Shown: one piece after another, positions 1 through 47,991 of the stretch
How positions within the stretch are numbered: the stretch's first letter is position 1
How the letters are laid out: each line of letters opens with the position of its first letter
Source of the DNA: a virus
Virus record (IMG/VR): IMGVR_UViG_3300028581_000071
Span: 1 to 47,991 of that record
Length of the DNA stretch: 47,991 nt
Strand: one strand, 5' to 3'
Translations under genes and position numbers: made by a program
The notes under the pieces: generated by a model
What the model was told of the DNA's origin: nothing
Databases searched by the model: none
Seen by the model: the letters and a program-made list of their open reading frames with translations, nothing else

Positions 1-462
1 GCAATCGCACTTCCTTCTGTAGGATTTAATACAACGGACAGAACAGCTATTACTAGTCAGATTAATGCTACGTTGGGTGATCCGGGTATTCCAACTCCTA
101 ACTTAGTTGGCTCAATTCCAGATACTACTATAGCCACGCTTGAGGACCGTATTCAAACAACACGAGCAGAAGCCCGTGCAGCCCGTGCAGCCTTTGTCAG
201 CTTAGAGCAGGAAGCCAAAGTTTTGCTTGACGAATACAAGAGACTTGATAGAACATTGCCACCGGGAGACCCCAAGATCGCTGAATCGTATCAGAAATAT
301 CGTGACTTTATATACAGCGCAGAATATAGGGCTGCATCTGATAGGGCATGGGCAGCACGAGGAGCAAATAGAGACGCCGAATTCGCTCTCCTTGATCGCC
401 GGCGCGAGGAAACAGAAGTCGCACTGGAACGAGCCAGGGCGCGTTTAAATAGAGGAGGATAA
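1..462 (+). CDS. Unknown structural protein, C-terminal part (5' end outside window)
   Basis: The reading frame is open from base 1 and ends at the TAA at 460-462, so the gene begins upstream of the window. A TTG at 73 is an internal codon, not a convincing start. After a short Pro/Gly-rich stretch, about 100 residues are rich in Glu, Arg and Ala with heptad-like spacing, which suggests a long coiled coil or helical hairpin. It ends four bases before the gp25-like gene, and the GAGGAGG over its last codons is the ribosome binding site of that gene, so the two are co-transcribed. I do not recognise the family. Its place before gp25 and gp6 homologues suggests a baseplate or tail component, but this is only context. 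Confidence 0.75.
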   Translation, partial: AIALPSVGFNTTDRTAITSQINATLGDPGIPTPNLVGSIPDTTIATLEDRIQTTRAEARAARAAFVSLEQEAKVLLDEYKRLDRTLPPGDPKIAESYQKYRDFIYSAEYRAASDRAWAARGANRDAEFALLDRRREETEVALERARARLNRGG

Positions 463-465
463 CCT

Positions 466-969
466 ATGCCACAATACATCGGATTCAGTACACAAAACGC
501 TTGCTTACCGAGAAGCACAAACATGCAACTTAATAGTTCAATGAACCAGTCTGTTAGCATTAACGGTCTCAACATTAATGGCTACGGTATCCCCACAGGA
601 TACGGAAGAATTGGTAGCTCATTAATTCCTGGTAAAAAATTCACTTTAACTGACGAACAACTTGTGATCAGAGATTTCTTGAATGCGCTAAACATCCCGC
701 TTGGAAGCAAAGTTGGTCAACCGCAATTAGGAACATCGCTTTGGTCTTTCTTGTTTGAACCAAATACAGCAGATGTACAATTTCAGCTAGAAAATGAACT
801 TCGTCGGGTCGCATCACAGGATCCTAGACTTGCTCTCAACTTTGTTAAAGCCTTCCCACAAGAGCATGGTATGCTGATAGAAATCCAATGTTCTATCGTT
901 CCTTTTAACAACCCAGCGGTGTTGAACATTTTCTTTAACCAAGAAACTACGGTTGCTTCTCCGGTATAA
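466..969 (+). CDS. 25: Baseplate wedge protein, gp25-like
   Basis: This 167-residue protein carries the gp25/lysozyme-like baseplate wedge signature in its second half. A segment near residues 65-75 (VIRDFLNALNIPLGSKVGQP) is followed by a Gly-Thr-Ser-Leu-Trp pattern and the family's FEPNT motif near residues 97-101. The family is short (T4 gp25 has 132 residues); the extra length here is an N-terminal extension rich in Asn, Ser and Gly. In T4-like phages gp25 joins the baseplate wedge to the tail sheath and inner tube region. A strong GAGGAGG site sits just upstream of ATG 466. The gp6 homologue follows after 55 bases, as in many marine T4-like phages. Confidence 0.88.
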   Translation: MPQYIGFSTQNACLPRSTNMQLNSSMNQSVSINGLNINGYGIPTGYGRIGSSLIPGKKFTLTDEQLVIRDFLNALNIPLGSKVGQPQLGTSLWSFLFEPNTADVQFQLENELRRVASQDPRLALNFVKAFPQEHGMLIEIQCSIVPFNNPAVLNIFFNQETTVASPV

Positions 970-992
970 TCAAAATACACTTTTTTGATAAT

Positions 993-1000
993 GATAAATA
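993..1000 (+). promoter_or_regulatory. T4-type late promoter box (GATAAATA)
   Basis: GATAAATA lies 24 bases upstream of the gp6-like start, with a separate AAGAGAG ribosome binding site between them. T4 late promoters consist of a single TATAAATA box read by a gp55-type sigma factor; this differs only in the first base. The same box recurs before at least a dozen genes in the window. Confidence 0.65.
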
Positions 1001-1024
1001 TATTCATATCAAGAGAGTATAACT

Positions 1025-4000
1025 ATGGCATCAAGTTCCAGGCAATCAGCACTCTTCGGTCTTAATGACTGGAAGACCCTATATCAAACATACAATCAAG
1101 CTGACTTTCAGAGCTATGATTATGAAACCTTACGTAAGTCTTTCATTGATTACCTACGCCTATACTATCCAGAAACTTTCAACGACTACACTGAATCCTC
1201 AGAATTTATCGCATTGTTGGACGTTATTGCGTTCATGGGACAGGGTCTTGCGTTCCGTGATGATCTAAATGCCCGTGAAAATTTTATTGATACTGCTGAA
1301 CGCCGTGACTCTGTTATCAAGCTAGCTAATCTTGTCTCTTACACTCCAAAGCGCAACCTAGCTGGTCAAGGCTACCTAAAGGTTACTAGTCTTCAGACTA
1401 CTCAGAACATCACTGATATTAACGGTATGAATTTAGGTAATCAGACCGTTCTTTGGAACGATCCTGCTAACCCTAATTGGCTAGAACAGATGAATACCAT
1501 TTGGAATGCTGCTCTGATCAACACACAGAGAATCGGCAGACCGGGCAACACGACTGATGTTCTAGGAGTCACGACTAGCGAATACGCATTACAGATTCCT
1601 ACTACATCTTTGCCAATCATCCCCTTCACATCTGTCATTAACGGCATGAACATGAACTTTGAACTAGTAAGTACATCTACTATTGGTGAAGACTATGTGT
1701 ATGAAATTCCCCCGGCTCCGTCTGGCAGATTCAACATGTTGTATCGTAATGACAAGTTAGGATTTGGATCCCCTGAAACTGGATTCTTCTTCTACTTCAA
1801 GCAAGGTCAGTTGCAGAATTACGATTTCTCACTTCAACAACAAATTTCAAATCAAAATATCGGTATCGGCAATATCGAAGGTGTCAACAACACAGACACT
1901 TGGTTGTATCAGATCAATAGCAACAACACAAGAACCCTTTGGACTCAGGTTGCCAACATCTATGCTAATGCGTATCTGCAAACTGAAACTTCAGGAAGAA
2001 AAATCTTCTCAGTAAACTCAGGCTTCAATGATACGGTGTCTTATATTTTCGGCGATGGCGTCTTCTCTGAAATTCCTCTAGGAAATTTCAGAGCATATGT
2101 TCGCGCAGGAAACGCGCTAACATACACCATCGACCCAAACGAGATGAACGGTGTTACTATATCGTTCACCTATCTTGATAGAACAGGCAGACCGCAAACT
2201 CTCACTGCTGGCCTGACCCTCACATTAACAGTTTCCAATGCACAGGCACGTGAGTCTTTACAAGACATTAAGCAACGAGCACCAACACGTTACTACACCC
2301 AAAACAGAATGGTTAACGGTGAAGACTATAACAATTTCCCATATACGCTGTATAGCTCGATCATTAAGTCTAAGGCAATTAACCGTTCTTCTATCGGTGT
2401 ATCAAAGAACTTAGATTTACTTGACCCTACCGGCAAGTACTCAAGCACCAATTCTTTTGGAAGCGATGGGGCATTGTTCCAAAGTGATGCAGAGGGGTTC
2501 TTAACTCTAACAATCAATAATAGCAGCGAAATCATTTCGTTCTTTACTAATACCCTAGCTTCAGTGCTAGCGTTGAACAGGGCTAATCAGTATTACATTC
2601 AGAACTATCCTAGATATACTGTAACAAATCCAGCGACTACACCTGCATCACAGGTCATCTATTGGAAGACTAGTACAGTAGACACTAGTACTGAGTCAGG
2701 TTATTTTTATAACGTGCTAGGTGCGCTCGAAACACCACAGTCTGTAGGGACTTTTGCATCCACTAATCTAAAGTATGTCACTACCGGCGCCTTGTGTAAG
2801 TTCGTTGCACCATCTGGATTTTATTTTGATGCCAATAACAGATTGCAATCTGGTATTCCGGGTCCGGGTGACTCTAGCTACATTTGGACTACTATATTGA
2901 ATGTTGCAGGTGATGGTAGTAACAATAATCAAGGTAGCTTCGCCAACGGAACAGGGCCTATCAAGATTAGTGGATATTTGCCCAATGATGCGATTCTAGC
3001 GCAAGTAATTCCTGTATTTGATAATTCTATTCCTGCTGAGGTTATACAAGAATGTGCGTTGAGAATGGAACTACAACAGGACTTCACTCTGCTATTTGAC
3101 AATTCACTGTTGATCAATCAACAACGCTGGTCTGTCGCTAGGGCTGACAGAGAAAATTATTTTGTCAAGTTTGTGTGCACCGGAACTAATGCCTACACAA
3201 TCACTTACCGTTCATTAGCATACTACTTTGGATCAGTAGCCGACACTAGGTTCACTTTTAACAGAGACGAGATCGTTTACGATCCTTTCTCAGGAAAAGT
3301 CATTCAAGATTTTGTTAACGTTCTTTCAGTAAACCCTCAACCTAATCCCAACTCAACGCAAGCATTAGGTAGAGACTACAAAATAAATGTTGTCGGTCAG
3401 ACTACACAGAGTGACGGGTACATCAACGACTTTGAAGTAGAAGTTGCAGCCACCGACGTTAACAATCGTCAATTGATCGCAAACCCAGACTTCTTTAATG
3501 AGATCACTGGATATGTCACTCTAGGAACTAATGTAGGAATCTATACGTTCTTCGAAACAGTGATAGATCCATTCAATTTGTCGAGGCAGTATGTTATTCC
3601 GTCATCTGACATCGTGTATGCATATTCAACACTCAATCAAATTGAAGTAGTGAAGTATGACTATCCTTTGGGACAAGTTTTTTATGCATTCGGTGAAGAT
3701 AGATTCTATGCATCGGTGCAAGACCTTACTGTTCTTACTCCTTTTTATATCATGACGTTGCAACCACAGTATTCTATGATGCCAGGTCGTCAAGGAATGT
3801 CCTTCCAATATAGACACAATTCCAATAATACGAACAGAATTGATCCTGCAACTACAAACATCATTGATATGTATGTAGTGACTCAATCGTATTATACTGC
3901 CTATCAAAATTATATTCAAGACACCACCGGAACTATTCCTCTTCCGGAAAGCCCAACGATGACTGAACTTGGTCAAAACTACGGTCAGCTTCAAGATTAT

Positions 4001-4411
4001 AAAATGTTGTCAGATTCGGTGATTCTAAATAGTGTCGTGTTCAAGCCTCTCTTTGGTCCTAAAGCTGCGTCTGCATTACAGGGTACTATTAAGGTCATCA
4101 AGGCAAGCAGCACAAATGCAAGCAACAGTGAGATCAGAAGTGCTGTATTAACCGCGATGAACGAATATTTCAATGTCAATAACTGGGACTTTGGGGACAC
4201 ATTCTACTTCTCAGAACTAAGTGCGTATCTTCACGCAGAGTGCGGCGATTTAATTAGCTCGGCTGTTCTTGTTCCCAATGACCCGCAAAAACCATTCGGG
4301 GACTTGTATGAAATCAAATGTTTACCGTACGAAATTTTCGCAAACGCAGCTACACCAAATGATATCGTAGTTGTGGCGGCGTTGACACCCGCAGAACTCC
4401 AAGTTGCATAA
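1025..4411 (+). CDS. 6: Baseplate wedge protein, gp6-like
   Basis: The first 120 residues match the conserved start of T4-like gp6: an aromatic-rich DFQSYDYETLRKSFIDYL segment, then FNDYTESSEFIALLDVIAF, then DLNARENFIDTAERRDSVIKL and the SYTPK motif. In T4, gp6 dimers form the inner ring that links baseplate wedges. At 1,128 residues it is much longer than T4 gp6 (660), but long versions are usual in marine T4-like phages. The middle of the protein is beta-rich with many Asn, Thr and Tyr residues. The last 100 residues, including a stretch on tail assembly order (residues about 1030-1110), are more conserved in character. It follows gp25 and precedes the giant structural gene. Confidence 0.9.
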   Translation: MASSSRQSALFGLNDWKTLYQTYNQADFQSYDYETLRKSFIDYLRLYYPETFNDYTESSEFIALLDVIAFMGQGLAFRDDLNARENFIDTAERRDSVIKLANLVSYTPKRNLAGQGYLKVTSLQTTQNITDINGMNLGNQTVLWNDPANPNWLEQMNTIWNAALINTQRIGRPGNTTDVLGVTTSEYALQIPTTSLPIIPFTSVINGMNMNFELVSTSTIGEDYVYEIPPAPSGRFNMLYRNDKLGFGSPETGFFFYFKQGQLQNYDFSLQQQISNQNIGIGNIEGVNNTDTWLYQINSNNTRTLWTQVANIYANAYLQTETSGRKIFSVNSGFNDTVSYIFGDGVFSEIPLGNFRAYVRAGNALTYTIDPNEMNGVTISFTYLDRTGRPQTLTAGLTLTLTVSNAQARESLQDIKQRAPTRYYTQNRMVNGEDYNNFPYTLYSSIIKSKAINRSSIGVSKNLDLLDPTGKYSSTNSFGSDGALFQSDAEGFLTLTINNSSEIISFFTNTLASVLALNRANQYYIQNYPRYTVTNPATTPASQVIYWKTSTVDTSTESGYFYNVLGALETPQSVGTFASTNLKYVTTGALCKFVAPSGFYFDANNRLQSGIPGPGDSSYIWTTILNVAGDGSNNNQGSFANGTGPIKISGYLPNDAILAQVIPVFDNSIPAEVIQECALRMELQQDFTLLFDNSLLINQQRWSVARADRENYFVKFVCTGTNAYTITYRSLAYYFGSVADTRFTFNRDEIVYDPFSGKVIQDFVNVLSVNPQPNPNSTQALGRDYKINVVGQTTQSDGYINDFEVEVAATDVNNRQLIANPDFFNEITGYVTLGTNVGIYTFFETVIDPFNLSRQYVIPSSDIVYAYSTLNQIEVVKYDYPLGQVFYAFGEDRFYASVQDLTVLTPFYIMTLQPQYSMMPGRQGMSFQYRHNSNNTNRIDPATTNIIDMYVVTQSYYTAYQNYIQDTTGTIPLPESPTMTELGQNYGQLQDYKMLSDSVILNSVVFKPLFGPKAASALQGTIKVIKASSTNASNSEIRSAVLTAMNEYFNVNNWDFGDTFYFSELSAYLHAECGDLISSAVLVPNDPQKPFGDLYEIKCLPYEIFANAATPNDIVVVAALTPAELQVA

Positions 4412-4412
4412 A

Positions 4413-4420
4413 GATAAATA
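4413..4420 (+). promoter_or_regulatory. T4-type late promoter box (GATAAATA), start-proximal
   Basis: GATAAATA begins two bases after the gp6-like stop codon and ends only five bases before the ATG at 4426. There is no Shine-Dalgarno motif in the gap. If it works like a T4 late promoter, transcription would begin at or next to the start codon. Confidence 0.6.
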
Positions 4421-4425
4421 TATAG

Positions 4426-7400
4426 ATGGCTAGAGTAAGAACACTTAATTTTCTTCCAGAGGTTTTTCAAACCCCTCCCAACGCACAGTTTTTGGCAGCA
4501 ACCCTGGATCAACTCGTAAATCCACCGAGTGTAGCAAACATCCAGGGCTATGTTGGTAGTACATTTGGAACCGGTGTCAATGCAACAGATGCATACGTCA
4601 CTGAACCTACTAAAACTCGCGCAGACTATCAGCTAGATCCTAGTGTTGTCTTTACTAAACCAAACGAATCTGCTGCTACAGATTTCATCACTTATCCTGG
4701 AATCATCGATGCTCTCAAGATGGAAGGTGGAATAACTGAAAACAATGACAGATTGTTTACAAGTCAATTCTATTCCTGGGATTCGTTCACTAATCTAGAC
4801 GCCCTAATCAACTTCAATCAGTATTATTGGTTACCGGAAGGGCCTCCTTCTGTTCAGGTTGCAGCATCGACTGTATTCTCAAGAGAAGCATTTGTTGTTA
4901 CGGACAACACTAACACGTATAGTATCGTTAGAGAAGGTTCTACCAGATCAAATACTAATCCTGCAATCACATTATTGAGAGGCGGCACGTATACTTTTGA
5001 AGTAGACCAGACCTCCCCGTTTTGGATTCAGGGTGCTCCGGGCGTTTCTGGAAATAGCCCAACCCAGCCAAATCAATCAGTGCGCGACGTATACGGTGTA
5101 ACCAATAACGGCGCCACTTCGGGTCTTGTTACTTTTGAAGTTCCGCAACGTAACGCACAAGACGAATATATCTTCCCCACTACAGTTAACACTGATGTGA
5201 TTAGCACTAGCTCCTTTGATGACATCAACGGTCAATTCGTAAACTCTTTCGAGGGAATCGACGGAATCACATCTTTGTTAGGATTGCGTGTTGCTTTCTA
5301 TAACACCCCGCAACCAATTGCATATATTTCTTCTTACTTTGATGAAGTCGAATACGATACCAATGCTCCTGATTTAGTTGCACCTATCACACTCACTGTT
5401 GATAGTTGCGACCCTAGCGCATTTACTTTAGCTTCAGGTAGCACAAGCGGATTGATTGTGGGCGGCACATTAACATTCACTGGAGCCAGCTTTGGTGGTA
5501 TTAACATAGGACAAGTTTACTTCATTCAAAGTATTCCGAACTCAACGTCATTCACTATTTCAACTGCATTGAACGGGGACCCAATCACGTTGACTGCGGC
5601 TTCGGGTACAATGACAGTCAACGTCAATCAGGGTCTGTATGAAGATGGGTTTAATGTAAATGTAGGAAACACCTTCTTTGTAGTTACATATATCGGAGAC
5701 CCAAACGACCCAATCATAAGATTGATTCCAGACGGAGCAATTCCGTCAGACACTCGCATCTTGCCCGTTTACGGCACGGAATGGAATAATAGACCTTTCT
5801 ATCTTAACGATTCGAACAACCTAGAACTGATTCCGTATATCAGCGCACCGCTCGACGTTCTCTACTATCAAGACGGAACCAATCCAAATAAAGTAGGTAT
5901 TATTCGTCTCATCGAAGATAACTTGAATAATACTATCAATGTCGATACACAAATTCTAGGTCGCACAAACTATACATCTCCTAACGGGGTTGTGTTTACT
6001 AATGGGTTGAAAGTAAGTTTTAACGGTGACGTTATCCCCACAAGCTATCTTACCGGAGAATACTACGTCCAGGGCGTAGGAACCTCAATTGATCTAGTAC
6101 CTGTCGAAACACTCGTAGTACCGGAAGATTTCAGTGAAGGTGAATATAACGCATGGGATATCTTAGACTGGGATATCGGTAATTGGGATATTAGCCTTGA
6201 TATTCCTGTTCAAGCTGACTATATTACCATTGCACGTAACTCAATTAACAAGAATGCATGGGCAAGAAGTAACCGCTGGTTCCACATCGATGTAATTACT
6301 GCGACTGCAACATACAACGATGATCCTACTATTGTGACAACATATGCAAATATTTCTCACAAAGCTGCAAGACCTATCATTGAGTTCTACCCAAACTTAA
6401 AGCTATTCAATTCTGGTGCAGTAGGTAAAGATCCAGTAGACTTCATTGATACCACTAACACCGACGCATTGTCAACTGTTCCTGGGTCACTAGCATATTA
6501 CCCAGACATTGAAGTTTACTCAACTACAAACGCTGCAACAGTAACCAGTGTATCTGGGTCTCCAATCAACGATGAGAGTTTTGTAGCCGGAAGATATTAC
6601 GAAATTGCAGTATTAGGTACTACCAATTGGAATACTGTTGCCGGAACTACCGGTGTTACTTATGCAGTAGGTAATGTTGTTCTCTGTGTAAGTCCCGGAA
6701 CAGGCACCGGCACTGCATATCAAGTTTCAACTACTGTTACTGTTCCAGTCAGTAGTATTACCGGAACACTGGCGCAATATATGTTTGTCGGAGATCAAAA
6801 GAATTATCTACCAACAAACAGCCAAATCAATAGTTTATCCTCTGATGGAACAAACTACACATTAGTGGTAACTTGGCCAGTTGCTATTGCGGTTACGGGC
6901 GGTACCACTACGCTTGTTGCTAGCGATACTACTGTTAATAACTATAGTTTATTCCCTGGCGCTCGTGTAATCTTTGCTGCTGACAATGATGTGAATGTAA
7001 GAAACAAGATTTATGTTTCTAACTTTTCGGTTGTCGCACCGTCAACGCAGCCGGTAATAACTCTTATCGTGGCTGAAGACGGGATAGTAGCTCCCGATAC
7101 ACAAACTGTAGTGACACGCGGCTTCGCAAACGCAGGGCTGAGTTATTGGTTCGACGGCATCGACTGGATGCAGTCACAGCAGAAGACACAATTAAACCAA
7201 GCTCCTGAATTCGACATTTTAGATGGAAACGGTATCAGCTTCAGTGATCCTGTTGTATACCCAAGTACGACCTTTACAGGTTGTAAATTATTCAACTACA
7301 CATTAGGGTCAGGCGCAAAAGATCCGGTGTTGGGCTTCCCAATTCGTTACAGTTCCGTATCTAACCTAGGTGACGTTAGTTTTGATGTCTCTCTGAACTC

Positions 7401-10400
7401 TGACACATTCTCGTACGTCTATGGCGGTAACCCATTCAATCAAAAAGTTAACACTGGGTATGTTTACAATATAACGTCTGATGTTTCATACACTAGATTG
7501 TTAGGTTGGGAAACCGCGATTGCACCTAGCCAGCAATATCAAATCTTCAATTTTGATTTCTCACTGACTGCACCAGCATATATCTTTAAATGCGACATCG
7601 CAGCACTGCCGGCACTTCAACCAGATGAGACGGGTTGGCCAAGAGTTAAGGTATACATCAATAACGTATATCAAGAACCTTCTGATTACTCGGTAGAGAT
7701 CGGAACCAACACGACAACAATACAATTGTTCACCCAAATCGATGAAAACACACTAGTGCAGGTACTATTGCTAAGTGATCAAGTCAGCAAGGTTGGATAC
7801 TATCAAGTTCCTCTCAACTTGAGCAACAACCCACTCAATACAGACATAACTACTGTAAATACCGGTGACATTAGAACACAGTATCAAGATATTTTCATCA
7901 ATGCGCCTAATACAACAGGAACAATCTTTGGTTCAAATAACTTTAGAGACTGCGGTAACCTAAATCCATACGGCACCAAGATCATTCAAAATAGTGCATC
8001 ACTCGTGCTACCAGGAACATTCCTACGTAATCCGCAGTACAATCTGTTTAATGCGTTGCAATTCAACTCTCGTGAATATGTCAAGTACAAGCAACTGTTG
8101 GTAGATACAGTTCAGAAGACCCCTTACGAGCAGCGTTATACTCCAGCAGAAATTCTAGATGAAGCATTAGATCAAATCACTGCGGCGAAGAGTGAAATCA
8201 ATGCGTTCTTCTGGTCAGACATGTTGCCAAACAAGTCTTCGTACATTAGCAACTCCTACATATTCAACAACGATTTAGATAGATCACAATATCCACTAAG
8301 TCATGTGTACAACTTTGAGACTGCAAACTATAATGGTGTTCTCGTATACATAAGTCGTGCGGTTGACAATATCATTGTTGAAAAGCAACTGCTTATTGGT
8401 ACAGAGTATGTGGTTAGCACGGATTCACCTACACTTACTATCACTATCCCAATGCAAGATGGAGATATAGTAACTATCAGAGAATATAATCAGACTTACG
8501 GGTCATATGTTCCTAACACCCCAACTAAGTTAGGAATCTATCCTAAGTATATTCCTCAAGTAATCCTCGACTCTAACTATTTGATTCCAACGTATTTCAT
8601 TCTTGGGCATGATGGGTCGTATACTAAGTTGTACGGTGATTATATTCCTCAAGCTGACATCCTTGTTGACTTCAGAGACCAAGCATTGCTAGAATTCGAA
8701 AAGAGAGTTTATAACAATCTCAAATTAAGTACTGAAACACCTATCACACGATATGAAGTTGTACCGGGCTTCTTTAGAGACCCTACTTATTCATGGGATG
8801 AATTCTTAAGAATTTACTCAACACAGTTCTTAAACTGGATTGGGCAAAATCGTATTGACTATAAGACTCAGTACTTCTCAAGAGTAAATGAATTTACTTA
8901 CAACTATACAAATTCTACAAGTAAACTAGACAACAGTCCTATCCTTCAGGGTTATTGGAGAGGGGTGTATGAGTATTACTACGACACTACTACTCCAGAC
9001 ACTACTCCCTGGGAAATGCTTGGCTTCACTATCATGCCGACTTGGTGGACTGCTCGTTACGGTCCTGCACCCTACACTAGTGACAACGGCATTCTTTGGG
9101 ATGATCTAGAGCAAGGCTTGATCTGGAACAATGGCGCCCCCTACATCAATCCTCTAGTAGCTCGCCCGGGCCTAACTACAATCATTCCTGTAAATTCGAA
9201 CGGTGACTTGCTGTCACCATTCAAAGTAATAGTCAGTAACTACAACCCAAGCACTTTTAATAAAGATTGGGTTGTAGGAGATGACGGTCCTGCTGAGTTA
9301 AGCTATCGCCGTAGCTCGACTTTCCCGTTTGACTTAGCGAGAATTTTTGCGTTAACTCGTCCAGCCGAGTTCTACAATCTTTGCGTAGACCTAGACAACT
9401 ACAAGTACAATGCAGAATTTAATCAGTACCTGTTCAATGACAGAAGCCATCTTGTACCTAGCAATATAGAAGTTTACGGCAATGGCACTCCAAAGACTAG
9501 TTACATCAACTGGATTGTTGACTATGAGAAGCAACAAGGCATTGATGCGACTACTGAGATTACCACAACACTAGATAACCTAGACGTTAGACTGGTATAT
9601 CGTCTCGCCGGCTACAGCGACAAGTCTATGCTGCAATTTTATGTGGAAAAGCCAACACCGTCTAGCACTAATGCTTCGTTACTAATTCCAGACGAAAGCT
9701 ACTCAATATTGCTGTATGACAATCAACCGTTTGATCGGCTGTTGTTCAGCGGTGTTATCATTCAACAGAACCAAGATTATTGGACAGTATACGGTAACTC
9801 ACAGAACATAGCTTACTTTGAAATATTAGATCCGGCTTTTAATGGCAATTTTACTACCCTTTCTCTTGAAAAACAAACAGTGCAGGTTGCTGTAAATTAT
9901 ACTACTGATATATCTTTCGTTCCGTATGGCACTAAGTTTTATACACCGCAGGACGTTGCTCAATTCTTGCTATCGTATGGTAAATACCTAGAATCAAAAG
10001 GCATGATGTTTAATGATGTTCAGAATGGCATTCCTATTACTTGGACACAAATGGTCTATGAATTCCTGTACTGGATACAAACAGGATGGTCAAATGGCAG
10101 TGTCATCACGCTAAATCCTGCGGCAACAACATTAGATGTGAATCAGCCTAGTGCGCTCGTTCAACCATTAACGATCCAGCAGCAGAACTTTGTTCTAAAT
10201 CAGAACTTGTATCCGATCAGACTGAATGATCTTTGTGTTAACCGCGACGATACACTGTTCCACATGCATACGCTTAACAGCGGCGATACAATGGCATATG
10301 CTCAGTTCAACTTTAGTAACTTTGAACACGGCATCGTGTTCGATAACACGACACTGTTTAACGATATCATCTACAACTTGACCACTGGGTTGCGCCAAAA

Positions 10401-13400
10401 TAGAATCTACGTTCGCGGTCAAAAGACTGCTGAATGGAACGGCACGGTCAATGCTTGGGGATTCATCGTTAATCAATCAGACATCCAAGAATTCAATTCC
10501 TTTATAAAGTATACCAAGAATGAAATCGTAAGATACAAGAATAAGTATTGGACTTCATTGACGATCATTGAACCATCTAACGTGTTTGACGAGACTAAAT
10601 GGAAGCGCATAAATTATAGTGATATTCAGCAGGGAATGTTTGCTAACCCAAGCACCCGAGCATATGAAAGCACTCTTTATTACAACGCAGAAAAGGCTAA
10701 TCTAGAAAAGGATGCAGACTTACTTGCATTCTCTTTGATTGGGTATAGACCAAGAGATTATCTCGCACTCATTGACTTGACTAGTACTGCTCAGGTTCAA
10801 GTATACAAGAATCTAATCAAGAACAAAGGTACTCTTAACGCACTAAGTGCATTTAAAGGTGCTAATCTTCCTCAAGGTGGAATTCAATACGACATCTATG
10901 AAAATTGGGCGATCAAGTCCGGTGAGTACGGCGGAGTACTAAATGAAAACTTCGTAGAATTCAGAATCAACCAAACGAGCATGACCGGCGATCCTGCTAT
11001 CGTCAGTTTGACTAACGGTGAAAGCACCGAAGGGGCAATGCAAGAAATTCCTCTTTCTAACCTGTTCAACTACGGTACTGCAATTAGCTCACCTAATATT
11101 CTTAGCACGACTACGCCATATGCGACTCAAGGTCTATACCCAAGCGCAGGTTACGTCAACTTCAATGACGTTAAGATGTCAACATATTTCTATGCAGGGT
11201 TGCCGACAGCAACTAACATCAACGGCACGATCATTCCTATTCAGAATTTCTATGTAGGTGAGTATCTTTGGATGGCAAACTTCAAAGAGAAGTGGGGCGT
11301 CTTTAGATGGAAAACCATCGGACAAGTAACTCAAGTTAGAAATAATCAAAATCAAACTGCTACCGTTACGTTCAGTGCACCGCACGAACTACAAAGACTA
11401 GATCCTATGGCAATCATCAATTTTGCCGCAAACATCGACGGGTACTACATCGTAACAGATATTGTTAATATGAATGAAGTCATCATCAATCTTTCTGTTG
11501 TTGGGGCAAATCAATCTTCTGTACAAGGTAGAGGATTAGGATTTGCGTTTGAATCTCAGCGTGTAGCAACCCCTAGTGAAATCGAAGCACTAGACCTAAC
11601 TGAAAACGAATTCATTAAAAATACGGTTTGGGTTGATGAGAATAACGACGGTGGTTGGGCAGTTTATCGCAAGAGCATCAATTATCAATACGAAGCACAA
11701 TTCCAGATTCCGCAATCGTCTACCTACGGTTCTGCTGTTGCATACACTGATCAAGCAGGGTACTTGATTGGAGATGCTGGAAGTAACGTAGTCTATAGAT
11801 ATTCGTATGATCCGATGAGCAATACCTCACAACTATATCAGACTGTAACTCCATACAGTCCTGCTGTAAGTTCAGGGTTTGGGTCATCTATCGCATATGC
11901 ACAGAACGTTTACGCTATCGCTGCAAATGATCCTACATCAGGTACAAACAAAACTTATGTCTATGTGATCAATGATAGCATTGTTTCAAAATACATGTTG
12001 GAATATCAGCCGCCCATTTCTGGCTCAGTAAATGACATCGCAATGTCTGATGACGCCAACTGGATGTATCTCGGTATTCCTGATTCAGGGGTCGTCTCAG
12101 TTTATCGCAGAGATAACATCCTAATCAACGCCGGCTACCTCACAGTAGGTGAAACTTATACTATCACTACATTAGGCGATACGGATTGGGTAGCTGCCGG
12201 AGCAATCGACAACAAAGTAGGAATTTCATTTATCGCATCGAACAGCGGAAGTGCATTACTTTCCGGCGGAGTCGTATTCGGGACAGCTACTCAGACAACA
12301 TACAAGCTCGCTACTACTATCGACTGCACTGCTCTGGGACTTACTTCAGCTAGTGCATTTGGTCAATCAGTTGCAACAAACTATGACGGTAGTGTGCTTA
12401 CTGTCGGTGCACCTAAGGTTATCTTAAACTCATCAATTGACAATTGGGGAGCAGCTTATATTTACCAAAGAGCAGAACAGAATTTTGAAACACAATCTAC
12501 TAGCATCCTTTATCAGCCACAAACATTCCAGCTAGCGTGGACTCCTACAGATACTAAACAGGTTCTTTCTTCAGTTTCTGTAACTAGTAACTATTTGACA
12601 GTCAACAGTGCTTCTGGGTTATATGAAGGCATGCCAGTCATGTTTACTGGCACCGGCTTCAGTACTAGCGGCATTAGTCCTTACATTACTTACTACATTC
12701 AAGATATTGTCGGAAGCACTATCGCATTGAAGAATTCACGTTCTACTAATACTCCGATTACCCTAACCAACAGTACAGTATCCTGCACAATGTATCCGCA
12801 GGACAGTCAGCTATATGTTTCAGTCAACGGCACTGTTGTTCAAGACGACAACTATGCAGTAGGTGAGAACACGTTCTATTATACCGGTGCTCTGCGAGTA
12901 GGTGATATAGTAAATGTGAGCGGCAATGAATTCTTCATGGTACAAGAAGTGAACTCTGACTACACTGAAAGAAGCGATATCTATTATGGCACATCTGTGG
13001 AAACTACTAGATACGGTTCCGACGTTCTTGTTGGTTCTCCGTACGAGATTGACACTGAAGGTAGAGAAGGCGCGGTTTACAGTTATATCAACGGCGGCGC
13101 TAAGTATGGTGTAGTAATTGGTACTTCACCTTGCAATCTTCTTGGTACACGAACTCTCTTGATCAACGGATATGCAGCATTCTTGCCTGCAGGTAATGCA
13201 ACTACCGTAGCGAATGCAATTAACAATTCTAGAATCACGAACGTAAGAGCAATTGCAACAGCAGACAACAAGATCATTATCCAGCTGGTCGACAATAATC
13301 TAGCAGGGGTCGATGACAAGCTAGTATTGTCTGTGTTTAATAACAGTGTCTTGAACGAATTGGGTATCCAGCTTTACACTAACACTCAAACTATCAAGTG

Positions 13401-16400
13401 TCCGTATGGGTTTGGACCAACTGAGTTTGGCTACAATGTAAAAGCTAATCATACTAACAGCATCGTGGTCTCTGCTCCGGTCGGTACTCGTTATACAGGT
13501 ACTTTCTTTGACTTCACCGATGATGAAAATCTAAACAATGACACCGTGTTTGACAATAATGCAACAAGATTTGTTGACTCGTATCCAAACGCCGGTGCAG
13601 TCTATATGTTTGAGTACCTCTCAAATAACAACGAAAGCGTGTCATCGCCCGGTTCTTGGACATACGCACAGAGCGTCAACGACATCAATACTGATTACGG
13701 CTTTAACCCTCAATATGGTGCAGCACTAGACTTTAATTCAAACGCAGTGATTGTTGGCTCGCCAAACTTCCAGCCAACTACAATCGGCGGTGAAGCTATC
13801 GTCTACTTTAATGCATCTGGCGTAAATGACTGGGCAGTGTACAGACAGAGTTCAGCCGTAGTTGACATCAACCGAATTCAGAACACGCAGTTGTTTGGTG
13901 CAATCACCAATGAAACACTAGTAAATCTTGATTACATCGATCCTCTGCAAAACAAAATTCTTGGTGCAGCACGAGAAAATCTTGATTTCGTGACAGGTGT
14001 AGACCCTGCAACATACAACGTAAGTTACAACACCGAATCGGGTCCTGTATGGGGCGGAGCACATGTCGGTAGACTGTGGTTCGACACATCAAACGTAAGA
14101 TGGGTAAACTATCATCAAAATGACGTTGTATATAACAGTAGCTACTGGGGTGAAGTATTCCCTGGGTCAGATGTTGCGGTATACAGCTGGATCAGTAGCT
14201 TCATTCCTCCACAGAACTATCAGGGTCCGGGCGTACCGTACGATGTCAATCAGTATGTAGTCAACAACGTGATTAATTCATCAAACGTTGTCGTTCCAAT
14301 ATATTACTTCTGGGTACGAAACACTAATGTAATTTTCAGCCAGACCGGCAAGACATTATCTGATTCGGTTGTGCAATCGTATATCGCTAACCCACGCGCA
14401 TCTGGTATTTCTTACATGGCTCCGTTGTTGCCAAACACATTTGGTATTTACAATTCAGGTGCTTACATCAACGCTGACGACAGCGTGTTTCATGTTGGGT
14501 TCTCTAACAGCCAGTCTGAAGATACGATTCATAATGAGTACTCGCTCATTAGAGCAAATTTCCAAGATGACTTCTTGCCCGGCTCCCCTAACATAAACGC
14601 TACTCATGTTGAAGGTGGCATACACGGTGATATTGGACAGCAATACATCTACGGCGCACCGTATTCTCTATACGCTAAGCTGCTCGACTCTCTTGCAGGA
14701 TGCACTCCTTCAGGAACTGTTGTCCCTGACCCATTCTTACCAGCAGCAGTTCAGTCAGGTGTACTGGTACGTCCAAGTCAGAGTTTCTTCTACGAACGAC
14801 TTGAAGCAATCAAAAACTACTTGACTTATGCGAATGATATTATAATCAACTATCCTATCTTTGAATTGAGAGAAGAACTTTCGTTCTTGTTCACTACTGG
14901 TGAATTTTACAATACCCCTGACTACTGGAGTTATGTAGATTGGTGGGCCCCTGGATATAACAGCGGTGTTAAACCTTCTGTACAAGTTTCAGTGTTTGCT
15001 GAATTGTCTACACTGAACGTTGCAGTTGGCACTGTTGCGAGAGTAGTGCAAAATATATCAGGTAGATGGGAAGTCTATATTCAAACTACTGCTGGGGTTT
15101 GGAATAGAATCGGTCTACAAAACGGAACGTTGCAGTTCAAGAATGACCTGTGGAACTATGCAGCAGGCATGTTAGGATGGGATGGCAACTTCTTTGATAC
15201 TAATTCGTTTGACTTGTACCCTAGTGAAGAAACCCGTAGCATCATTCGTGCATTGAACGAACAGATTTATGTCAGCGACTTGTTAATTCACCGAAACAAG
15301 AGTTTGATTCTGCTGTTTGAATACATTCAGGCTGAAACAATCGAGTCTCAGAATTACTTACCTTGGTTAAACAAGACTTCACTCGCTGACGTTTCACACG
15401 TTATCCGAGAGTTGCTTCCTTACGAAGTCTATAAGACAGACGATCAAACATTCTTATCTGGCTATGTCAATGAAACAAAGCCATATCATGTTGTAATTAA
15501 AGACTTCTTATTCAAATACACTAAGACAGATGTTTTTGAAGGTGACGTTACAGACTTTGACGTACCGGCGGCATACAATTCAACTGACCAGCAGTTTATC
15601 TCACCTCAGTTGGTATACACGATTGACACTAGCGGAATTTACGAGTATAATGCACAGGATCCGATCTGGCAAACAAATGCTTACTCGCAGTGGTTCCAGA
15701 ATTTCGGGCTATCAGTAACCGGTCAGCCCGGGTTCCCGATCACGACGCTAAACTCATTCTTGACTCGCTCGACTAGATACATTCTAGTAGATAACGCACA
15801 CGGTTTCCCGGCTAACGGGGTGATTACTATTGGAACAGAACAGATCGGCTATTCATACGTTGACCGCTCTCTAAATATTGTCGGTGGACTAGCTAGAGGT
15901 ATAAATCAAACTACACCAGTTGATCACATTCCGGGCGAGCAAATCTTTATTGATCTCCCTGCTGTCATTCTACTTGATAGCGGTAGAGGCTATACTAATC
16001 CTCCTAAGGTAACCGCAGTAATTGACACTACGAAGTACCCTGTCCCAAGAGAATTGGCAGTGTTTGAGGCAGTGTTAGGCACAGATTCAGTAGTACAAAT
16101 CAATGTAGTTAATCCGGGTAGCGGATATGCTGTTCTTCCAACTCTAGAAATTGAACCAGCACTTACTGTTTACTTCAGTAATACGGATATCAATTCAAGA
16201 TTTAACACTATCAATATATATGCACCTGATCTAAGAACAGGTGATCTTGTTCGATATAGAGCAGGTATCGGTGCAGGAGCAGGTAGACTTGCAGACGGAC
16301 AGTGGTATTACATCAACGTTCTAGAAAGCACAACTATTTCTGTGATCGGGTTGTATTCTACTTACAGCAACGCTATCAACGACCAAGATAGAATCGCATT

Positions 16401-19400
16401 GTTCGACAATGGAACAGCGACCGGAATGTCATTGAATCTGGGGGCAAAGGCTTCTATCATTACTTCCTCTGCTCCAATCAGAGAAAATATCATCACTCTT
16501 AAGTTCGACCGTACTACCTACGGCTCAAAGATTGTGGATTGGCAAGCCGATTCATTCTACGGTGCTTACTTTGCAGGAAGCTACTACAGCGTTGATACTA
16601 CTGCCTCAAGCTCCGGTGTCTCGCTAGAAAGCACACACCCAGATATCAACACGTTGCTTGCATCTGCTGATGGCGCAACGTTTGAAATCACTGACGTACA
16701 AAATCAAGAAACACTCACTTGGTCTTCTTTGGTTAGAAACGTAGAAGAAACCATTAATGAAGGGTCAGGCTTCCCCGATGCGGACAGATACCTTATCAGA
16801 CTTGTGCTATCAGATAGCACCGAACCAAACGCTTCAGGATCAACGATCGGTTTCTATGTAGGAATGCCAATCAAATTTACAGGTGGCTTAGCTGGAACCG
16901 GTATTACGTCTGGAACAACATATTATGTCGCAAAAATAATTAACGAAACGGATTTCTCTATCGAAGATGCAAATGGTACGGTTATTGCATTGAACAGTAT
17001 CACAATAGAGGTTCCTGTGCTTTGCTACACAGGACAAGTAGTCGATACTGCAATCGTAAGCGTGAACTATCCTGGAATTCTAACTGCGACAGCTACTAGC
17101 GAAAGCAACAATGCAATCACTGTCCCTCTTACTGCTCTTGGCACAGGTGGTACCAATGGATTCTATCCTGGCTTGACTGTATTCTTTACAGGTACAGACG
17201 CTCAGTTCGCTGCTTTCGAGAACAAGATCATTGCAAACGAAGTGTATTACATCAATACTATCATCGATCAGCAGACCTTCACTATTTCCGAGTTCAAAAA
17301 TCCTACATTCACTAATGTATTGCAGAATATTGCAGACACGACACTAGTACTGCCAATAACTGCTACAGTGACCGAAACTATTGGAGCAAGTGATATTGTT
17401 GTACTAGACTCTAACGCAAACTTCAACTTCAACGATCCGGTAATCTTCAACACAATGGTAATTGCTGGTAGCGAAGTATCAACCTTTGGTAACATTGTTT
17501 CCGGCACTGTATATTATGTAAGCGAAGTAGTTGACGGTAGTCCAACACAAATTAAAATCTCTGAAACTAAAAGCGGCGTTAACTTTGATCTCAGCACAGT
17601 AGCAGCAGCCACTGATACTAGTGCAGTTGCAACTAACCAAAGCAACGTGATACCGCTAGCGGATGCTACCGGTGAGCTAACGATGAACGTAGCTCTTCCA
17701 GTAAGTCCGGGTCAAGTTAACGGTCAACAATTCAAGTTCTACCAGACTTCAGGGCAATACACCGATAAGTCAGGTGCAATTAGCAATCTAATTGAGACTA
17801 TTGTTTATGCTACTATTGCAGCGCCAGTGAACAAGGTTGCAGTTGAATCAACTACTAACTTCTATACTAACTTGCCGGTTCAGTTTGAAGTAGCAACTGG
17901 GAACCTATCTACCGGAACAACTTACTACGTGTTAGATTATTCTGGCAAGTCTGCAGGAGGCTCTACTTTACCAAATCTAGAAGTGCAAGTACAGCAAACA
18001 CTAAGCGCTGGAAACCAACTAATTTGCTACACTGGGACAGACACGAGTGATCTATACTTGAACATGCCAATAACGTTCTCTGGTACAGGATTGGGCGGGT
18101 TAATTATCAGTGATCAATACTTTATAAAGAGCATCGTTAACAGCACCACATTCACTGTATCTGAATTACCAGGCGGAACCACTACTACTCTGTCAGATGA
18201 TGCAGGCTTCATGGTTGGTACTGGTTATCCCTACATCACTGTCTCGGCATCTCCGGGAAGCTCACCTGTATCGCTAATAACATCCACAACTGCATCAGCA
18301 TTAGATCAGGTTAATCTCACAAACCCAACGTTTGATATCTCATATATCTTAGGTGGCTACAGAGCTATCATCGATAACGGCGGGTCTGGTTTTGCAATTA
18401 ACAACGTGATCACAATCAGCGGAACAGAAGTTGATGGTCTGTCACCCAAGAACGACATCATCATCACAGTCAGTGAGATTGATGCCAACGGTGTGATAAC
18501 TAGAGTTTCTCCTGCAGGGCAACCGCCTAACCTTGAGCTATCTTACTACCTAAAGGTTATTTCTGCTACTCAATTTGAAGTTTACGAAAATTCGTTAATG
18601 ACAATTCCAGTAAGTGGAAATACTTTCCCTTATGAGGGGTTAACATCGACTACTGCTACGGCTGCTTCCAACGATAGAATTACTGTTGGTGATTCATCTG
18701 TCTTCGATTTAAATGATGCAGTAGTCTTTAGTGGTGATATTTTTGCATCAGAAATTGTATTAGGTCAAACATACTACATCAAGTCTTTGCCTACTTCGAC
18801 TACAGTAACATTGTCGGCTGTTCCTGCTGGCACAACACTCAACATATCAACTGACACATCTGGTTCAATGACGATGGCTAAGCCAGGTAGCTTTGCTTAT
18901 CTGCCTCAACCGTTCTTCTTCCAACCATCTATCATCAGATACAACAACAGACTATATGAATGCTTGGTATCAAACAATGATCCAGAGTTCATCTTTGGTA
19001 AGTGGCAGTTGGTCGACCCTGGTTCTCGTAATATAAACGCTATGGATAGAGTCATCGGTTACTATCAACCAACTGCAAACATGCCGGGCGTTGATCTGAC
19101 ACAGTTGTTTGAAGGTGTTTCTTATCCGAACCCAATCTATTATGGTAATGCGTTCGAGCCTTCAAAGCAATTTGAAGTAGACACGAATTTGCAAGATCAA
19201 CCGTTCGATGAGGTTCTTCCTTCGACGTACACCGTCCAGGGCGCAGATTTCCCATACGGGTACGCACCCGAAGAACTAGTTGCCGGCAATGTGCGTGATA
19301 GTATAGCTATCACTGTTACTACACGCCCCGGTACAAACTGGGATGCAGCAGAATATGCTAACGTGGGCTATAGCGTAGTTTCACTTGAAATTGTTCCAGA

Positions 19401-22400
19401 GTCACAGACACAAACTGCTTACAGCTTTGATCGTGTTGTTCAGGTTCCCGCACAAGTTGCAGTTCAGGTTCTGAGTGCGACTACTGGGTTAGGAACTACC
19501 CTGTCACCTACTGAATATACGGTTGACTGGGTAAACAAGACTATTACTCTCGACAACCCAATTTCATTCACTCCTTCTCTAGAAACATTAAGAATCGATG
19601 TGTATGAAGTAGGTAACGGTGACCAGCTAGTTAAGTCAAGCACTCATAATGATCCGATCAGAACCAACTCCAATACCGGATTCAATGAAATTTACTTGAA
19701 CTGCAACTACAGCGATAGCATATTCAACGGCGGCGGCGTGATTCAACCGGGCTCATTTGATGTCGTGGTGACTGCGGTAGCCACTAGCAGCGTAACAAAT
19801 GAGATTACGTGCGACGACGCATCAAAGTTTTCGATTGGTGAAGCCATAACATTTACCGGTACCTTGTTTGGAAACATTCAGCCTAATACTACATACTACA
19901 TTAAGTCAGTGAGTAATATTACTGAATCAATTACTGTTTCACTATCATATGATCCTATCACTGGCATTGCAGGACCAACTGCACTACTGACAACTGATAC
20001 CGGAACAATGTACATCAACCTAACATATGGTTCTGATGTTCCTTGGACTGCACCTTACGTGATGCATAACGGTACTCTACTAGTAGAGGGGCGGTCAAGT
20101 CAAGTCACCGGTACTTCGGCATCAACAAACGCAATCATTACCAACTCAACTGCTGGTATGACTGTAGGGATGCCGGTAACATTTAGTGACACGATGTTTG
20201 GTAATGTAGTTGAACCGATGACAAGATATTATGTAACATCAATCATTGACAGCACGAACTTCACTATCTCTACTTCACCTAGCGGACCTAACTTGACATT
20301 GACTGATGCGACCGGAGGTGCATATTACATCACCAACGACTTTGCTTTCGGACTACAGCCGAACAATATTCAAGCAACGTTGATTTTTGCAACAGACAGC
20401 TACACTAATGATAATGACTATCTCTGCTATTCTGTGTTTGGTGAAGGCTCACCTATCACATACGGATACACTATCCCGCAAAGACAAGAGTTTGTAGCCA
20501 ACGGAACAGAAGTTTCGTTTGTGTTGTCTAACTTTGTAGGAGAAGACAATCCAATCAACGCGGTTGTAGAAATTGATGGAGTAAGACAGAACTCGTCTGC
20601 ATACAATATTAGCTTTGTAACAAACAGCGTAACGTTCTTTGCGGTCCCGGCAGCAAACTCAATCGTTTCTGTCACTAGCTATAACAAAACGGGACGGCAG
20701 TATTTGAATACTCAGTATGGTATTTCGGGTAACATCGGTAGTGCGTTTGCTACATTCACAGTGGGCACAACGACTAATACAAGCGGGACATGGGACCAAG
20801 ATGATCCTGATGTTCAGTCTTGGGACCAAGACTCTCCTTCGGTAGTGTCGTGGGATGAACAAGAGAGCTGGTTGAGCCTGTCTTCGGGCTCAACCGGGGT
20901 GCTTACGGTCAACGATCCTATCATCTTTGATGCTCCTACTATCGGCGGAATAGTTGCAGGACAAACTTACTATGTGATTGAAATCCTCGATAGTACTGAT
21001 TTCGTAATCTCAACTACACCAGGAGGAACTGCGTTCCAGTTGACCAACGATAGCGGTGCAATGACTGCTAACGCTAACGCATTGATTGTAGCAGAAATTA
21101 CCAATGTCAACAACAATATCACTCCTCCTTTAGCGACTACGCTTGCTACTGCTACAGATGGCGGCACCGATGAAATTACAGTTACAAGCACAGCTGGATT
21201 TATTGCAGGGGCAACTGTAGAATTTAGGGGTACTGCTTTCGGAGGGGTTGCAACTGATGGAACTGTTTATTTTGTAAACTCTGTTGTTGACGGTACTCAC
21301 TTTACGATTGAGGATGCTGACGGAGACATAGTTCCGCTATCTACGGCTACCGGAACCATAGAAGTGACCGTCGGTGGGCAATCTGCGGTACGTGTAACCA
21401 CTGCAATTCAAACAGGATTCACTACTAATACACTTGTAAGAATCGATGGTGTTGAGGGTTCAACTCAATTGAATAACAATACCTACTATGTGCGAGTGAT
21501 CAATAATTACACATTCGACCTATATAATCAGCCTTACACGGCTGATCTAAACGGAGTTAACTATCCGGTAACTACGGTATCCAATTATGTATCCGGTGGC
21601 TTCATCTGGAGACAGGGTTCATTCTATCTTGTTAACACGTATGCTACTGCAACATCGGTTACTGGTCAGATCACGGTAAACTCAACTGCAGGACTAGTCT
21701 ACGGGACACCTGTCTACTTCACACAGTCTGGAAACCAGAACGGCGACAACTTGATGGGCGGCCTCATTCAGGGCACTGAGTATTATGTTCGTGACTTCAT
21801 TGTCGGTGGAGCGATCACGGTTTCATCAACTAGAGGGGGTCCGGCAACCGCCCTGACAAATGACACTGGCTACATCAACGTCACTCAGTGGCAACAGACT
21901 AACGTAGACCGTCTATGGGTAACTATAAACGGCTATAGAGTTCCGTCATCTAAGCTCAAGCTGAATGACGTAAATGAGGTTAGCATCCTGTCTTCAATCA
22001 ATCCAGGGGATATTGTCATCATCACTAGCATGATGCCTTCTGCTACTCCAGATCAACAAGTTTACTTGAATTTAGTAGATTATGCAGGTAATCCAGCAGT
22101 GTATTCTGCAAATGACGAGACTAGAACTTGGTTGACCCGTACGTTAGGTATTCTAGATACTGTAATGTATGTAGGGGATGTTACATCATTGACCCAACAA
22201 GTTGTTCAAAACGTTACTGCACCTATAGCAGTTGCCGGTTACTACAACATTGGTTTAGACTCGGATAAGAGAACATTAACCGGAGTAACGGTTTATAATA
22301 ATACTACTGGTCAAAATATCAGTAACGATTATATAAGCATCATCTTAGTTGACGCTGCGCCGATTTTAAAAATTGCTTCAGGTTCTTGGATCGCTGCAGG

Positions 22401-22698
22401 TAATTCTCTGACAATAACTTCACTTGAAGGTAACACCGTTTATGTCAACGGAGAGCTAATACGATTCAGTAACGTAGACTTCTCGGCTAATACGTTGAGT
22501 GGCCTAGAGCGAGGGGCAGACGGCACCGGAGCACAATTAATAATTCCTGAATATACCGATGTAATAGGACTTTTGGGCATCAATAGAATGAGTGATATTG
22601 ACTATAATTTAGTCTGGAACTCGTATGTTTATAACCCAATAGACGGTGATCCTTTGCAAATCAGCCAAACGGTTCCGGCTGAATTCTTAAATACGTGA
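4426..22698 (+). CDS. Giant virion structural protein / adhesin (6,090 residues), in the gene 7 position
   Basis: One uninterrupted frame of 18.3 kb encodes 6,090 residues. The N-terminus (FLPEVFQTPPNAQFLAATLD near residue 10, then a GVNATDAYVTEPTKTR segment) resembles the start of large structural proteins placed after gp6 in marine T4-like phages; T4 has gene 7, a 1,032-residue wedge protein, here. Residues about 1200-2250 look like a conserved core rich in Trp and Tyr. Residues 2432-3130 hold FG-GAP-like repeats (YGSAVAY, FGSSIAY, FGQSVAT, YGAALDF, each followed by a GAP or GSP-type turn). About 13 beta-rich modules with a YY(V/I) core recur, mostly at residues 4120-5820. A second motif (G..Y.I..LG.T.W) occurs near residues 722 and 2572. 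The C-terminus has a GLERGADGTGA turn. The likely role is a baseplate-anchored fibre or adhesin; the gp7 equivalence is by position only. Confidence 0.85.
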   Translation: MARVRTLNFLPEVFQTPPNAQFLAATLDQLVNPPSVANIQGYVGSTFGTGVNATDAYVTEPTKTRADYQLDPSVVFTKPNESAATDFITYPGIIDALKMEGGITENNDRLFTSQFYSWDSFTNLDALINFNQYYWLPEGPPSVQVAASTVFSREAFVVTDNTNTYSIVREGSTRSNTNPAITLLRGGTYTFEVDQTSPFWIQGAPGVSGNSPTQPNQSVRDVYGVTNNGATSGLVTFEVPQRNAQDEYIFPTTVNTDVISTSSFDDINGQFVNSFEGIDGITSLLGLRVAFYNTPQPIAYISSYFDEVEYDTNAPDLVAPITLTVDSCDPSAFTLASGSTSGLIVGGTLTFTGASFGGINIGQVYFIQSIPNSTSFTISTALNGDPITLTAASGTMTVNVNQGLYEDGFNVNVGNTFFVVTYIGDPNDPIIRLIPDGAIPSDTRILPVYGTEWNNRPFYLNDSNNLELIPYISAPLDVLYYQDGTNPNKVGIIRLIEDNLNNTINVDTQILGRTNYTSPNGVVFTNGLKVSFNGDVIPTSYLTGEYYVQGVGTSIDLVPVETLVVPEDFSEGEYNAWDILDWDIGNWDISLDIPVQADYITIARNSINKNAWARSNRWFHIDVITATATYNDDPTIVTTYANISHKAARPIIEFYPNLKLFNSGAVGKDPVDFIDTTNTDALSTVPGSLAYYPDIEVYSTTNAATVTSVSGSPINDESFVAGRYYEIAVLGTTNWNTVAGTTGVTYAVGNVVLCVSPGTGTGTAYQVSTTVTVPVSSITGTLAQYMFVGDQKNYLPTNSQINSLSSDGTNYTLVVTWPVAIAVTGGTTTLVASDTTVNNYSLFPGARVIFAADNDVNVRNKIYVSNFSVVAPSTQPVITLIVAEDGIVAPDTQTVVTRGFANAGLSYWFDGIDWMQSQQKTQLNQAPEFDILDGNGISFSDPVVYPSTTFTGCKLFNYTLGSGAKDPVLGFPIRYSSVSNLGDVSFDVSLNSDTFSYVYGGNPFNQKVNTGYVYNITSDVSYTRLLGWETAIAPSQQYQIFNFDFSLTAPAYIFKCDIAALPALQPDETGWPRVKVYINNVYQEPSDYSVEIGTNTTTIQLFTQIDENTLVQVLLLSDQVSKVGYYQVPLNLSNNPLNTDITTVNTGDIRTQYQDIFINAPNTTGTIFGSNNFRDCGNLNPYGTKIIQNSASLVLPGTFLRNPQYNLFNALQFNSREYVKYKQLLVDTVQKTPYEQRYTPAEILDEALDQITAAKSEINAFFWSDMLPNKSSYISNSYIFNNDLDRSQYPLSHVYNFETANYNGVLVYISRAVDNIIVEKQLLIGTEYVVSTDSPTLTITIPMQDGDIVTIREYNQTYGSYVPNTPTKLGIYPKYIPQVILDSNYLIPTYFILGHDGSYTKLYGDYIPQADILVDFRDQALLEFEKRVYNNLKLSTETPITRYEVVPGFFRDPTYSWDEFLRIYSTQFLNWIGQNRIDYKTQYFSRVNEFTYNYTNSTSKLDNSPILQGYWRGVYEYYYDTTTPDTTPWEMLGFTIMPTWWTARYGPAPYTSDNGILWDDLEQGLIWNNGAPYINPLVARPGLTTIIPVNSNGDLLSPFKVIVSNYNPSTFNKDWVVGDDGPAELSYRRSSTFPFDLARIFALTRPAEFYNLCVDLDNYKYNAEFNQYLFNDRSHLVPSNIEVYGNGTPKTSYINWIVDYEKQQGIDATTEITTTLDNLDVRLVYRLAGYSDKSMLQFYVEKPTPSSTNASLLIPDESYSILLYDNQPFDRLLFSGVIIQQNQDYWTVYGNSQNIAYFEILDPAFNGNFTTLSLEKQTVQVAVNYTTDISFVPYGTKFYTPQDVAQFLLSYGKYLESKGMMFNDVQNGIPITWTQMVYEFLYWIQTGWSNGSVITLNPAATTLDVNQPSALVQPLTIQQQNFVLNQNLYPIRLNDLCVNRDDTLFHMHTLNSGDTMAYAQFNFSNFEHGIVFDNTTLFNDIIYNLTTGLRQNRIYVRGQKTAEWNGTVNAWGFIVNQSDIQEFNSFIKYTKNEIVRYKNKYWTSLTIIEPSNVFDETKWKRINYSDIQQGMFANPSTRAYESTLYYNAEKANLEKDADLLAFSLIGYRPRDYLALIDLTSTAQVQVYKNLIKNKGTLNALSAFKGANLPQGGIQYDIYENWAIKSGEYGGVLNENFVEFRINQTSMTGDPAIVSLTNGESTEGAMQEIPLSNLFNYGTAISSPNILSTTTPYATQGLYPSAGYVNFNDVKMSTYFYAGLPTATNINGTIIPIQNFYVGEYLWMANFKEKWGVFRWKTIGQVTQVRNNQNQTATVTFSAPHELQRLDPMAIINFAANIDGYYIVTDIVNMNEVIINLSVVGANQSSVQGRGLGFAFESQRVATPSEIEALDLTENEFIKNTVWVDENNDGGWAVYRKSINYQYEAQFQIPQSSTYGSAVAYTDQAGYLIGDAGSNVVYRYSYDPMSNTSQLYQTVTPYSPAVSSGFGSSIAYAQNVYAIAANDPTSGTNKTYVYVINDSIVSKYMLEYQPPISGSVNDIAMSDDANWMYLGIPDSGVVSVYRRDNILINAGYLTVGETYTITTLGDTDWVAAGAIDNKVGISFIASNSGSALLSGGVVFGTATQTTYKLATTIDCTALGLTSASAFGQSVATNYDGSVLTVGAPKVILNSSIDNWGAAYIYQRAEQNFETQSTSILYQPQTFQLAWTPTDTKQVLSSVSVTSNYLTVNSASGLYEGMPVMFTGTGFSTSGISPYITYYIQDIVGSTIALKNSRSTNTPITLTNSTVSCTMYPQDSQLYVSVNGTVVQDDNYAVGENTFYYTGALRVGDIVNVSGNEFFMVQEVNSDYTERSDIYYGTSVETTRYGSDVLVGSPYEIDTEGREGAVYSYINGGAKYGVVIGTSPCNLLGTRTLLINGYAAFLPAGNATTVANAINNSRITNVRAIATADNKIIIQLVDNNLAGVDDKLVLSVFNNSVLNELGIQLYTNTQTIKCPYGFGPTEFGYNVKANHTNSIVVSAPVGTRYTGTFFDFTDDENLNNDTVFDNNATRFVDSYPNAGAVYMFEYLSNNNESVSSPGSWTYAQSVNDINTDYGFNPQYGAALDFNSNAVIVGSPNFQPTTIGGEAIVYFNASGVNDWAVYRQSSAVVDINRIQNTQLFGAITNETLVNLDYIDPLQNKILGAARENLDFVTGVDPATYNVSYNTESGPVWGGAHVGRLWFDTSNVRWVNYHQNDVVYNSSYWGEVFPGSDVAVYSWISSFIPPQNYQGPGVPYDVNQYVVNNVINSSNVVVPIYYFWVRNTNVIFSQTGKTLSDSVVQSYIANPRASGISYMAPLLPNTFGIYNSGAYINADDSVFHVGFSNSQSEDTIHNEYSLIRANFQDDFLPGSPNINATHVEGGIHGDIGQQYIYGAPYSLYAKLLDSLAGCTPSGTVVPDPFLPAAVQSGVLVRPSQSFFYERLEAIKNYLTYANDIIINYPIFELREELSFLFTTGEFYNTPDYWSYVDWWAPGYNSGVKPSVQVSVFAELSTLNVAVGTVARVVQNISGRWEVYIQTTAGVWNRIGLQNGTLQFKNDLWNYAAGMLGWDGNFFDTNSFDLYPSEETRSIIRALNEQIYVSDLLIHRNKSLILLFEYIQAETIESQNYLPWLNKTSLADVSHVIRELLPYEVYKTDDQTFLSGYVNETKPYHVVIKDFLFKYTKTDVFEGDVTDFDVPAAYNSTDQQFISPQLVYTIDTSGIYEYNAQDPIWQTNAYSQWFQNFGLSVTGQPGFPITTLNSFLTRSTRYILVDNAHGFPANGVITIGTEQIGYSYVDRSLNIVGGLARGINQTTPVDHIPGEQIFIDLPAVILLDSGRGYTNPPKVTAVIDTTKYPVPRELAVFEAVLGTDSVVQINVVNPGSGYAVLPTLEIEPALTVYFSNTDINSRFNTINIYAPDLRTGDLVRYRAGIGAGAGRLADGQWYYINVLESTTISVIGLYSTYSNAINDQDRIALFDNGTATGMSLNLGAKASIITSSAPIRENIITLKFDRTTYGSKIVDWQADSFYGAYFAGSYYSVDTTASSSGVSLESTHPDINTLLASADGATFEITDVQNQETLTWSSLVRNVEETINEGSGFPDADRYLIRLVLSDSTEPNASGSTIGFYVGMPIKFTGGLAGTGITSGTTYYVAKIINETDFSIEDANGTVIALNSITIEVPVLCYTGQVVDTAIVSVNYPGILTATATSESNNAITVPLTALGTGGTNGFYPGLTVFFTGTDAQFAAFENKIIANEVYYINTIIDQQTFTISEFKNPTFTNVLQNIADTTLVLPITATVTETIGASDIVVLDSNANFNFNDPVIFNTMVIAGSEVSTFGNIVSGTVYYVSEVVDGSPTQIKISETKSGVNFDLSTVAAATDTSAVATNQSNVIPLADATGELTMNVALPVSPGQVNGQQFKFYQTSGQYTDKSGAISNLIETIVYATIAAPVNKVAVESTTNFYTNLPVQFEVATGNLSTGTTYYVLDYSGKSAGGSTLPNLEVQVQQTLSAGNQLICYTGTDTSDLYLNMPITFSGTGLGGLIISDQYFIKSIVNSTTFTVSELPGGTTTTLSDDAGFMVGTGYPYITVSASPGSSPVSLITSTTASALDQVNLTNPTFDISYILGGYRAIIDNGGSGFAINNVITISGTEVDGLSPKNDIIITVSEIDANGVITRVSPAGQPPNLELSYYLKVISATQFEVYENSLMTIPVSGNTFPYEGLTSTTATAASNDRITVGDSSVFDLNDAVVFSGDIFASEIVLGQTYYIKSLPTSTTVTLSAVPAGTTLNISTDTSGSMTMAKPGSFAYLPQPFFFQPSIIRYNNRLYECLVSNNDPEFIFGKWQLVDPGSRNINAMDRVIGYYQPTANMPGVDLTQLFEGVSYPNPIYYGNAFEPSKQFEVDTNLQDQPFDEVLPSTYTVQGADFPYGYAPEELVAGNVRDSIAITVTTRPGTNWDAAEYANVGYSVVSLEIVPESQTQTAYSFDRVVQVPAQVAVQVLSATTGLGTTLSPTEYTVDWVNKTITLDNPISFTPSLETLRIDVYEVGNGDQLVKSSTHNDPIRTNSNTGFNEIYLNCNYSDSIFNGGGVIQPGSFDVVVTAVATSSVTNEITCDDASKFSIGEAITFTGTLFGNIQPNTTYYIKSVSNITESITVSLSYDPITGIAGPTALLTTDTGTMYINLTYGSDVPWTAPYVMHNGTLLVEGRSSQVTGTSASTNAIITNSTAGMTVGMPVTFSDTMFGNVVEPMTRYYVTSIIDSTNFTISTSPSGPNLTLTDATGGAYYITNDFAFGLQPNNIQATLIFATDSYTNDNDYLCYSVFGEGSPITYGYTIPQRQEFVANGTEVSFVLSNFVGEDNPINAVVEIDGVRQNSSAYNISFVTNSVTFFAVPAANSIVSVTSYNKTGRQYLNTQYGISGNIGSAFATFTVGTTTNTSGTWDQDDPDVQSWDQDSPSVVSWDEQESWLSLSSGSTGVLTVNDPIIFDAPTIGGIVAGQTYYVIEILDSTDFVISTTPGGTAFQLTNDSGAMTANANALIVAEITNVNNNITPPLATTLATATDGGTDEITVTSTAGFIAGATVEFRGTAFGGVATDGTVYFVNSVVDGTHFTIEDADGDIVPLSTATGTIEVTVGGQSAVRVTTAIQTGFTTNTLVRIDGVEGSTQLNNNTYYVRVINNYTFDLYNQPYTADLNGVNYPVTTVSNYVSGGFIWRQGSFYLVNTYATATSVTGQITVNSTAGLVYGTPVYFTQSGNQNGDNLMGGLIQGTEYYVRDFIVGGAITVSSTRGGPATALTNDTGYINVTQWQQTNVDRLWVTINGYRVPSSKLKLNDVNEVSILSSINPGDIVIITSMMPSATPDQQVYLNLVDYAGNPAVYSANDETRTWLTRTLGILDTVMYVGDVTSLTQQVVQNVTAPIAVAGYYNIGLDSDKRTLTGVTVYNNTTGQNISNDYISIILVDAAPILKIASGSWIAAGNSLTITSLEGNTVYVNGELIRFSNVDFSANTLSGLERGADGTGAQLIIPEYTDVIGLLGINRMSDIDYNLVWNSYVYNPIDGDPLQISQTVPAEFLNT
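11719..13830 (+). repeat. FG-GAP / integrin-like propeller repeats inside the giant protein
   Basis: At residues about 2432-3130 of the giant protein, (Y/F)G.(A/S)(V/I)A-type strands recur, each followed by a hydrophobic strand ending in a GAP, GSP or SAP-like turn: VLTVGAP, VLVGSP, VVSAPVG and VIVGSP are visible. Each is followed by a strand such as AAYIYQ, AVYSY, AVYMF or AIVYF. This alternation is typical of seven-bladed FG-GAP beta-propellers. The blades are interrupted by at least one inserted module. The calcium-binding DxDxDG loops of classic integrins are not obvious. Confidence 0.6.
16800..21880 (+). repeat. Array of about 11 divergent beta-rich modules (60-80 residues each)
   Basis: In the C-terminal third of the giant protein a module recurs with this order: an ITV..ST.GF strand, a G.PV.F.GT.FGG turn, a TYY(V/I).SI..ST.FTIS core, and a GG..(L/I)TLT..(T/S)G.M closing strand. 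I count copies starting near bases 16800, 17090, 17360, 17810, 18000, 18640, 19765, 20100, 20870, 21140 and 21640. Two outlying copies lie near 5395 and 12577. The copies are diverged at DNA level, so this is an old protein-level expansion. Confidence 0.75.
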
Positions 22699-22709
22699 GT
22701 TCCCTGAAT

Positions 22710-22717
22710 GATAAATA
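22710..22717 (+). promoter_or_regulatory. T4-type late promoter box (GATAAATA), start-proximal
   Basis: GATAAATA lies 12 bases after the stop of the giant gene and ends five bases before ATG 22723. This is the same box-to-start spacing as at 4413 and 33930. It supports ATG 22723 over ATG 22708, which lies inside or before the box. Confidence 0.55.
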
Positions 22718-22722
22718 AAGAA

Positions 22723-22875
22723 ATGAAAGATTATAAACCAAACAATGATGGTAAGCAGGATCAGCTTCCTACTAGAAAGCCCGACGAACACAGTGGAATT
22801 TACTTTTCTTCTGGTATAAAGATTTTTGATCCTAATTCAGGTGAAGTAATTCTGCACAAAAGAGGGGACGATTAA
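22723..22875 (+). CDS. Small protein sharing a motif with the next gene (50 residues)
   Basis: A short frame fills the gap between the giant gene and the next structural gene. Its first half is polar (Lys, Asn, Asp, Gln). Its last 20 residues contain GIKIFDPNSGEVILHK, which matches the start of the next protein (FLKIYDPNNGEIFVEK near residues 13-28). The shared KI(F/Y)DPN.GE hairpin suggests one is a partial duplicate of the other, or that both bind the same partner. The stop codon overlaps the next start (TAATG), so translation is probably coupled. An in-frame ATG at 22708 would add five residues. Function unknown. Confidence 0.65.
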   Translation: MKDYKPNNDGKQDQLPTRKPDEHSGIYFSSGIKIFDPNSGEVILHKRGDD

Positions 22876-23495
22876 TGTCTGTGATTACGTTGTCATACAA
22901 GGTTGAGGGATTTCTCAAAATCTACGACCCTAACAATGGGGAAATCTTCGTAGAAAAGAAGAATGCCATCAACTATGAAAATATGTCAGAGGCTATTGCA
23001 GACTCGTTGAGCAGTCGCGGTTATGGACAAATCTATGAGATGGCGTTCGGCAACGGTGCAGCATCAATCGACGAGACCGGTGTTATTACCTATCTTCCCC
23101 CAAATACGACTGGTCAAAATGCTGCACTTTATAATCAAACTTATGAAAAAATCGTAGACGATACTAGCGTATTCAACCTAGATCCAACTAGAAATAAGAT
23201 GACTGTTCTGCACAGCGCAGGCCTTCTTTATAGTGATATCCTTGTCCAGTGTTTACTAGACTACGGACAACCCGCAGGTCAAGCAGCATTCGACAACAGT
23301 ACATCAATAAACTCTGATTACATCTTCGACGAACTAGGATTATTGGCCAACTACGGCACAGATGCTAATGGTGATACTATCACTAGATTACTGACGCACG
23401 TAGTATTTCACCCTGTGCAAAAGTCTCTAAACAGACAGATTCAAATTGATTATACGGTGCGTATTCAGAGTTTGACTAATCTAATAACAATTTAA
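22875..23495 (+). CDS. Virion structural protein of T4-like marine phages
   Basis: This 206-residue protein begins with a beta-hairpin motif (KIYDPNNGE), followed by KNAINYENMSEAIADSLSSR and the GYGQIYEMAFGNG segment. I associate that order with conserved small structural proteins located just before the fibre genes in T4-like phages of marine bacteria. The C-terminal third ends in beta strands (VVFHPVQKSLNRQIQIDYTV), suggesting a compact beta domain. The start overlaps the stop of the preceding small gene, and an AGAGGGG site lies 7-13 bases upstream. The exact place in the virion is unknown; the neighbours suggest baseplate or proximal fibre. Confidence 0.75.
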   Translation: MSVITLSYKVEGFLKIYDPNNGEIFVEKKNAINYENMSEAIADSLSSRGYGQIYEMAFGNGAASIDETGVITYLPPNTTGQNAALYNQTYEKIVDDTSVFNLDPTRNKMTVLHSAGLLYSDILVQCLLDYGQPAGQAAFDNSTSINSDYIFDELGLLANYGTDANGDTITRLLTHVVFHPVQKSLNRQIQIDYTVRIQSLTNLITI

Positions 23496-23513
23496 TAACG
23501 GAGTGTAGGTGAA

Positions 23514-26066
23514 GTGTCATACGTAATTCTAAAAAGTGACGGTACGGTCTTAACGACTATCCCCGATGGCACCATCAACACCAACAGCACCTCGGTAGGA
23601 TTGCCTGGAAGACTTTACCCCGGTTACGGACAGGTCGTAGACACTAATTTTGTCCACGTTATTGAGAACTTTGCAGATAGCACTCCGCCCAATGCAGCGT
23701 TGAAGGGGCAACTCTGGTATAATACCGCTAACAGTACACTGTGCGTAGCTCCGAGTGATTCGCCTTCTGCTAGCAGTTGGGTAGTAATCTCTACTGTCGG
23801 CAGTAATGCTTCTTTTGGCAATCTTACTGTTACCGACAACATTACTGCAAACACCGCGACAATAAGTAATTCAGCAACGGCAAATGCAATCACAGTTAAT
23901 TATGCTACTGTAAACGTGAATGCAAACATTACTAATGCAAATGTTACTGGAAATCTAGTAGCAAGCAACGTACTGACGAATCTAGTCAGCACTGGATCTC
24001 AACTGCTTGTCGGTAACATGATTGGAACTTGGACAGTCTCCGGTGGACTAGACGGTAATTCACTGCGTATAAGCGACGGTAATCTATACATAGCTAACGG
24101 CGGCTACGGTATCAAGACTGACTCATACATGTATGCGAATGGTGTTGCAGTCAGTTTTGACGGAACATACACTAACGCAAATGTTGCAGCCTTTCTACCT
24201 GTCTATACCGGAGAAATCGGTCTTATCGGGGGTGGCGCAAACTTAAACGGCGACACCTTAAACACAGGTTCTGCTTCTAATCCGGGAATAATCATCGGTA
24301 ATTGGACCGTTCAAGCTGGTTCTCTCATCAACGGGTTAACAAACATTCCGGGAACTAGCATCAGCAGTATAGTTGATAGTGCCAACACTGCTATCTATGC
24401 TGTCAATGTACTGGGCACGGGTCAACCAAACATCACATCTGTTGGTACGTTGACCTCACTAGTAGTAAGCGGAACATTGACTACTGGACAAGTCATTTCT
24501 ACTGTTTCTAACGGAACCGCTCCGCTAACAGTATTGTCAACTACTAAAGTTGCAAATCTAAATGCCGACCTTCTTGATAACTATAATAGTGCTGTAACTG
24601 CTACCCCAGATACAGTTGCGGTAAGAGACGCTAACGGCAACATCTTGGCTAACTATTTTGTTGGTAACGGTAGTCTACTTAGCGGCATTAATACGTCGGT
24701 ATCTAATATCATAAATGGTACATCAAACATCAACATCGCTTCCCCTAATGGTAGTATCGTTGCATCTGTAAACGGTGTCAACAACGTTCTTATTATTGCA
24801 TCTAGTAGCGTGATTGTTTCGGGAACACTAAATGCTACTGCTTTTGTCGGTGATGGATCCGGACTAACTAACCTAACAGTAGGCAATATTTCCGGTACTA
24901 TTGCAAATGCAAACTACGCTGCATATGCCGGTGCTATCGTTAATTCCTCACAGCCTAACATCACATCTGTTGGCACGTTGACTTCGTTGGCAGTAACTGG
25001 AAACATCAATTCGGGCAATGTGATCAGTTCATTCTTCGGTAGCGGTGCAGGACTAACCAACATTCCGGCAGGAAATGTAGTGGGGACCGTGAGTAGCGCA
25101 ACCTCTGCTACCACTGCCGGTGCGGTAACAACCGCGGCACAACCAAACATCACTAGTGTTGGCACACTAACTAGTCTCGCAGTAACAGGTAACATAAGCG
25201 GTGCTAATCTAACAGGTAATCATTTCGGGAACGGCGCGGCCCTTACGAATCTACCGGCTGCTAACGTCACTGGCAAAGTAGCAAATGCGGTATATGCAGA
25301 CATTGCCGGAGCTTCGGGACCTTCTGATACAGCTAACACAGTTACCAATAATGCACAGCCGAATATCACATCTGTCGGTACTCTTGTCTCGTTGACCTCT
25401 AGCGGTAATATCACAGCAGCCAATGTTAGCGGCAACTTGTCTGGTAATGGATTTGCTATCTCCAACATCAATGGTTCGAATGTCAGCGGCACGGTGTCGC
25501 TGGCTACGGCTGCAACTACTGCAACCTCTGCTACCACTGCCGATACGGTAACAACTAACGCACAGCCAAACATCACTAGTCTTGGTATTCTATCAGGTTT
25601 AAATGTTGCAGGAACAGTGAATGTAACAGGTGCTATCTCTGCTACTGGAAACACTTCGTTTTCTTCCGGCACACAGCAAGTCAGAGACATCATTGAACAA
25701 GTTAACCTTGTGGGTTCAGCATTGACTGGCGCGATTAACGTAAACTTGATTGGCCCCTCAACTAACTATTACACGGTCGACGCTACCGGAAATTGGGTAA
25801 TCAACTTCAGAGGGAATAGCTCCGTCACAGCAAATTCTTATCTAGCAACAGGTCAAATGTCTACTACTACGCTGCTAGCTACAGTCGGCGCAACACCATA
25901 TTACCCTACTGCATTTACGATTGATAGTGTCTCGGTAACCCCGAAATGGTTAAATAGTGCACCTGTTGCGGGAACTCCTAATAAAGTAACTGCATATACT
26001 TTTACTATCGTGAAGACCGGGTCAGCAGCATATACAGTGTTTGCGTCAACGTCAAACTACGGATAA
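23514..26066 (+). CDS. Tail fibre-like protein with repeated QPNITSVGTL modules
   Basis: The start is GTG 23514, ten bases after a CGGAG site. Residues 1-85 form a module (DGTVLTTIPDGTIN, then GLPGR.YPGYG, TNFVH..ENFA and LKGQLWYN) also found at the start of the 410-residue protein at 27053. This module is common at the head of fibre paralogues in T4-like phages and probably attaches the fibre to the baseplate. The central part has long Asn/Ala/Thr/Val-rich stretches typical of beta-helical shafts. Five QPNITS(V/L)G.L units lie at residues about 304-695. The C-terminal 130 residues (after DIIEQVNLVGSAL) form a different domain. The likely role is a host-recognition fibre. Confidence 0.85.
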   Translation: MSYVILKSDGTVLTTIPDGTINTNSTSVGLPGRLYPGYGQVVDTNFVHVIENFADSTPPNAALKGQLWYNTANSTLCVAPSDSPSASSWVVISTVGSNASFGNLTVTDNITANTATISNSATANAITVNYATVNVNANITNANVTGNLVASNVLTNLVSTGSQLLVGNMIGTWTVSGGLDGNSLRISDGNLYIANGGYGIKTDSYMYANGVAVSFDGTYTNANVAAFLPVYTGEIGLIGGGANLNGDTLNTGSASNPGIIIGNWTVQAGSLINGLTNIPGTSISSIVDSANTAIYAVNVLGTGQPNITSVGTLTSLVVSGTLTTGQVISTVSNGTAPLTVLSTTKVANLNADLLDNYNSAVTATPDTVAVRDANGNILANYFVGNGSLLSGINTSVSNIINGTSNINIASPNGSIVASVNGVNNVLIIASSSVIVSGTLNATAFVGDGSGLTNLTVGNISGTIANANYAAYAGAIVNSSQPNITSVGTLTSLAVTGNINSGNVISSFFGSGAGLTNIPAGNVVGTVSSATSATTAGAVTTAAQPNITSVGTLTSLAVTGNISGANLTGNHFGNGAALTNLPAANVTGKVANAVYADIAGASGPSDTANTVTNNAQPNITSVGTLVSLTSSGNITAANVSGNLSGNGFAISNINGSNVSGTVSLATAATTATSATTADTVTTNAQPNITSLGILSGLNVAGTVNVTGAISATGNTSFSSGTQQVRDIIEQVNLVGSALTGAINVNLIGPSTNYYTVDATGNWVINFRGNSSVTANSYLATGQMSTTTLLATVGATPYYPTAFTIDSVSVTPKWLNSAPVAGTPNKVTAYTFTIVKTGSAAYTVFASTSNYG
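24423..25600 (+). repeat. Five in-frame fibre repeats (QPNITSVGTLTSL type)
   Basis: The codons for QPNITS recur at 24423, 24951, 25140, 25356 and 25563, each followed by VGTL.SL or a close variant and a TGNI or SGN(I) strand. Spacing varies (189-528 bases), so the units are separated by other beta-rich segments. This motif is widespread in phage fibre shafts. It is a protein-level repeat, not a CRISPR or intergenic repeat. Confidence 0.85.
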
Positions 26067-26073
26067 GCTAGCA

Positions 26074-27018
26074 ATGAGCAGAGTCGGAACATTCAGTGCA
26101 GGCAGTTACAGAGCATGGCTAGACCCATCAGCGTCGGACACCAGCTGCGCTAATAGCGGCTACACCTTCCCTTTATTAATACCTGAAGCCTCTGATGGTT
26201 ATACGCTGTCACAACTGGGAACACCGCAATTGAACGCTTATGCTTGGGACATTGACACTGGATTTATAAAGTATCTCATCAACGGCCAAGGAAGAGGGGT
26301 ATTCGGAACCGGAGAAATCGGAGATACCTCACCTTCACGCTACATGCTACTTTACGATCCTACCGGTACAAGTAGCTATACGTACAGTGATTTTGATGAT
26401 TGTTTTCAGACCGGAACCCCTCACGAAATGGGGATATTTGAAGTAGATAACTCGGTGCTTTTAGGGGGCGGTAACGAGCAAGCAGGAGGAACGCTTGCTA
26501 ATAACACGGTGCGTTCTTGGCAAGCATCAGACGGTAGAATCATAGTACTGATGGGCGGAACAACTTACGGACATGCGGTCTTCCAATACTTCTCTTATCC
26601 AGGTGAGTCTATGGTTCGTATGCAAATGTCTTATACTAACACGACTGTAACTAGTCATACTTTATTAGCACAGCGCGGAGGCGATTGCGACTTTGATGGG
26701 TTTCCTACCACCAACGGTAGGGGAATTTCCCCGGTAGCACCTAACAATGTTGCGTTTTCCGCAGGAGGATACTCGTCTGGCAAGTCAGTGTGTGTATATA
26801 CCCCTGGCAACGGGTTCACCTGCAACACTGCGATCATCGCCGCTTGGCCTTTATATAATCCTACTACTGTCTTGACAGGGGTGAACTACGGCTTCGGCGA
26901 CTTTTCTGCATATAATGCTTGGAATTTAGGGACGGTTTCTCCGGGACAAACTGTCTATGTAACCTGTTTTTATATAGTAGGACTGGGTCTTTCAGCTTTC
27001 CCTGCTTATATATGCTAG
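26074..27018 (+). CDS. Unknown protein between fibre genes, possibly a fibre tip
   Basis: This 314-residue protein starts at ATG 26074, seven bases after the fibre stop; the upstream in-frame TTG at 26041 lies inside the fibre gene and is less likely. There is no clear Shine-Dalgarno motif, so translational coupling is likely. The protein is rich in Gly, Ser, Thr, Tyr and aromatics and looks all-beta. It contains seven cysteines, unusual for a fibre gene here, including one as the last residue (AFPAYIC). I do not recognise a family. Its position directly after a fibre gene and before a second fibre gene fits a receptor-binding or fibre-associated protein; this is inference. Confidence 0.7.
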   Translation: MSRVGTFSAGSYRAWLDPSASDTSCANSGYTFPLLIPEASDGYTLSQLGTPQLNAYAWDIDTGFIKYLINGQGRGVFGTGEIGDTSPSRYMLLYDPTGTSSYTYSDFDDCFQTGTPHEMGIFEVDNSVLLGGGNEQAGGTLANNTVRSWQASDGRIIVLMGGTTYGHAVFQYFSYPGESMVRMQMSYTNTTVTSHTLLAQRGGDCDFDGFPTTNGRGISPVAPNNVAFSAGGYSSGKSVCVYTPGNGFTCNTAIIAAWPLYNPTTVLTGVNYGFGDFSAYNAWNLGTVSPGQTVYVTCFYIVGLGLSAFPAYIC

Positions 27019-27022
27019 CAAT

Positions 27023-27030
27023 GATAAATA
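27023..27030 (+). promoter_or_regulatory. T4-type late promoter box (GATAAATA)
   Basis: The box begins five bases after the stop of the preceding gene and lies 22 bases upstream of ATG 27053. A GGAG site sits between it and the start, so here the transcript would have a normal leader. Confidence 0.65.
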
Positions 27031-27052
27031 AGAATAACGGAGCGATTTAATA

Positions 27053-28285
27053 ATGGCATATACAATTGTAAAAACAGATGGTACAGTATTAACAACCATT
27101 CCTGATGGTACAATAAACACTACTAGTACCTCTATTGGTTTACCTGGTAGAAATTACGCAGGTTACGGCGAAACGCTTGACACTAACTTTGTCCATACCT
27201 TAGAAAATTTCGCAGCAAGTACCCCTCCTTCTAATCCATTGAGAGGTCAGCTTTGGTTCAATACGAACAATAGCACATTGTATGTCTGCCCAGCAGACGG
27301 CACTACTTCTGCATCAAACTGGTTATCACTCACTTCAACCTCATCAGGTGGCACGACAACGTTCGGGGCTGTTACAGTAACAGGAAACTTATCGGCTAAC
27401 AATGTGTCAGCATCAAGCAATGTAAGTGCGAACCTCGTCACAACAAATTTTCTTACAGTCAGTGCCAATGCTAACATCGCAAATGCTTCAATCGCTAACG
27501 CAAACGTAACTACACTTCTAACCGTTGCAAATATTACTTCCGGTAGCCAGACTACTGCTGGAAATTTGACAGGTGGATGGACTGTTAATGGTTCTGTCAC
27601 TGGTAACTCTCTTGTAGTCATTAATGGTAACTTAGCGATCAGTAATTCGGCCGGCGCCAATCTTTACGGTATCAAGACTGACAGATACATGTGGGCAAAC
27701 GGAGTCGCGATCTCGTTCTCAGGAACGTACAGTAACGCAAACGTTGAAGCATTCCTCCCTACTTATGTAGGAAATGTAGGCTCATCTGGCGGCGCAACAG
27801 TATTTAATGGTAGAACATTATCTGCTGGGGCAAACACTACTACCGGTTCCATCACTGGTAATTGGTCACTAACGACTGGCTCACGCCTCAACGCTACTTA
27901 TGCTGATTTGGCCGAACGCTTCGCTGCTGATGACACATATGATGCAGGCACGGTCGTTCAACTCGGTGGCACTAACGAGATCACTGCTGTTCAATTTGAA
28001 CTGTCAGAAGATGTATTCGGTGTTATCTCTGAAACTGCTGCTTACTTGATGAACTCTGCTGCAGGCGATGATGACACGCACCCTGCGGTTGCTGTTTCAG
28101 GTCGCGTACCAGTTAAAGTGCAGGGTTCTATTAAGAAAGGTGATCGTCTTGTTAGCGCAGGCATCGGGGTTGCTCGTGCCGCTAAGGCAGGTGAAGCATC
28201 GCCGTTCAACGTGATCGGAAGAGCATTAGAAGACAAAAATGATGAGGGCATCGGATTTGTCGAAGCCTTCGTGTCAATTAATTAA
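27053..28285 (+). CDS. Tail fibre-like protein with conserved C-terminal domain
   Basis: The first 85 residues repeat the N-terminal module of the protein at 23514 (TDGTVLTTIPDGTIN, GLPGRNYAGYGE, TNFVHTLENFA, LRGQLWFN). The middle is an Asn/Ala/Thr/Val-rich shaft. It shares a second element with the other fibre (YGIKTD.YM.ANGVA.SF.GTY.NANV near residues 204-232). The C-terminal 125 residues begin at TYADLAERFAADDTYDAGTV and include GVISETAAYLMNS, a GRVPVKV strand and KGDRLVSAGIGVA. This C-terminal unit is known from many phage fibres and resembles domains that are clipped or act as trimer-folding tips; whether it self-cleaves is not visible from sequence. Confidence 0.85.
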   Translation: MAYTIVKTDGTVLTTIPDGTINTTSTSIGLPGRNYAGYGETLDTNFVHTLENFAASTPPSNPLRGQLWFNTNNSTLYVCPADGTTSASNWLSLTSTSSGGTTTFGAVTVTGNLSANNVSASSNVSANLVTTNFLTVSANANIANASIANANVTTLLTVANITSGSQTTAGNLTGGWTVNGSVTGNSLVVINGNLAISNSAGANLYGIKTDRYMWANGVAISFSGTYSNANVEAFLPTYVGNVGSSGGATVFNGRTLSAGANTTTGSITGNWSLTTGSRLNATYADLAERFAADDTYDAGTVVQLGGTNEITAVQFELSEDVFGVISETAAYLMNSAAGDDDTHPAVAVSGRVPVKVQGSIKKGDRLVSAGIGVARAAKAGEASPFNVIGRALEDKNDEGIGFVEAFVSIN

Positions 28286-28297
28286 TAGGAACGAATA

Positions 28298-29254
28298 ATG
28301 AGTTACGCACAATTTGGTACAATTCAGGCTTCTGATTTCAACACACTAGTTGGAGGGAATCCTACAACTAGTGTGAACACACTCAATGCAGTCTGGGCTA
28401 CTGGAGGTAGTGCTACTGGGTACGGGCAAACTGCACTAGCAAACGTTACGGTTGGACAAACTGTTGCAGCGACCGGGCAGTGGGCTTCGCTAGTAACCAC
28501 TACCGCAAGTGCAGCTTCTCACCAAGGATCATCTATCACTTCGGTAACTGCTCCGGTCTCAGGTGGTACAATCACTTTCTTGTCGGCAATCCCGACCAAC
28601 TTAACAACAATCTACTCTAATAGATTGAACGCTGCGACTCAGGGGTCAACTGCTGTTACTTCCGCTAACCGCGCATCAACTTGGAATTCCAGCATCACTG
28701 CTAACCTTACTGCTACTTTTGCTAACGGTGACGCTGCTCGCTACTTCTTTAATGCGGGTGGACAATTCAAACTCACTTTCAGTCACCCAACCGGTACTAC
28801 GATTGATAACTCACTCAATGCCCTAGCAACTGCTTGCGGCACGATTGTGCTTTCGGCCCCTACAAGCGGAACTATCACGGTTGCTACTAAATCATTCAAC
28901 GGTGTAACTAAGGTCGCTGGTACCGGCACCGTAAACACGCTCGAACAGAACCTCGGATATTATGCTTGGAACACTTCTAACGTAATATTATTCAAACAGT
29001 TAGTCGCTTCTGCCCCTGTGGGATATACCAACACCAACATCGGTATCAGCGTAAAGACGAACGGCACGGTTGGGTCTAACGGTGACGTTGGTAACGTGAT
29101 TAACATCTATTGCAATTGGGCAGAACTCAACTCTACTGGATTGACCGCATCAGCAGGTTCAAACTCAATCCTGACAGTACAGTACCCAGAAACAACTAAC
29201 CTAGCAAACACTTGGGGTACGGTAAATCTAGCTGCTTCAGTGTCAGGTTCCTAA
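28298..29254 (+). CDS. Tail/virion structural protein (GTIQASDFN family)
   Basis: This 318-residue protein has features I associate with a recurrent structural family of T4-like phages: an N-terminal GTIQASDFNTLVGG segment, a GYGQTALANVTVGQTV stretch, the HQGSSIT motif near residue 76, and TSANRASTWNSS followed by RYFFNAGGQFKL near residues 147-157. The second half is beta-rich and ends in Ser/Gly. An AGGA site precedes the ATG by about seven bases, and the gene follows the fibre gene after 12 bases, so it is part of the same late transcript. Exact location in the particle is unknown. Confidence 0.75.
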   Translation: MSYAQFGTIQASDFNTLVGGNPTTSVNTLNAVWATGGSATGYGQTALANVTVGQTVAATGQWASLVTTTASAASHQGSSITSVTAPVSGGTITFLSAIPTNLTTIYSNRLNAATQGSTAVTSANRASTWNSSITANLTATFANGDAARYFFNAGGQFKLTFSHPTGTTIDNSLNALATACGTIVLSAPTSGTITVATKSFNGVTKVAGTGTVNTLEQNLGYYAWNTSNVILFKQLVASAPVGYTNTNIGISVKTNGTVGSNGDVGNVINIYCNWAELNSTGLTASAGSNSILTVQYPETTNLANTWGTVNLAASVSGS

Positions 29255-29280
29255 TTTTTTAATCGCAACTCGCATATCCA

Positions 29281-29288
29281 TCTAAATA
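29281..29288 (+). promoter_or_regulatory. T4-type late promoter box (TCTAAATA)
   Basis: TCTAAATA lies 15 bases before ATG 29304, with AGGAG in between. It would drive the run of overlapping genes that begins at 29304. Confidence 0.5.
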
Positions 29289-29303
29289 CTTCTAGGAGAT
29301 ACG

Positions 29304-29618
29304 ATGGATACCAAAACCTTACTTGCAGAGGCGAAAGCCAGATTTAATCATAATTCGGCTAAGGCGTACCTTGCAGAAAAATATAGTGCAAAACTAATCG
29401 TTGCAGAGCAGGGCGGTCTCTGGAAGGCTGACCAATCAACTATTTCGTTCTTATCTAACATGTCCAATGACTACGACGATAGGGTAGTTATGATCGACAC
29501 TTTTCAAAACCCGATACTTGTTGAGCGCAGTGCCCTATTAACTACGCTAAAAGAAGTCTATCGCAGTGTTATGGCTGAATGGTACAATGAGTGGACAGAA
29601 CTTGAGAACAAGAGATGA
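29304..29618 (+). CDS. Conserved small phage protein (104 residues), fibre-linked
   Basis: A CTAGGAG site and a late box stand immediately upstream. The protein is mostly helical, with LLAEAKARFNHNSAKAYL at the start, a central GGLWKAD turn, and a Trp- and Glu-rich helix at the end (SVMAEWYNEWTELENK). It looks like small proteins that accompany fibre genes in T4-like phages. I cannot name a function with confidence; an assembly role is possible from position. Its stop overlaps the next start (ATGA), which points to coupled translation with the glycosyltransferase-like gene. Confidence 0.75.
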   Translation: MDTKTLLAEAKARFNHNSAKAYLAEKYSAKLIVAEQGGLWKADQSTISFLSNMSNDYDDRVVMIDTFQNPILVERSALLTTLKEVYRSVMAEWYNEWTELENKR

Positions 29619-30421
29619 CTCGCGGAGCCATTCTATTTGCCTTTAATACTGAGAAATTCAATTACTATGAGATGGCAGAATACACTGCTAGACGCATAAC
29701 GCATTTTCTCGATTTACCTGTGACTATTGTTACGGATGAAGACTCATACCCAGAACAGCCAGACTACGTTTGGGACAACGTGATCAAGGTTGTTCCAGAT
29801 AAGAACAACACTCGTGTTTGGGGTACATGGATCAACAAAGGCAGATGGCAAGCATATGAACTCACCCCGTATGACGAAACCCTGTTGATCGATGTAGACT
29901 ATGTAGTAAATTCAAACAAGCTGTCAACGCTGTTCGACATGTACGATGACTTTATTTGTCACGATACTATTGACTTTCTCATGCAGCCCAATGCTGAACA
30001 AGAGAAGATCAGCTACTACGGCTACAACTCTCTTTGGGCAACAGTGATCGCATTCAAGAAGACTGACAACGCAAAGCGCATCTTTGAATGTATGCAGATG
30101 GTTCAGAACAATTACGAATACTATATGAACCTGCATTCATTTAATACCGGCATCTATCGCAACGACTATGCGTTGACTATCGCTATGGACATCGTCAACG
30201 GGCACCTAACCACTAAGAGCGATTTCATTCCTTGGAATCTAATTCACATCGGAAGCAACACTCAAATTTATAAGAACAATGATGATGAGTTGGACACTGA
30301 GTTTACAGTAACGTTTGACAATTGGCAGCGCGGGAAAGTTCGTAAAGAGTATCTGACCGTTAAAGACATGGACTTTCATGTCATGGACAAAGAACTATTT
30401 GTGGGCATCATCAATGGATAA
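29615..30421 (+). CDS. Predicted GT-A-type glycosyltransferase
   Basis: The 268-residue protein has a Rossmann-like first strand (GAILFAFNTEKF), a second strand with VTIVTDEDSY, and LLIDVDYVV at residues 91-98. The Asp93-x-Asp95 pair after a hydrophobic strand is the usual metal/nucleotide-sugar site of GT-A enzymes. Later features are conserved-looking FNTGIYRND and WNLIHIGS segments. Its start overlaps the previous stop (ATGA), and the next start lies within its last codons, so it belongs to an overlapping cluster with the next three genes. Acceptor unknown; fibre or host-surface glycan is the contextual guess. Confidence 0.65.
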   Translation: MTRGAILFAFNTEKFNYYEMAEYTARRITHFLDLPVTIVTDEDSYPEQPDYVWDNVIKVVPDKNNTRVWGTWINKGRWQAYELTPYDETLLIDVDYVVNSNKLSTLFDMYDDFICHDTIDFLMQPNAEQEKISYYGYNSLWATVIAFKKTDNAKRIFECMQMVQNNYEYYMNLHSFNTGIYRNDYALTIAMDIVNGHLTTKSDFIPWNLIHIGSNTQIYKNNDDELDTEFTVTFDNWQRGKVRKEYLTVKDMDFHVMDKELFVGIING

Positions 30422-31169
30422 GGGTTTTGTCATCATGGCGCAAGGTGACGAATACGTCAAGTGCGCTCAGGCTCTTGAACTCAGCATCAAGCGAGTGATG
30501 CCCGATGCCAATGTGACTATCATCACAACTGACATGCTGCCACACGGTGATCAGTGTCCTGATACAGCATGGAAGCTACAAAACGATTGGCAAGTTTATG
30601 AAGCTAGTCCATATGAATATACTATCAAGCTAGAAGCAGATATGTTTATTCCACGTTCTATTGACTATTGGTTTGACGCTCTCGCTGATCGTGACGTTGT
30701 TATTTGTACACGAATGAAGAACTTTATGCAAGAAGATTCTACTGTTACTTTCTATCGTAGATTCATTCTTGAGAACAGTCTACCTGATACGTACAACGGA
30801 ATCACTTACTTTAGGAAATCCCCTGCAGCCCAGCAGTTCTTTGAGACCACTAGAACTATCTGGGAGAATTGGGAAGACTTCCGCAAGACGATGAAGTGTA
30901 ACGTTGATGAACTTGCTACCACCGATTGGGTATATGCAATCGCATCTCATGTGATAGGTGTTGAGAAAACTACATTACCTCAATTTGAGCCAATGGCAAT
31001 GGTGCACATGAAGCAGTACATCAACAATACACCTTCGGAAGACTGGACTAAGACATTTGCGTGTGAGATATTACCTCATACTATCAGAGTCAATACGATA
31101 CCGCAACTGTATCCGTTTCACTATCATATGAAGCATTTCGCTGACACTATTTTGGAGAAGCTAAGATGA
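30414..31169 (+). CDS. Predicted GT-A-like glycosyltransferase, second of cluster
   Basis: ATG 30414 overlaps the end of the previous gene by eight bases; an upstream in-frame TTG at 30378 is inside that gene and unlikely. The 251-residue protein begins with GFVIMAQGDEYVKCAQALE, has a second strand ANVTIITTDML, and shows YTIKLEADMFIP at residues 69-80, where Glu74-x-Asp76 takes the DxD place. NGITYFRKS and VDELATTDWVYA resemble the acceptor-side motifs of GT-A enzymes. It is weakly similar in plan, not in detail, to the preceding enzyme. The next gene overlaps its stop (ATGA). Confidence 0.65.
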   Translation: MDKGFVIMAQGDEYVKCAQALELSIKRVMPDANVTIITTDMLPHGDQCPDTAWKLQNDWQVYEASPYEYTIKLEADMFIPRSIDYWFDALADRDVVICTRMKNFMQEDSTVTFYRRFILENSLPDTYNGITYFRKSPAAQQFFETTRTIWENWEDFRKTMKCNVDELATTDWVYAIASHVIGVEKTTLPQFEPMAMVHMKQYINNTPSEDWTKTFACEILPHTIRVNTIPQLYPFHYHMKHFADTILEKLR

Positions 31170-31510
31170 GTGATAACAATGAAGAAATGTTCATTTGGGA
31201 AGCTCCGATCATCGAAAAGCCCGAATTCAGGCTTTATTATGATGACTTAGGTTCTGTTATATGCTATACTGGTGAAAAGCTATTAGAAGGTAATTACATC
31301 GTTATCGATGCTCTGGCATTTGCTGAGGGTAGACATGACGTAAGAGTAGTTGACGGAAGGATAATCAAAGATGCTCCTAACGCAACTATCATTAGATTGG
31401 TGCCTAGCACAGAAGGGACTCTGTGTGCGGCAGAAGACTTAAGCGTTGTCGTCAGCGAAGACGACGACATTGAAAAACAGTATTGGAAACTTGCAGTATA
31501 TGAACTCTGA
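31166..31510 (+). CDS. Small acidic protein of the glycosyltransferase cluster (114 residues)
   Basis: The start overlaps the previous stop and the next start lies inside its last codons, so it is translated together with predicted glycosyltransferases. The protein is acidic. A FRLYYDDLGSVICYTGE strand pair comes near residues 21-37, then YIVIDALAFAEGRHDVRVVDG, and the last 20 residues are very acidic (SEDDDIEKQYW). No catalytic motif is visible. I do not recognise the family, though the FRLYYD....V..YT pattern gives it the look of a small beta domain. Confidence 0.75.
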   Translation: MSDNNEEMFIWEAPIIEKPEFRLYYDDLGSVICYTGEKLLEGNYIVIDALAFAEGRHDVRVVDGRIIKDAPNATIIRLVPSTEGTLCAAEDLSVVVSEDDDIEKQYWKLAVYEL

Positions 31511-32447
31511 TGATATAATTGATGTAGCTGACTTAGATTGTGTATATCTAAGTTATGACGAACCCCAGAAAGAAGAATTCTGGTTAAAGATTAAGAACAT
31601 GTGTCCCTGGGCTGTTAGAGTAGACGGGGTCAAAGGTTCGGACGCCGCACACAAAGCAGCAGGTGAAGCGTCTACCACTGAACGCTTCATTCTCATTGAC
31701 GGCGATAACATGCCCGATGAGAACTTCTTTAATCTACAACTAGACTTCACAGACAGAGACCCTAATTATAAGTTAGCACAGTATCGCTGGAGAGCAGTCA
31801 ATGCTATCAACGGACTACGCTACGGTAATGGCGGAATGTCTTCTTGGACAAAGACATATGTTGCTAACATGAAGACGCATGAGACTAGCGACGGAGGCGA
31901 TGCCACAGCAGTTGACTTCTGTATGGATTCCTCAGACAATCTATATTGGGCGATGTATGACTGCTACTCTACTACGTATACTAACTACACTCCCTTCCAA
32001 GCATGGCGAGCAGGATTCCGAGAAGGTGTCAAGATGGTACTTGATCGGGGAGCAAAGCCCAGTATAGATGACTTTAAGCAAAGAGTATCTAATCGTAATC
32101 TAAACAATCTCACGATATGGCAAAATGTTGGTATGGATGTAGAGAACGGGTCTTGGGCTATATATGGTGCTAGATTAGGTACATATATGACTATGCTAAC
32201 TGATTGGGACTACAGAGATGTCGCATGGTTCGACAACTTCCCTGAATTATGGGAGAAGCATAGAACGAATCCTATACATTATGCAGAAGAAATAGGTGAA
32301 GAATTGCAAGACAAGTTAGGTCTACCTATCTGCACACTTGATGCAACGCAGTCCAAGTTCTTTAAGCGTCACTACAATGCCGATAAATATAATCTAGGTC
32401 CGCTCGTGAAAGAGATGGATGTCATACGCAAAATAGAAGGATGGTGA
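31500..32447 (+). CDS. Predicted glycosyltransferase-like protein, paralogue of the 1,386-residue protein's C-terminus
   Basis: ATG 31500 overlaps the previous gene by 11 bases; the in-frame TTG at 31446 is inside that gene. The 315-residue protein has VYLSYDEP near residue 15, DGVKGSDAAHKAAGEAS at 42-58, and RFILIDGDNMPD at 62-73. Asp67-Gly-Asp69-Asn70 after a hydrophobic strand looks like a GT-A DxD site. Further on, FQAWRAGFREGVK and TIWQNVGMDVENGSWAIYGA match, in the same order, the last 220 residues of the protein at 39796. The function is probably nucleotide-sugar dependent, but no substrate can be read from the sequence. Confidence 0.65.
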   Translation: MNSDDIIDVADLDCVYLSYDEPQKEEFWLKIKNMCPWAVRVDGVKGSDAAHKAAGEASTTERFILIDGDNMPDENFFNLQLDFTDRDPNYKLAQYRWRAVNAINGLRYGNGGMSSWTKTYVANMKTHETSDGGDATAVDFCMDSSDNLYWAMYDCYSTTYTNYTPFQAWRAGFREGVKMVLDRGAKPSIDDFKQRVSNRNLNNLTIWQNVGMDVENGSWAIYGARLGTYMTMLTDWDYRDVAWFDNFPELWEKHRTNPIHYAEEIGEELQDKLGLPICTLDATQSKFFKRHYNADKYNLGPLVKEMDVIRKIEGW

Positions 32448-32451
32448 CGGA

Positions 32452-33891
32452 ATGTCCCTGCTCAACATAAACCATCGTAAAGCAAAAGTGGGAACTTTTG
32501 ACAACTACCAACAACATTTACAGAATACAAAAGCCGAACTAGATGAGGTAAGTTCTAGCTTTTGCGCGGCAAAATGGAAGCAGGTTACCATGCATCTTCA
32601 GAATGGCATGAATCATAGCTGTCACCATCCAAAGACCCACGTAGTACCAGTAGAAGAAATCAAACGAAATCCTACAGCACTTCATAATAGTGAATATAAA
32701 AAGCAACAGAGAAAAATGATGCTTGAAGGAGAGCGACCGGCTGAGTGTGATTATTGTTGGAAAGTAGAAGACGATGGTAATGGTGCATTGAGTGATCGTG
32801 TTTATAAGAGTGCAGATAGCTGGGCAGCTCCACACATCCAAGACATTGCTGCTAAGCCATGGGATGATAACGTTGATCCTAGCTATGTAGAAGTAAGTTT
32901 TAGTAACGTATGTAACTTTAAGTGTAGCTATTGTGCTCCGCACATCAGTAGCAAGTGGATGGAAGAGATTGAAAAATTCGGACCGTATCCCACAAGCACT
33001 CAATTTAATAATTTAGGATGGCTTAAACAAGAAGGCATGATGCCTATTCCGAACCGAGAAGAAAACCCATACGTTGATGCGTTTTGGGAATGGTGGCCAA
33101 GGATGTATGGCAGTTTACAGCATTTCCGTATTACAGGTGGCGAACCGTTACTTAGTAAAGATACCTTTAAGGTATTGGATTACATCATCGATAATCCTAA
33201 TCCCAATCTTGAAGTTAGTATCAATAGTAATATGAATCCACCCGCTGCAATTTTCAATAAATTTTTAGAAAAAGTAAAGATTATCATTGATGAAAAAAAG
33301 GTTAAGAAATTCAAAATGTTTACTAGTGCAGAGGCGCACGGTAAACAGTGTGACTACATAAGATTCGGCATGAACTACGACATGTGGTTGACAAACATTC
33401 GTCGCATGTACAAAGAAATTCCAGAAATAGATTTCACTGTCATGAGTACATATAACATTCTTAGCCTTACTACGTATAATAAATTTTTGGATGACGTTCT
33501 TGAAATCAAACGAGAATTTGGAAGACATGACAGCGAAAGAAACCCTATGTTGTTAGACATTCCTTATTTACGTTATCCAGATCATCAAGCAGTGTTCATG
33601 CTTGAACCGGAAATGTTACACCTGATATACGATCAAGTAACTCACATGTATCGTAACTTAGAGTACAAAGGATGGTATGGCACTGCTAATAGAGGCTTCT
33701 ATGAGCATGAAGCCGATAAGTTAAAGCGTATATATAACATCATGAAAAATAATCAACACAATGAATTCACTAATGTAAACAGAAAGAACTTTGTTGCTTT
33801 TGTTGATGAGCATGATCGTAGGCGCGGAACCAATTTCCTAGAAACATTCCCTGAACTTGAAGATATGTATAATAGATGGAAGAGATTATAA
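32452..33891 (+). CDS. Radical SAM enzyme with N-terminal cysteine region (twitch type)
   Basis: The radical SAM cluster motif C154-x3-C158-x2-C161 lies in VSFSNVCNFKCSYC, followed by the SAM-binding RITGGEPLLS segment. Before it, the N-terminal 110 residues hold four more cysteines: C38, C57 (NHSCHHP), and C99/C102 (ECDYCW). Such an extra cysteine region is known from twitch-type radical SAM proteins of T4-like phages, where it may hold an auxiliary Fe-S cluster. At 479 residues it has the usual length. It follows the glycosyltransferase-like genes by four bases and precedes the ISGE genes, so a role in making or altering a sugar or peptide modification is plausible. The substrate is unknown. 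Confidence 0.88.
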   Translation: MSLLNINHRKAKVGTFDNYQQHLQNTKAELDEVSSSFCAAKWKQVTMHLQNGMNHSCHHPKTHVVPVEEIKRNPTALHNSEYKKQQRKMMLEGERPAECDYCWKVEDDGNGALSDRVYKSADSWAAPHIQDIAAKPWDDNVDPSYVEVSFSNVCNFKCSYCAPHISSKWMEEIEKFGPYPTSTQFNNLGWLKQEGMMPIPNREENPYVDAFWEWWPRMYGSLQHFRITGGEPLLSKDTFKVLDYIIDNPNPNLEVSINSNMNPPAAIFNKFLEKVKIIIDEKKVKKFKMFTSAEAHGKQCDYIRFGMNYDMWLTNIRRMYKEIPEIDFTVMSTYNILSLTTYNKFLDDVLEIKREFGRHDSERNPMLLDIPYLRYPDHQAVFMLEPEMLHLIYDQVTHMYRNLEYKGWYGTANRGFYEHEADKLKRIYNIMKNNQHNEFTNVNRKNFVAFVDEHDRRRGTNFLETFPELEDMYNRWKRL

Positions 33892-33929
33892 AATATGCGG
33901 GTAGCATTATGTATCAACGCTTGACAGTA

Positions 33930-33937
33930 AATAAATA
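33930..33937 (+). promoter_or_regulatory. T4-type late promoter box (AATAAATA), start-proximal
   Basis: AATAAATA ends five bases before ATG 33943 and no Shine-Dalgarno motif follows it. A TTGACA at 33921-33926 lies just upstream, but it is too close to be a normal -35 element for this box. Confidence 0.5.
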
Positions 33938-33942
33938 GTGAT

Positions 33943-34800
33943 ATGAAAATTGCAGTATTAATCAGCGGGGAATATCGGACTTTTGACTTGGCAAAAAAGT
34001 CTATGGGTTTTTTATATGATGACTGCATTGATGTTTACTTTAGCACCTGGGATCGAACTTATCATCAAAGCCATCGGTTAAAGATAATACATGATGAAGA
34101 AGTTACGTTAGACAGAGTAAAAAACTCATTGGATGATAAACAACTTACTGGGTATTGCTATGAAAGTAGCACTATGTTTAACAAATCTCTAGCAAGATAT
34201 AACAGTAAGATGATTCATCGCTGGCGGCGCGGGCTAGATTTAATAAAATACAGTGGTTTCGAATATGATGCAATCATGATTATTCGTCCTGATATTTATT
34301 TCCAAGAACCTTCAATGAAAATAGAATTGATCATTGAGAGAGTTAAAAATATTGAAAGCAATGTGTTATATTCTGGCTGGCCAATGGGTAATAACTCTCA
34401 AGACGATATAGTATTACTTGGGTCTCCGGCAATCATGCATTCAGCAATTGGCGGGCTTGACATTGATAAGTGGGGGAACGCCGACCAAGGTGATTGGCAT
34501 ACCTGGTTTTGGCAGGATCTGACAGATAGAAATATTATGTTAGCGCAGATTGTCCCTACGGTGCGTTATTGTTTTTGCCGACCCAATGCTACTATTGAAG
34601 ATGATACATTTGAAAAGATTCACGTTAAAAGTAATACTTGGCGATATGCCTTGATTGAACAACAGATAATAGAATATGGTATTAAGCGAGTAAAAGAACT
34701 TTGGCATGACCGTATACTTATTGAGATGGAAGAGTTTTGGATATCACAGGGCAAGCCTCACTGTCAGCTTAGACTTCGGAGCCTGCTAAGTCGACGGTAA
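33943..34800 (+). CDS. ISGE-family glycosyltransferase-like protein A (285 residues)
   Basis: The start reads KIAVLISGEYRTFDLAKKS, followed by IDVYFSTWD near residues 29-37 and YDAIMIIRPDIYF at 108-120. The RPD.YF motif after a hydrophobic strand sits where GT-A enzymes carry DxD. This plan (ISGE.R.F, then a TWD strand, then RPD) occurs in surface-polysaccharide transferase-like proteins of bacteria and phages. A paralogue follows 27 bases downstream. Compared with the structural genes, codon use looks more A/T-rich here (many AAA, ATT and TTA codons), which may mean recent transfer; I did not measure it. Confidence 0.65.
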   Translation: MKIAVLISGEYRTFDLAKKSMGFLYDDCIDVYFSTWDRTYHQSHRLKIIHDEEVTLDRVKNSLDDKQLTGYCYESSTMFNKSLARYNSKMIHRWRRGLDLIKYSGFEYDAIMIIRPDIYFQEPSMKIELIIERVKNIESNVLYSGWPMGNNSQDDIVLLGSPAIMHSAIGGLDIDKWGNADQGDWHTWFWQDLTDRNIMLAQIVPTVRYCFCRPNATIEDDTFEKIHVKSNTWRYALIEQQIIEYGIKRVKELWHDRILIEMEEFWISQGKPHCQLRLRSLLSRR

Positions 34801-34827
34801 TTGAGAAGATTAGGAAGAGAGACTAGT

Positions 34828-35502
34828 ATGATTGAAATTTTTTTATCCGGAGAGTTCAGAACCGGAACCAAATGTGCAGAAAATTGGAAAAAAATACCAA
34901 ACGCAAATATAACACTCTGTGTTGATTCAGCGAGCGTTGACATGGCAAGGTCAGCGTACCCAAATGCCAATGTAGTAGGGTTGGATTGGAAGTTTTACCC
35001 TACTAATAATAATACAAACAAAATATATTATCGTTGGCAGTATTATGCTGCAACGATGAGATTTTCAGACGATCAACTAGTGTTAGTATCTCGACCTGAT
35101 TTATATATTACCGACATCAGTCCGCTTATTCAGCAAATACAGCTTAGTGATGATAAAGTAATGATTAACTATGATGATCAAGTACAAAGTGCCAATGACA
35201 TCATGTTTGTTGTACCGTTTGGTATTTTTAAACGAATTGTAAATGAATACAGCGAATTTTCGGACTTCACTTCGGCGTTTAAATCACATGAATACCTGTA
35301 TTATATTGCAAAGAAATTTGATGCCGTTTTAGCTCCTTATCATGGAAGACTTTATAGGCCCAACATTCCGGATAACGTTGAGATTAACATTCAAACTTTG
35401 ATGTACTATGATCATCTTTACGATAGACGCCGGCGCCTGTTGCTTAAATACCACAGTTTACCTAATGCCACTCAGCTTCTGGGAACAGTTTCACCGTTTT
35501 GA
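34828..35502 (+). CDS. ISGE-family glycosyltransferase-like protein B (224 residues)
   Basis: ATG 34828 follows an AGGAAGAGAG site by about seven bases; an in-frame TTG at 34801 is not preferred. The protein begins EIFLSGEFRTGTKCAENWKK and shows LVLVSRPDLYITD at residues 84-96, the same two landmarks as its upstream neighbour (ISGEYRT and IRPDIYF). It is shorter and ends in an Arg-rich helix (YDRRRRLLLKYH). Its last 41 bases overlap the 3' end of the convergent dehydrogenase gene. The pair probably arose by duplication followed by wide divergence. The function is probably sugar transfer, not proven. Confidence 0.6.
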   Translation: MIEIFLSGEFRTGTKCAENWKKIPNANITLCVDSASVDMARSAYPNANVVGLDWKFYPTNNNTNKIYYRWQYYAATMRFSDDQLVLVSRPDLYITDISPLIQQIQLSDDKVMINYDDQVQSANDIMFVVPFGIFKRIVNEYSEFSDFTSAFKSHEYLYYIAKKFDAVLAPYHGRLYRPNIPDNVEINIQTLMYYDHLYDRRRRLLLKYHSLPNATQLLGTVSPF

Positions 35503-36124
35503 ATTCAACATTGCTATTGCTTAGTATAAAAAGAATCAACTCTGAAATCTGGTTTGGATCAATAGCATCTCCAACGTCTCCGATCGGGTAAGGGTTTGAT
35601 TCATTCCACAATGAAGTGTTAATTCCGCCGGGGTGTATGCTTACTACTTTAATTTTACGACTACGCAACTCTTTGCCAAGTACGCCGGCAAATGCAGTTA
35701 ACGCATATTTTGACGCACAATAGACAGATTGATTCTCTAATTCTCCTAACCCAGCAACTGAGTTAATGAAGATTATCTTACTATCAGCATTCATTACCGG
35801 TAAGCATATCTTTGTAACATACATAGTGCCTTTAACATTGGTGTCAATGATTTTGCTTATAGACTCCATTTGAGAATCACCAAACGAACACATTTCAAAT
35901 ACAGCAGCATTGTTTACTAGTAAATCAATTTGACTGACTTGCGATATCATACTAGCAACAGCTTCATGGTCAGTTATGTCACCGCGAAAGTGTTGGTAGT
36001 TAACATGTACGATATTTGAATTACCACGTGCTAGCCCATATACTTGCCAGCCTCTTTCTAGTAGAGTTAATGCAATGTCTTTTCCTAATCCGCGACTAGT
36101 ACCAGTTACTACAGCAGTTTTCAT
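35462..36124 (-). CDS. Short-chain dehydrogenase/reductase (SDR)
   Basis: All classical SDR landmarks are present in 220 residues: the cofactor loop TGTSRGLG at 7-14, NNAA at 71-74, catalytic Ser122 (INSVAG) and the Tyr135-x3-Lys139 pair (YCASK), then HPGGINT after the sixth strand. Arg11 and the absence of an acidic residue after strand two suggest NADPH rather than NADH. It is the last gene of the four-gene minus-strand operon and overlaps the cyclase gene by four bases (ATGA). In a cyclitol pathway it would reduce or oxidise a ring carbonyl; this role is inferred from neighbours. Its 3' end overlaps the opposite-strand gene by 41 bases. Confidence 0.85.
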   Translation of the reverse strand: MKTAVVTGTSRGLGKDIALTLLERGWQVYGLARGNSNIVHVNYQHFRGDITDHEAVASMISQVSQIDLLVNNAAVFEMCSFGDSQMESISKIIDTNVKGTMYVTKICLPVMNADSKIIFINSVAGLGELENQSVYCASKYALTAFAGVLGKELRSRKIKVVSIHPGGINTSLWNESNPYPIGDVGDAIDPNQISELILFILSNSNVEFKTVKLFPEAEWH

Positions 36125-37260
36125 AATGACTTATAAACTTCGATTGCTTTACTAATGTTGTCGGTTGTAACATCATTCAGTATTACATATTTACCAATTC
36201 CGGCTGGCATCGGTAAGTATTGATTTGCATTGCGATGTAACCTAGTGTCACTCAATGCGGCTTCTAATAATGCAGTGTCGGTGAAATCATCGTGATATAC
36301 TTGTAGTTTTAACTTGCGGGCAGCACCGACGATGGTGTTAAGTTGATCTATCGTAATTAACTCTCGCACAAATGCAACACAGGAACTAAAAACACAATCT
36401 AATAATACTGCCTCACCGTGGCTCATGTTTGGTAAGTTCTTCATCTCAATCATTGGACTAAATGAATGACCAAAATCTACGCAACGATCTAATTTTTTTT
36501 CCCATAGATTTGGAGCCAGTTCTTCAATCATTCCGGTAATTGCAAGATTGATTGCACGTACCGGAACAGCACCGAGTTGGAACTTCTCAGTCAATAGCTG
36601 GTCTGCGTTTTGATCAAGAATATCAAATAACTCCTCGCTTTTAATAACCGCGAGCTTAAACATTTCGCATATGCCGTTTTTAATCTCACGCTCTGATTGG
36701 GTACTAATAAACTTTCGATCAATCAATGAAGCAATGGGCGGATAATATGATCCAAGTCTGTTTCTACGTTCAAAGTGGTTAATGCCTACTTTGGCACCAA
36801 CTGAAGCATCAACGATAGCGAGTAACGTAGTAGGTACTTTAATATACTGTATGCCGCGCCGATATAAACTAGCAGCGAACCCAACGATATCTAAGAGTAC
36901 GCCGCCGCCGACACCAATGACAGTTTCTCGTCTAAGTAACTTGTTATCTTCAAAAAACTTCAGTATTTCCTGAGCGGTGTTCCAATTTTTATTAGATTCA
37001 GTTGCATCGATTACAAGTAGACATAATTCTATAGAATGATGGTTGAAGTATTCATTCATTGAATCTTTGTATAACTCGTATACAGTTTGGTCAATGATTA
37101 CTAATCGCCTAGTACTCGTGGAGTATGATAACAAATCTTCATTACTTACATTAAACACATCGTTAGAGTAAACAATACGGAATGAAGTGGGTAAGTCAGT
37201 GTTAACTTCCCAGTTTCTTTTAAAGTTTACAAACTCTGGCAACATCTTAGTTTGATTCAT
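36121..37260 (-). CDS. Sugar phosphate cyclase, 2-epi-5-epi-valiolone synthase (EEVS) type
   Basis: The 379-residue protein has the dehydroquinate synthase fold: GVGGGVLLD at 116-124 binds NAD, and Glu199, His265 and His281 match the zinc ligands. The subtype motifs are not those of AroB. YIKVPTTLLAIVDASVGAK at 139-157, ICEMFKLAVIKSEELF at 197-212, EELAPNLWE at 246-254 and VDFGHSFSPMIEM at 261-273 follow the EEVS pattern, whereas AroB has AEVIKYG and NLGHTFGHA. EEVS enzymes turn sedoheptulose 7-phosphate into the C7 cyclitol 2-epi-5-epi-valiolone. The N-terminal 30 residues are extra. The gene overlaps both neighbours. A related cyclase type (for example desmethyl-4-deoxygadusol synthase) is possible but less likely from these motifs. 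Confidence 0.85.
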   Translation of the reverse strand: MNQTKMLPEFVNFKRNWEVNTDLPTSFRIVYSNDVFNVSNEDLLSYSTSTRRLVIIDQTVYELYKDSMNEYFNHHSIELCLLVIDATESNKNWNTAQEILKFFEDNKLLRRETVIGVGGGVLLDIVGFAASLYRRGIQYIKVPTTLLAIVDASVGAKVGINHFERRNRLGSYYPPIASLIDRKFISTQSEREIKNGICEMFKLAVIKSEELFDILDQNADQLLTEKFQLGAVPVRAINLAITGMIEELAPNLWEKKLDRCVDFGHSFSPMIEMKNLPNMSHGEAVLLDCVFSSCVAFVRELITIDQLNTIVGAARKLKLQVYHDDFTDTALLEAALSDTRLHRNANQYLPMPAGIGKYVILNDVTTDNISKAIEVYKSL

Positions 37261-38218
37261 TGAAACATCTTCCTAGTAGGTAGCAAGCATGAGTATAAAA
37301 ATACTTTGCTTTGGTGATGTCCCCTGCAGCACATTTAAATGGAAGCATTCTAATAAATTGTGTTGCCTCAAATATTCGTAATATACGCATATCAAAATTT
37401 GATAGCTTGCTCTCAAATACTTTATTAAAGTCCTGCAATGCTTGCGGGACACTTAAATCATGAGATACTATATTGTTATTCACGACTACAGAGTTATCAT
37501 TAATGAAACCGTAGTAGCTGTGTGAGCATTGTAATATCTGTGAGAAGTCAAGTTCCGGACAGTCAATGATTCCCTCTTCGTATAGATCAATGAACTTAAC
37601 AATATCGTTTGACGGGGAGTACATTATATTTTCTAGTGTTGGGTTACCATGAACATAGCATTCAGTAGTCACATTAAAAGTAGCAAAGAATTGTTCAAGT
37701 GCCGGCAAGTATTGCTGTATTGCGTTTACTTCTTCGCCGTGAAATTGGTAGTTGCCGATCTCATAAAATTCAGCAAAGTCTGTGCTAGATGCAACAGCGT
37801 CTGCTATTTTTTGTATTACTTCTTCGTAATAGTATAGTTTTGCCGCATCGGGACTGGCACGGTAAGTTTTAGCATGTAAGATAGATAGACTATCAAACAC
37901 TTGAGTTACGATTTTTTCCAAGGTGTCCGACGATATCTCAGCACTACATAAAAAGGTTTTTAAATCAACAAAGTCATGAAAATATTCAATATCAAAGTAC
38001 GCGGTGTTTCGCTCTATTGATACGGAAAGTACTCGCGGAAACAGATCCGGAAATTCTTGACCCATACGCTGTAATTTTTTTAGCTGTGAGTACCACCTTA
38101 CAAACCCGTATTCACGATTATCAGTGGTGCTAACTTCCTTGCGTACAAATTTGTTGCCGGCACGGTCGCACAAGTATGTAGCACTTAACGACCCTCCCTT
38201 TAACTTCGTTTTGATCAT
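37247..38218 (-). CDS. APH-fold phosphotransferase-like protein with HGN in place of HGD
   Basis: The C-terminal lobe has the aminoglycoside/choline kinase plan: CYVHGNPTLENIMY at 187-200 (catalytic loop, Asn197 for metal) and FIDLYEEG at 209-216 (Asp211 for metal). VRKEV near residue 27 may hold the ATP lysine. The catalytic base Asp is replaced by Asn192 (codon AAC at 37645-37643), so activity may be lost, altered, or supported by another residue. It sits between the nucleotidyltransferase (four-base overlap) and the cyclase (14-base overlap). In known C7-cyclitol pathways a kinase makes the cyclitol phosphate that is then activated by a nucleotidyltransferase, so context suggests a cyclitol or sugar kinase. 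Confidence 0.72.
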   Translation of the reverse strand: MIKTKLKGGSLSATYLCDRAGNKFVRKEVSTTDNREYGFVRWYSQLKKLQRMGQEFPDLFPRVLSVSIERNTAYFDIEYFHDFVDLKTFLCSAEISSDTLEKIVTQVFDSLSILHAKTYRASPDAAKLYYYEEVIQKIADAVASSTDFAEFYEIGNYQFHGEEVNAIQQYLPALEQFFATFNVTTECYVHGNPTLENIMYSPSNDIVKFIDLYEEGIIDCPELDFSQILQCSHSYYGFINDNSVVVNNNIVSHDLSVPQALQDFNKVFESKLSNFDMRILRIFEATQFIRMLPFKCAAGDITKAKYFYTHACYLLGRCFNESN

Positions 38219-38940
38219 TGTTTGCTAAACTGCAATCGGGTTAGTTCTAACCCGTACTCTTGTGGTGTTCCAAGCACGGTAGTCGAATGACTGCTATCAA
38301 TTTCGTTTGTTGTAATAGTTGATCCAGTGGATAGCATATGACTGAGTAAGTTTGATATATACATTTCTGAACCAATGAAATTCGCTGAGAGTTCGTTGAA
38401 CTTTTCAAGGTAAACATGAGCGTTTTTGAATGCGTATAGACCAGAGCTAGCGAACGGGGATATTGCCCTTTTCTCTACTATAGCAGACACTTTTCTGTTA
38501 TTTATATGAACATAACAGTATGCAGGAGAGTTGGCAATAAAGGTATCAATGTATGCATCACAGTGTGTTAATGCAACATGGATATTAGACAAACTTCGGT
38601 TATAAACTACCGTGTCCGCATTATGAATCAAAAATGGTGCTGATTTATCTTTGACAAGTTCAGCCGCAATCGCCGCAGTATGTGCTTGCCCTGAGGTATC
38701 ATTTATGTAATGCACGTTATTTTCAGTGATACCCAAAGACTCGATTGATGATAATAATTTTGGTTTGAAGTAAAGGTCGCGCTTATTAGCCAGTAGGATA
38801 ACTTCTTCGGTCGGGTTAAGTTCAGCTAAAATTGAGTAAATTATAGTATTATCAGCCCACGGTAACAGATATTTTGGAACATCAAACCCCACGTTGTGAA
38901 ATCGTGTATTATTTCCTGACATGCATATAACTAAACTCAT
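38215..38940 (-). CDS. Sugar nucleotidyltransferase
   Basis: The 241-residue protein shows the nucleotidyltransferase signature at its N-terminus: MSGNNTRFHNVGFDVPKYLL, with the Gly/Arg loop at 9-13 and Pro22-Lys23. HNADTVV at 107-113 contributes the metal-binding Asp109. SGLYAFKN fits the sugar-binding strand of the RfbA/RmlA-type fold. It lacks the C-terminal left-handed helix of larger enzymes. It is the first gene of the minus-strand operon and has a late-promoter box seven bases upstream of its start. It would couple a sugar or cyclitol phosphate to a nucleotide; which nucleotide cannot be told from the sequence. Confidence 0.82.
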   Translation of the reverse strand: MSLVICMSGNNTRFHNVGFDVPKYLLPWADNTIIYSILAELNPTEEVILLANKRDLYFKPKLLSSIESLGITENNVHYINDTSGQAHTAAIAAELVKDKSAPFLIHNADTVVYNRSLSNIHVALTHCDAYIDTFIANSPAYCYVHINNRKVSAIVEKRAISPFASSGLYAFKNAHVYLEKFNELSANFIGSEMYISNLLSHMLSTGSTITTNEIDSSHSTTVLGTPQEYGLELTRLQFSKQ

Positions 38941-38947
38941 AGTCTAG

Positions 38948-38955
38948 TATTTATT
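38948..38955 (-). promoter_or_regulatory. T4-type late promoter box (AATAAATA) for the cyclitol-type operon
   Basis: Read on the minus strand, AATAAATA lies seven bases upstream of the nucleotidyltransferase ATG. A plus-strand box is 17 bases away (38973-38980), making a compact divergent promoter pair. It puts the metabolic operon under the same late control as the virion genes. Confidence 0.55.
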
Positions 38956-38972
38956 AATGTTAACTATACAGC

Positions 38973-38980
38973 AGTAAATA
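38973..38980 (+). promoter_or_regulatory. T4-type late promoter box (AGTAAATA)
   Basis: AGTAAATA precedes the 88-residue gene at 39005 by 24 bases, with an AAGGAA ribosome site between. It is divergent from the box at 38948-38955. Confidence 0.45.
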
Positions 38981-39004
38981 CTAAAATCTCAAGGAAAGAT
39001 AAGA

Positions 39005-39271
39005 ATGATCTGTACAGTAAGTCAACGTTGGACTATTCCATTAGCTAGTCTTTACATAGGTGATCTCGGGTGGGAAATGGTCGGAATACATATGCCTACT
39101 TCTGAAAAGGTATATTCAGTAAGATACGATATTGGAAAATGGATAGAAACTCAACCTTCGCATCTTTGGAAGTCATATGACGCCTGGAAGTCATATGAAG
39201 CAGGAGTGGCTGTCTCGTGCTATATACTGAGTGAAGAATTGTTAGTTTGGATGACGTTGAAGTTCCATTAA
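39005..39271 (+). CDS. Small unknown protein (88 residues)
   Basis: The gene has an upstream late box and an AAGGAAAG site about ten bases before ATG 39005. The protein is rich in Trp and Tyr and contains a short internal duplication, WKSYDAWKSYEA near residues 56-67, visible at DNA level as a repeated TGGAAGTCATATGA. It may be a small beta domain. I do not recognise a family. The next gene begins 74 bases later behind its own promoter box. Confidence 0.65.
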   Translation: MICTVSQRWTIPLASLYIGDLGWEMVGIHMPTSEKVYSVRYDIGKWIETQPSHLWKSYDAWKSYEAGVAVSCYILSEELLVWMTLKFH

Positions 39272-39310
39272 CCAAACCAGCGATGAAAACTTTCGGGGCA
39301 CCTTCCCTGA

Positions 39311-39318
39311 ATTAAATA
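39311..39318 (+). promoter_or_regulatory. T4-type late promoter box (ATTAAATA)
   Basis: The box lies 27 bases upstream of ATG 39346, with a strong GAGGAG site between. It would serve the run 39346-43956. Confidence 0.5.
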
Positions 39319-39345
39319 AACTTAGAGACTTAGAGGAGAAAACTT

Positions 39346-39606
39346 ATGTCAGTTGTTGAAAGCAAAGGCCATATTGATTACAATATGGGAAATAGAGTCA
39401 AGAGTATCATGGAAAAGTACGTGGGTACTGAACTAACTGAAGAAACATGTGATTTGGTCATGGAAGACCTCCGTGCTACCTTCGGTGAGGACGTTGCAGC
39501 ACAGGTAACGATTGATACCGATATCAATGATATCGAAGTAATGATTCGTGACTCTAATGATAGAATCATGAAGTGTTCATCGCTTACCCTTTTTAAGGAC
39601 GCCTGA
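39346..39606 (+). CDS. Small acidic unknown protein (86 residues)
   Basis: A GAGGAG site eight bases upstream supports ATG 39346. The protein is acidic, with a helical first half (RVKSIMEKYVGTELTEETC) and a strand-rich second half (VTIDTDINDIEVMIRD). There is no recognisable catalytic motif. It is followed by a second small gene with a TGATG overlap, so the two are translationally coupled. Small acidic pairs like this are common in T4-like genomes, and no role can be assigned. Confidence 0.75.
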   Translation: MSVVESKGHIDYNMGNRVKSIMEKYVGTELTEETCDLVMEDLRATFGEDVAAQVTIDTDINDIEVMIRDSNDRIMKCSSLTLFKDA

Positions 39607-39782
39607 TGGACGATCTAGTATTCAATTCAGATAATGGTATCATCACCTTAGCGTTGGGCATGTATGTTGAGGCTGCTGAACAAGCTGGCGGTGATCAACG
39701 TTTGATTGACCGTGCTATGATCCTACAGCATATCTTCAAGAACAAGCCCACAGACGAGACATATGAATACCCAGAAACGTAG
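39606..39782 (+). CDS. Small unknown protein (58 residues)
   Basis: The start codon overlaps the previous stop (TGATG), and the frame ends at TAG 39780-39782, 13 bases before the large repeat gene. The product is acidic and helical (LALGMYVEAAEQAGG, then DRAMILQHIFKNK) and ends in a polar tail. The clean coupling to its neighbour and the tight fit before the next gene are the main reasons to accept it. Function unknown. Confidence 0.7.
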   Translation: MDDLVFNSDNGIITLALGMYVEAAEQAGGDQRLIDRAMILQHIFKNKPTDETYEYPET

Positions 39783-39795
39783 AACTAAGTAGTAG

Positions 39796-42700
39796 ATGTT
39801 AAGGGACGTATTTTATTTTAATCAGAAACCCAATACACACCCTCGCGAAAAATTCGCAGAATCATTAGAAGATGCTAGGCAACAGTGTACGACTGACAGC
39901 TTTTGGATCATCAATGAATTCTGCGACTATCGAGGGTTTGATTGGGACTTTGATTTCGAATTCTTACCCGACGAAGATGTATGGGCAGAAGAACACAACA
40001 ACGTCTGGCCTAGTCAACATCAGAAAGATAGCGGGACATGGTTGTGCCCTAAAGAACACAGTGATATAATCATCTATCGCGGTGATGTCAATCCTGTCAT
40101 ACGCAGAAATATCAATGACGATGACTGGGTTGAACTTGACCTGATCGATCACTCCAAGTTCGATTTCTCATGGCATCCCGACCCTACTGACCCGCCCTAC
40201 ATATACAAGTGGGGGTGTAAGTACTTTCCTGCACAGCTTAAGCACGTACTAGAGTATAGAGTGCCCGGTGCAACTACTGAGAAGTACATGTCTTCTATAG
40301 TTGAGTTGTTGCCTGCTGTTGGCTGGACAGAACATCAAGAAGTTGATAAGAACAAGTTTGACATGTCATGGCGTCCTGACCCAAGAGAACCTCCCTTCAT
40401 CTATGTTTGGGGGAACAAGTGGATTGATGCTACAGTTAAACCAACACTTTCTTACCACGCACCCGGGGCTACTGATAAAAAGTTCATGTCAGAGTTACTT
40501 CCTGTTCTTCCTGAATGGGATAGGTGGGTAGAAGTACAAAACGTAGATAAGAACAATTTTGACTTCTCTTGGAGACCTGACCCAAGAGAACCGGCATACA
40601 TTTATACATGGGGCAACAAATGGGTTGACGCAGCAGTTTTCCCTACCCTAGAATATCATTGCGATGACGCAACGGACAGAAAGTACATGGGCAACGATGT
40701 TCCTGTCCTTCCCGAAAAAGATAGGTGGGTAGAACATCAAGAAGTTGATAAAAACAACTTTGATTTCTCTTGGCGACCTGCTCCAAATGAACCGGCTTAC
40801 ATTTATATATGGGGCAACAAATGGGTTGATGCTAGACTTAAACCAACGCTTGTATACCAAACTCCCGGGGCCACTGATAAAAAGTATATGAGCGACGACG
40901 TTCCTGTTCTTCCTGAATGGGATAGGTGGGTAGAACATCAAGAAGTTGATAAGACCAAGTTTGATATGTCATGGCGTCCTGACCCAAGAGAACCGGCATA
41001 TATATACACCTGGGGCAACAAGTGGGTTGATGCGGAGACCCGTCCTACCCTAGAATATCATTGCGATGGCGCGACAGATAGAAAGTACATGGGCAATGAC
41101 GCTCCTGTTCTTCCTGAATGGGATAGGTGGGTAGAACATCAAGAAGTTGATAAGACCAAGTTTGATATGTCATGGCGTCCTGACCCAAGAGAACCAGCAT
41201 ATGTATATACATGGGGGAACAAATGGGTTGATGCGGCGAGCCGCCCTACTTTGGAATATCATTGCGATGACGCGACAGATAGAAAGTACATGGGCAATGA
41301 CGCTCCTGTTCTTCCTGAATGGGATAGGTGGGAGGTTCACCAGCCAATCGATCAATCAAGCTTCGACTTCACTTGGAGACCTGACCCCAAAGAACCTCCC
41401 TTCACTTACGTATTCGGTAACGAGTTGTACGATGCAGTCAAGATGCCTACTGTTATGTACAACATGCCGGAAGGCTCGGTGATTAAGTATGTAGACTTCC
41501 AGAAGGCAAAGTTAGTTAGTGATGCTAGCAGTTATGAATACCTAGAAGATTCATACTTAGCTGACCTCTCGTGGGTACCTGATCCGGATGCTCCTCCGTA
41601 TATCTATGCGTGGGGGAACCAATGGAACAAGCCGGAGGATAAGATTTCAATACAATATGTTGTCCCGGGCGCTACTGAATACGTATACATGGAAGAACGA
41701 GCAGTCCGTAAACCGTGCATGGATAACTGGTATCTTCCTGAAAACGTAGATACCTCTGGGTTCGACTTTTCATGGGAACCGCATCCCAAATCTCCTCCGT
41801 ATATCTATCAGTTTGCAACTCGATTAGATGACATCTGGGTTGATGATGGTCCTAAATACGTCACGCCGGGCAACGATGGATTTGTAGTTAGAATGGAAAA
41901 CTCAATTCTATCTACAGGTAAAATTGAATATCCTAGATATACGATAGAAACTACGCTAGACGAGTTAGTCAAGAAACATCCTACCGAACAGTTTTGGGCG
42001 CTTAATAAGAACATCAACTACGATGACTTTGATTTTAGTTGGAGACCCGATAAGGATAGCCTGTTCAACGTGACAGTATTTGGTTCTCCTGAAAGCGAAC
42101 GTACACATACTTACTTTGTCAATGCTAAGTTCTATTTGCAAGGATACACTGACTTAGACTTCATTCAATCCGGGGTAGAATTGGATGACAAGTATCTAGC
42201 TAAAATCTTTGTCAAGCCAGACCTCTTCTTTGTTGACAGGGGCAATACTGAATCTGCTACTAGATTTGAAACACTGAAAACGAAGTTTGGCATGAGGATT
42301 CAAAAGACTCGCTATCTTAATTCATGGGTAGATACTATCAATCGTTGCACCAATCGTGCAACTACTGAAATGATTTGGATTCTCAACAGTGAACTAGACT
42401 ATGATGACTTTGACTTCGAATATTACCCTAACCCTTGGCAAATGAAAATGGTGCAGGTGTTCGGGACTCAGTGGTCTCACTGGGGAACTACCTTCATGGT
42501 TAACTGTGAGACATTCAAAGAAGATACGAAATACATCAACATCATCGAGCATCTTTCTAATCTGAACTTTGTCAAGACTACCAAAGCAAAAGCCACTGCC
42601 TGCGTTCATGATGTTGTTATGGTTGATCACGGAAACAGTGAACTGCGACAGGTTAGTGTTCAAGTGGAACGGCAAACTGCAAGAAAGTTATTAGCTACGA

Positions 42701-43956
42701 TACCATATGATGAAAGCTACTTGAACACACTCAAGAACTTTATCAAGCAGTTGCCGGCAAAGAAAGAACACTATCTTTGGATTTGCTCAAGTATTTGTAA
42801 CTACTCGCAGTTTGACTTCACGTATGTCTGCGATCCGTTCTCTAGGAATAATCTCCATGTGTTCCCGAGCGACACCCAGAAGTTTGGAGATACTTTCTTC
42901 ATTGATGTGAACAAGACGAAAGAAATTATTGATGAACTAGAGAAGCTGGAAGAATACCACAAGATCAACTTCAATGGTGCAACACGGTCCTCTCGTTTAC
43001 CGGCTCCTCTTATTTTTTCTAGTGATGACATGCATATGAATTCTCTAGATAAAATAACAGGGTTCCCGTATGCTACGATCATTGCAGATGACAATATGTT
43101 TATGGACGCTCCGCCTGACGAACCTATGAATCTATGGTCCCCTGAGACGAAGAACATTATCATAACAAGCACTGGTGCAACACGAATCATCGTGCCAGCA
43201 GAAGCCAAAGATATTGTTAAGAAAGAACTATATGATTATCCGTACGTCAAGAGAATGTCCAAACTTACAAAAAGCGAACCGCTTGACATAGTGTTTGTTA
43301 GCAACGGAGAAACTGTAGCTGAGCAAAACTATGAACACTTGTTGAAATTTACTGACGGACTGCGTAATAAGATACACCGAGTTGACGGTATCAACGGCAG
43401 AACAGAAGCACTACACGCTGCTGCTGAAAGCAGTAAGACACCTTGGTTCTTTTGCATCCCTGCAAAGTTATTTGTCAATAAGAAGTTTGATTGGAGTTAT
43501 CAAGCAGACAGAATGCAGCAGCCCAAACACTATATCTTCAATGCATTGAACCCTGTCAATGACTTGTGTTACGGACACCAATCAATGGTGCTTTACAACA
43601 AGAATCTGGTCCTTGGAAACGAGGGAGTTGGCTTAGACTTCACACTAGACAGCCTGCATATGTCTGTTGACCTTATTTCGGGTACGGTGTTGGGTGACAC
43701 AGACGAATATAGCACATGGAGAACTGCCTTCAGAGAAGCAGTGAAACTAAAATGCTATTCAGAGACAGGCGATGCGGCAGCCATCACACGGCTTGACGTA
43801 TGGACTAGTGTCGGCAAAGGTAGCTACGGCGAGTGGTCTATCAAGGGAGCATTAGACGGAATTGAATTCTATGACGAAGCCGGCGGTGAACTAGCTGTAT
43901 TACGACAGAGCTATTATTGGGATTGGTTAAAAGCTAGATACGAAAGTAAGTATTAA
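39796..43956 (+). CDS. 1,386-residue tandem-repeat protein with glycosyltransferase-like C-terminus
   Basis: The N-terminus (PREKFAESLEDARQQ, then FWIINEFCDYRGFDWDFDFE) already has the repeat's FW..N...DY..FDF theme. Residues 111-640 hold about nine units of the type FDFSWRPDP.EP.YIY.WGNKWVDA..PTLEYH..GATD+KYM; five of them are exactly 67 residues long. Residues about 710-1050 hold three divergent units (DYDDFDFEYYPNPW, NYSQFDFTYVCDP, with VFG.....G.TFF). From residue about 1165 the C-terminus aligns with the 315-residue protein at 31500 (DGINGRTEALHAAAES, then WRTAFREAVK and WTSVGKGSYGEWSIKGA), but the DGDN site is replaced by a Pro-Ala-Lys segment (FFCIPAKLFVN). It may be a modular carbohydrate-related or virion protein; function unproven. 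Confidence 0.8.
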   Translation: MLRDVFYFNQKPNTHPREKFAESLEDARQQCTTDSFWIINEFCDYRGFDWDFDFEFLPDEDVWAEEHNNVWPSQHQKDSGTWLCPKEHSDIIIYRGDVNPVIRRNINDDDWVELDLIDHSKFDFSWHPDPTDPPYIYKWGCKYFPAQLKHVLEYRVPGATTEKYMSSIVELLPAVGWTEHQEVDKNKFDMSWRPDPREPPFIYVWGNKWIDATVKPTLSYHAPGATDKKFMSELLPVLPEWDRWVEVQNVDKNNFDFSWRPDPREPAYIYTWGNKWVDAAVFPTLEYHCDDATDRKYMGNDVPVLPEKDRWVEHQEVDKNNFDFSWRPAPNEPAYIYIWGNKWVDARLKPTLVYQTPGATDKKYMSDDVPVLPEWDRWVEHQEVDKTKFDMSWRPDPREPAYIYTWGNKWVDAETRPTLEYHCDGATDRKYMGNDAPVLPEWDRWVEHQEVDKTKFDMSWRPDPREPAYVYTWGNKWVDAASRPTLEYHCDDATDRKYMGNDAPVLPEWDRWEVHQPIDQSSFDFTWRPDPKEPPFTYVFGNELYDAVKMPTVMYNMPEGSVIKYVDFQKAKLVSDASSYEYLEDSYLADLSWVPDPDAPPYIYAWGNQWNKPEDKISIQYVVPGATEYVYMEERAVRKPCMDNWYLPENVDTSGFDFSWEPHPKSPPYIYQFATRLDDIWVDDGPKYVTPGNDGFVVRMENSILSTGKIEYPRYTIETTLDELVKKHPTEQFWALNKNINYDDFDFSWRPDKDSLFNVTVFGSPESERTHTYFVNAKFYLQGYTDLDFIQSGVELDDKYLAKIFVKPDLFFVDRGNTESATRFETLKTKFGMRIQKTRYLNSWVDTINRCTNRATTEMIWILNSELDYDDFDFEYYPNPWQMKMVQVFGTQWSHWGTTFMVNCETFKEDTKYINIIEHLSNLNFVKTTKAKATACVHDVVMVDHGNSELRQVSVQVERQTARKLLATIPYDESYLNTLKNFIKQLPAKKEHYLWICSSICNYSQFDFTYVCDPFSRNNLHVFPSDTQKFGDTFFIDVNKTKEIIDELEKLEEYHKINFNGATRSSRLPAPLIFSSDDMHMNSLDKITGFPYATIIADDNMFMDAPPDEPMNLWSPETKNIIITSTGATRIIVPAEAKDIVKKELYDYPYVKRMSKLTKSEPLDIVFVSNGETVAEQNYEHLLKFTDGLRNKIHRVDGINGRTEALHAAAESSKTPWFFCIPAKLFVNKKFDWSYQADRMQQPKHYIFNALNPVNDLCYGHQSMVLYNKNLVLGNEGVGLDFTLDSLHMSVDLISGTVLGDTDEYSTWRTAFREAVKLKCYSETGDAAAITRLDVWTSVGKGSYGEWSIKGALDGIEFYDEAGGELAVLRQSYYWDWLKARYESKY
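40324..41328 (+). repeat. Five exact 201-bp tandem units (67 residues each)
   Basis: Units start at 40324, 40525, 40726, 40927 and 41128 and begin with the TGG codon of W(V/T)E(H/V)Q. The spacing is exactly 201 bases each time. The last two units are nearly identical at DNA level, with the first 60-plus bases the same, which points to recent duplication or gene conversion. A diverged 66-residue unit precedes the array at 40126 and further diverged units follow from 41329. Confidence 0.92.
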
Positions 43957-44582
43957 GACTTGCGGAATACGCACATGAATCTATTATACATAGTAGTCTC
44001 CAGTTGACCTGCAAAGATAGGATCAGTAACCCGATTCATCTTTATGAAGTCATCTAGATTGATGCTACATCTTACATGCTCGTCGCAAGAGAAAAAATCA
44101 TTACCCTGAACTACTACCAATGAACCATGAGGTATGTTATCATACCATTGATCATATGTTTCTTGTGTCACATGTTCGGTGCTTGTGTTTATAACGATGT
44201 CCGCAGTATCCGCGTACTGATATTCTTTCATATCGGCAGTGTCTGCATAGTATCGTTGCATGTTGACATAAGTTTGATTTAGCTTTTCGCTGTTTGGCTT
44301 GCACCACGGATCAAGGTCAATGTTGTAAATCGTATCAACATAGAACTTGCTATTCTGAAATAGAATATTAGCCAACACACCTAACCATCCACCAAAGATA
44401 TAGATGTTGCTAGGAATCCTTTTATCATAATGTTTGTTGAGTATCTCAGACAGCCATATCTTACTATGCACTTGGCCATCCCAGAACGCATCTAGCCCTC
44501 TTGAACGTTCAGACTCGGGTAAGTCTCTGATCATGTTGAACCATAGTATGATATGGTCGCTGGATAGCTTGATATTAGTCAT
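43953..44582 (-). CDS. Class I SAM-dependent methyltransferase-like protein
   Basis: The chosen start ATG 44582 directly follows a minus-strand late box; a longer frame starting at 44639 would run through that box. The 209-residue protein has IYIFGGWLGVLANIL at about 61-75, a glycine-rich first motif, then YNIDLDPWC with the acidic residue at the end of strand two. ADIVINTSTEHV and GSLVVVQGNDF fit motifs four and five. Similar small methyltransferases are common in T4-like phages of marine bacteria. Its 3' end overlaps the large repeat gene by four bases on the opposite strand. The target is unknown. Confidence 0.68.
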   Translation of the reverse strand: MTNIKLSSDHIILWFNMIRDLPESERSRGLDAFWDGQVHSKIWLSEILNKHYDKRIPSNIYIFGGWLGVLANILFQNSKFYVDTIYNIDLDPWCKPNSEKLNQTYVNMQRYYADTADMKEYQYADTADIVINTSTEHVTQETYDQWYDNIPHGSLVVVQGNDFFSCDEHVRCSINLDDFIKMNRVTDPIFAGQLETTMYNRFMCVFRKS

Positions 44583-44586
44583 CACA

Positions 44587-44594
44587 ATATTTAT
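44587..44594 (-). promoter_or_regulatory. T4-type late promoter box (ATAAATAT) on minus strand, start-proximal
   Basis: On the minus strand the sequence reads ACATAAATATTGTGATG: the box ends four bases before ATG 44582 with no ribosome site between. It decides the start of the methyltransferase-like gene. Confidence 0.55.
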
Positions 44595-44639
44595 GTGGAA
44601 ATGCGGTTCAGAAAAGTTAGTTTTGGGTGCATAAAACAC

Positions 44640-44668
44640 TTGACTTTGTAAAAAAAGATAAGTATATT
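44640..44668 (+). promoter_or_regulatory. Sigma70-type promoter (TTGACT - 17 bp - TATATT)
   Basis: TTGACT at 44640-44645 and TATATT at 44663-44668 are separated by exactly 17 bases. An AAGGAG ribosome site and ATG 44693 follow. This differs from the late boxes found elsewhere and suggests expression by the host polymerase early in infection. Confidence 0.65.
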
Positions 44669-44692
44669 AGTAACACTCTAAGGAGAATATAT

Positions 44693-45061
44693 ATGAAGAA
44701 GTTTGTCGCAGCAGTAGCTGCATTGTCATTGGTTGCTACCCCTGCTTTTGCAGACCATCGTGGCGACCGTAGGCAACATGAACGACATGATCGTGGCGGC
44801 GTAAGCACAAGTGAAGTGGTCGCTATTGGTGTTCTTGGAATGGTGATCGGGGGAATTATCGGCAGTCGTAGCAACGAAGAACGTTATCCTTCTCGGACGG
44901 TAGTGGTAACTCCACAACAGTATGTTTACGAAGATCGTTACTACAATCCTCCCCGAGTAGTAACTCGACCTCAGCCACGACAAGTGTGCCAGGACGTAGT
45001 TCAATATGATTATTACGGCAATCCTTATGTGGCTGGTCGTAACTGCTGGTATCAGTACTAG
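44693..45061 (+). CDS. Secreted glycine-zipper protein (122 residues)
   Basis: ATG 44693 follows AAGGAG by eight bases. The N-terminus is a textbook Sec signal peptide: MKKF, a hydrophobic Ala/Leu/Val core, then TPAFA before the cleavage site (about residue 20). A His/Arg/Asp-rich segment follows, then a hydrophobic VVAIGVLGMVIGGIIGS stretch at about 41-57 with Gly spacing typical of glycine-zipper membrane segments. The tail is Tyr-rich and contains two cysteines (QVCQDV and RNCWYQY), which may pair in the periplasm. Similar proteins are common in host genomes, so this may be host-derived. A role in modifying the envelope during infection is possible but unproven. Confidence 0.85.
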   Translation: MKKFVAAVAALSLVATPAFADHRGDRRQHERHDRGGVSTSEVVAIGVLGMVIGGIIGSRSNEERYPSRTVVVTPQQYVYEDRYYNPPRVVTRPQPRQVCQDVVQYDYYGNPYVAGRNCWYQY

Positions 45062-45077
45062 TGATGGTATTCAAATA

Positions 45078-45278
45078 ATGCCGGGAGCTTCATACATCCG
45101 ATCTGAAATCTCACGCCTTGACGTATGCATCGAACGAGCCGCAGCGAGTCTTGAGCGGCTCGGCCCGCGTGGCATCTGCTATCAGACCTTTGAATCGACG
45201 TATTCGGTTCAACAACAATTTGACGCAGCCGTTAAGAAGAAGGCGGAACTCGTCATAGCCTTACAAGGATTAGAGTGA
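45078..45278 (+). CDS. Small coiled-coil protein (66 residues)
   Basis: The frame extends upstream into the previous gene, so I choose ATG 45078, the first start after that gene's stop; no clear ribosome site is visible, so the start is uncertain. The product has two helical stretches (ISRLDVCIERAAASLERLG and QQQFDAAVKKKAELVIALQG) linked by a GICYQTFES turn, which fits a helical hairpin. Codon use looks protein-like and denser in G/C than its neighbours. It lies between the two copies of the CWYQY end sequence. Function unknown. Confidence 0.5.
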   Translation: MPGASYIRSEISRLDVCIERAAASLERLGPRGICYQTFESTYSVQQQFDAAVKKKAELVIALQGLE

Positions 45279-45297
45279 TAAAGTGGTTCCACCACGC

Positions 45298-45315
45298 TGT
45301 TGGTATCAGTATTAA
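45298..45315 (+). pseudogene. Remnant copy of the secreted protein's 3' end (CWYQY-stop)
   Basis: The 18 bases encode C-W-Y-Q-Y-stop, as at the end of the secreted protein (45044-45061). The copies differ at three third-codon positions or stop bases only (TGC/TGT, TAC/TAT, TAG/TAA). The frame upstream is open for just 13 codons (from 45274) before a stop. It looks like the tail of a duplicated gene whose body was lost or replaced by the small gene at 45078. Confidence 0.45.
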
Positions 45316-45390
45316 AGAATTAAAGAATTAGTTGTTGACGTAGACTGAAAAACGGGCAAGACGGGAGTGCGATTCTCCCCGCCTCCACCA
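45316..45390 (+). ncRNA. ssrA: tmRNA acceptor piece (T arm and CCA end)
   Basis: GGGAG (45363-45367) and CTCCC (45375-45379) form a 5-bp T stem around the 7-base loop TGCGATT, followed at once by the 7-base acceptor strand CGCCTCC and ACCA, ending at 45390. The 5' end of this piece is not fixed by the sequence; I place it just after the CWYQY remnant. The long P2 helix with the coding piece could not be resolved by eye. Confidence 0.85.
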
Positions 45391-45525
45391 TAAAGAAATT
45401 TCATGATTATTTGTATATGTCGTGACATAAGAGAGTCTCACTTTAGTAATCGTGAGGACCTAGTCAAAAGGGTCCTCGAAGAAGATTATTGTTGTGGCTC
45501 TTGTTTAAAAGAGTTTCTTTATGAT
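45391..45525 (+). other. tmRNA intervening segment with closing stem and hairpin
   Basis: A 9-bp perfect stem joins its ends: ATAAAGAAA (45390-45398) with TTTCTTTAT (45514-45522). It extends the acceptor stem, as expected for a permuted precursor. Inside is a 7-bp hairpin, GAGGACC (45454-45460) with GGTCCTC (45471-45477). The segment would be cut out during maturation. It also carries most of the ferredoxin-like frame at 45403. Confidence 0.75.
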
Positions 45526-45576
45526 GGGGGCGACCAGTATCGATTGACGTATAATAGGAAAGCCGAGACTGATTGA
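45403..45576 (+). CDS. Bfd-like [2Fe-2S] protein frame inside the tmRNA gene (57 residues)
   Basis: The frame starts at ATG 45403 in the intervening segment and ends at TGA 45574-45576, 51 bases into the tmRNA coding piece. The protein reads MIICICRDIRES near the start and DYCCGSCLKEF at 28-38. Cys4, Cys6, Cys31 and Cys34 give the C-x-C ... C-x2-C layout of bacterioferritin-associated ferredoxin, though the spacing between the pairs is 24 residues rather than about 31 in E. coli Bfd. The 5' signal is weak (AAAGAAAT). Two helices between the cysteine pairs fit the Bfd fold. The last 17 codons are also tmRNA sequence. It may be a real gene sharing DNA with the RNA, or a lucky open frame. Confidence 0.55.
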   Translation: MIICICRDIRESHFSNREDLVKRVLEEDYCCGSCLKEFLYDGGDQYRLTYNRKAETD

Positions 45577-45690
45577 CTGGCAAAGTGCCAAAAAACGTAA
45601 ACGCAGCGAACGATAACACTGCATTTGAATTAGCCCTAGCGGCATAATTCATTGGGTATGAGTTCCACCTAGAAACAGAACGGGCTCACT
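45526..45690 (+). ncRNA. ssrA: tmRNA coding piece with tag reading frame
   Basis: The piece starts with GGGGGCGA, followed by a D-loop-like segment ending TTGACG. A 5-bp hairpin TGGCA/TGCCA (45578-45590) lies just before the tag, in the position of the first pseudoknot. The tag frame 45603-45647 is GCA GCG AAC GAT AAC ... GCG GCA TAA. After the stop, CCTAGAAACAGAACGGGCT (45668-45686) resembles the conserved 3' part of two-piece coding RNAs. The 3' end is approximate. Confidence 0.85.
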
Positions 45691-45703
45691 TTTAATTCAC
45701 GAG

Positions 45704-45711
45704 ACTAAATA
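45704..45711 (+). promoter_or_regulatory. T4-type late promoter box (ACTAAATA)
   Basis: The box follows the tmRNA by about 14 bases and precedes ATG 45741 by 29 bases. It would start a new transcript after the tmRNA. Confidence 0.45.
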
Positions 45712-45740
45712 GTTAAAATACGATTTTTATGGAGTATACT

Positions 45741-46043
45741 ATGTCGTCACATCGTGAAGAAATGCAAAAATTACTTAATTTGTTTGAAGCAGCAGTAGCC
45801 CCTGCAGTTAGGGCCCCGAAATCTGACGGCAAACTAATCTTTGAGATAAAGGTTGAAGTGGATGATAGGGAAGGAATCATGGCTGCTCTTAGAAGCGCAG
45901 AGCTTGTTGTTGCCGGACTTAAAAGAAACTCACTAGACAAGAACAGAGGTGGTTTCATCAAGGATGTAAACGGTAACACAATGGGCACTTGGGGTATGCG
46001 AAGTGCCGATTTGCAGCCAGAAACAAATGATAAATTTCAATAA
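45741..46043 (+). CDS. Small unknown protein (100 residues)
   Basis: Two in-frame ATGs exist (45729 and 45741). A GGAG site at 45731-45734 lies six bases before the second and overlaps the first, so 45741 is chosen. The protein begins with a helix (REEMQKLLNLFEAAVAP), then a strand pair (GKLIFEIKVEVDD) and a second helix (GIMAALRSAELVVAGLK), an alpha-beta plan that may form a small ACT-like or ferredoxin-like fold. The C-terminus is polar. No family is recognised. Confidence 0.72.
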   Translation: MSSHREEMQKLLNLFEAAVAPAVRAPKSDGKLIFEIKVEVDDREGIMAALRSAELVVAGLKRNSLDKNRGGFIKDVNGNTMGTWGMRSADLQPETNDKFQ

Positions 46044-46064
46044 CAATATTATTGAAGTGACTGA

Positions 46065-46469
46065 ATGCGAGACTTGATCAACATTGTCGAGAACTTGCAA
46101 GACGATATGCGGGATGCTCGTATGGTGTTTGATGACTGGATGAATGCTATGGAAAACACCCAGTTTCAAATCAGAAATCATTTTGATGTCACTCCGTACT
46201 TCAAGAAGCCAGAACTAACAGAAGTCCCTGTGGAAAAATGCTATATTTTCCACGATTGGGGCAGACGAGTTTCAGACGAACAGTTGAATAATCCGATCAT
46301 CGTCATGGCTCGCCCGCAAGGTGGATATGCAGTTCTTGATGGACAGCATAGAGTGATGAGATTGAAACAGGAAAATATTCCTACTGTGAAAGCATATGTG
46401 ATCACCCTACCCTGGCAGTTCTTAGGTAAGTCCGGCGGCCAGAAAAAATACGTGCTTGACGGAAAATAA
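46065..46469 (+). CDS. ParB/sulfiredoxin-like protein (134 residues)
   Basis: The C-terminal half has the ParB N-terminal domain signature: NPIIVMARPQGGYAVLDGQH at 76-95, with the DGQHR motif at 92-96, then the helix RVMRLKQENIPTVKAYVI. In ParB-like proteins this site binds nucleotide; small phage members may act as nucleases or DNA-binding proteins. The first 45 residues are helical and acidic (NIVENLQDDMRDARMVFDDW). There is no DNA-binding helix-turn-helix of full ParB. It follows the previous gene after 21 bases and probably shares its transcript. Confidence 0.72.
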   Translation: MRDLINIVENLQDDMRDARMVFDDWMNAMENTQFQIRNHFDVTPYFKKPELTEVPVEKCYIFHDWGRRVSDEQLNNPIIVMARPQGGYAVLDGQHRVMRLKQENIPTVKAYVITLPWQFLGKSGGQKKYVLDGK

Positions 46470-46485
46470 CCGCACATCTCGGTGA

Positions 46486-46493
46486 ACTAAATA
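46486..46493 (+). promoter_or_regulatory. T4-type late promoter box (ACTAAATA)
   Basis: The box lies 26 bases before ATG 46520 with AGGAG (46506-46510) between them. Confidence 0.45.
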
Positions 46494-46519
46494 CATGTGC
46501 GTCATAGGAGTATAGTGTC

Positions 46520-46675
46520 ATGAAAGAATCAAAATTAATAATCGAGTTATACAGGGCCTGTGTAAACCATGACCGAGAGCGTGAAATAGAACTCAAACAA
46601 TTACAATATGCTAAGATTCTGAAACGCAAGAGAAAAGGTAAATCGTTTGATACCAAATGGGTTATCATTCGCTAA
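46520..46675 (+). CDS. Small basic protein (51 residues)
   Basis: An AGGAG site nine bases upstream and a late box support this short frame, which ends at TAA 46673-46675. The product is basic and helical (LIIELYRACVNHDREREIEL, then a KRKRKGK cluster at 38-44), so it may bind nucleic acid. No family is recognised. Confidence 0.6.
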   Translation: MKESKLIIELYRACVNHDREREIELKQLQYAKILKRKRKGKSFDTKWVIIR

Positions 46676-46733
46676 CTACTAGGAGTTTACTTCCGGTTCT
46701 GTCGGTTGAAGAATCAAATGCATATAGCAATTC

Positions 46734-46741
46734 GATAAATA
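46734..46741 (+). promoter_or_regulatory. T4-type late promoter box (GATAAATA), start-proximal
   Basis: GATAAATA ends four bases before ATG 46746, with no ribosome site in the gap. Same arrangement as at 4413, 22710, 33930 and 44587. Confidence 0.6.
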
Positions 46742-46745
46742 CAAC

Positions 46746-47991
46746 ATGGACATTTCTGAACTAAAAGACTTTAAGCTATCAGACGCTGTTGTGTTTCACG
46801 ACGAACTTAATCCTAACCTTTGGAACGGTACACGCCTTGATCCTAAGGTTAGAACGCAGTTGATGCTGATAGCAGAAGACTTCATCACTACTCTGGGAAT
46901 CAGTGACCTTCACGTTAAAGACATTACAGTCTCTGGGTCCAATGCAGCATATTCATATACCCCGCACAGTGACTTAGACTTGCATATCCTAATCGATATG
47001 GATAAGCTACAGAACAATGAAGTGTATCGTGAATTGTTCACTGCAAAGAAAACCCTATATAATGATCAGCACAATGTCTCTATCCGCGGCGTTCCTGTAG
47101 AAGTCTACGTACAAGACACTAATGAACCCGTCAACTCATTGGGTGAATACAGTGTCGTGAATGATAAATGGATAAGGATTCCTAAAAAACAACGTGCTAA
47201 CTTCGATCAGGCTGCTACCAAAGCCAAATATGAAAGCCTATCTAACCTCATTGATCTAGCTATAAAGACCGCTGATCTTGACCGCGTTAAAAAACTGATT
47301 GATATGATTAGGCGTTATCGTAAAGCAGGTCTTTCAAAGGGCGGAGAGTTCTCCCCTGAAAATCTAGCGTACAAAGCAGTTAGAAGTCAGGGAGCCATCG
47401 ACGCACTCTATGACCTACGTGACACTCTGCACGGTGAAGAATTGAGCATTGACGAAGCAGCCTCTCGTGAAGATGCGATCATCAGGATCAACAAGATTAA
47501 GAACACAGCCGGTAGGACTGAAAATGAGATTGAGATGATCAATGGTATCATTGAAAAGTTGATGAAGCAATACAACATCAGACCGGAAGAACTAAAAATG
47601 TCGTCGGGGATTTCGACAAGGAACTATCCAAATCGTGAACCTGTCGATCCGCTTAAAGCGAAGATGGTAAAAGCAGCGTATGAGAAGCAGCAAGCGGCCG
47701 ACGCATTAAAGAGAGAATGGCAACGGTTCAAGAGCGGATTCTTTATAGAGGACGCAAAACTTGATGAAGCATACACTACCAAGCAGCAGGTTATCGATCA
47801 CTTTGTTAGTAAGGCAAGAAAAAGAGGTGAAAATGTCGACCTAGCGAGGAGAAAAGGTGCAGGGGCTTGGGAGCGCGGCTGGAGAGGCCCAGAATCCAAC
47901 AAACCGAAAGAACCCAAAAAACCGAAAGAGATCAAGCCCTACGACCCTGAACGCTACAAGAATGTTCGCCTGCCTTACCGTGACGACGATG
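46746..47991 (+). CDS. Nucleotidyltransferase-fold protein, 3' end outside window
   Basis: The frame is open from ATG 46746 to the last base (415 codons plus one base). The N-terminal domain has VFHDELNPNLWNGTRLDPKV at 16-35, and a minimal nucleotidyltransferase motif: Gly64-Ser65 (VSGSNAAYSYTPHSDLDLHI) with Asp76 and Asp78 as the metal pair. This order (FHDELNP.LW, then GSNA.Y....SDLDLH) recurs in large proteins of T4-like marine phages. From about residue 150 the protein becomes helical and basic, ending with a Lys/Pro-rich stretch near the window end. It may transfer nucleotides to RNA or protein; the target is unknown. Confidence 0.82.
   Translation, partial: MDISELKDFKLSDAVVFHDELNPNLWNGTRLDPKVRTQLMLIAEDFITTLGISDLHVKDITVSGSNAAYSYTPHSDLDLHILIDMDKLQNNEVYRELFTAKKTLYNDQHNVSIRGVPVEVYVQDTNEPVNSLGEYSVVNDKWIRIPKKQRANFDQAATKAKYESLSNLIDLAIKTADLDRVKKLIDMIRRYRKAGLSKGGEFSPENLAYKAVRSQGAIDALYDLRDTLHGEELSIDEAASREDAIIRINKIKNTAGRTENEIEMINGIIEKLMKQYNIRPEELKMSSGISTRNYPNREPVDPLKAKMVKAAYEKQQAADALKREWQRFKSGFFIEDAKLDEAYTTKQQVIDHFVSKARKRGENVDLARRKGAGAWERGWRGPESNKPKEPKKPKEIKPYDPERYKNVRLPYRDDD

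Follow-up and report, generated by a model that had tools for sequence, protein, structure and literature searches.

A recurrent phage operon with an EEVS-type cyclase: a candidate pathway to a nucleotide-activated C7 cyclitol

C7 cyclitols are known from bacterial antibiotics, glycosidase inhibitors, and fish sunscreens, and the locus described here raises the question of whether phages make them as well. The window, the whole stretch of DNA that was analyzed, is an IMG/VR virus record of 47,991 bases, and the original prediction placed a four-gene operon for a phage-made cyclitol at positions 35462–38940. All four reading frames were found there on the minus strand, each overlapping its neighbor, with overlaps in gene order of 4, 14, and 4 bases. 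The families named for the operon are supported by Pfam for the short-chain dehydrogenase/reductase (SDR), the cyclase, and the nucleotidyltransferase, and by the fold and the weak matches of homologues for the kinase. A conserved viral operon of this kind would extend the C7 cyclitols to phages and would provide a compact four-enzyme source of an NDP-cyclitol. The gene set is small, so direct expression and assay are feasible. The features of the window are collected in Table 1.

Table 1. Features of the window that bear on the operon and its phage
Feature	Coordinates	Strand	Remarks
gp25-like wedge	466–969	+	
Wedge subunit	1025–4411	+	phrog_10646, 5e-254
6090-aa protein, single reading frame	4426–22698	+	flanked by baseplate and tail genes
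Candidate GT-A glycosyltransferase, 285 aa	33943–34800	+	converging on operon; hhalign prob 93.5%, E 2e-7
Possible second transferase ('LSGxxR' family), 233 aa	34801–35502	+	overlaps end of SDR gene
SDR, 220 aa	35462–36124	−	last operon gene
EEVS-type sedoheptulose 7-phosphate cyclase, 379 aa	36121–37260	−	
Protein-kinase-like/APH-like small-molecule kinase, 323 aa	37247–38218	−	
Sugar-1-phosphate nucleotidyltransferase, 241 aa	38215–38940	−	operon gene 1
ATAAATA, T4-late-promoter-like	38948–38954	−	7 bases before first ATG of operon

The plus strand of the window carries fiber-like proteins together with the baseplate and tail genes. The wedge subunit is 31–34% identical, over 92–99% of its length, to its counterparts in jumbo phages of the CBB, SNUABM, and Atu_ph07 types, whose genomes are 355–490 kb. 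Judged by this resemblance, the window probably represents part of a jumbo myovirus genome.

The cyclase contains all three of the motifs that had been listed for it (EELAPNLWE, VDFGHSFSP, and ICEMFKLAVIKS) and matches the N- and C-terminal DHQ_synthase domains of Pfam at 7e-37 and 2e-16, respectively. Its relatives of solved structure are, best first, ValA (4p53, E 8e-86), the DDGS Ava_3858 (2e-64), and 3-dehydroquinate synthase (DHQS, 2e-39). With ValA it shares 44% identity, the zinc ligands (Glu199, His265, and His281, kept in every viral copy with letters there), and the EEVS-type Asp/His pair. This pair, which we take to be ValA Asp281 and His360 and to separate EEVS from DDGS and DHQS, was placed by alignment to ValA, and membership in the EEVS class was judged on it. 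Asp262 is conserved as Asp in 109 of the 109 viral homologues with letters at the site and His342 as His in 108 of 108, while the same sites hold Ala and Thr in both DDGS and Asn or a gap in nearly all DHQS.

With an alignment of the window protein and ValA as the query, 63 viral homologues were collected, and to these were added 70 cellular homologues and the DHQS and DDGS paralogues encoded in the same bacterial genomes. A careful maximum-likelihood tree unites the viral cyclases in a single clade (100/99) inside the EEVS group. This clade is distinct from the actinobacterial EEVS, and its sister is a set of EEVS-like proteins of Paracidovorax (99/96); the DHQS form one outside group (98/90), and the DDGS likewise fall outside the EEVS group. 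Placement in such a tree had been proposed as a check, and it returned no grouping with DHQS in a tree that was built without a labeled aminoDHQS reference. Assignment as a DDGS was rejected on the missing Ala/Thr fingerprint pair and on the AU test, in which a grouping of the viral proteins with DDGS gave p 0.016. Homologues of the cyclase on plasmids are annotated as sedoheptulose 7-phosphate cyclases. By its sequence, the viral enzyme is accordingly classed with the EEVS-type cyclases rather than with AroB, as was predicted, in a class that here spans EVS and EEVS, which these data do not tell apart.

Two scans combined located the cassette on roughly 105 different IMG/VR contigs that were fetched, and its carriers include T4-type (gp23) phages and the jumbo-phage lineage containing the window. 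The first viral scan, like the scan of genomes, used EEVS-type peptide patterns, by which other viral cyclases and cellular neighbors may be missed. The second used an alignment of kinases, was independent of the cyclase patterns, and found a cyclase every time. It returned 118 loci, 80 of which were kept and 78 examined. The cyclase follows the kinase directly in all 73 loci with room downstream, an SDR is present in 68 of the 68 with room, and the nucleotidyltransferase lies directly upstream of the kinase in 67 of 78, the two genes overlapping by 4–29 bases in most loci. The order nucleotidyltransferase–kinase–cyclase–SDR is nearly constant in the viral loci, with overlaps of a few bases. 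A chance arrangement is excluded because the same gene order recurs across dozens of viral contigs.

The cassette records are truly viral. The gp23 capsid gene was found on 7 of the 15 cassette contigs tested, and the one gp23 that was searched is 62–70% identical to those of T4-type marine cyanophages; a jumbo-type baseplate wedge is present on two cassette contigs besides the window. Transaldolase, a possible phage source of sedoheptulose 7-phosphate, was absent from 15 cassette records. A single-protein query against IMG/VR gave no cyclase match, and the phages of INPHARED yielded distant DHQS-like proteins only and no viral EEVS. The original prediction knew of no phage system of this kind, and none was met in INPHARED or in the searchable literature, where no viral EEVS is described; coverage is incomplete, so this is absence of evidence only. 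The enzyme class is known, and the viral carrier and the partner set are new.

The nucleotidyltransferase matches NTP_transferase of Pfam (2.3e-9) and phrog_3980 (2e-35). A profile of 16 viral copies matched the NDP-sugar pyrophosphorylase 4evw best in the PDB (2e-33), followed by RmlA/GlmU, and the lysine of PKYLLP and the aspartate of NADT are invariant. The SDR (adh_short, 9e-40) has the features of a classical member, namely the TGxxxGxG motif and the full Asn-Ser-Tyr-Lys tetrad, with Asn96, Ser122, Tyr135, and Lys139 kept in a 19-member viral alignment.

The window copy of the kinase has no match in Pfam, and several of its viral homologues match the APH/fructosamine-kinase families weakly (APH in 6 of 23). 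The AlphaFold model (pLDDT 93.5) was matched to kinase folds by Foldseek, and APH(2'')-Ia gave one of the better superpositions (TM 0.51/0.55). The fold is that of the APH-like kinases, but the catalytic Asp of the HxD motif is absent: Asn192 stands in its expected place in the Brenner motif HGNPTLEN, and HGN replaces HGD in 132 of 132 viral copies. Lys27, Asn197, and Asp211 are invariant in the viral alignment and by their positions would be the ATP/Mg residues. A profile search of the PDB gave weak kinase matches only; one of these is the pseudokinase domain of JAK2, where HGN also occurs. At the cellular EEVS loci examined, no homologue of the viral kinase was found. The nearest cellular cyclase (46% identity), from Paracidovorax anthurii (locus L065), adjoins an SDR and has ROK and PfkB sugar kinases nearby.

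A distant homologue of the kinase (22%) is found in Bacillus phage G (gp311–gp309, locus L268) with a HAD phosphatase and a nucleotidyltransferase beside it. This sugar-activation set of a jumbo phage, as yet unexplained, has no cyclase, and a gene named alpha glucosyl transferase lies on either side of it. Its kinase keeps the catalytic Asp (HGD). Because this residue is Asn throughout the cassettes, while the phage G homologue retains Asp, the cassette kinase may have weak or altered activity, or may be a pseudokinase.

A gene encoding a protein of ~235 aa shares 13 bases with the start of the nucleotidyltransferase gene in 27 T4-like loci. The model of this protein (pLDDT 82.5) matches glycogenin and the GT6 transferases of the blood-group type (Foldseek E 2e-6, TM about 0.5), and by this computed fold it is a predicted GT-A (GT6/GT8-like) glycosyltransferase. 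The overlap of the two genes points to an NDP-cyclitol as its donor. Remote similarity would place the GT-A candidate of the window, which is encoded on the strand opposite to the operon, in the same family. The protein encoded directly after that candidate is matched at an N-terminal motif only (prob 64% over 23 columns). Genes for a DegT aminotransferase, an NDP-sugar dehydratase-like protein, and a methyltransferase flank the cassette in T4-like loci (L002–L030 and similar), which suggests further sugar building.

The sequence ATAAATA precedes gene starts by 4–24 nt in 6 of its 11 copies in the window (at 994, 4414, 27024, 33931, and 46735 on the plus strand and at 38954 on the minus strand). 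Random placement gave a mean of 0.13 and reached 6 in 0 of 5000 cases, and AT-rich gene starts may contribute to the difference. The genes behind these copies are mostly virion genes (baseplate and tail), but the GT-A candidate and the operon's leading gene are also among them. The motif being common to the operon and the virion genes, late expression of the operon alongside the latter is suggested. Another copy, at 44594 on the minus strand, falls within the ORF at 43953–44639, very close to its 5' end and ahead of an internal start.

We consider it likely, though well short of certain, that a late-expressed phage operon makes a nucleotide-activated C7 cyclitol (a carbasugar) and feeds it to a phage glycosyltransferase. 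The computations establish the enzyme families, the EEVS type of the active site, the conserved linkage and order of the genes, and the fold of the transferase, whereas the substrate, the order of the steps, the nucleotide base, and the acceptor are those that we infer for such a pathway. The cyclase would convert sedoheptulose 7-phosphate from the host to 2-epi-5-epi-valiolone or a close epimer, the ring ketone of which would be reduced to a cyclitol by the SDR. The kinase would then phosphorylate the C1 hydroxyl, and the nucleotidyltransferase would convert the cyclitol 1-phosphate to the NDP-cyclitol. Attachment would be catalyzed by the GT-A transferase (the convergent gene in the window and the nucleotidyltransferase-overlapping gene in the T4-like phages), most likely to a glycan of the virion or of the host surface. 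The unbroken linkage of kinase and cyclase (73/73) and the GT-A overlap in 27 loci argue for activation of the cyclitol with a nucleotide and for its use by a transferase encoded nearby, as the prediction had supposed.

The four genes had also been described as the core of the validamycin and acarbose pathways. What stands of this description is the shared logic of cyclase, reductase, kinase, and nucleotidyltransferase ending in an NDP-cyclitol (AcbC-M-O-L-N-U-J-R; ValA/ValC/ValB). The acarbose route leads to GDP-valienol via two kinases, an epimerase, a dehydration, a reductase, and a phosphatase (PMC9200736), whereas the viral route is shorter, with four genes only. Neither the viral kinase, which is protein-kinase-like and of another family (with Asn for Asp), nor the short RmlA/GlmU-type nucleotidyltransferase is closely related to the acarbose and validamycin enzymes, and therefore the cassette works like those pathways without being a copy or a member of them. 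Among the annotated neighbors of the cassette, no AcbM/ValC (ROK-type) kinase, AcbO-type 2-epimerase, or pseudoglycosyltransferase was recognized, nor was any acarbose-type dehydratase or phosphatase recognized in the cassette. With no epimerase, dehydratase, or phosphatase of that pathway recognized, the viral product would differ.

In one branch of the jumbo phages (loci L036–L054, L232, L244, L245, L249, and L254–L262), the kinase and cyclase are directly preceded by a RuBisCO-like protein of 372–412 aa and a ~113-aa protein (phrog_24762). The former matches PF00016 at 2e-43, with type III RuBisCO as the best assignment, under the cut-off (for example, L054:2122–3360), and might act in the cyclitol route as an enzyme of the enolase/epimerase type. 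The broader proposal is more tentative, with the odds slightly against it as a whole: that at least two phage lineages carry a late carbasugar-nucleotide pathway that puts a pseudosugar on particles or the host surface, joined by the RuBisCO-like enzyme in one jumbo branch. If this is true, the linkage of the pseudosugar would not be a true glycoside and would therefore resist glycosidases, giving a glycan that ordinary glycosidases could not cut, with a bearing on adsorption, superinfection, and defense.

The strongest alternative, which we nevertheless consider unlikely, is that the cassette makes a free cyclitol, such as a molecule resembling the glycosidase inhibitors, that acts in the host, with the nucleotidyltransferase serving another sugar. 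The products of bacterial EEVS are mostly secreted small molecules, as would be expected from this alternative. Acarbose is an instance (PMC9200736). In the jumbo subgroup with the RuBisCO-like protein, moreover, the nucleotidyltransferase is 1.4–2.1 kb away and divergent. Against a free product, the nucleotidyltransferase and kinase genes overlap in most loci, a glycosyltransferase gene overlaps in turn, and no pseudoglycosyltransferase was recognized nearby.

It is a good deal less probable that the activated cyclitol is put on the bases of the phage DNA instead of a surface glycan. T4-like phages do glycosylate their own DNA, and the kinase–nucleotidyltransferase pair of phage G adjoins the alpha glucosyl transferase genes, but the linked transferase of the cassettes resembles glycan transferases of GT6/GT8 and the operon of the window has baseplate, tail, and putative glycan genes around it.

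That the cyclase is a 3-dehydroquinate synthase, an auxiliary shikimate gene with unrelated sugar genes around it, is scarcely credible. NCBIfam aroB does match the protein at 1e-62, yet with 212 of 305 bits it falls far under the curated cut-off; the Lys, Asn, and His of DHQS are replaced by Met244, Asp262, and Pro269, and a grouping of the viral proteins with DHQS was rejected by the AU test (p 9e-9). An equally remote reading is a UV-sunscreen route of the gadusol or mycosporine type from EEVS or DDGS, for which gadusol in fish shares the substrate and the cyclase superfamily (PMC4426668) and some loci have a methyltransferase-like gene nearby, but the viral cyclases have the residues of EEVS and not DDGS, neither an MT-Ox nor an ATP-grasp gene was recognized in the cassette, and a kinase or nucleotidyltransferase would have no role there.

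Two further genes of the window have relatives near the cassette elsewhere. A radical SAM protein (32452–33891, Pfam 4e-7) adjoins the putative transferases, and homologues with 62–72% identity are found near the cassette in loci L036 and L038. The reading frame at 39796–43956 encodes a protein of 1386 aa with several imperfect repeats of the WRPDPREPAYIYTWGNKW type, relatives of which are located near the cassette in further jumbo-phage contigs.

Follow-up and report, generated by a model that had tools for sequence, protein, structure and literature searches.

What does a phage keep between the two halves of a split tmRNA gene? The question is raised by a locus in a 47,991-nucleotide stretch of viral DNA (IMG/VR record IMGVR_UViG_3300028581_000071, positions 1–47,991; hereafter the window, meaning the whole stretch analysed). 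A first-pass annotation, made from the letters alone, had read the locus as a circularly permuted two-piece tmRNA, with the acceptor half upstream of the half carrying the tag, and had proposed a covariance-model search as the check. A cmscan of the whole window returned just two matches at or above the gathering threshold, both at this locus and both covering their models in full: RF04321 (tmRNA_permuted) at 45330–45647 on the plus strand (85.5 bits, gathering score 47, E = 4.5e-15, model positions 1–213) and RF01849 (alpha_tmRNA) at 45283–45690 (58.3 bits, gathering score 50, E = 1.2e-13, model positions 1–355). ARAGORN made no call for a permuted tmRNA at 45330–45690. The circularly permuted two-piece tmRNA is confirmed, with its halves in the order first proposed.

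The Rfam alignments and a direct reading of the plus strand delimit its parts. The acceptor piece (45330–45390) contains a T arm, GGGAG-TGCGATT-CTCCC (45363–45379), the acceptor 3' strand CGCCTCC (45380–45386), and A73 followed by an encoded CCA (45387–45390, with A73 at 45387). An intervening sequence (IVS, or spacer) of 135 nt (45391–45525) separates the CCA from the acceptor 5' strand, and its excision during maturation is predicted from known permuted tmRNAs. The coding piece (45526–45690) comprises the acceptor 5' strand GGGGGCG (45526–45532), the resume and tag region, and a 3' domain extending to about 45690, which the RF01849 match reaches. The two acceptor strands, 139 nt apart and in reversed order, pair over 7 bp including G3-U70, as the first reading had it (7 bp, about 140 bases), and the alanine identity elements G3-U70 and A73 are both present. 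The claimed ClpXP-type end signal also held: the tag frame at 45603–45647 reads AANDNTAFELALAA followed by a stop, and CGCCTCCACCA has a chance expectation of 0.03 occurrences in the window. Neither the window nor any of 14 phage records, related or ORF-bearing, yielded an SmpB gene, so the tmRNA would need SmpB from the host. From 45600 to 45690, the tag and 3' half diverge from those of the nearest same-spacer relative, L002 (AANDNTAFELALAA versus ANDNNAYEDFALAA), more than the remainder does, and resemble the 3' remnant of another phage locus, L010, described below, which suggests recombination within the coding half.

The window comes from a T4-like, contractile-tailed jumbo phage. Its 1128-residue baseplate wedge protein (phrog_10646) is ~32% identical to those of two related isolates, Agrobacterium phage Atu_ph07 and Sinorhizobium phage Phosso. 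These nearest isolates by baseplate protein, together with the alpha_tmRNA match, bear out the alphaproteobacterial connection claimed at first. The locus had also been called remarkable for a T4-like phage; a T4-like jumbo phage does carry such an RNA, but the surprise is smaller than supposed, since phage cases are published. A permuted two-piece tmRNA is described in Methylophilales phage Melnitz, in a study that counts 53 putative two-piece tmRNAs among the phage genomes screened (PMC9004378), and the available portion of the report on Sinorhizobium jumbo phage AP-J-162 mentions a tmRNA, its form unstated (PMC11242549). The permuted tmRNA of the window is therefore not new in itself.

Phosso (469 kb) has an unannotated permuted tmRNA, as do three further isolates of alphaproteobacterial phages, DSS3P8, RcXuper and RcRudolph; Atu_ph07 gave no match to the permuted tmRNA models. 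The spacers of the four isolates measure about 98 to 410 nt (106–410 nt in Phosso, DSS3P8 and RcXuper) and hold no convincing ORF. The RcRudolph tmRNA is covered by an annotated hypothetical protein. Among 15 viral loci retrieved through the protein encoded downstream of the tmRNA (46746–47990), 11, including one on a contig of 361 kb, have a permuted tmRNA in the same place, and four do not. A marine relative (L206) has a glutamine riboswitch upstream of its permuted tmRNA, a further similarity to the tmRNAs of Melnitz and the pelagimyophages. Elsewhere in the window, a 6090-residue ORF (4426–22698) adjoins the baseplate genes, and in Atu_ph07 the baseplate wedge gene has a very long virion structural gene as its neighbour; the window also encodes a radical-SAM-like protein, weakly matched (phrog_14086, 32452–33891), and a FabG/epimerase-like protein (phrog_3142, 35462–36124).

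The spacer of the window holds a nested ORF of 57 codons on the plus strand (45403–45576; MIICICRDIRESHFSNREDLVKRVLEEDYCCGSCLKEFLYDGGDQYRLTYNRKAETD), which starts in the IVS and stops 51 nt inside the tmRNA coding piece. Its start lies directly after the 5' arm of the stem predicted to close the IVS (UAAAGAAAUUUC, 45391–45402), an arm that doubles as the ORF's weak ribosome-binding region (AAAGAAA). The 3' arm, GAGUUUCUUUA plus UGAU (45511–45525), lies directly before the predicted RNase P site. The frame is open in 2.7% of shuffles. Compared with L002, the ORF shows 10 nucleotide differences, eight of them synonymous and the other two changing F to Y and V to I; the excess of synonymous changes has a p value of about 2e-4 (5e-5 to 1e-3 depending on the assumed transition bias), and dN/dS for the pair is 0.05. 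The coding case for the window rests on this one sequence pair, since L002 is the only relative that carries the ORF. This apparently conserved, protein-coding spacer ORF, overlapping the tmRNA coding half, is the unusual part of the locus.

The putative product matches no family profile, and Pfam gave no match at E values up to 10. It has four cysteines in a CxC ... CxxC arrangement (MIICIC...CGSC), the pattern of Bfd-type ferredoxins, which it resembles in this motif. Free-standing BFD-like proteins occur in two large phages with related tmRNAs, and their pairwise similarity to the product is weak (for one of them, E = 4e-4, 30% identity over 43 positions). Membership of the Bfd-type [2Fe-2S] ferredoxins (PF04324) was rejected, as no Fer2_BFD profile match appeared in the ORF or the window at E values up to 10. 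A PDB sequence search returned chance matches only, and the AlphaFold model is of low confidence (pLDDT 57). A small iron-sulphur or zinc protein would be our guess.

A wider view came from viral contigs, in which pattern scans and a structural extractor identified 174 distinct permuted tmRNA loci. The extractor demanded U70 and a 5' GGG in all 174, so the conservation of these features among the loci is no test. RF04321 scored above its cut-off in all 50 phage records searched following the pattern scans, and at 76–136 bits on fifteen representative ORF-bearing loci. Plausible tags were read in 168 of the 174 loci, 118 of them ending in ALAA. Viral spacers hold small protein genes, structured RNA, or just 10–20 nt. 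Spacers of at least 100 nt were scored as filled when an ORF started in the first 26 nt and spanned the spacer. By this measure, 22 of 32 were filled in the set found by the acceptor pattern, which is blind to IVS content (5.1 expected; over spacers of all lengths in this set, IVS median 75, maximum 224 nt), and 30 of 34 in the set found by, and thus selected on, the 3' arm pattern TTTCTTTATGATGGG itself (1.0 expected from dinucleotide shuffles).

Across the 174 loci, 50 IVS-filling ORFs are preceded by a Shine-Dalgarno (SD) sequence, and these fall into 28 families. In 42 of the 50, the stop lies within the IVS, in 28 cases exactly one nucleotide before the predicted cut. The commonest spacer form reads TAAGGAAGTTT(A)ATG ... 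GTT TCT TTA TGA T and then the coding half: the 5' arm contains the SD, and the 3' arm encodes Val-Ser-Leu and a stop codon that ends one nucleotide short of the predicted RNase P site. In nine cargo families, dN/dS is mostly 0.05–0.35, the exceptions being very close pairs of one family (near 0.9, from few changes) and the divergent members of another (0.4–0.7); where testable, the IVS ORFs are thus mostly under purifying selection. Their products include a thioredoxin (PF00085, 4e-21), which many phage thioredoxins match, all at less than 60% identity, a DUF6356 protein (4e-11), and many proteins with no assigned family. Searches with blastn and tblastn, using several loci and cargo proteins, found no ORF-bearing spacer in isolated phages.

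The arms of the closing stem are matched to each other within loci. For IVS of at least 60 nt, 97% have arms that pair over at least 7 contiguous bp, versus 26% after arms are swapped between loci, and in predicted precursor folds the SD and start region are buried with a probability near 1. Bacterial permuted tmRNAs of the alphaproteobacterial type (RF01849) resemble the RNA of the window in the order of the halves, the G3-U70 acceptor stem and an ANDN-type tag, but differ in the spacer. Applied to bacterial genomes, the same acceptor pattern as in the viral census recovered 105 tmRNAs with IVS of 4–71 nt (median 27), none filled by an ORF, compared with 135 nt and an ORF in the window; this control is essentially alphaproteobacterial, by record title, while the phages found by the 3' arm pattern have tags like betaproteobacterial ones. 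In 249 bacterial genomes, surveyed at phylum level, no strong RF04321 match was longer than about 330 nt. Twenty such loci were fetched, and the extractor recovered 10 of them, the longest one not included, all with IVS of at most 68 nt; long spacers may still occur, rarely, in bacteria. The bacterial spacers are often a short hairpin ending in TTTTGAT, like the phage closing stem, and phage IVS are longer; it seems, then, that phages enlarged the loop of a hairpin that was already there.

The history of the spacer contents differs from that of the tmRNA bodies. The spacers of L179 and L111 are 99% identical and their bodies 65–72%; for L166 and L171 the values are 91% and 63–73%, and for L010 and L046, 89% and 67–85%. 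With the L126/L122/L132 group added, such mosaics span 79–99% identity in spacers and 63–85% in bodies. Conversely, L002 and L003 have bodies that are 98–99% identical, and the spacer is a 135-nt ORF cassette in the former versus 14 nt in the latter, which indicates that the whole cassette was acquired or lost in a single piece. IVS contents have been exchanged between divergent bodies. A related structured RNA of roughly 60 nt fills the spacers of divergent phage tmRNAs in L007, L010 and L046 (L007 being similar by eye); the structured spacers of L010 and Phosso match no Rfam family.

Taken as a whole, the locus is read as a phage permuted tmRNA with a protein gene in its IVS, and as one instance of a recurrent slot in the loop of the closing hairpin that accepts exchangeable cargo; we put the probability of this reading at about 0.78. 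How such a slot might work can be sketched from the geometry. The precursor would be transcribed as one RNA, in the order acceptor half, nested gene, coding half, and would be cut by RNase P at 45525/45526, with further 3' processing after the CCA. The start region is buried once the hairpin is complete, so ribosomes would have to load on the nested ORF co-transcriptionally, before the 3' arm exists, and would then hold the hairpin open. Its later closure would hide the SD, release both tmRNA pieces, and switch off or release the nested message. We infer this order, translation before maturation, from the geometry. Together with SmpB from the host, the mature tmRNA would serve in ribosome rescue. 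The nested stop of the window is located past the cut; the IVS, once processed, would therefore lack a stop codon, and the same tmRNA could tag the product of this non-stop message for degradation. The fullest version of the proposal is that the excised spacer is a dedicated, interchangeable slot, that nested expression and tmRNA maturation are mutually exclusive, and that the window's protein, being made from a non-stop substrate of its own tmRNA, would accumulate only until the tmRNA matures or once rescue capacity runs out. This version is speculative, and we consider it rather unlikely.

The reading that best survives beside the preferred one is that tmRNA and nested gene are plain overlapping genes with no regulatory coupling, the ORF being translated from unprocessed or separate transcripts. 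This is a serious contender, if somewhat short of an even chance, and the tie between translation and maturation is indeed an inferred one. It sits less easily with a start region that is itself part of the closing stem, and with the 28 stops placed exactly one nucleotide before the predicted cut, a regularity that shared arm sequence alone could also explain.

Alternatively, the IVS ORFs may be selfish, the spacer offering a safe harbour to small mobile genes, which RNA processing would remove, with no benefit to the phage and no link to tmRNA regulation. The presence of cassettes in divergent tmRNA bodies would fit, and so would L010, where a GIY-YIG/NUMOD3-like ORF of 256 codons lies within the tmRNA coding half. 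The permuted tmRNA of L010 (3575–4679) has a split coding half, arranged as the resume region, a different tag (ending in EMAA) with a 3' end, the 256-codon ORF, and a remnant of the original tag with its 3' end; the ORF is on the minus strand, its motifs were recognized by eye, and it has no significant Pfam match. The insertion resembles an element that has taken the tag's place. Against the selfish reading, none of the tested cargo significantly matches homing endonucleases or transposases, one cargo is an ordinary thioredoxin, and the mosaics are explained by homologous recombination across the tmRNA halves; we think it rather improbable.

That the RNA is an ordinary permuted phage tmRNA, whose spacer in the window is a structured, noncoding IVS with a frame open by chance, is the least probable account: the weak SD, the 2.7% open-frame chance, the overlap with the coding half, the lack of a family match, the low-confidence structure model and the several viral IVS that are structured and ORF-less all lean towards it, but eight of the 10 changes from L002 are synonymous (p about 2e-4), and in many other phages the ORFs that occupy this slot are under purifying selection.

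The preferred reading, a recurrent cargo slot in the tmRNA spacer, can be set against several known systems. The Melnitz and pelagimyophage tmRNAs are likewise phage-encoded, permuted and of alphaproteobacterial type; the available portion of that report describes no spacer protein gene, and the window comes instead from a jumbo phage whose relatives are Atu_ph07 and Phosso (PMC9004378). Some tmRNA genes carry a group I intron, a few of them with a homing endonuclease gene (PMC11915505). These too have a protein gene inside a tmRNA gene, but there it sits in a self-splicing intron of the T loop, whereas the gene in the window occupies a spacer predicted to be processed out, closed by a simple stem and holding varied cargo in phages. 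In one metagenome-assembled genome, the intervening sequence of a permuted tmRNA contains a tRNA-Ala, an arrangement termed unique (PMC11915505); this is again an extra gene in the spacer, but an RNA gene and a single case. The regulation of arfA resembles the proposal for the window in that a stop-less message yields a product controlled by tmRNA, although arfA is unrelated to the window ORF and is not nested in a tmRNA gene. The open-access literature yielded no protein gene in a tmRNA spacer; the original two-piece tmRNA papers lay outside this search, and priority is not proven.

On the reading preferred here, a structural RNA gene also serves, in many phages of alphaproteobacteria and probably betaproteobacteria, to carry protein genes. 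Dozens of unannotated small phage proteins are thereby exposed, in tmRNA genes that the standard caller often misses. The arrangement also offers a testable link between ribosome rescue and the expression of an embedded gene, and it reopens the question of what makes phages retain a tmRNA: its use as a rescue RNA, as a gene platform, or both.
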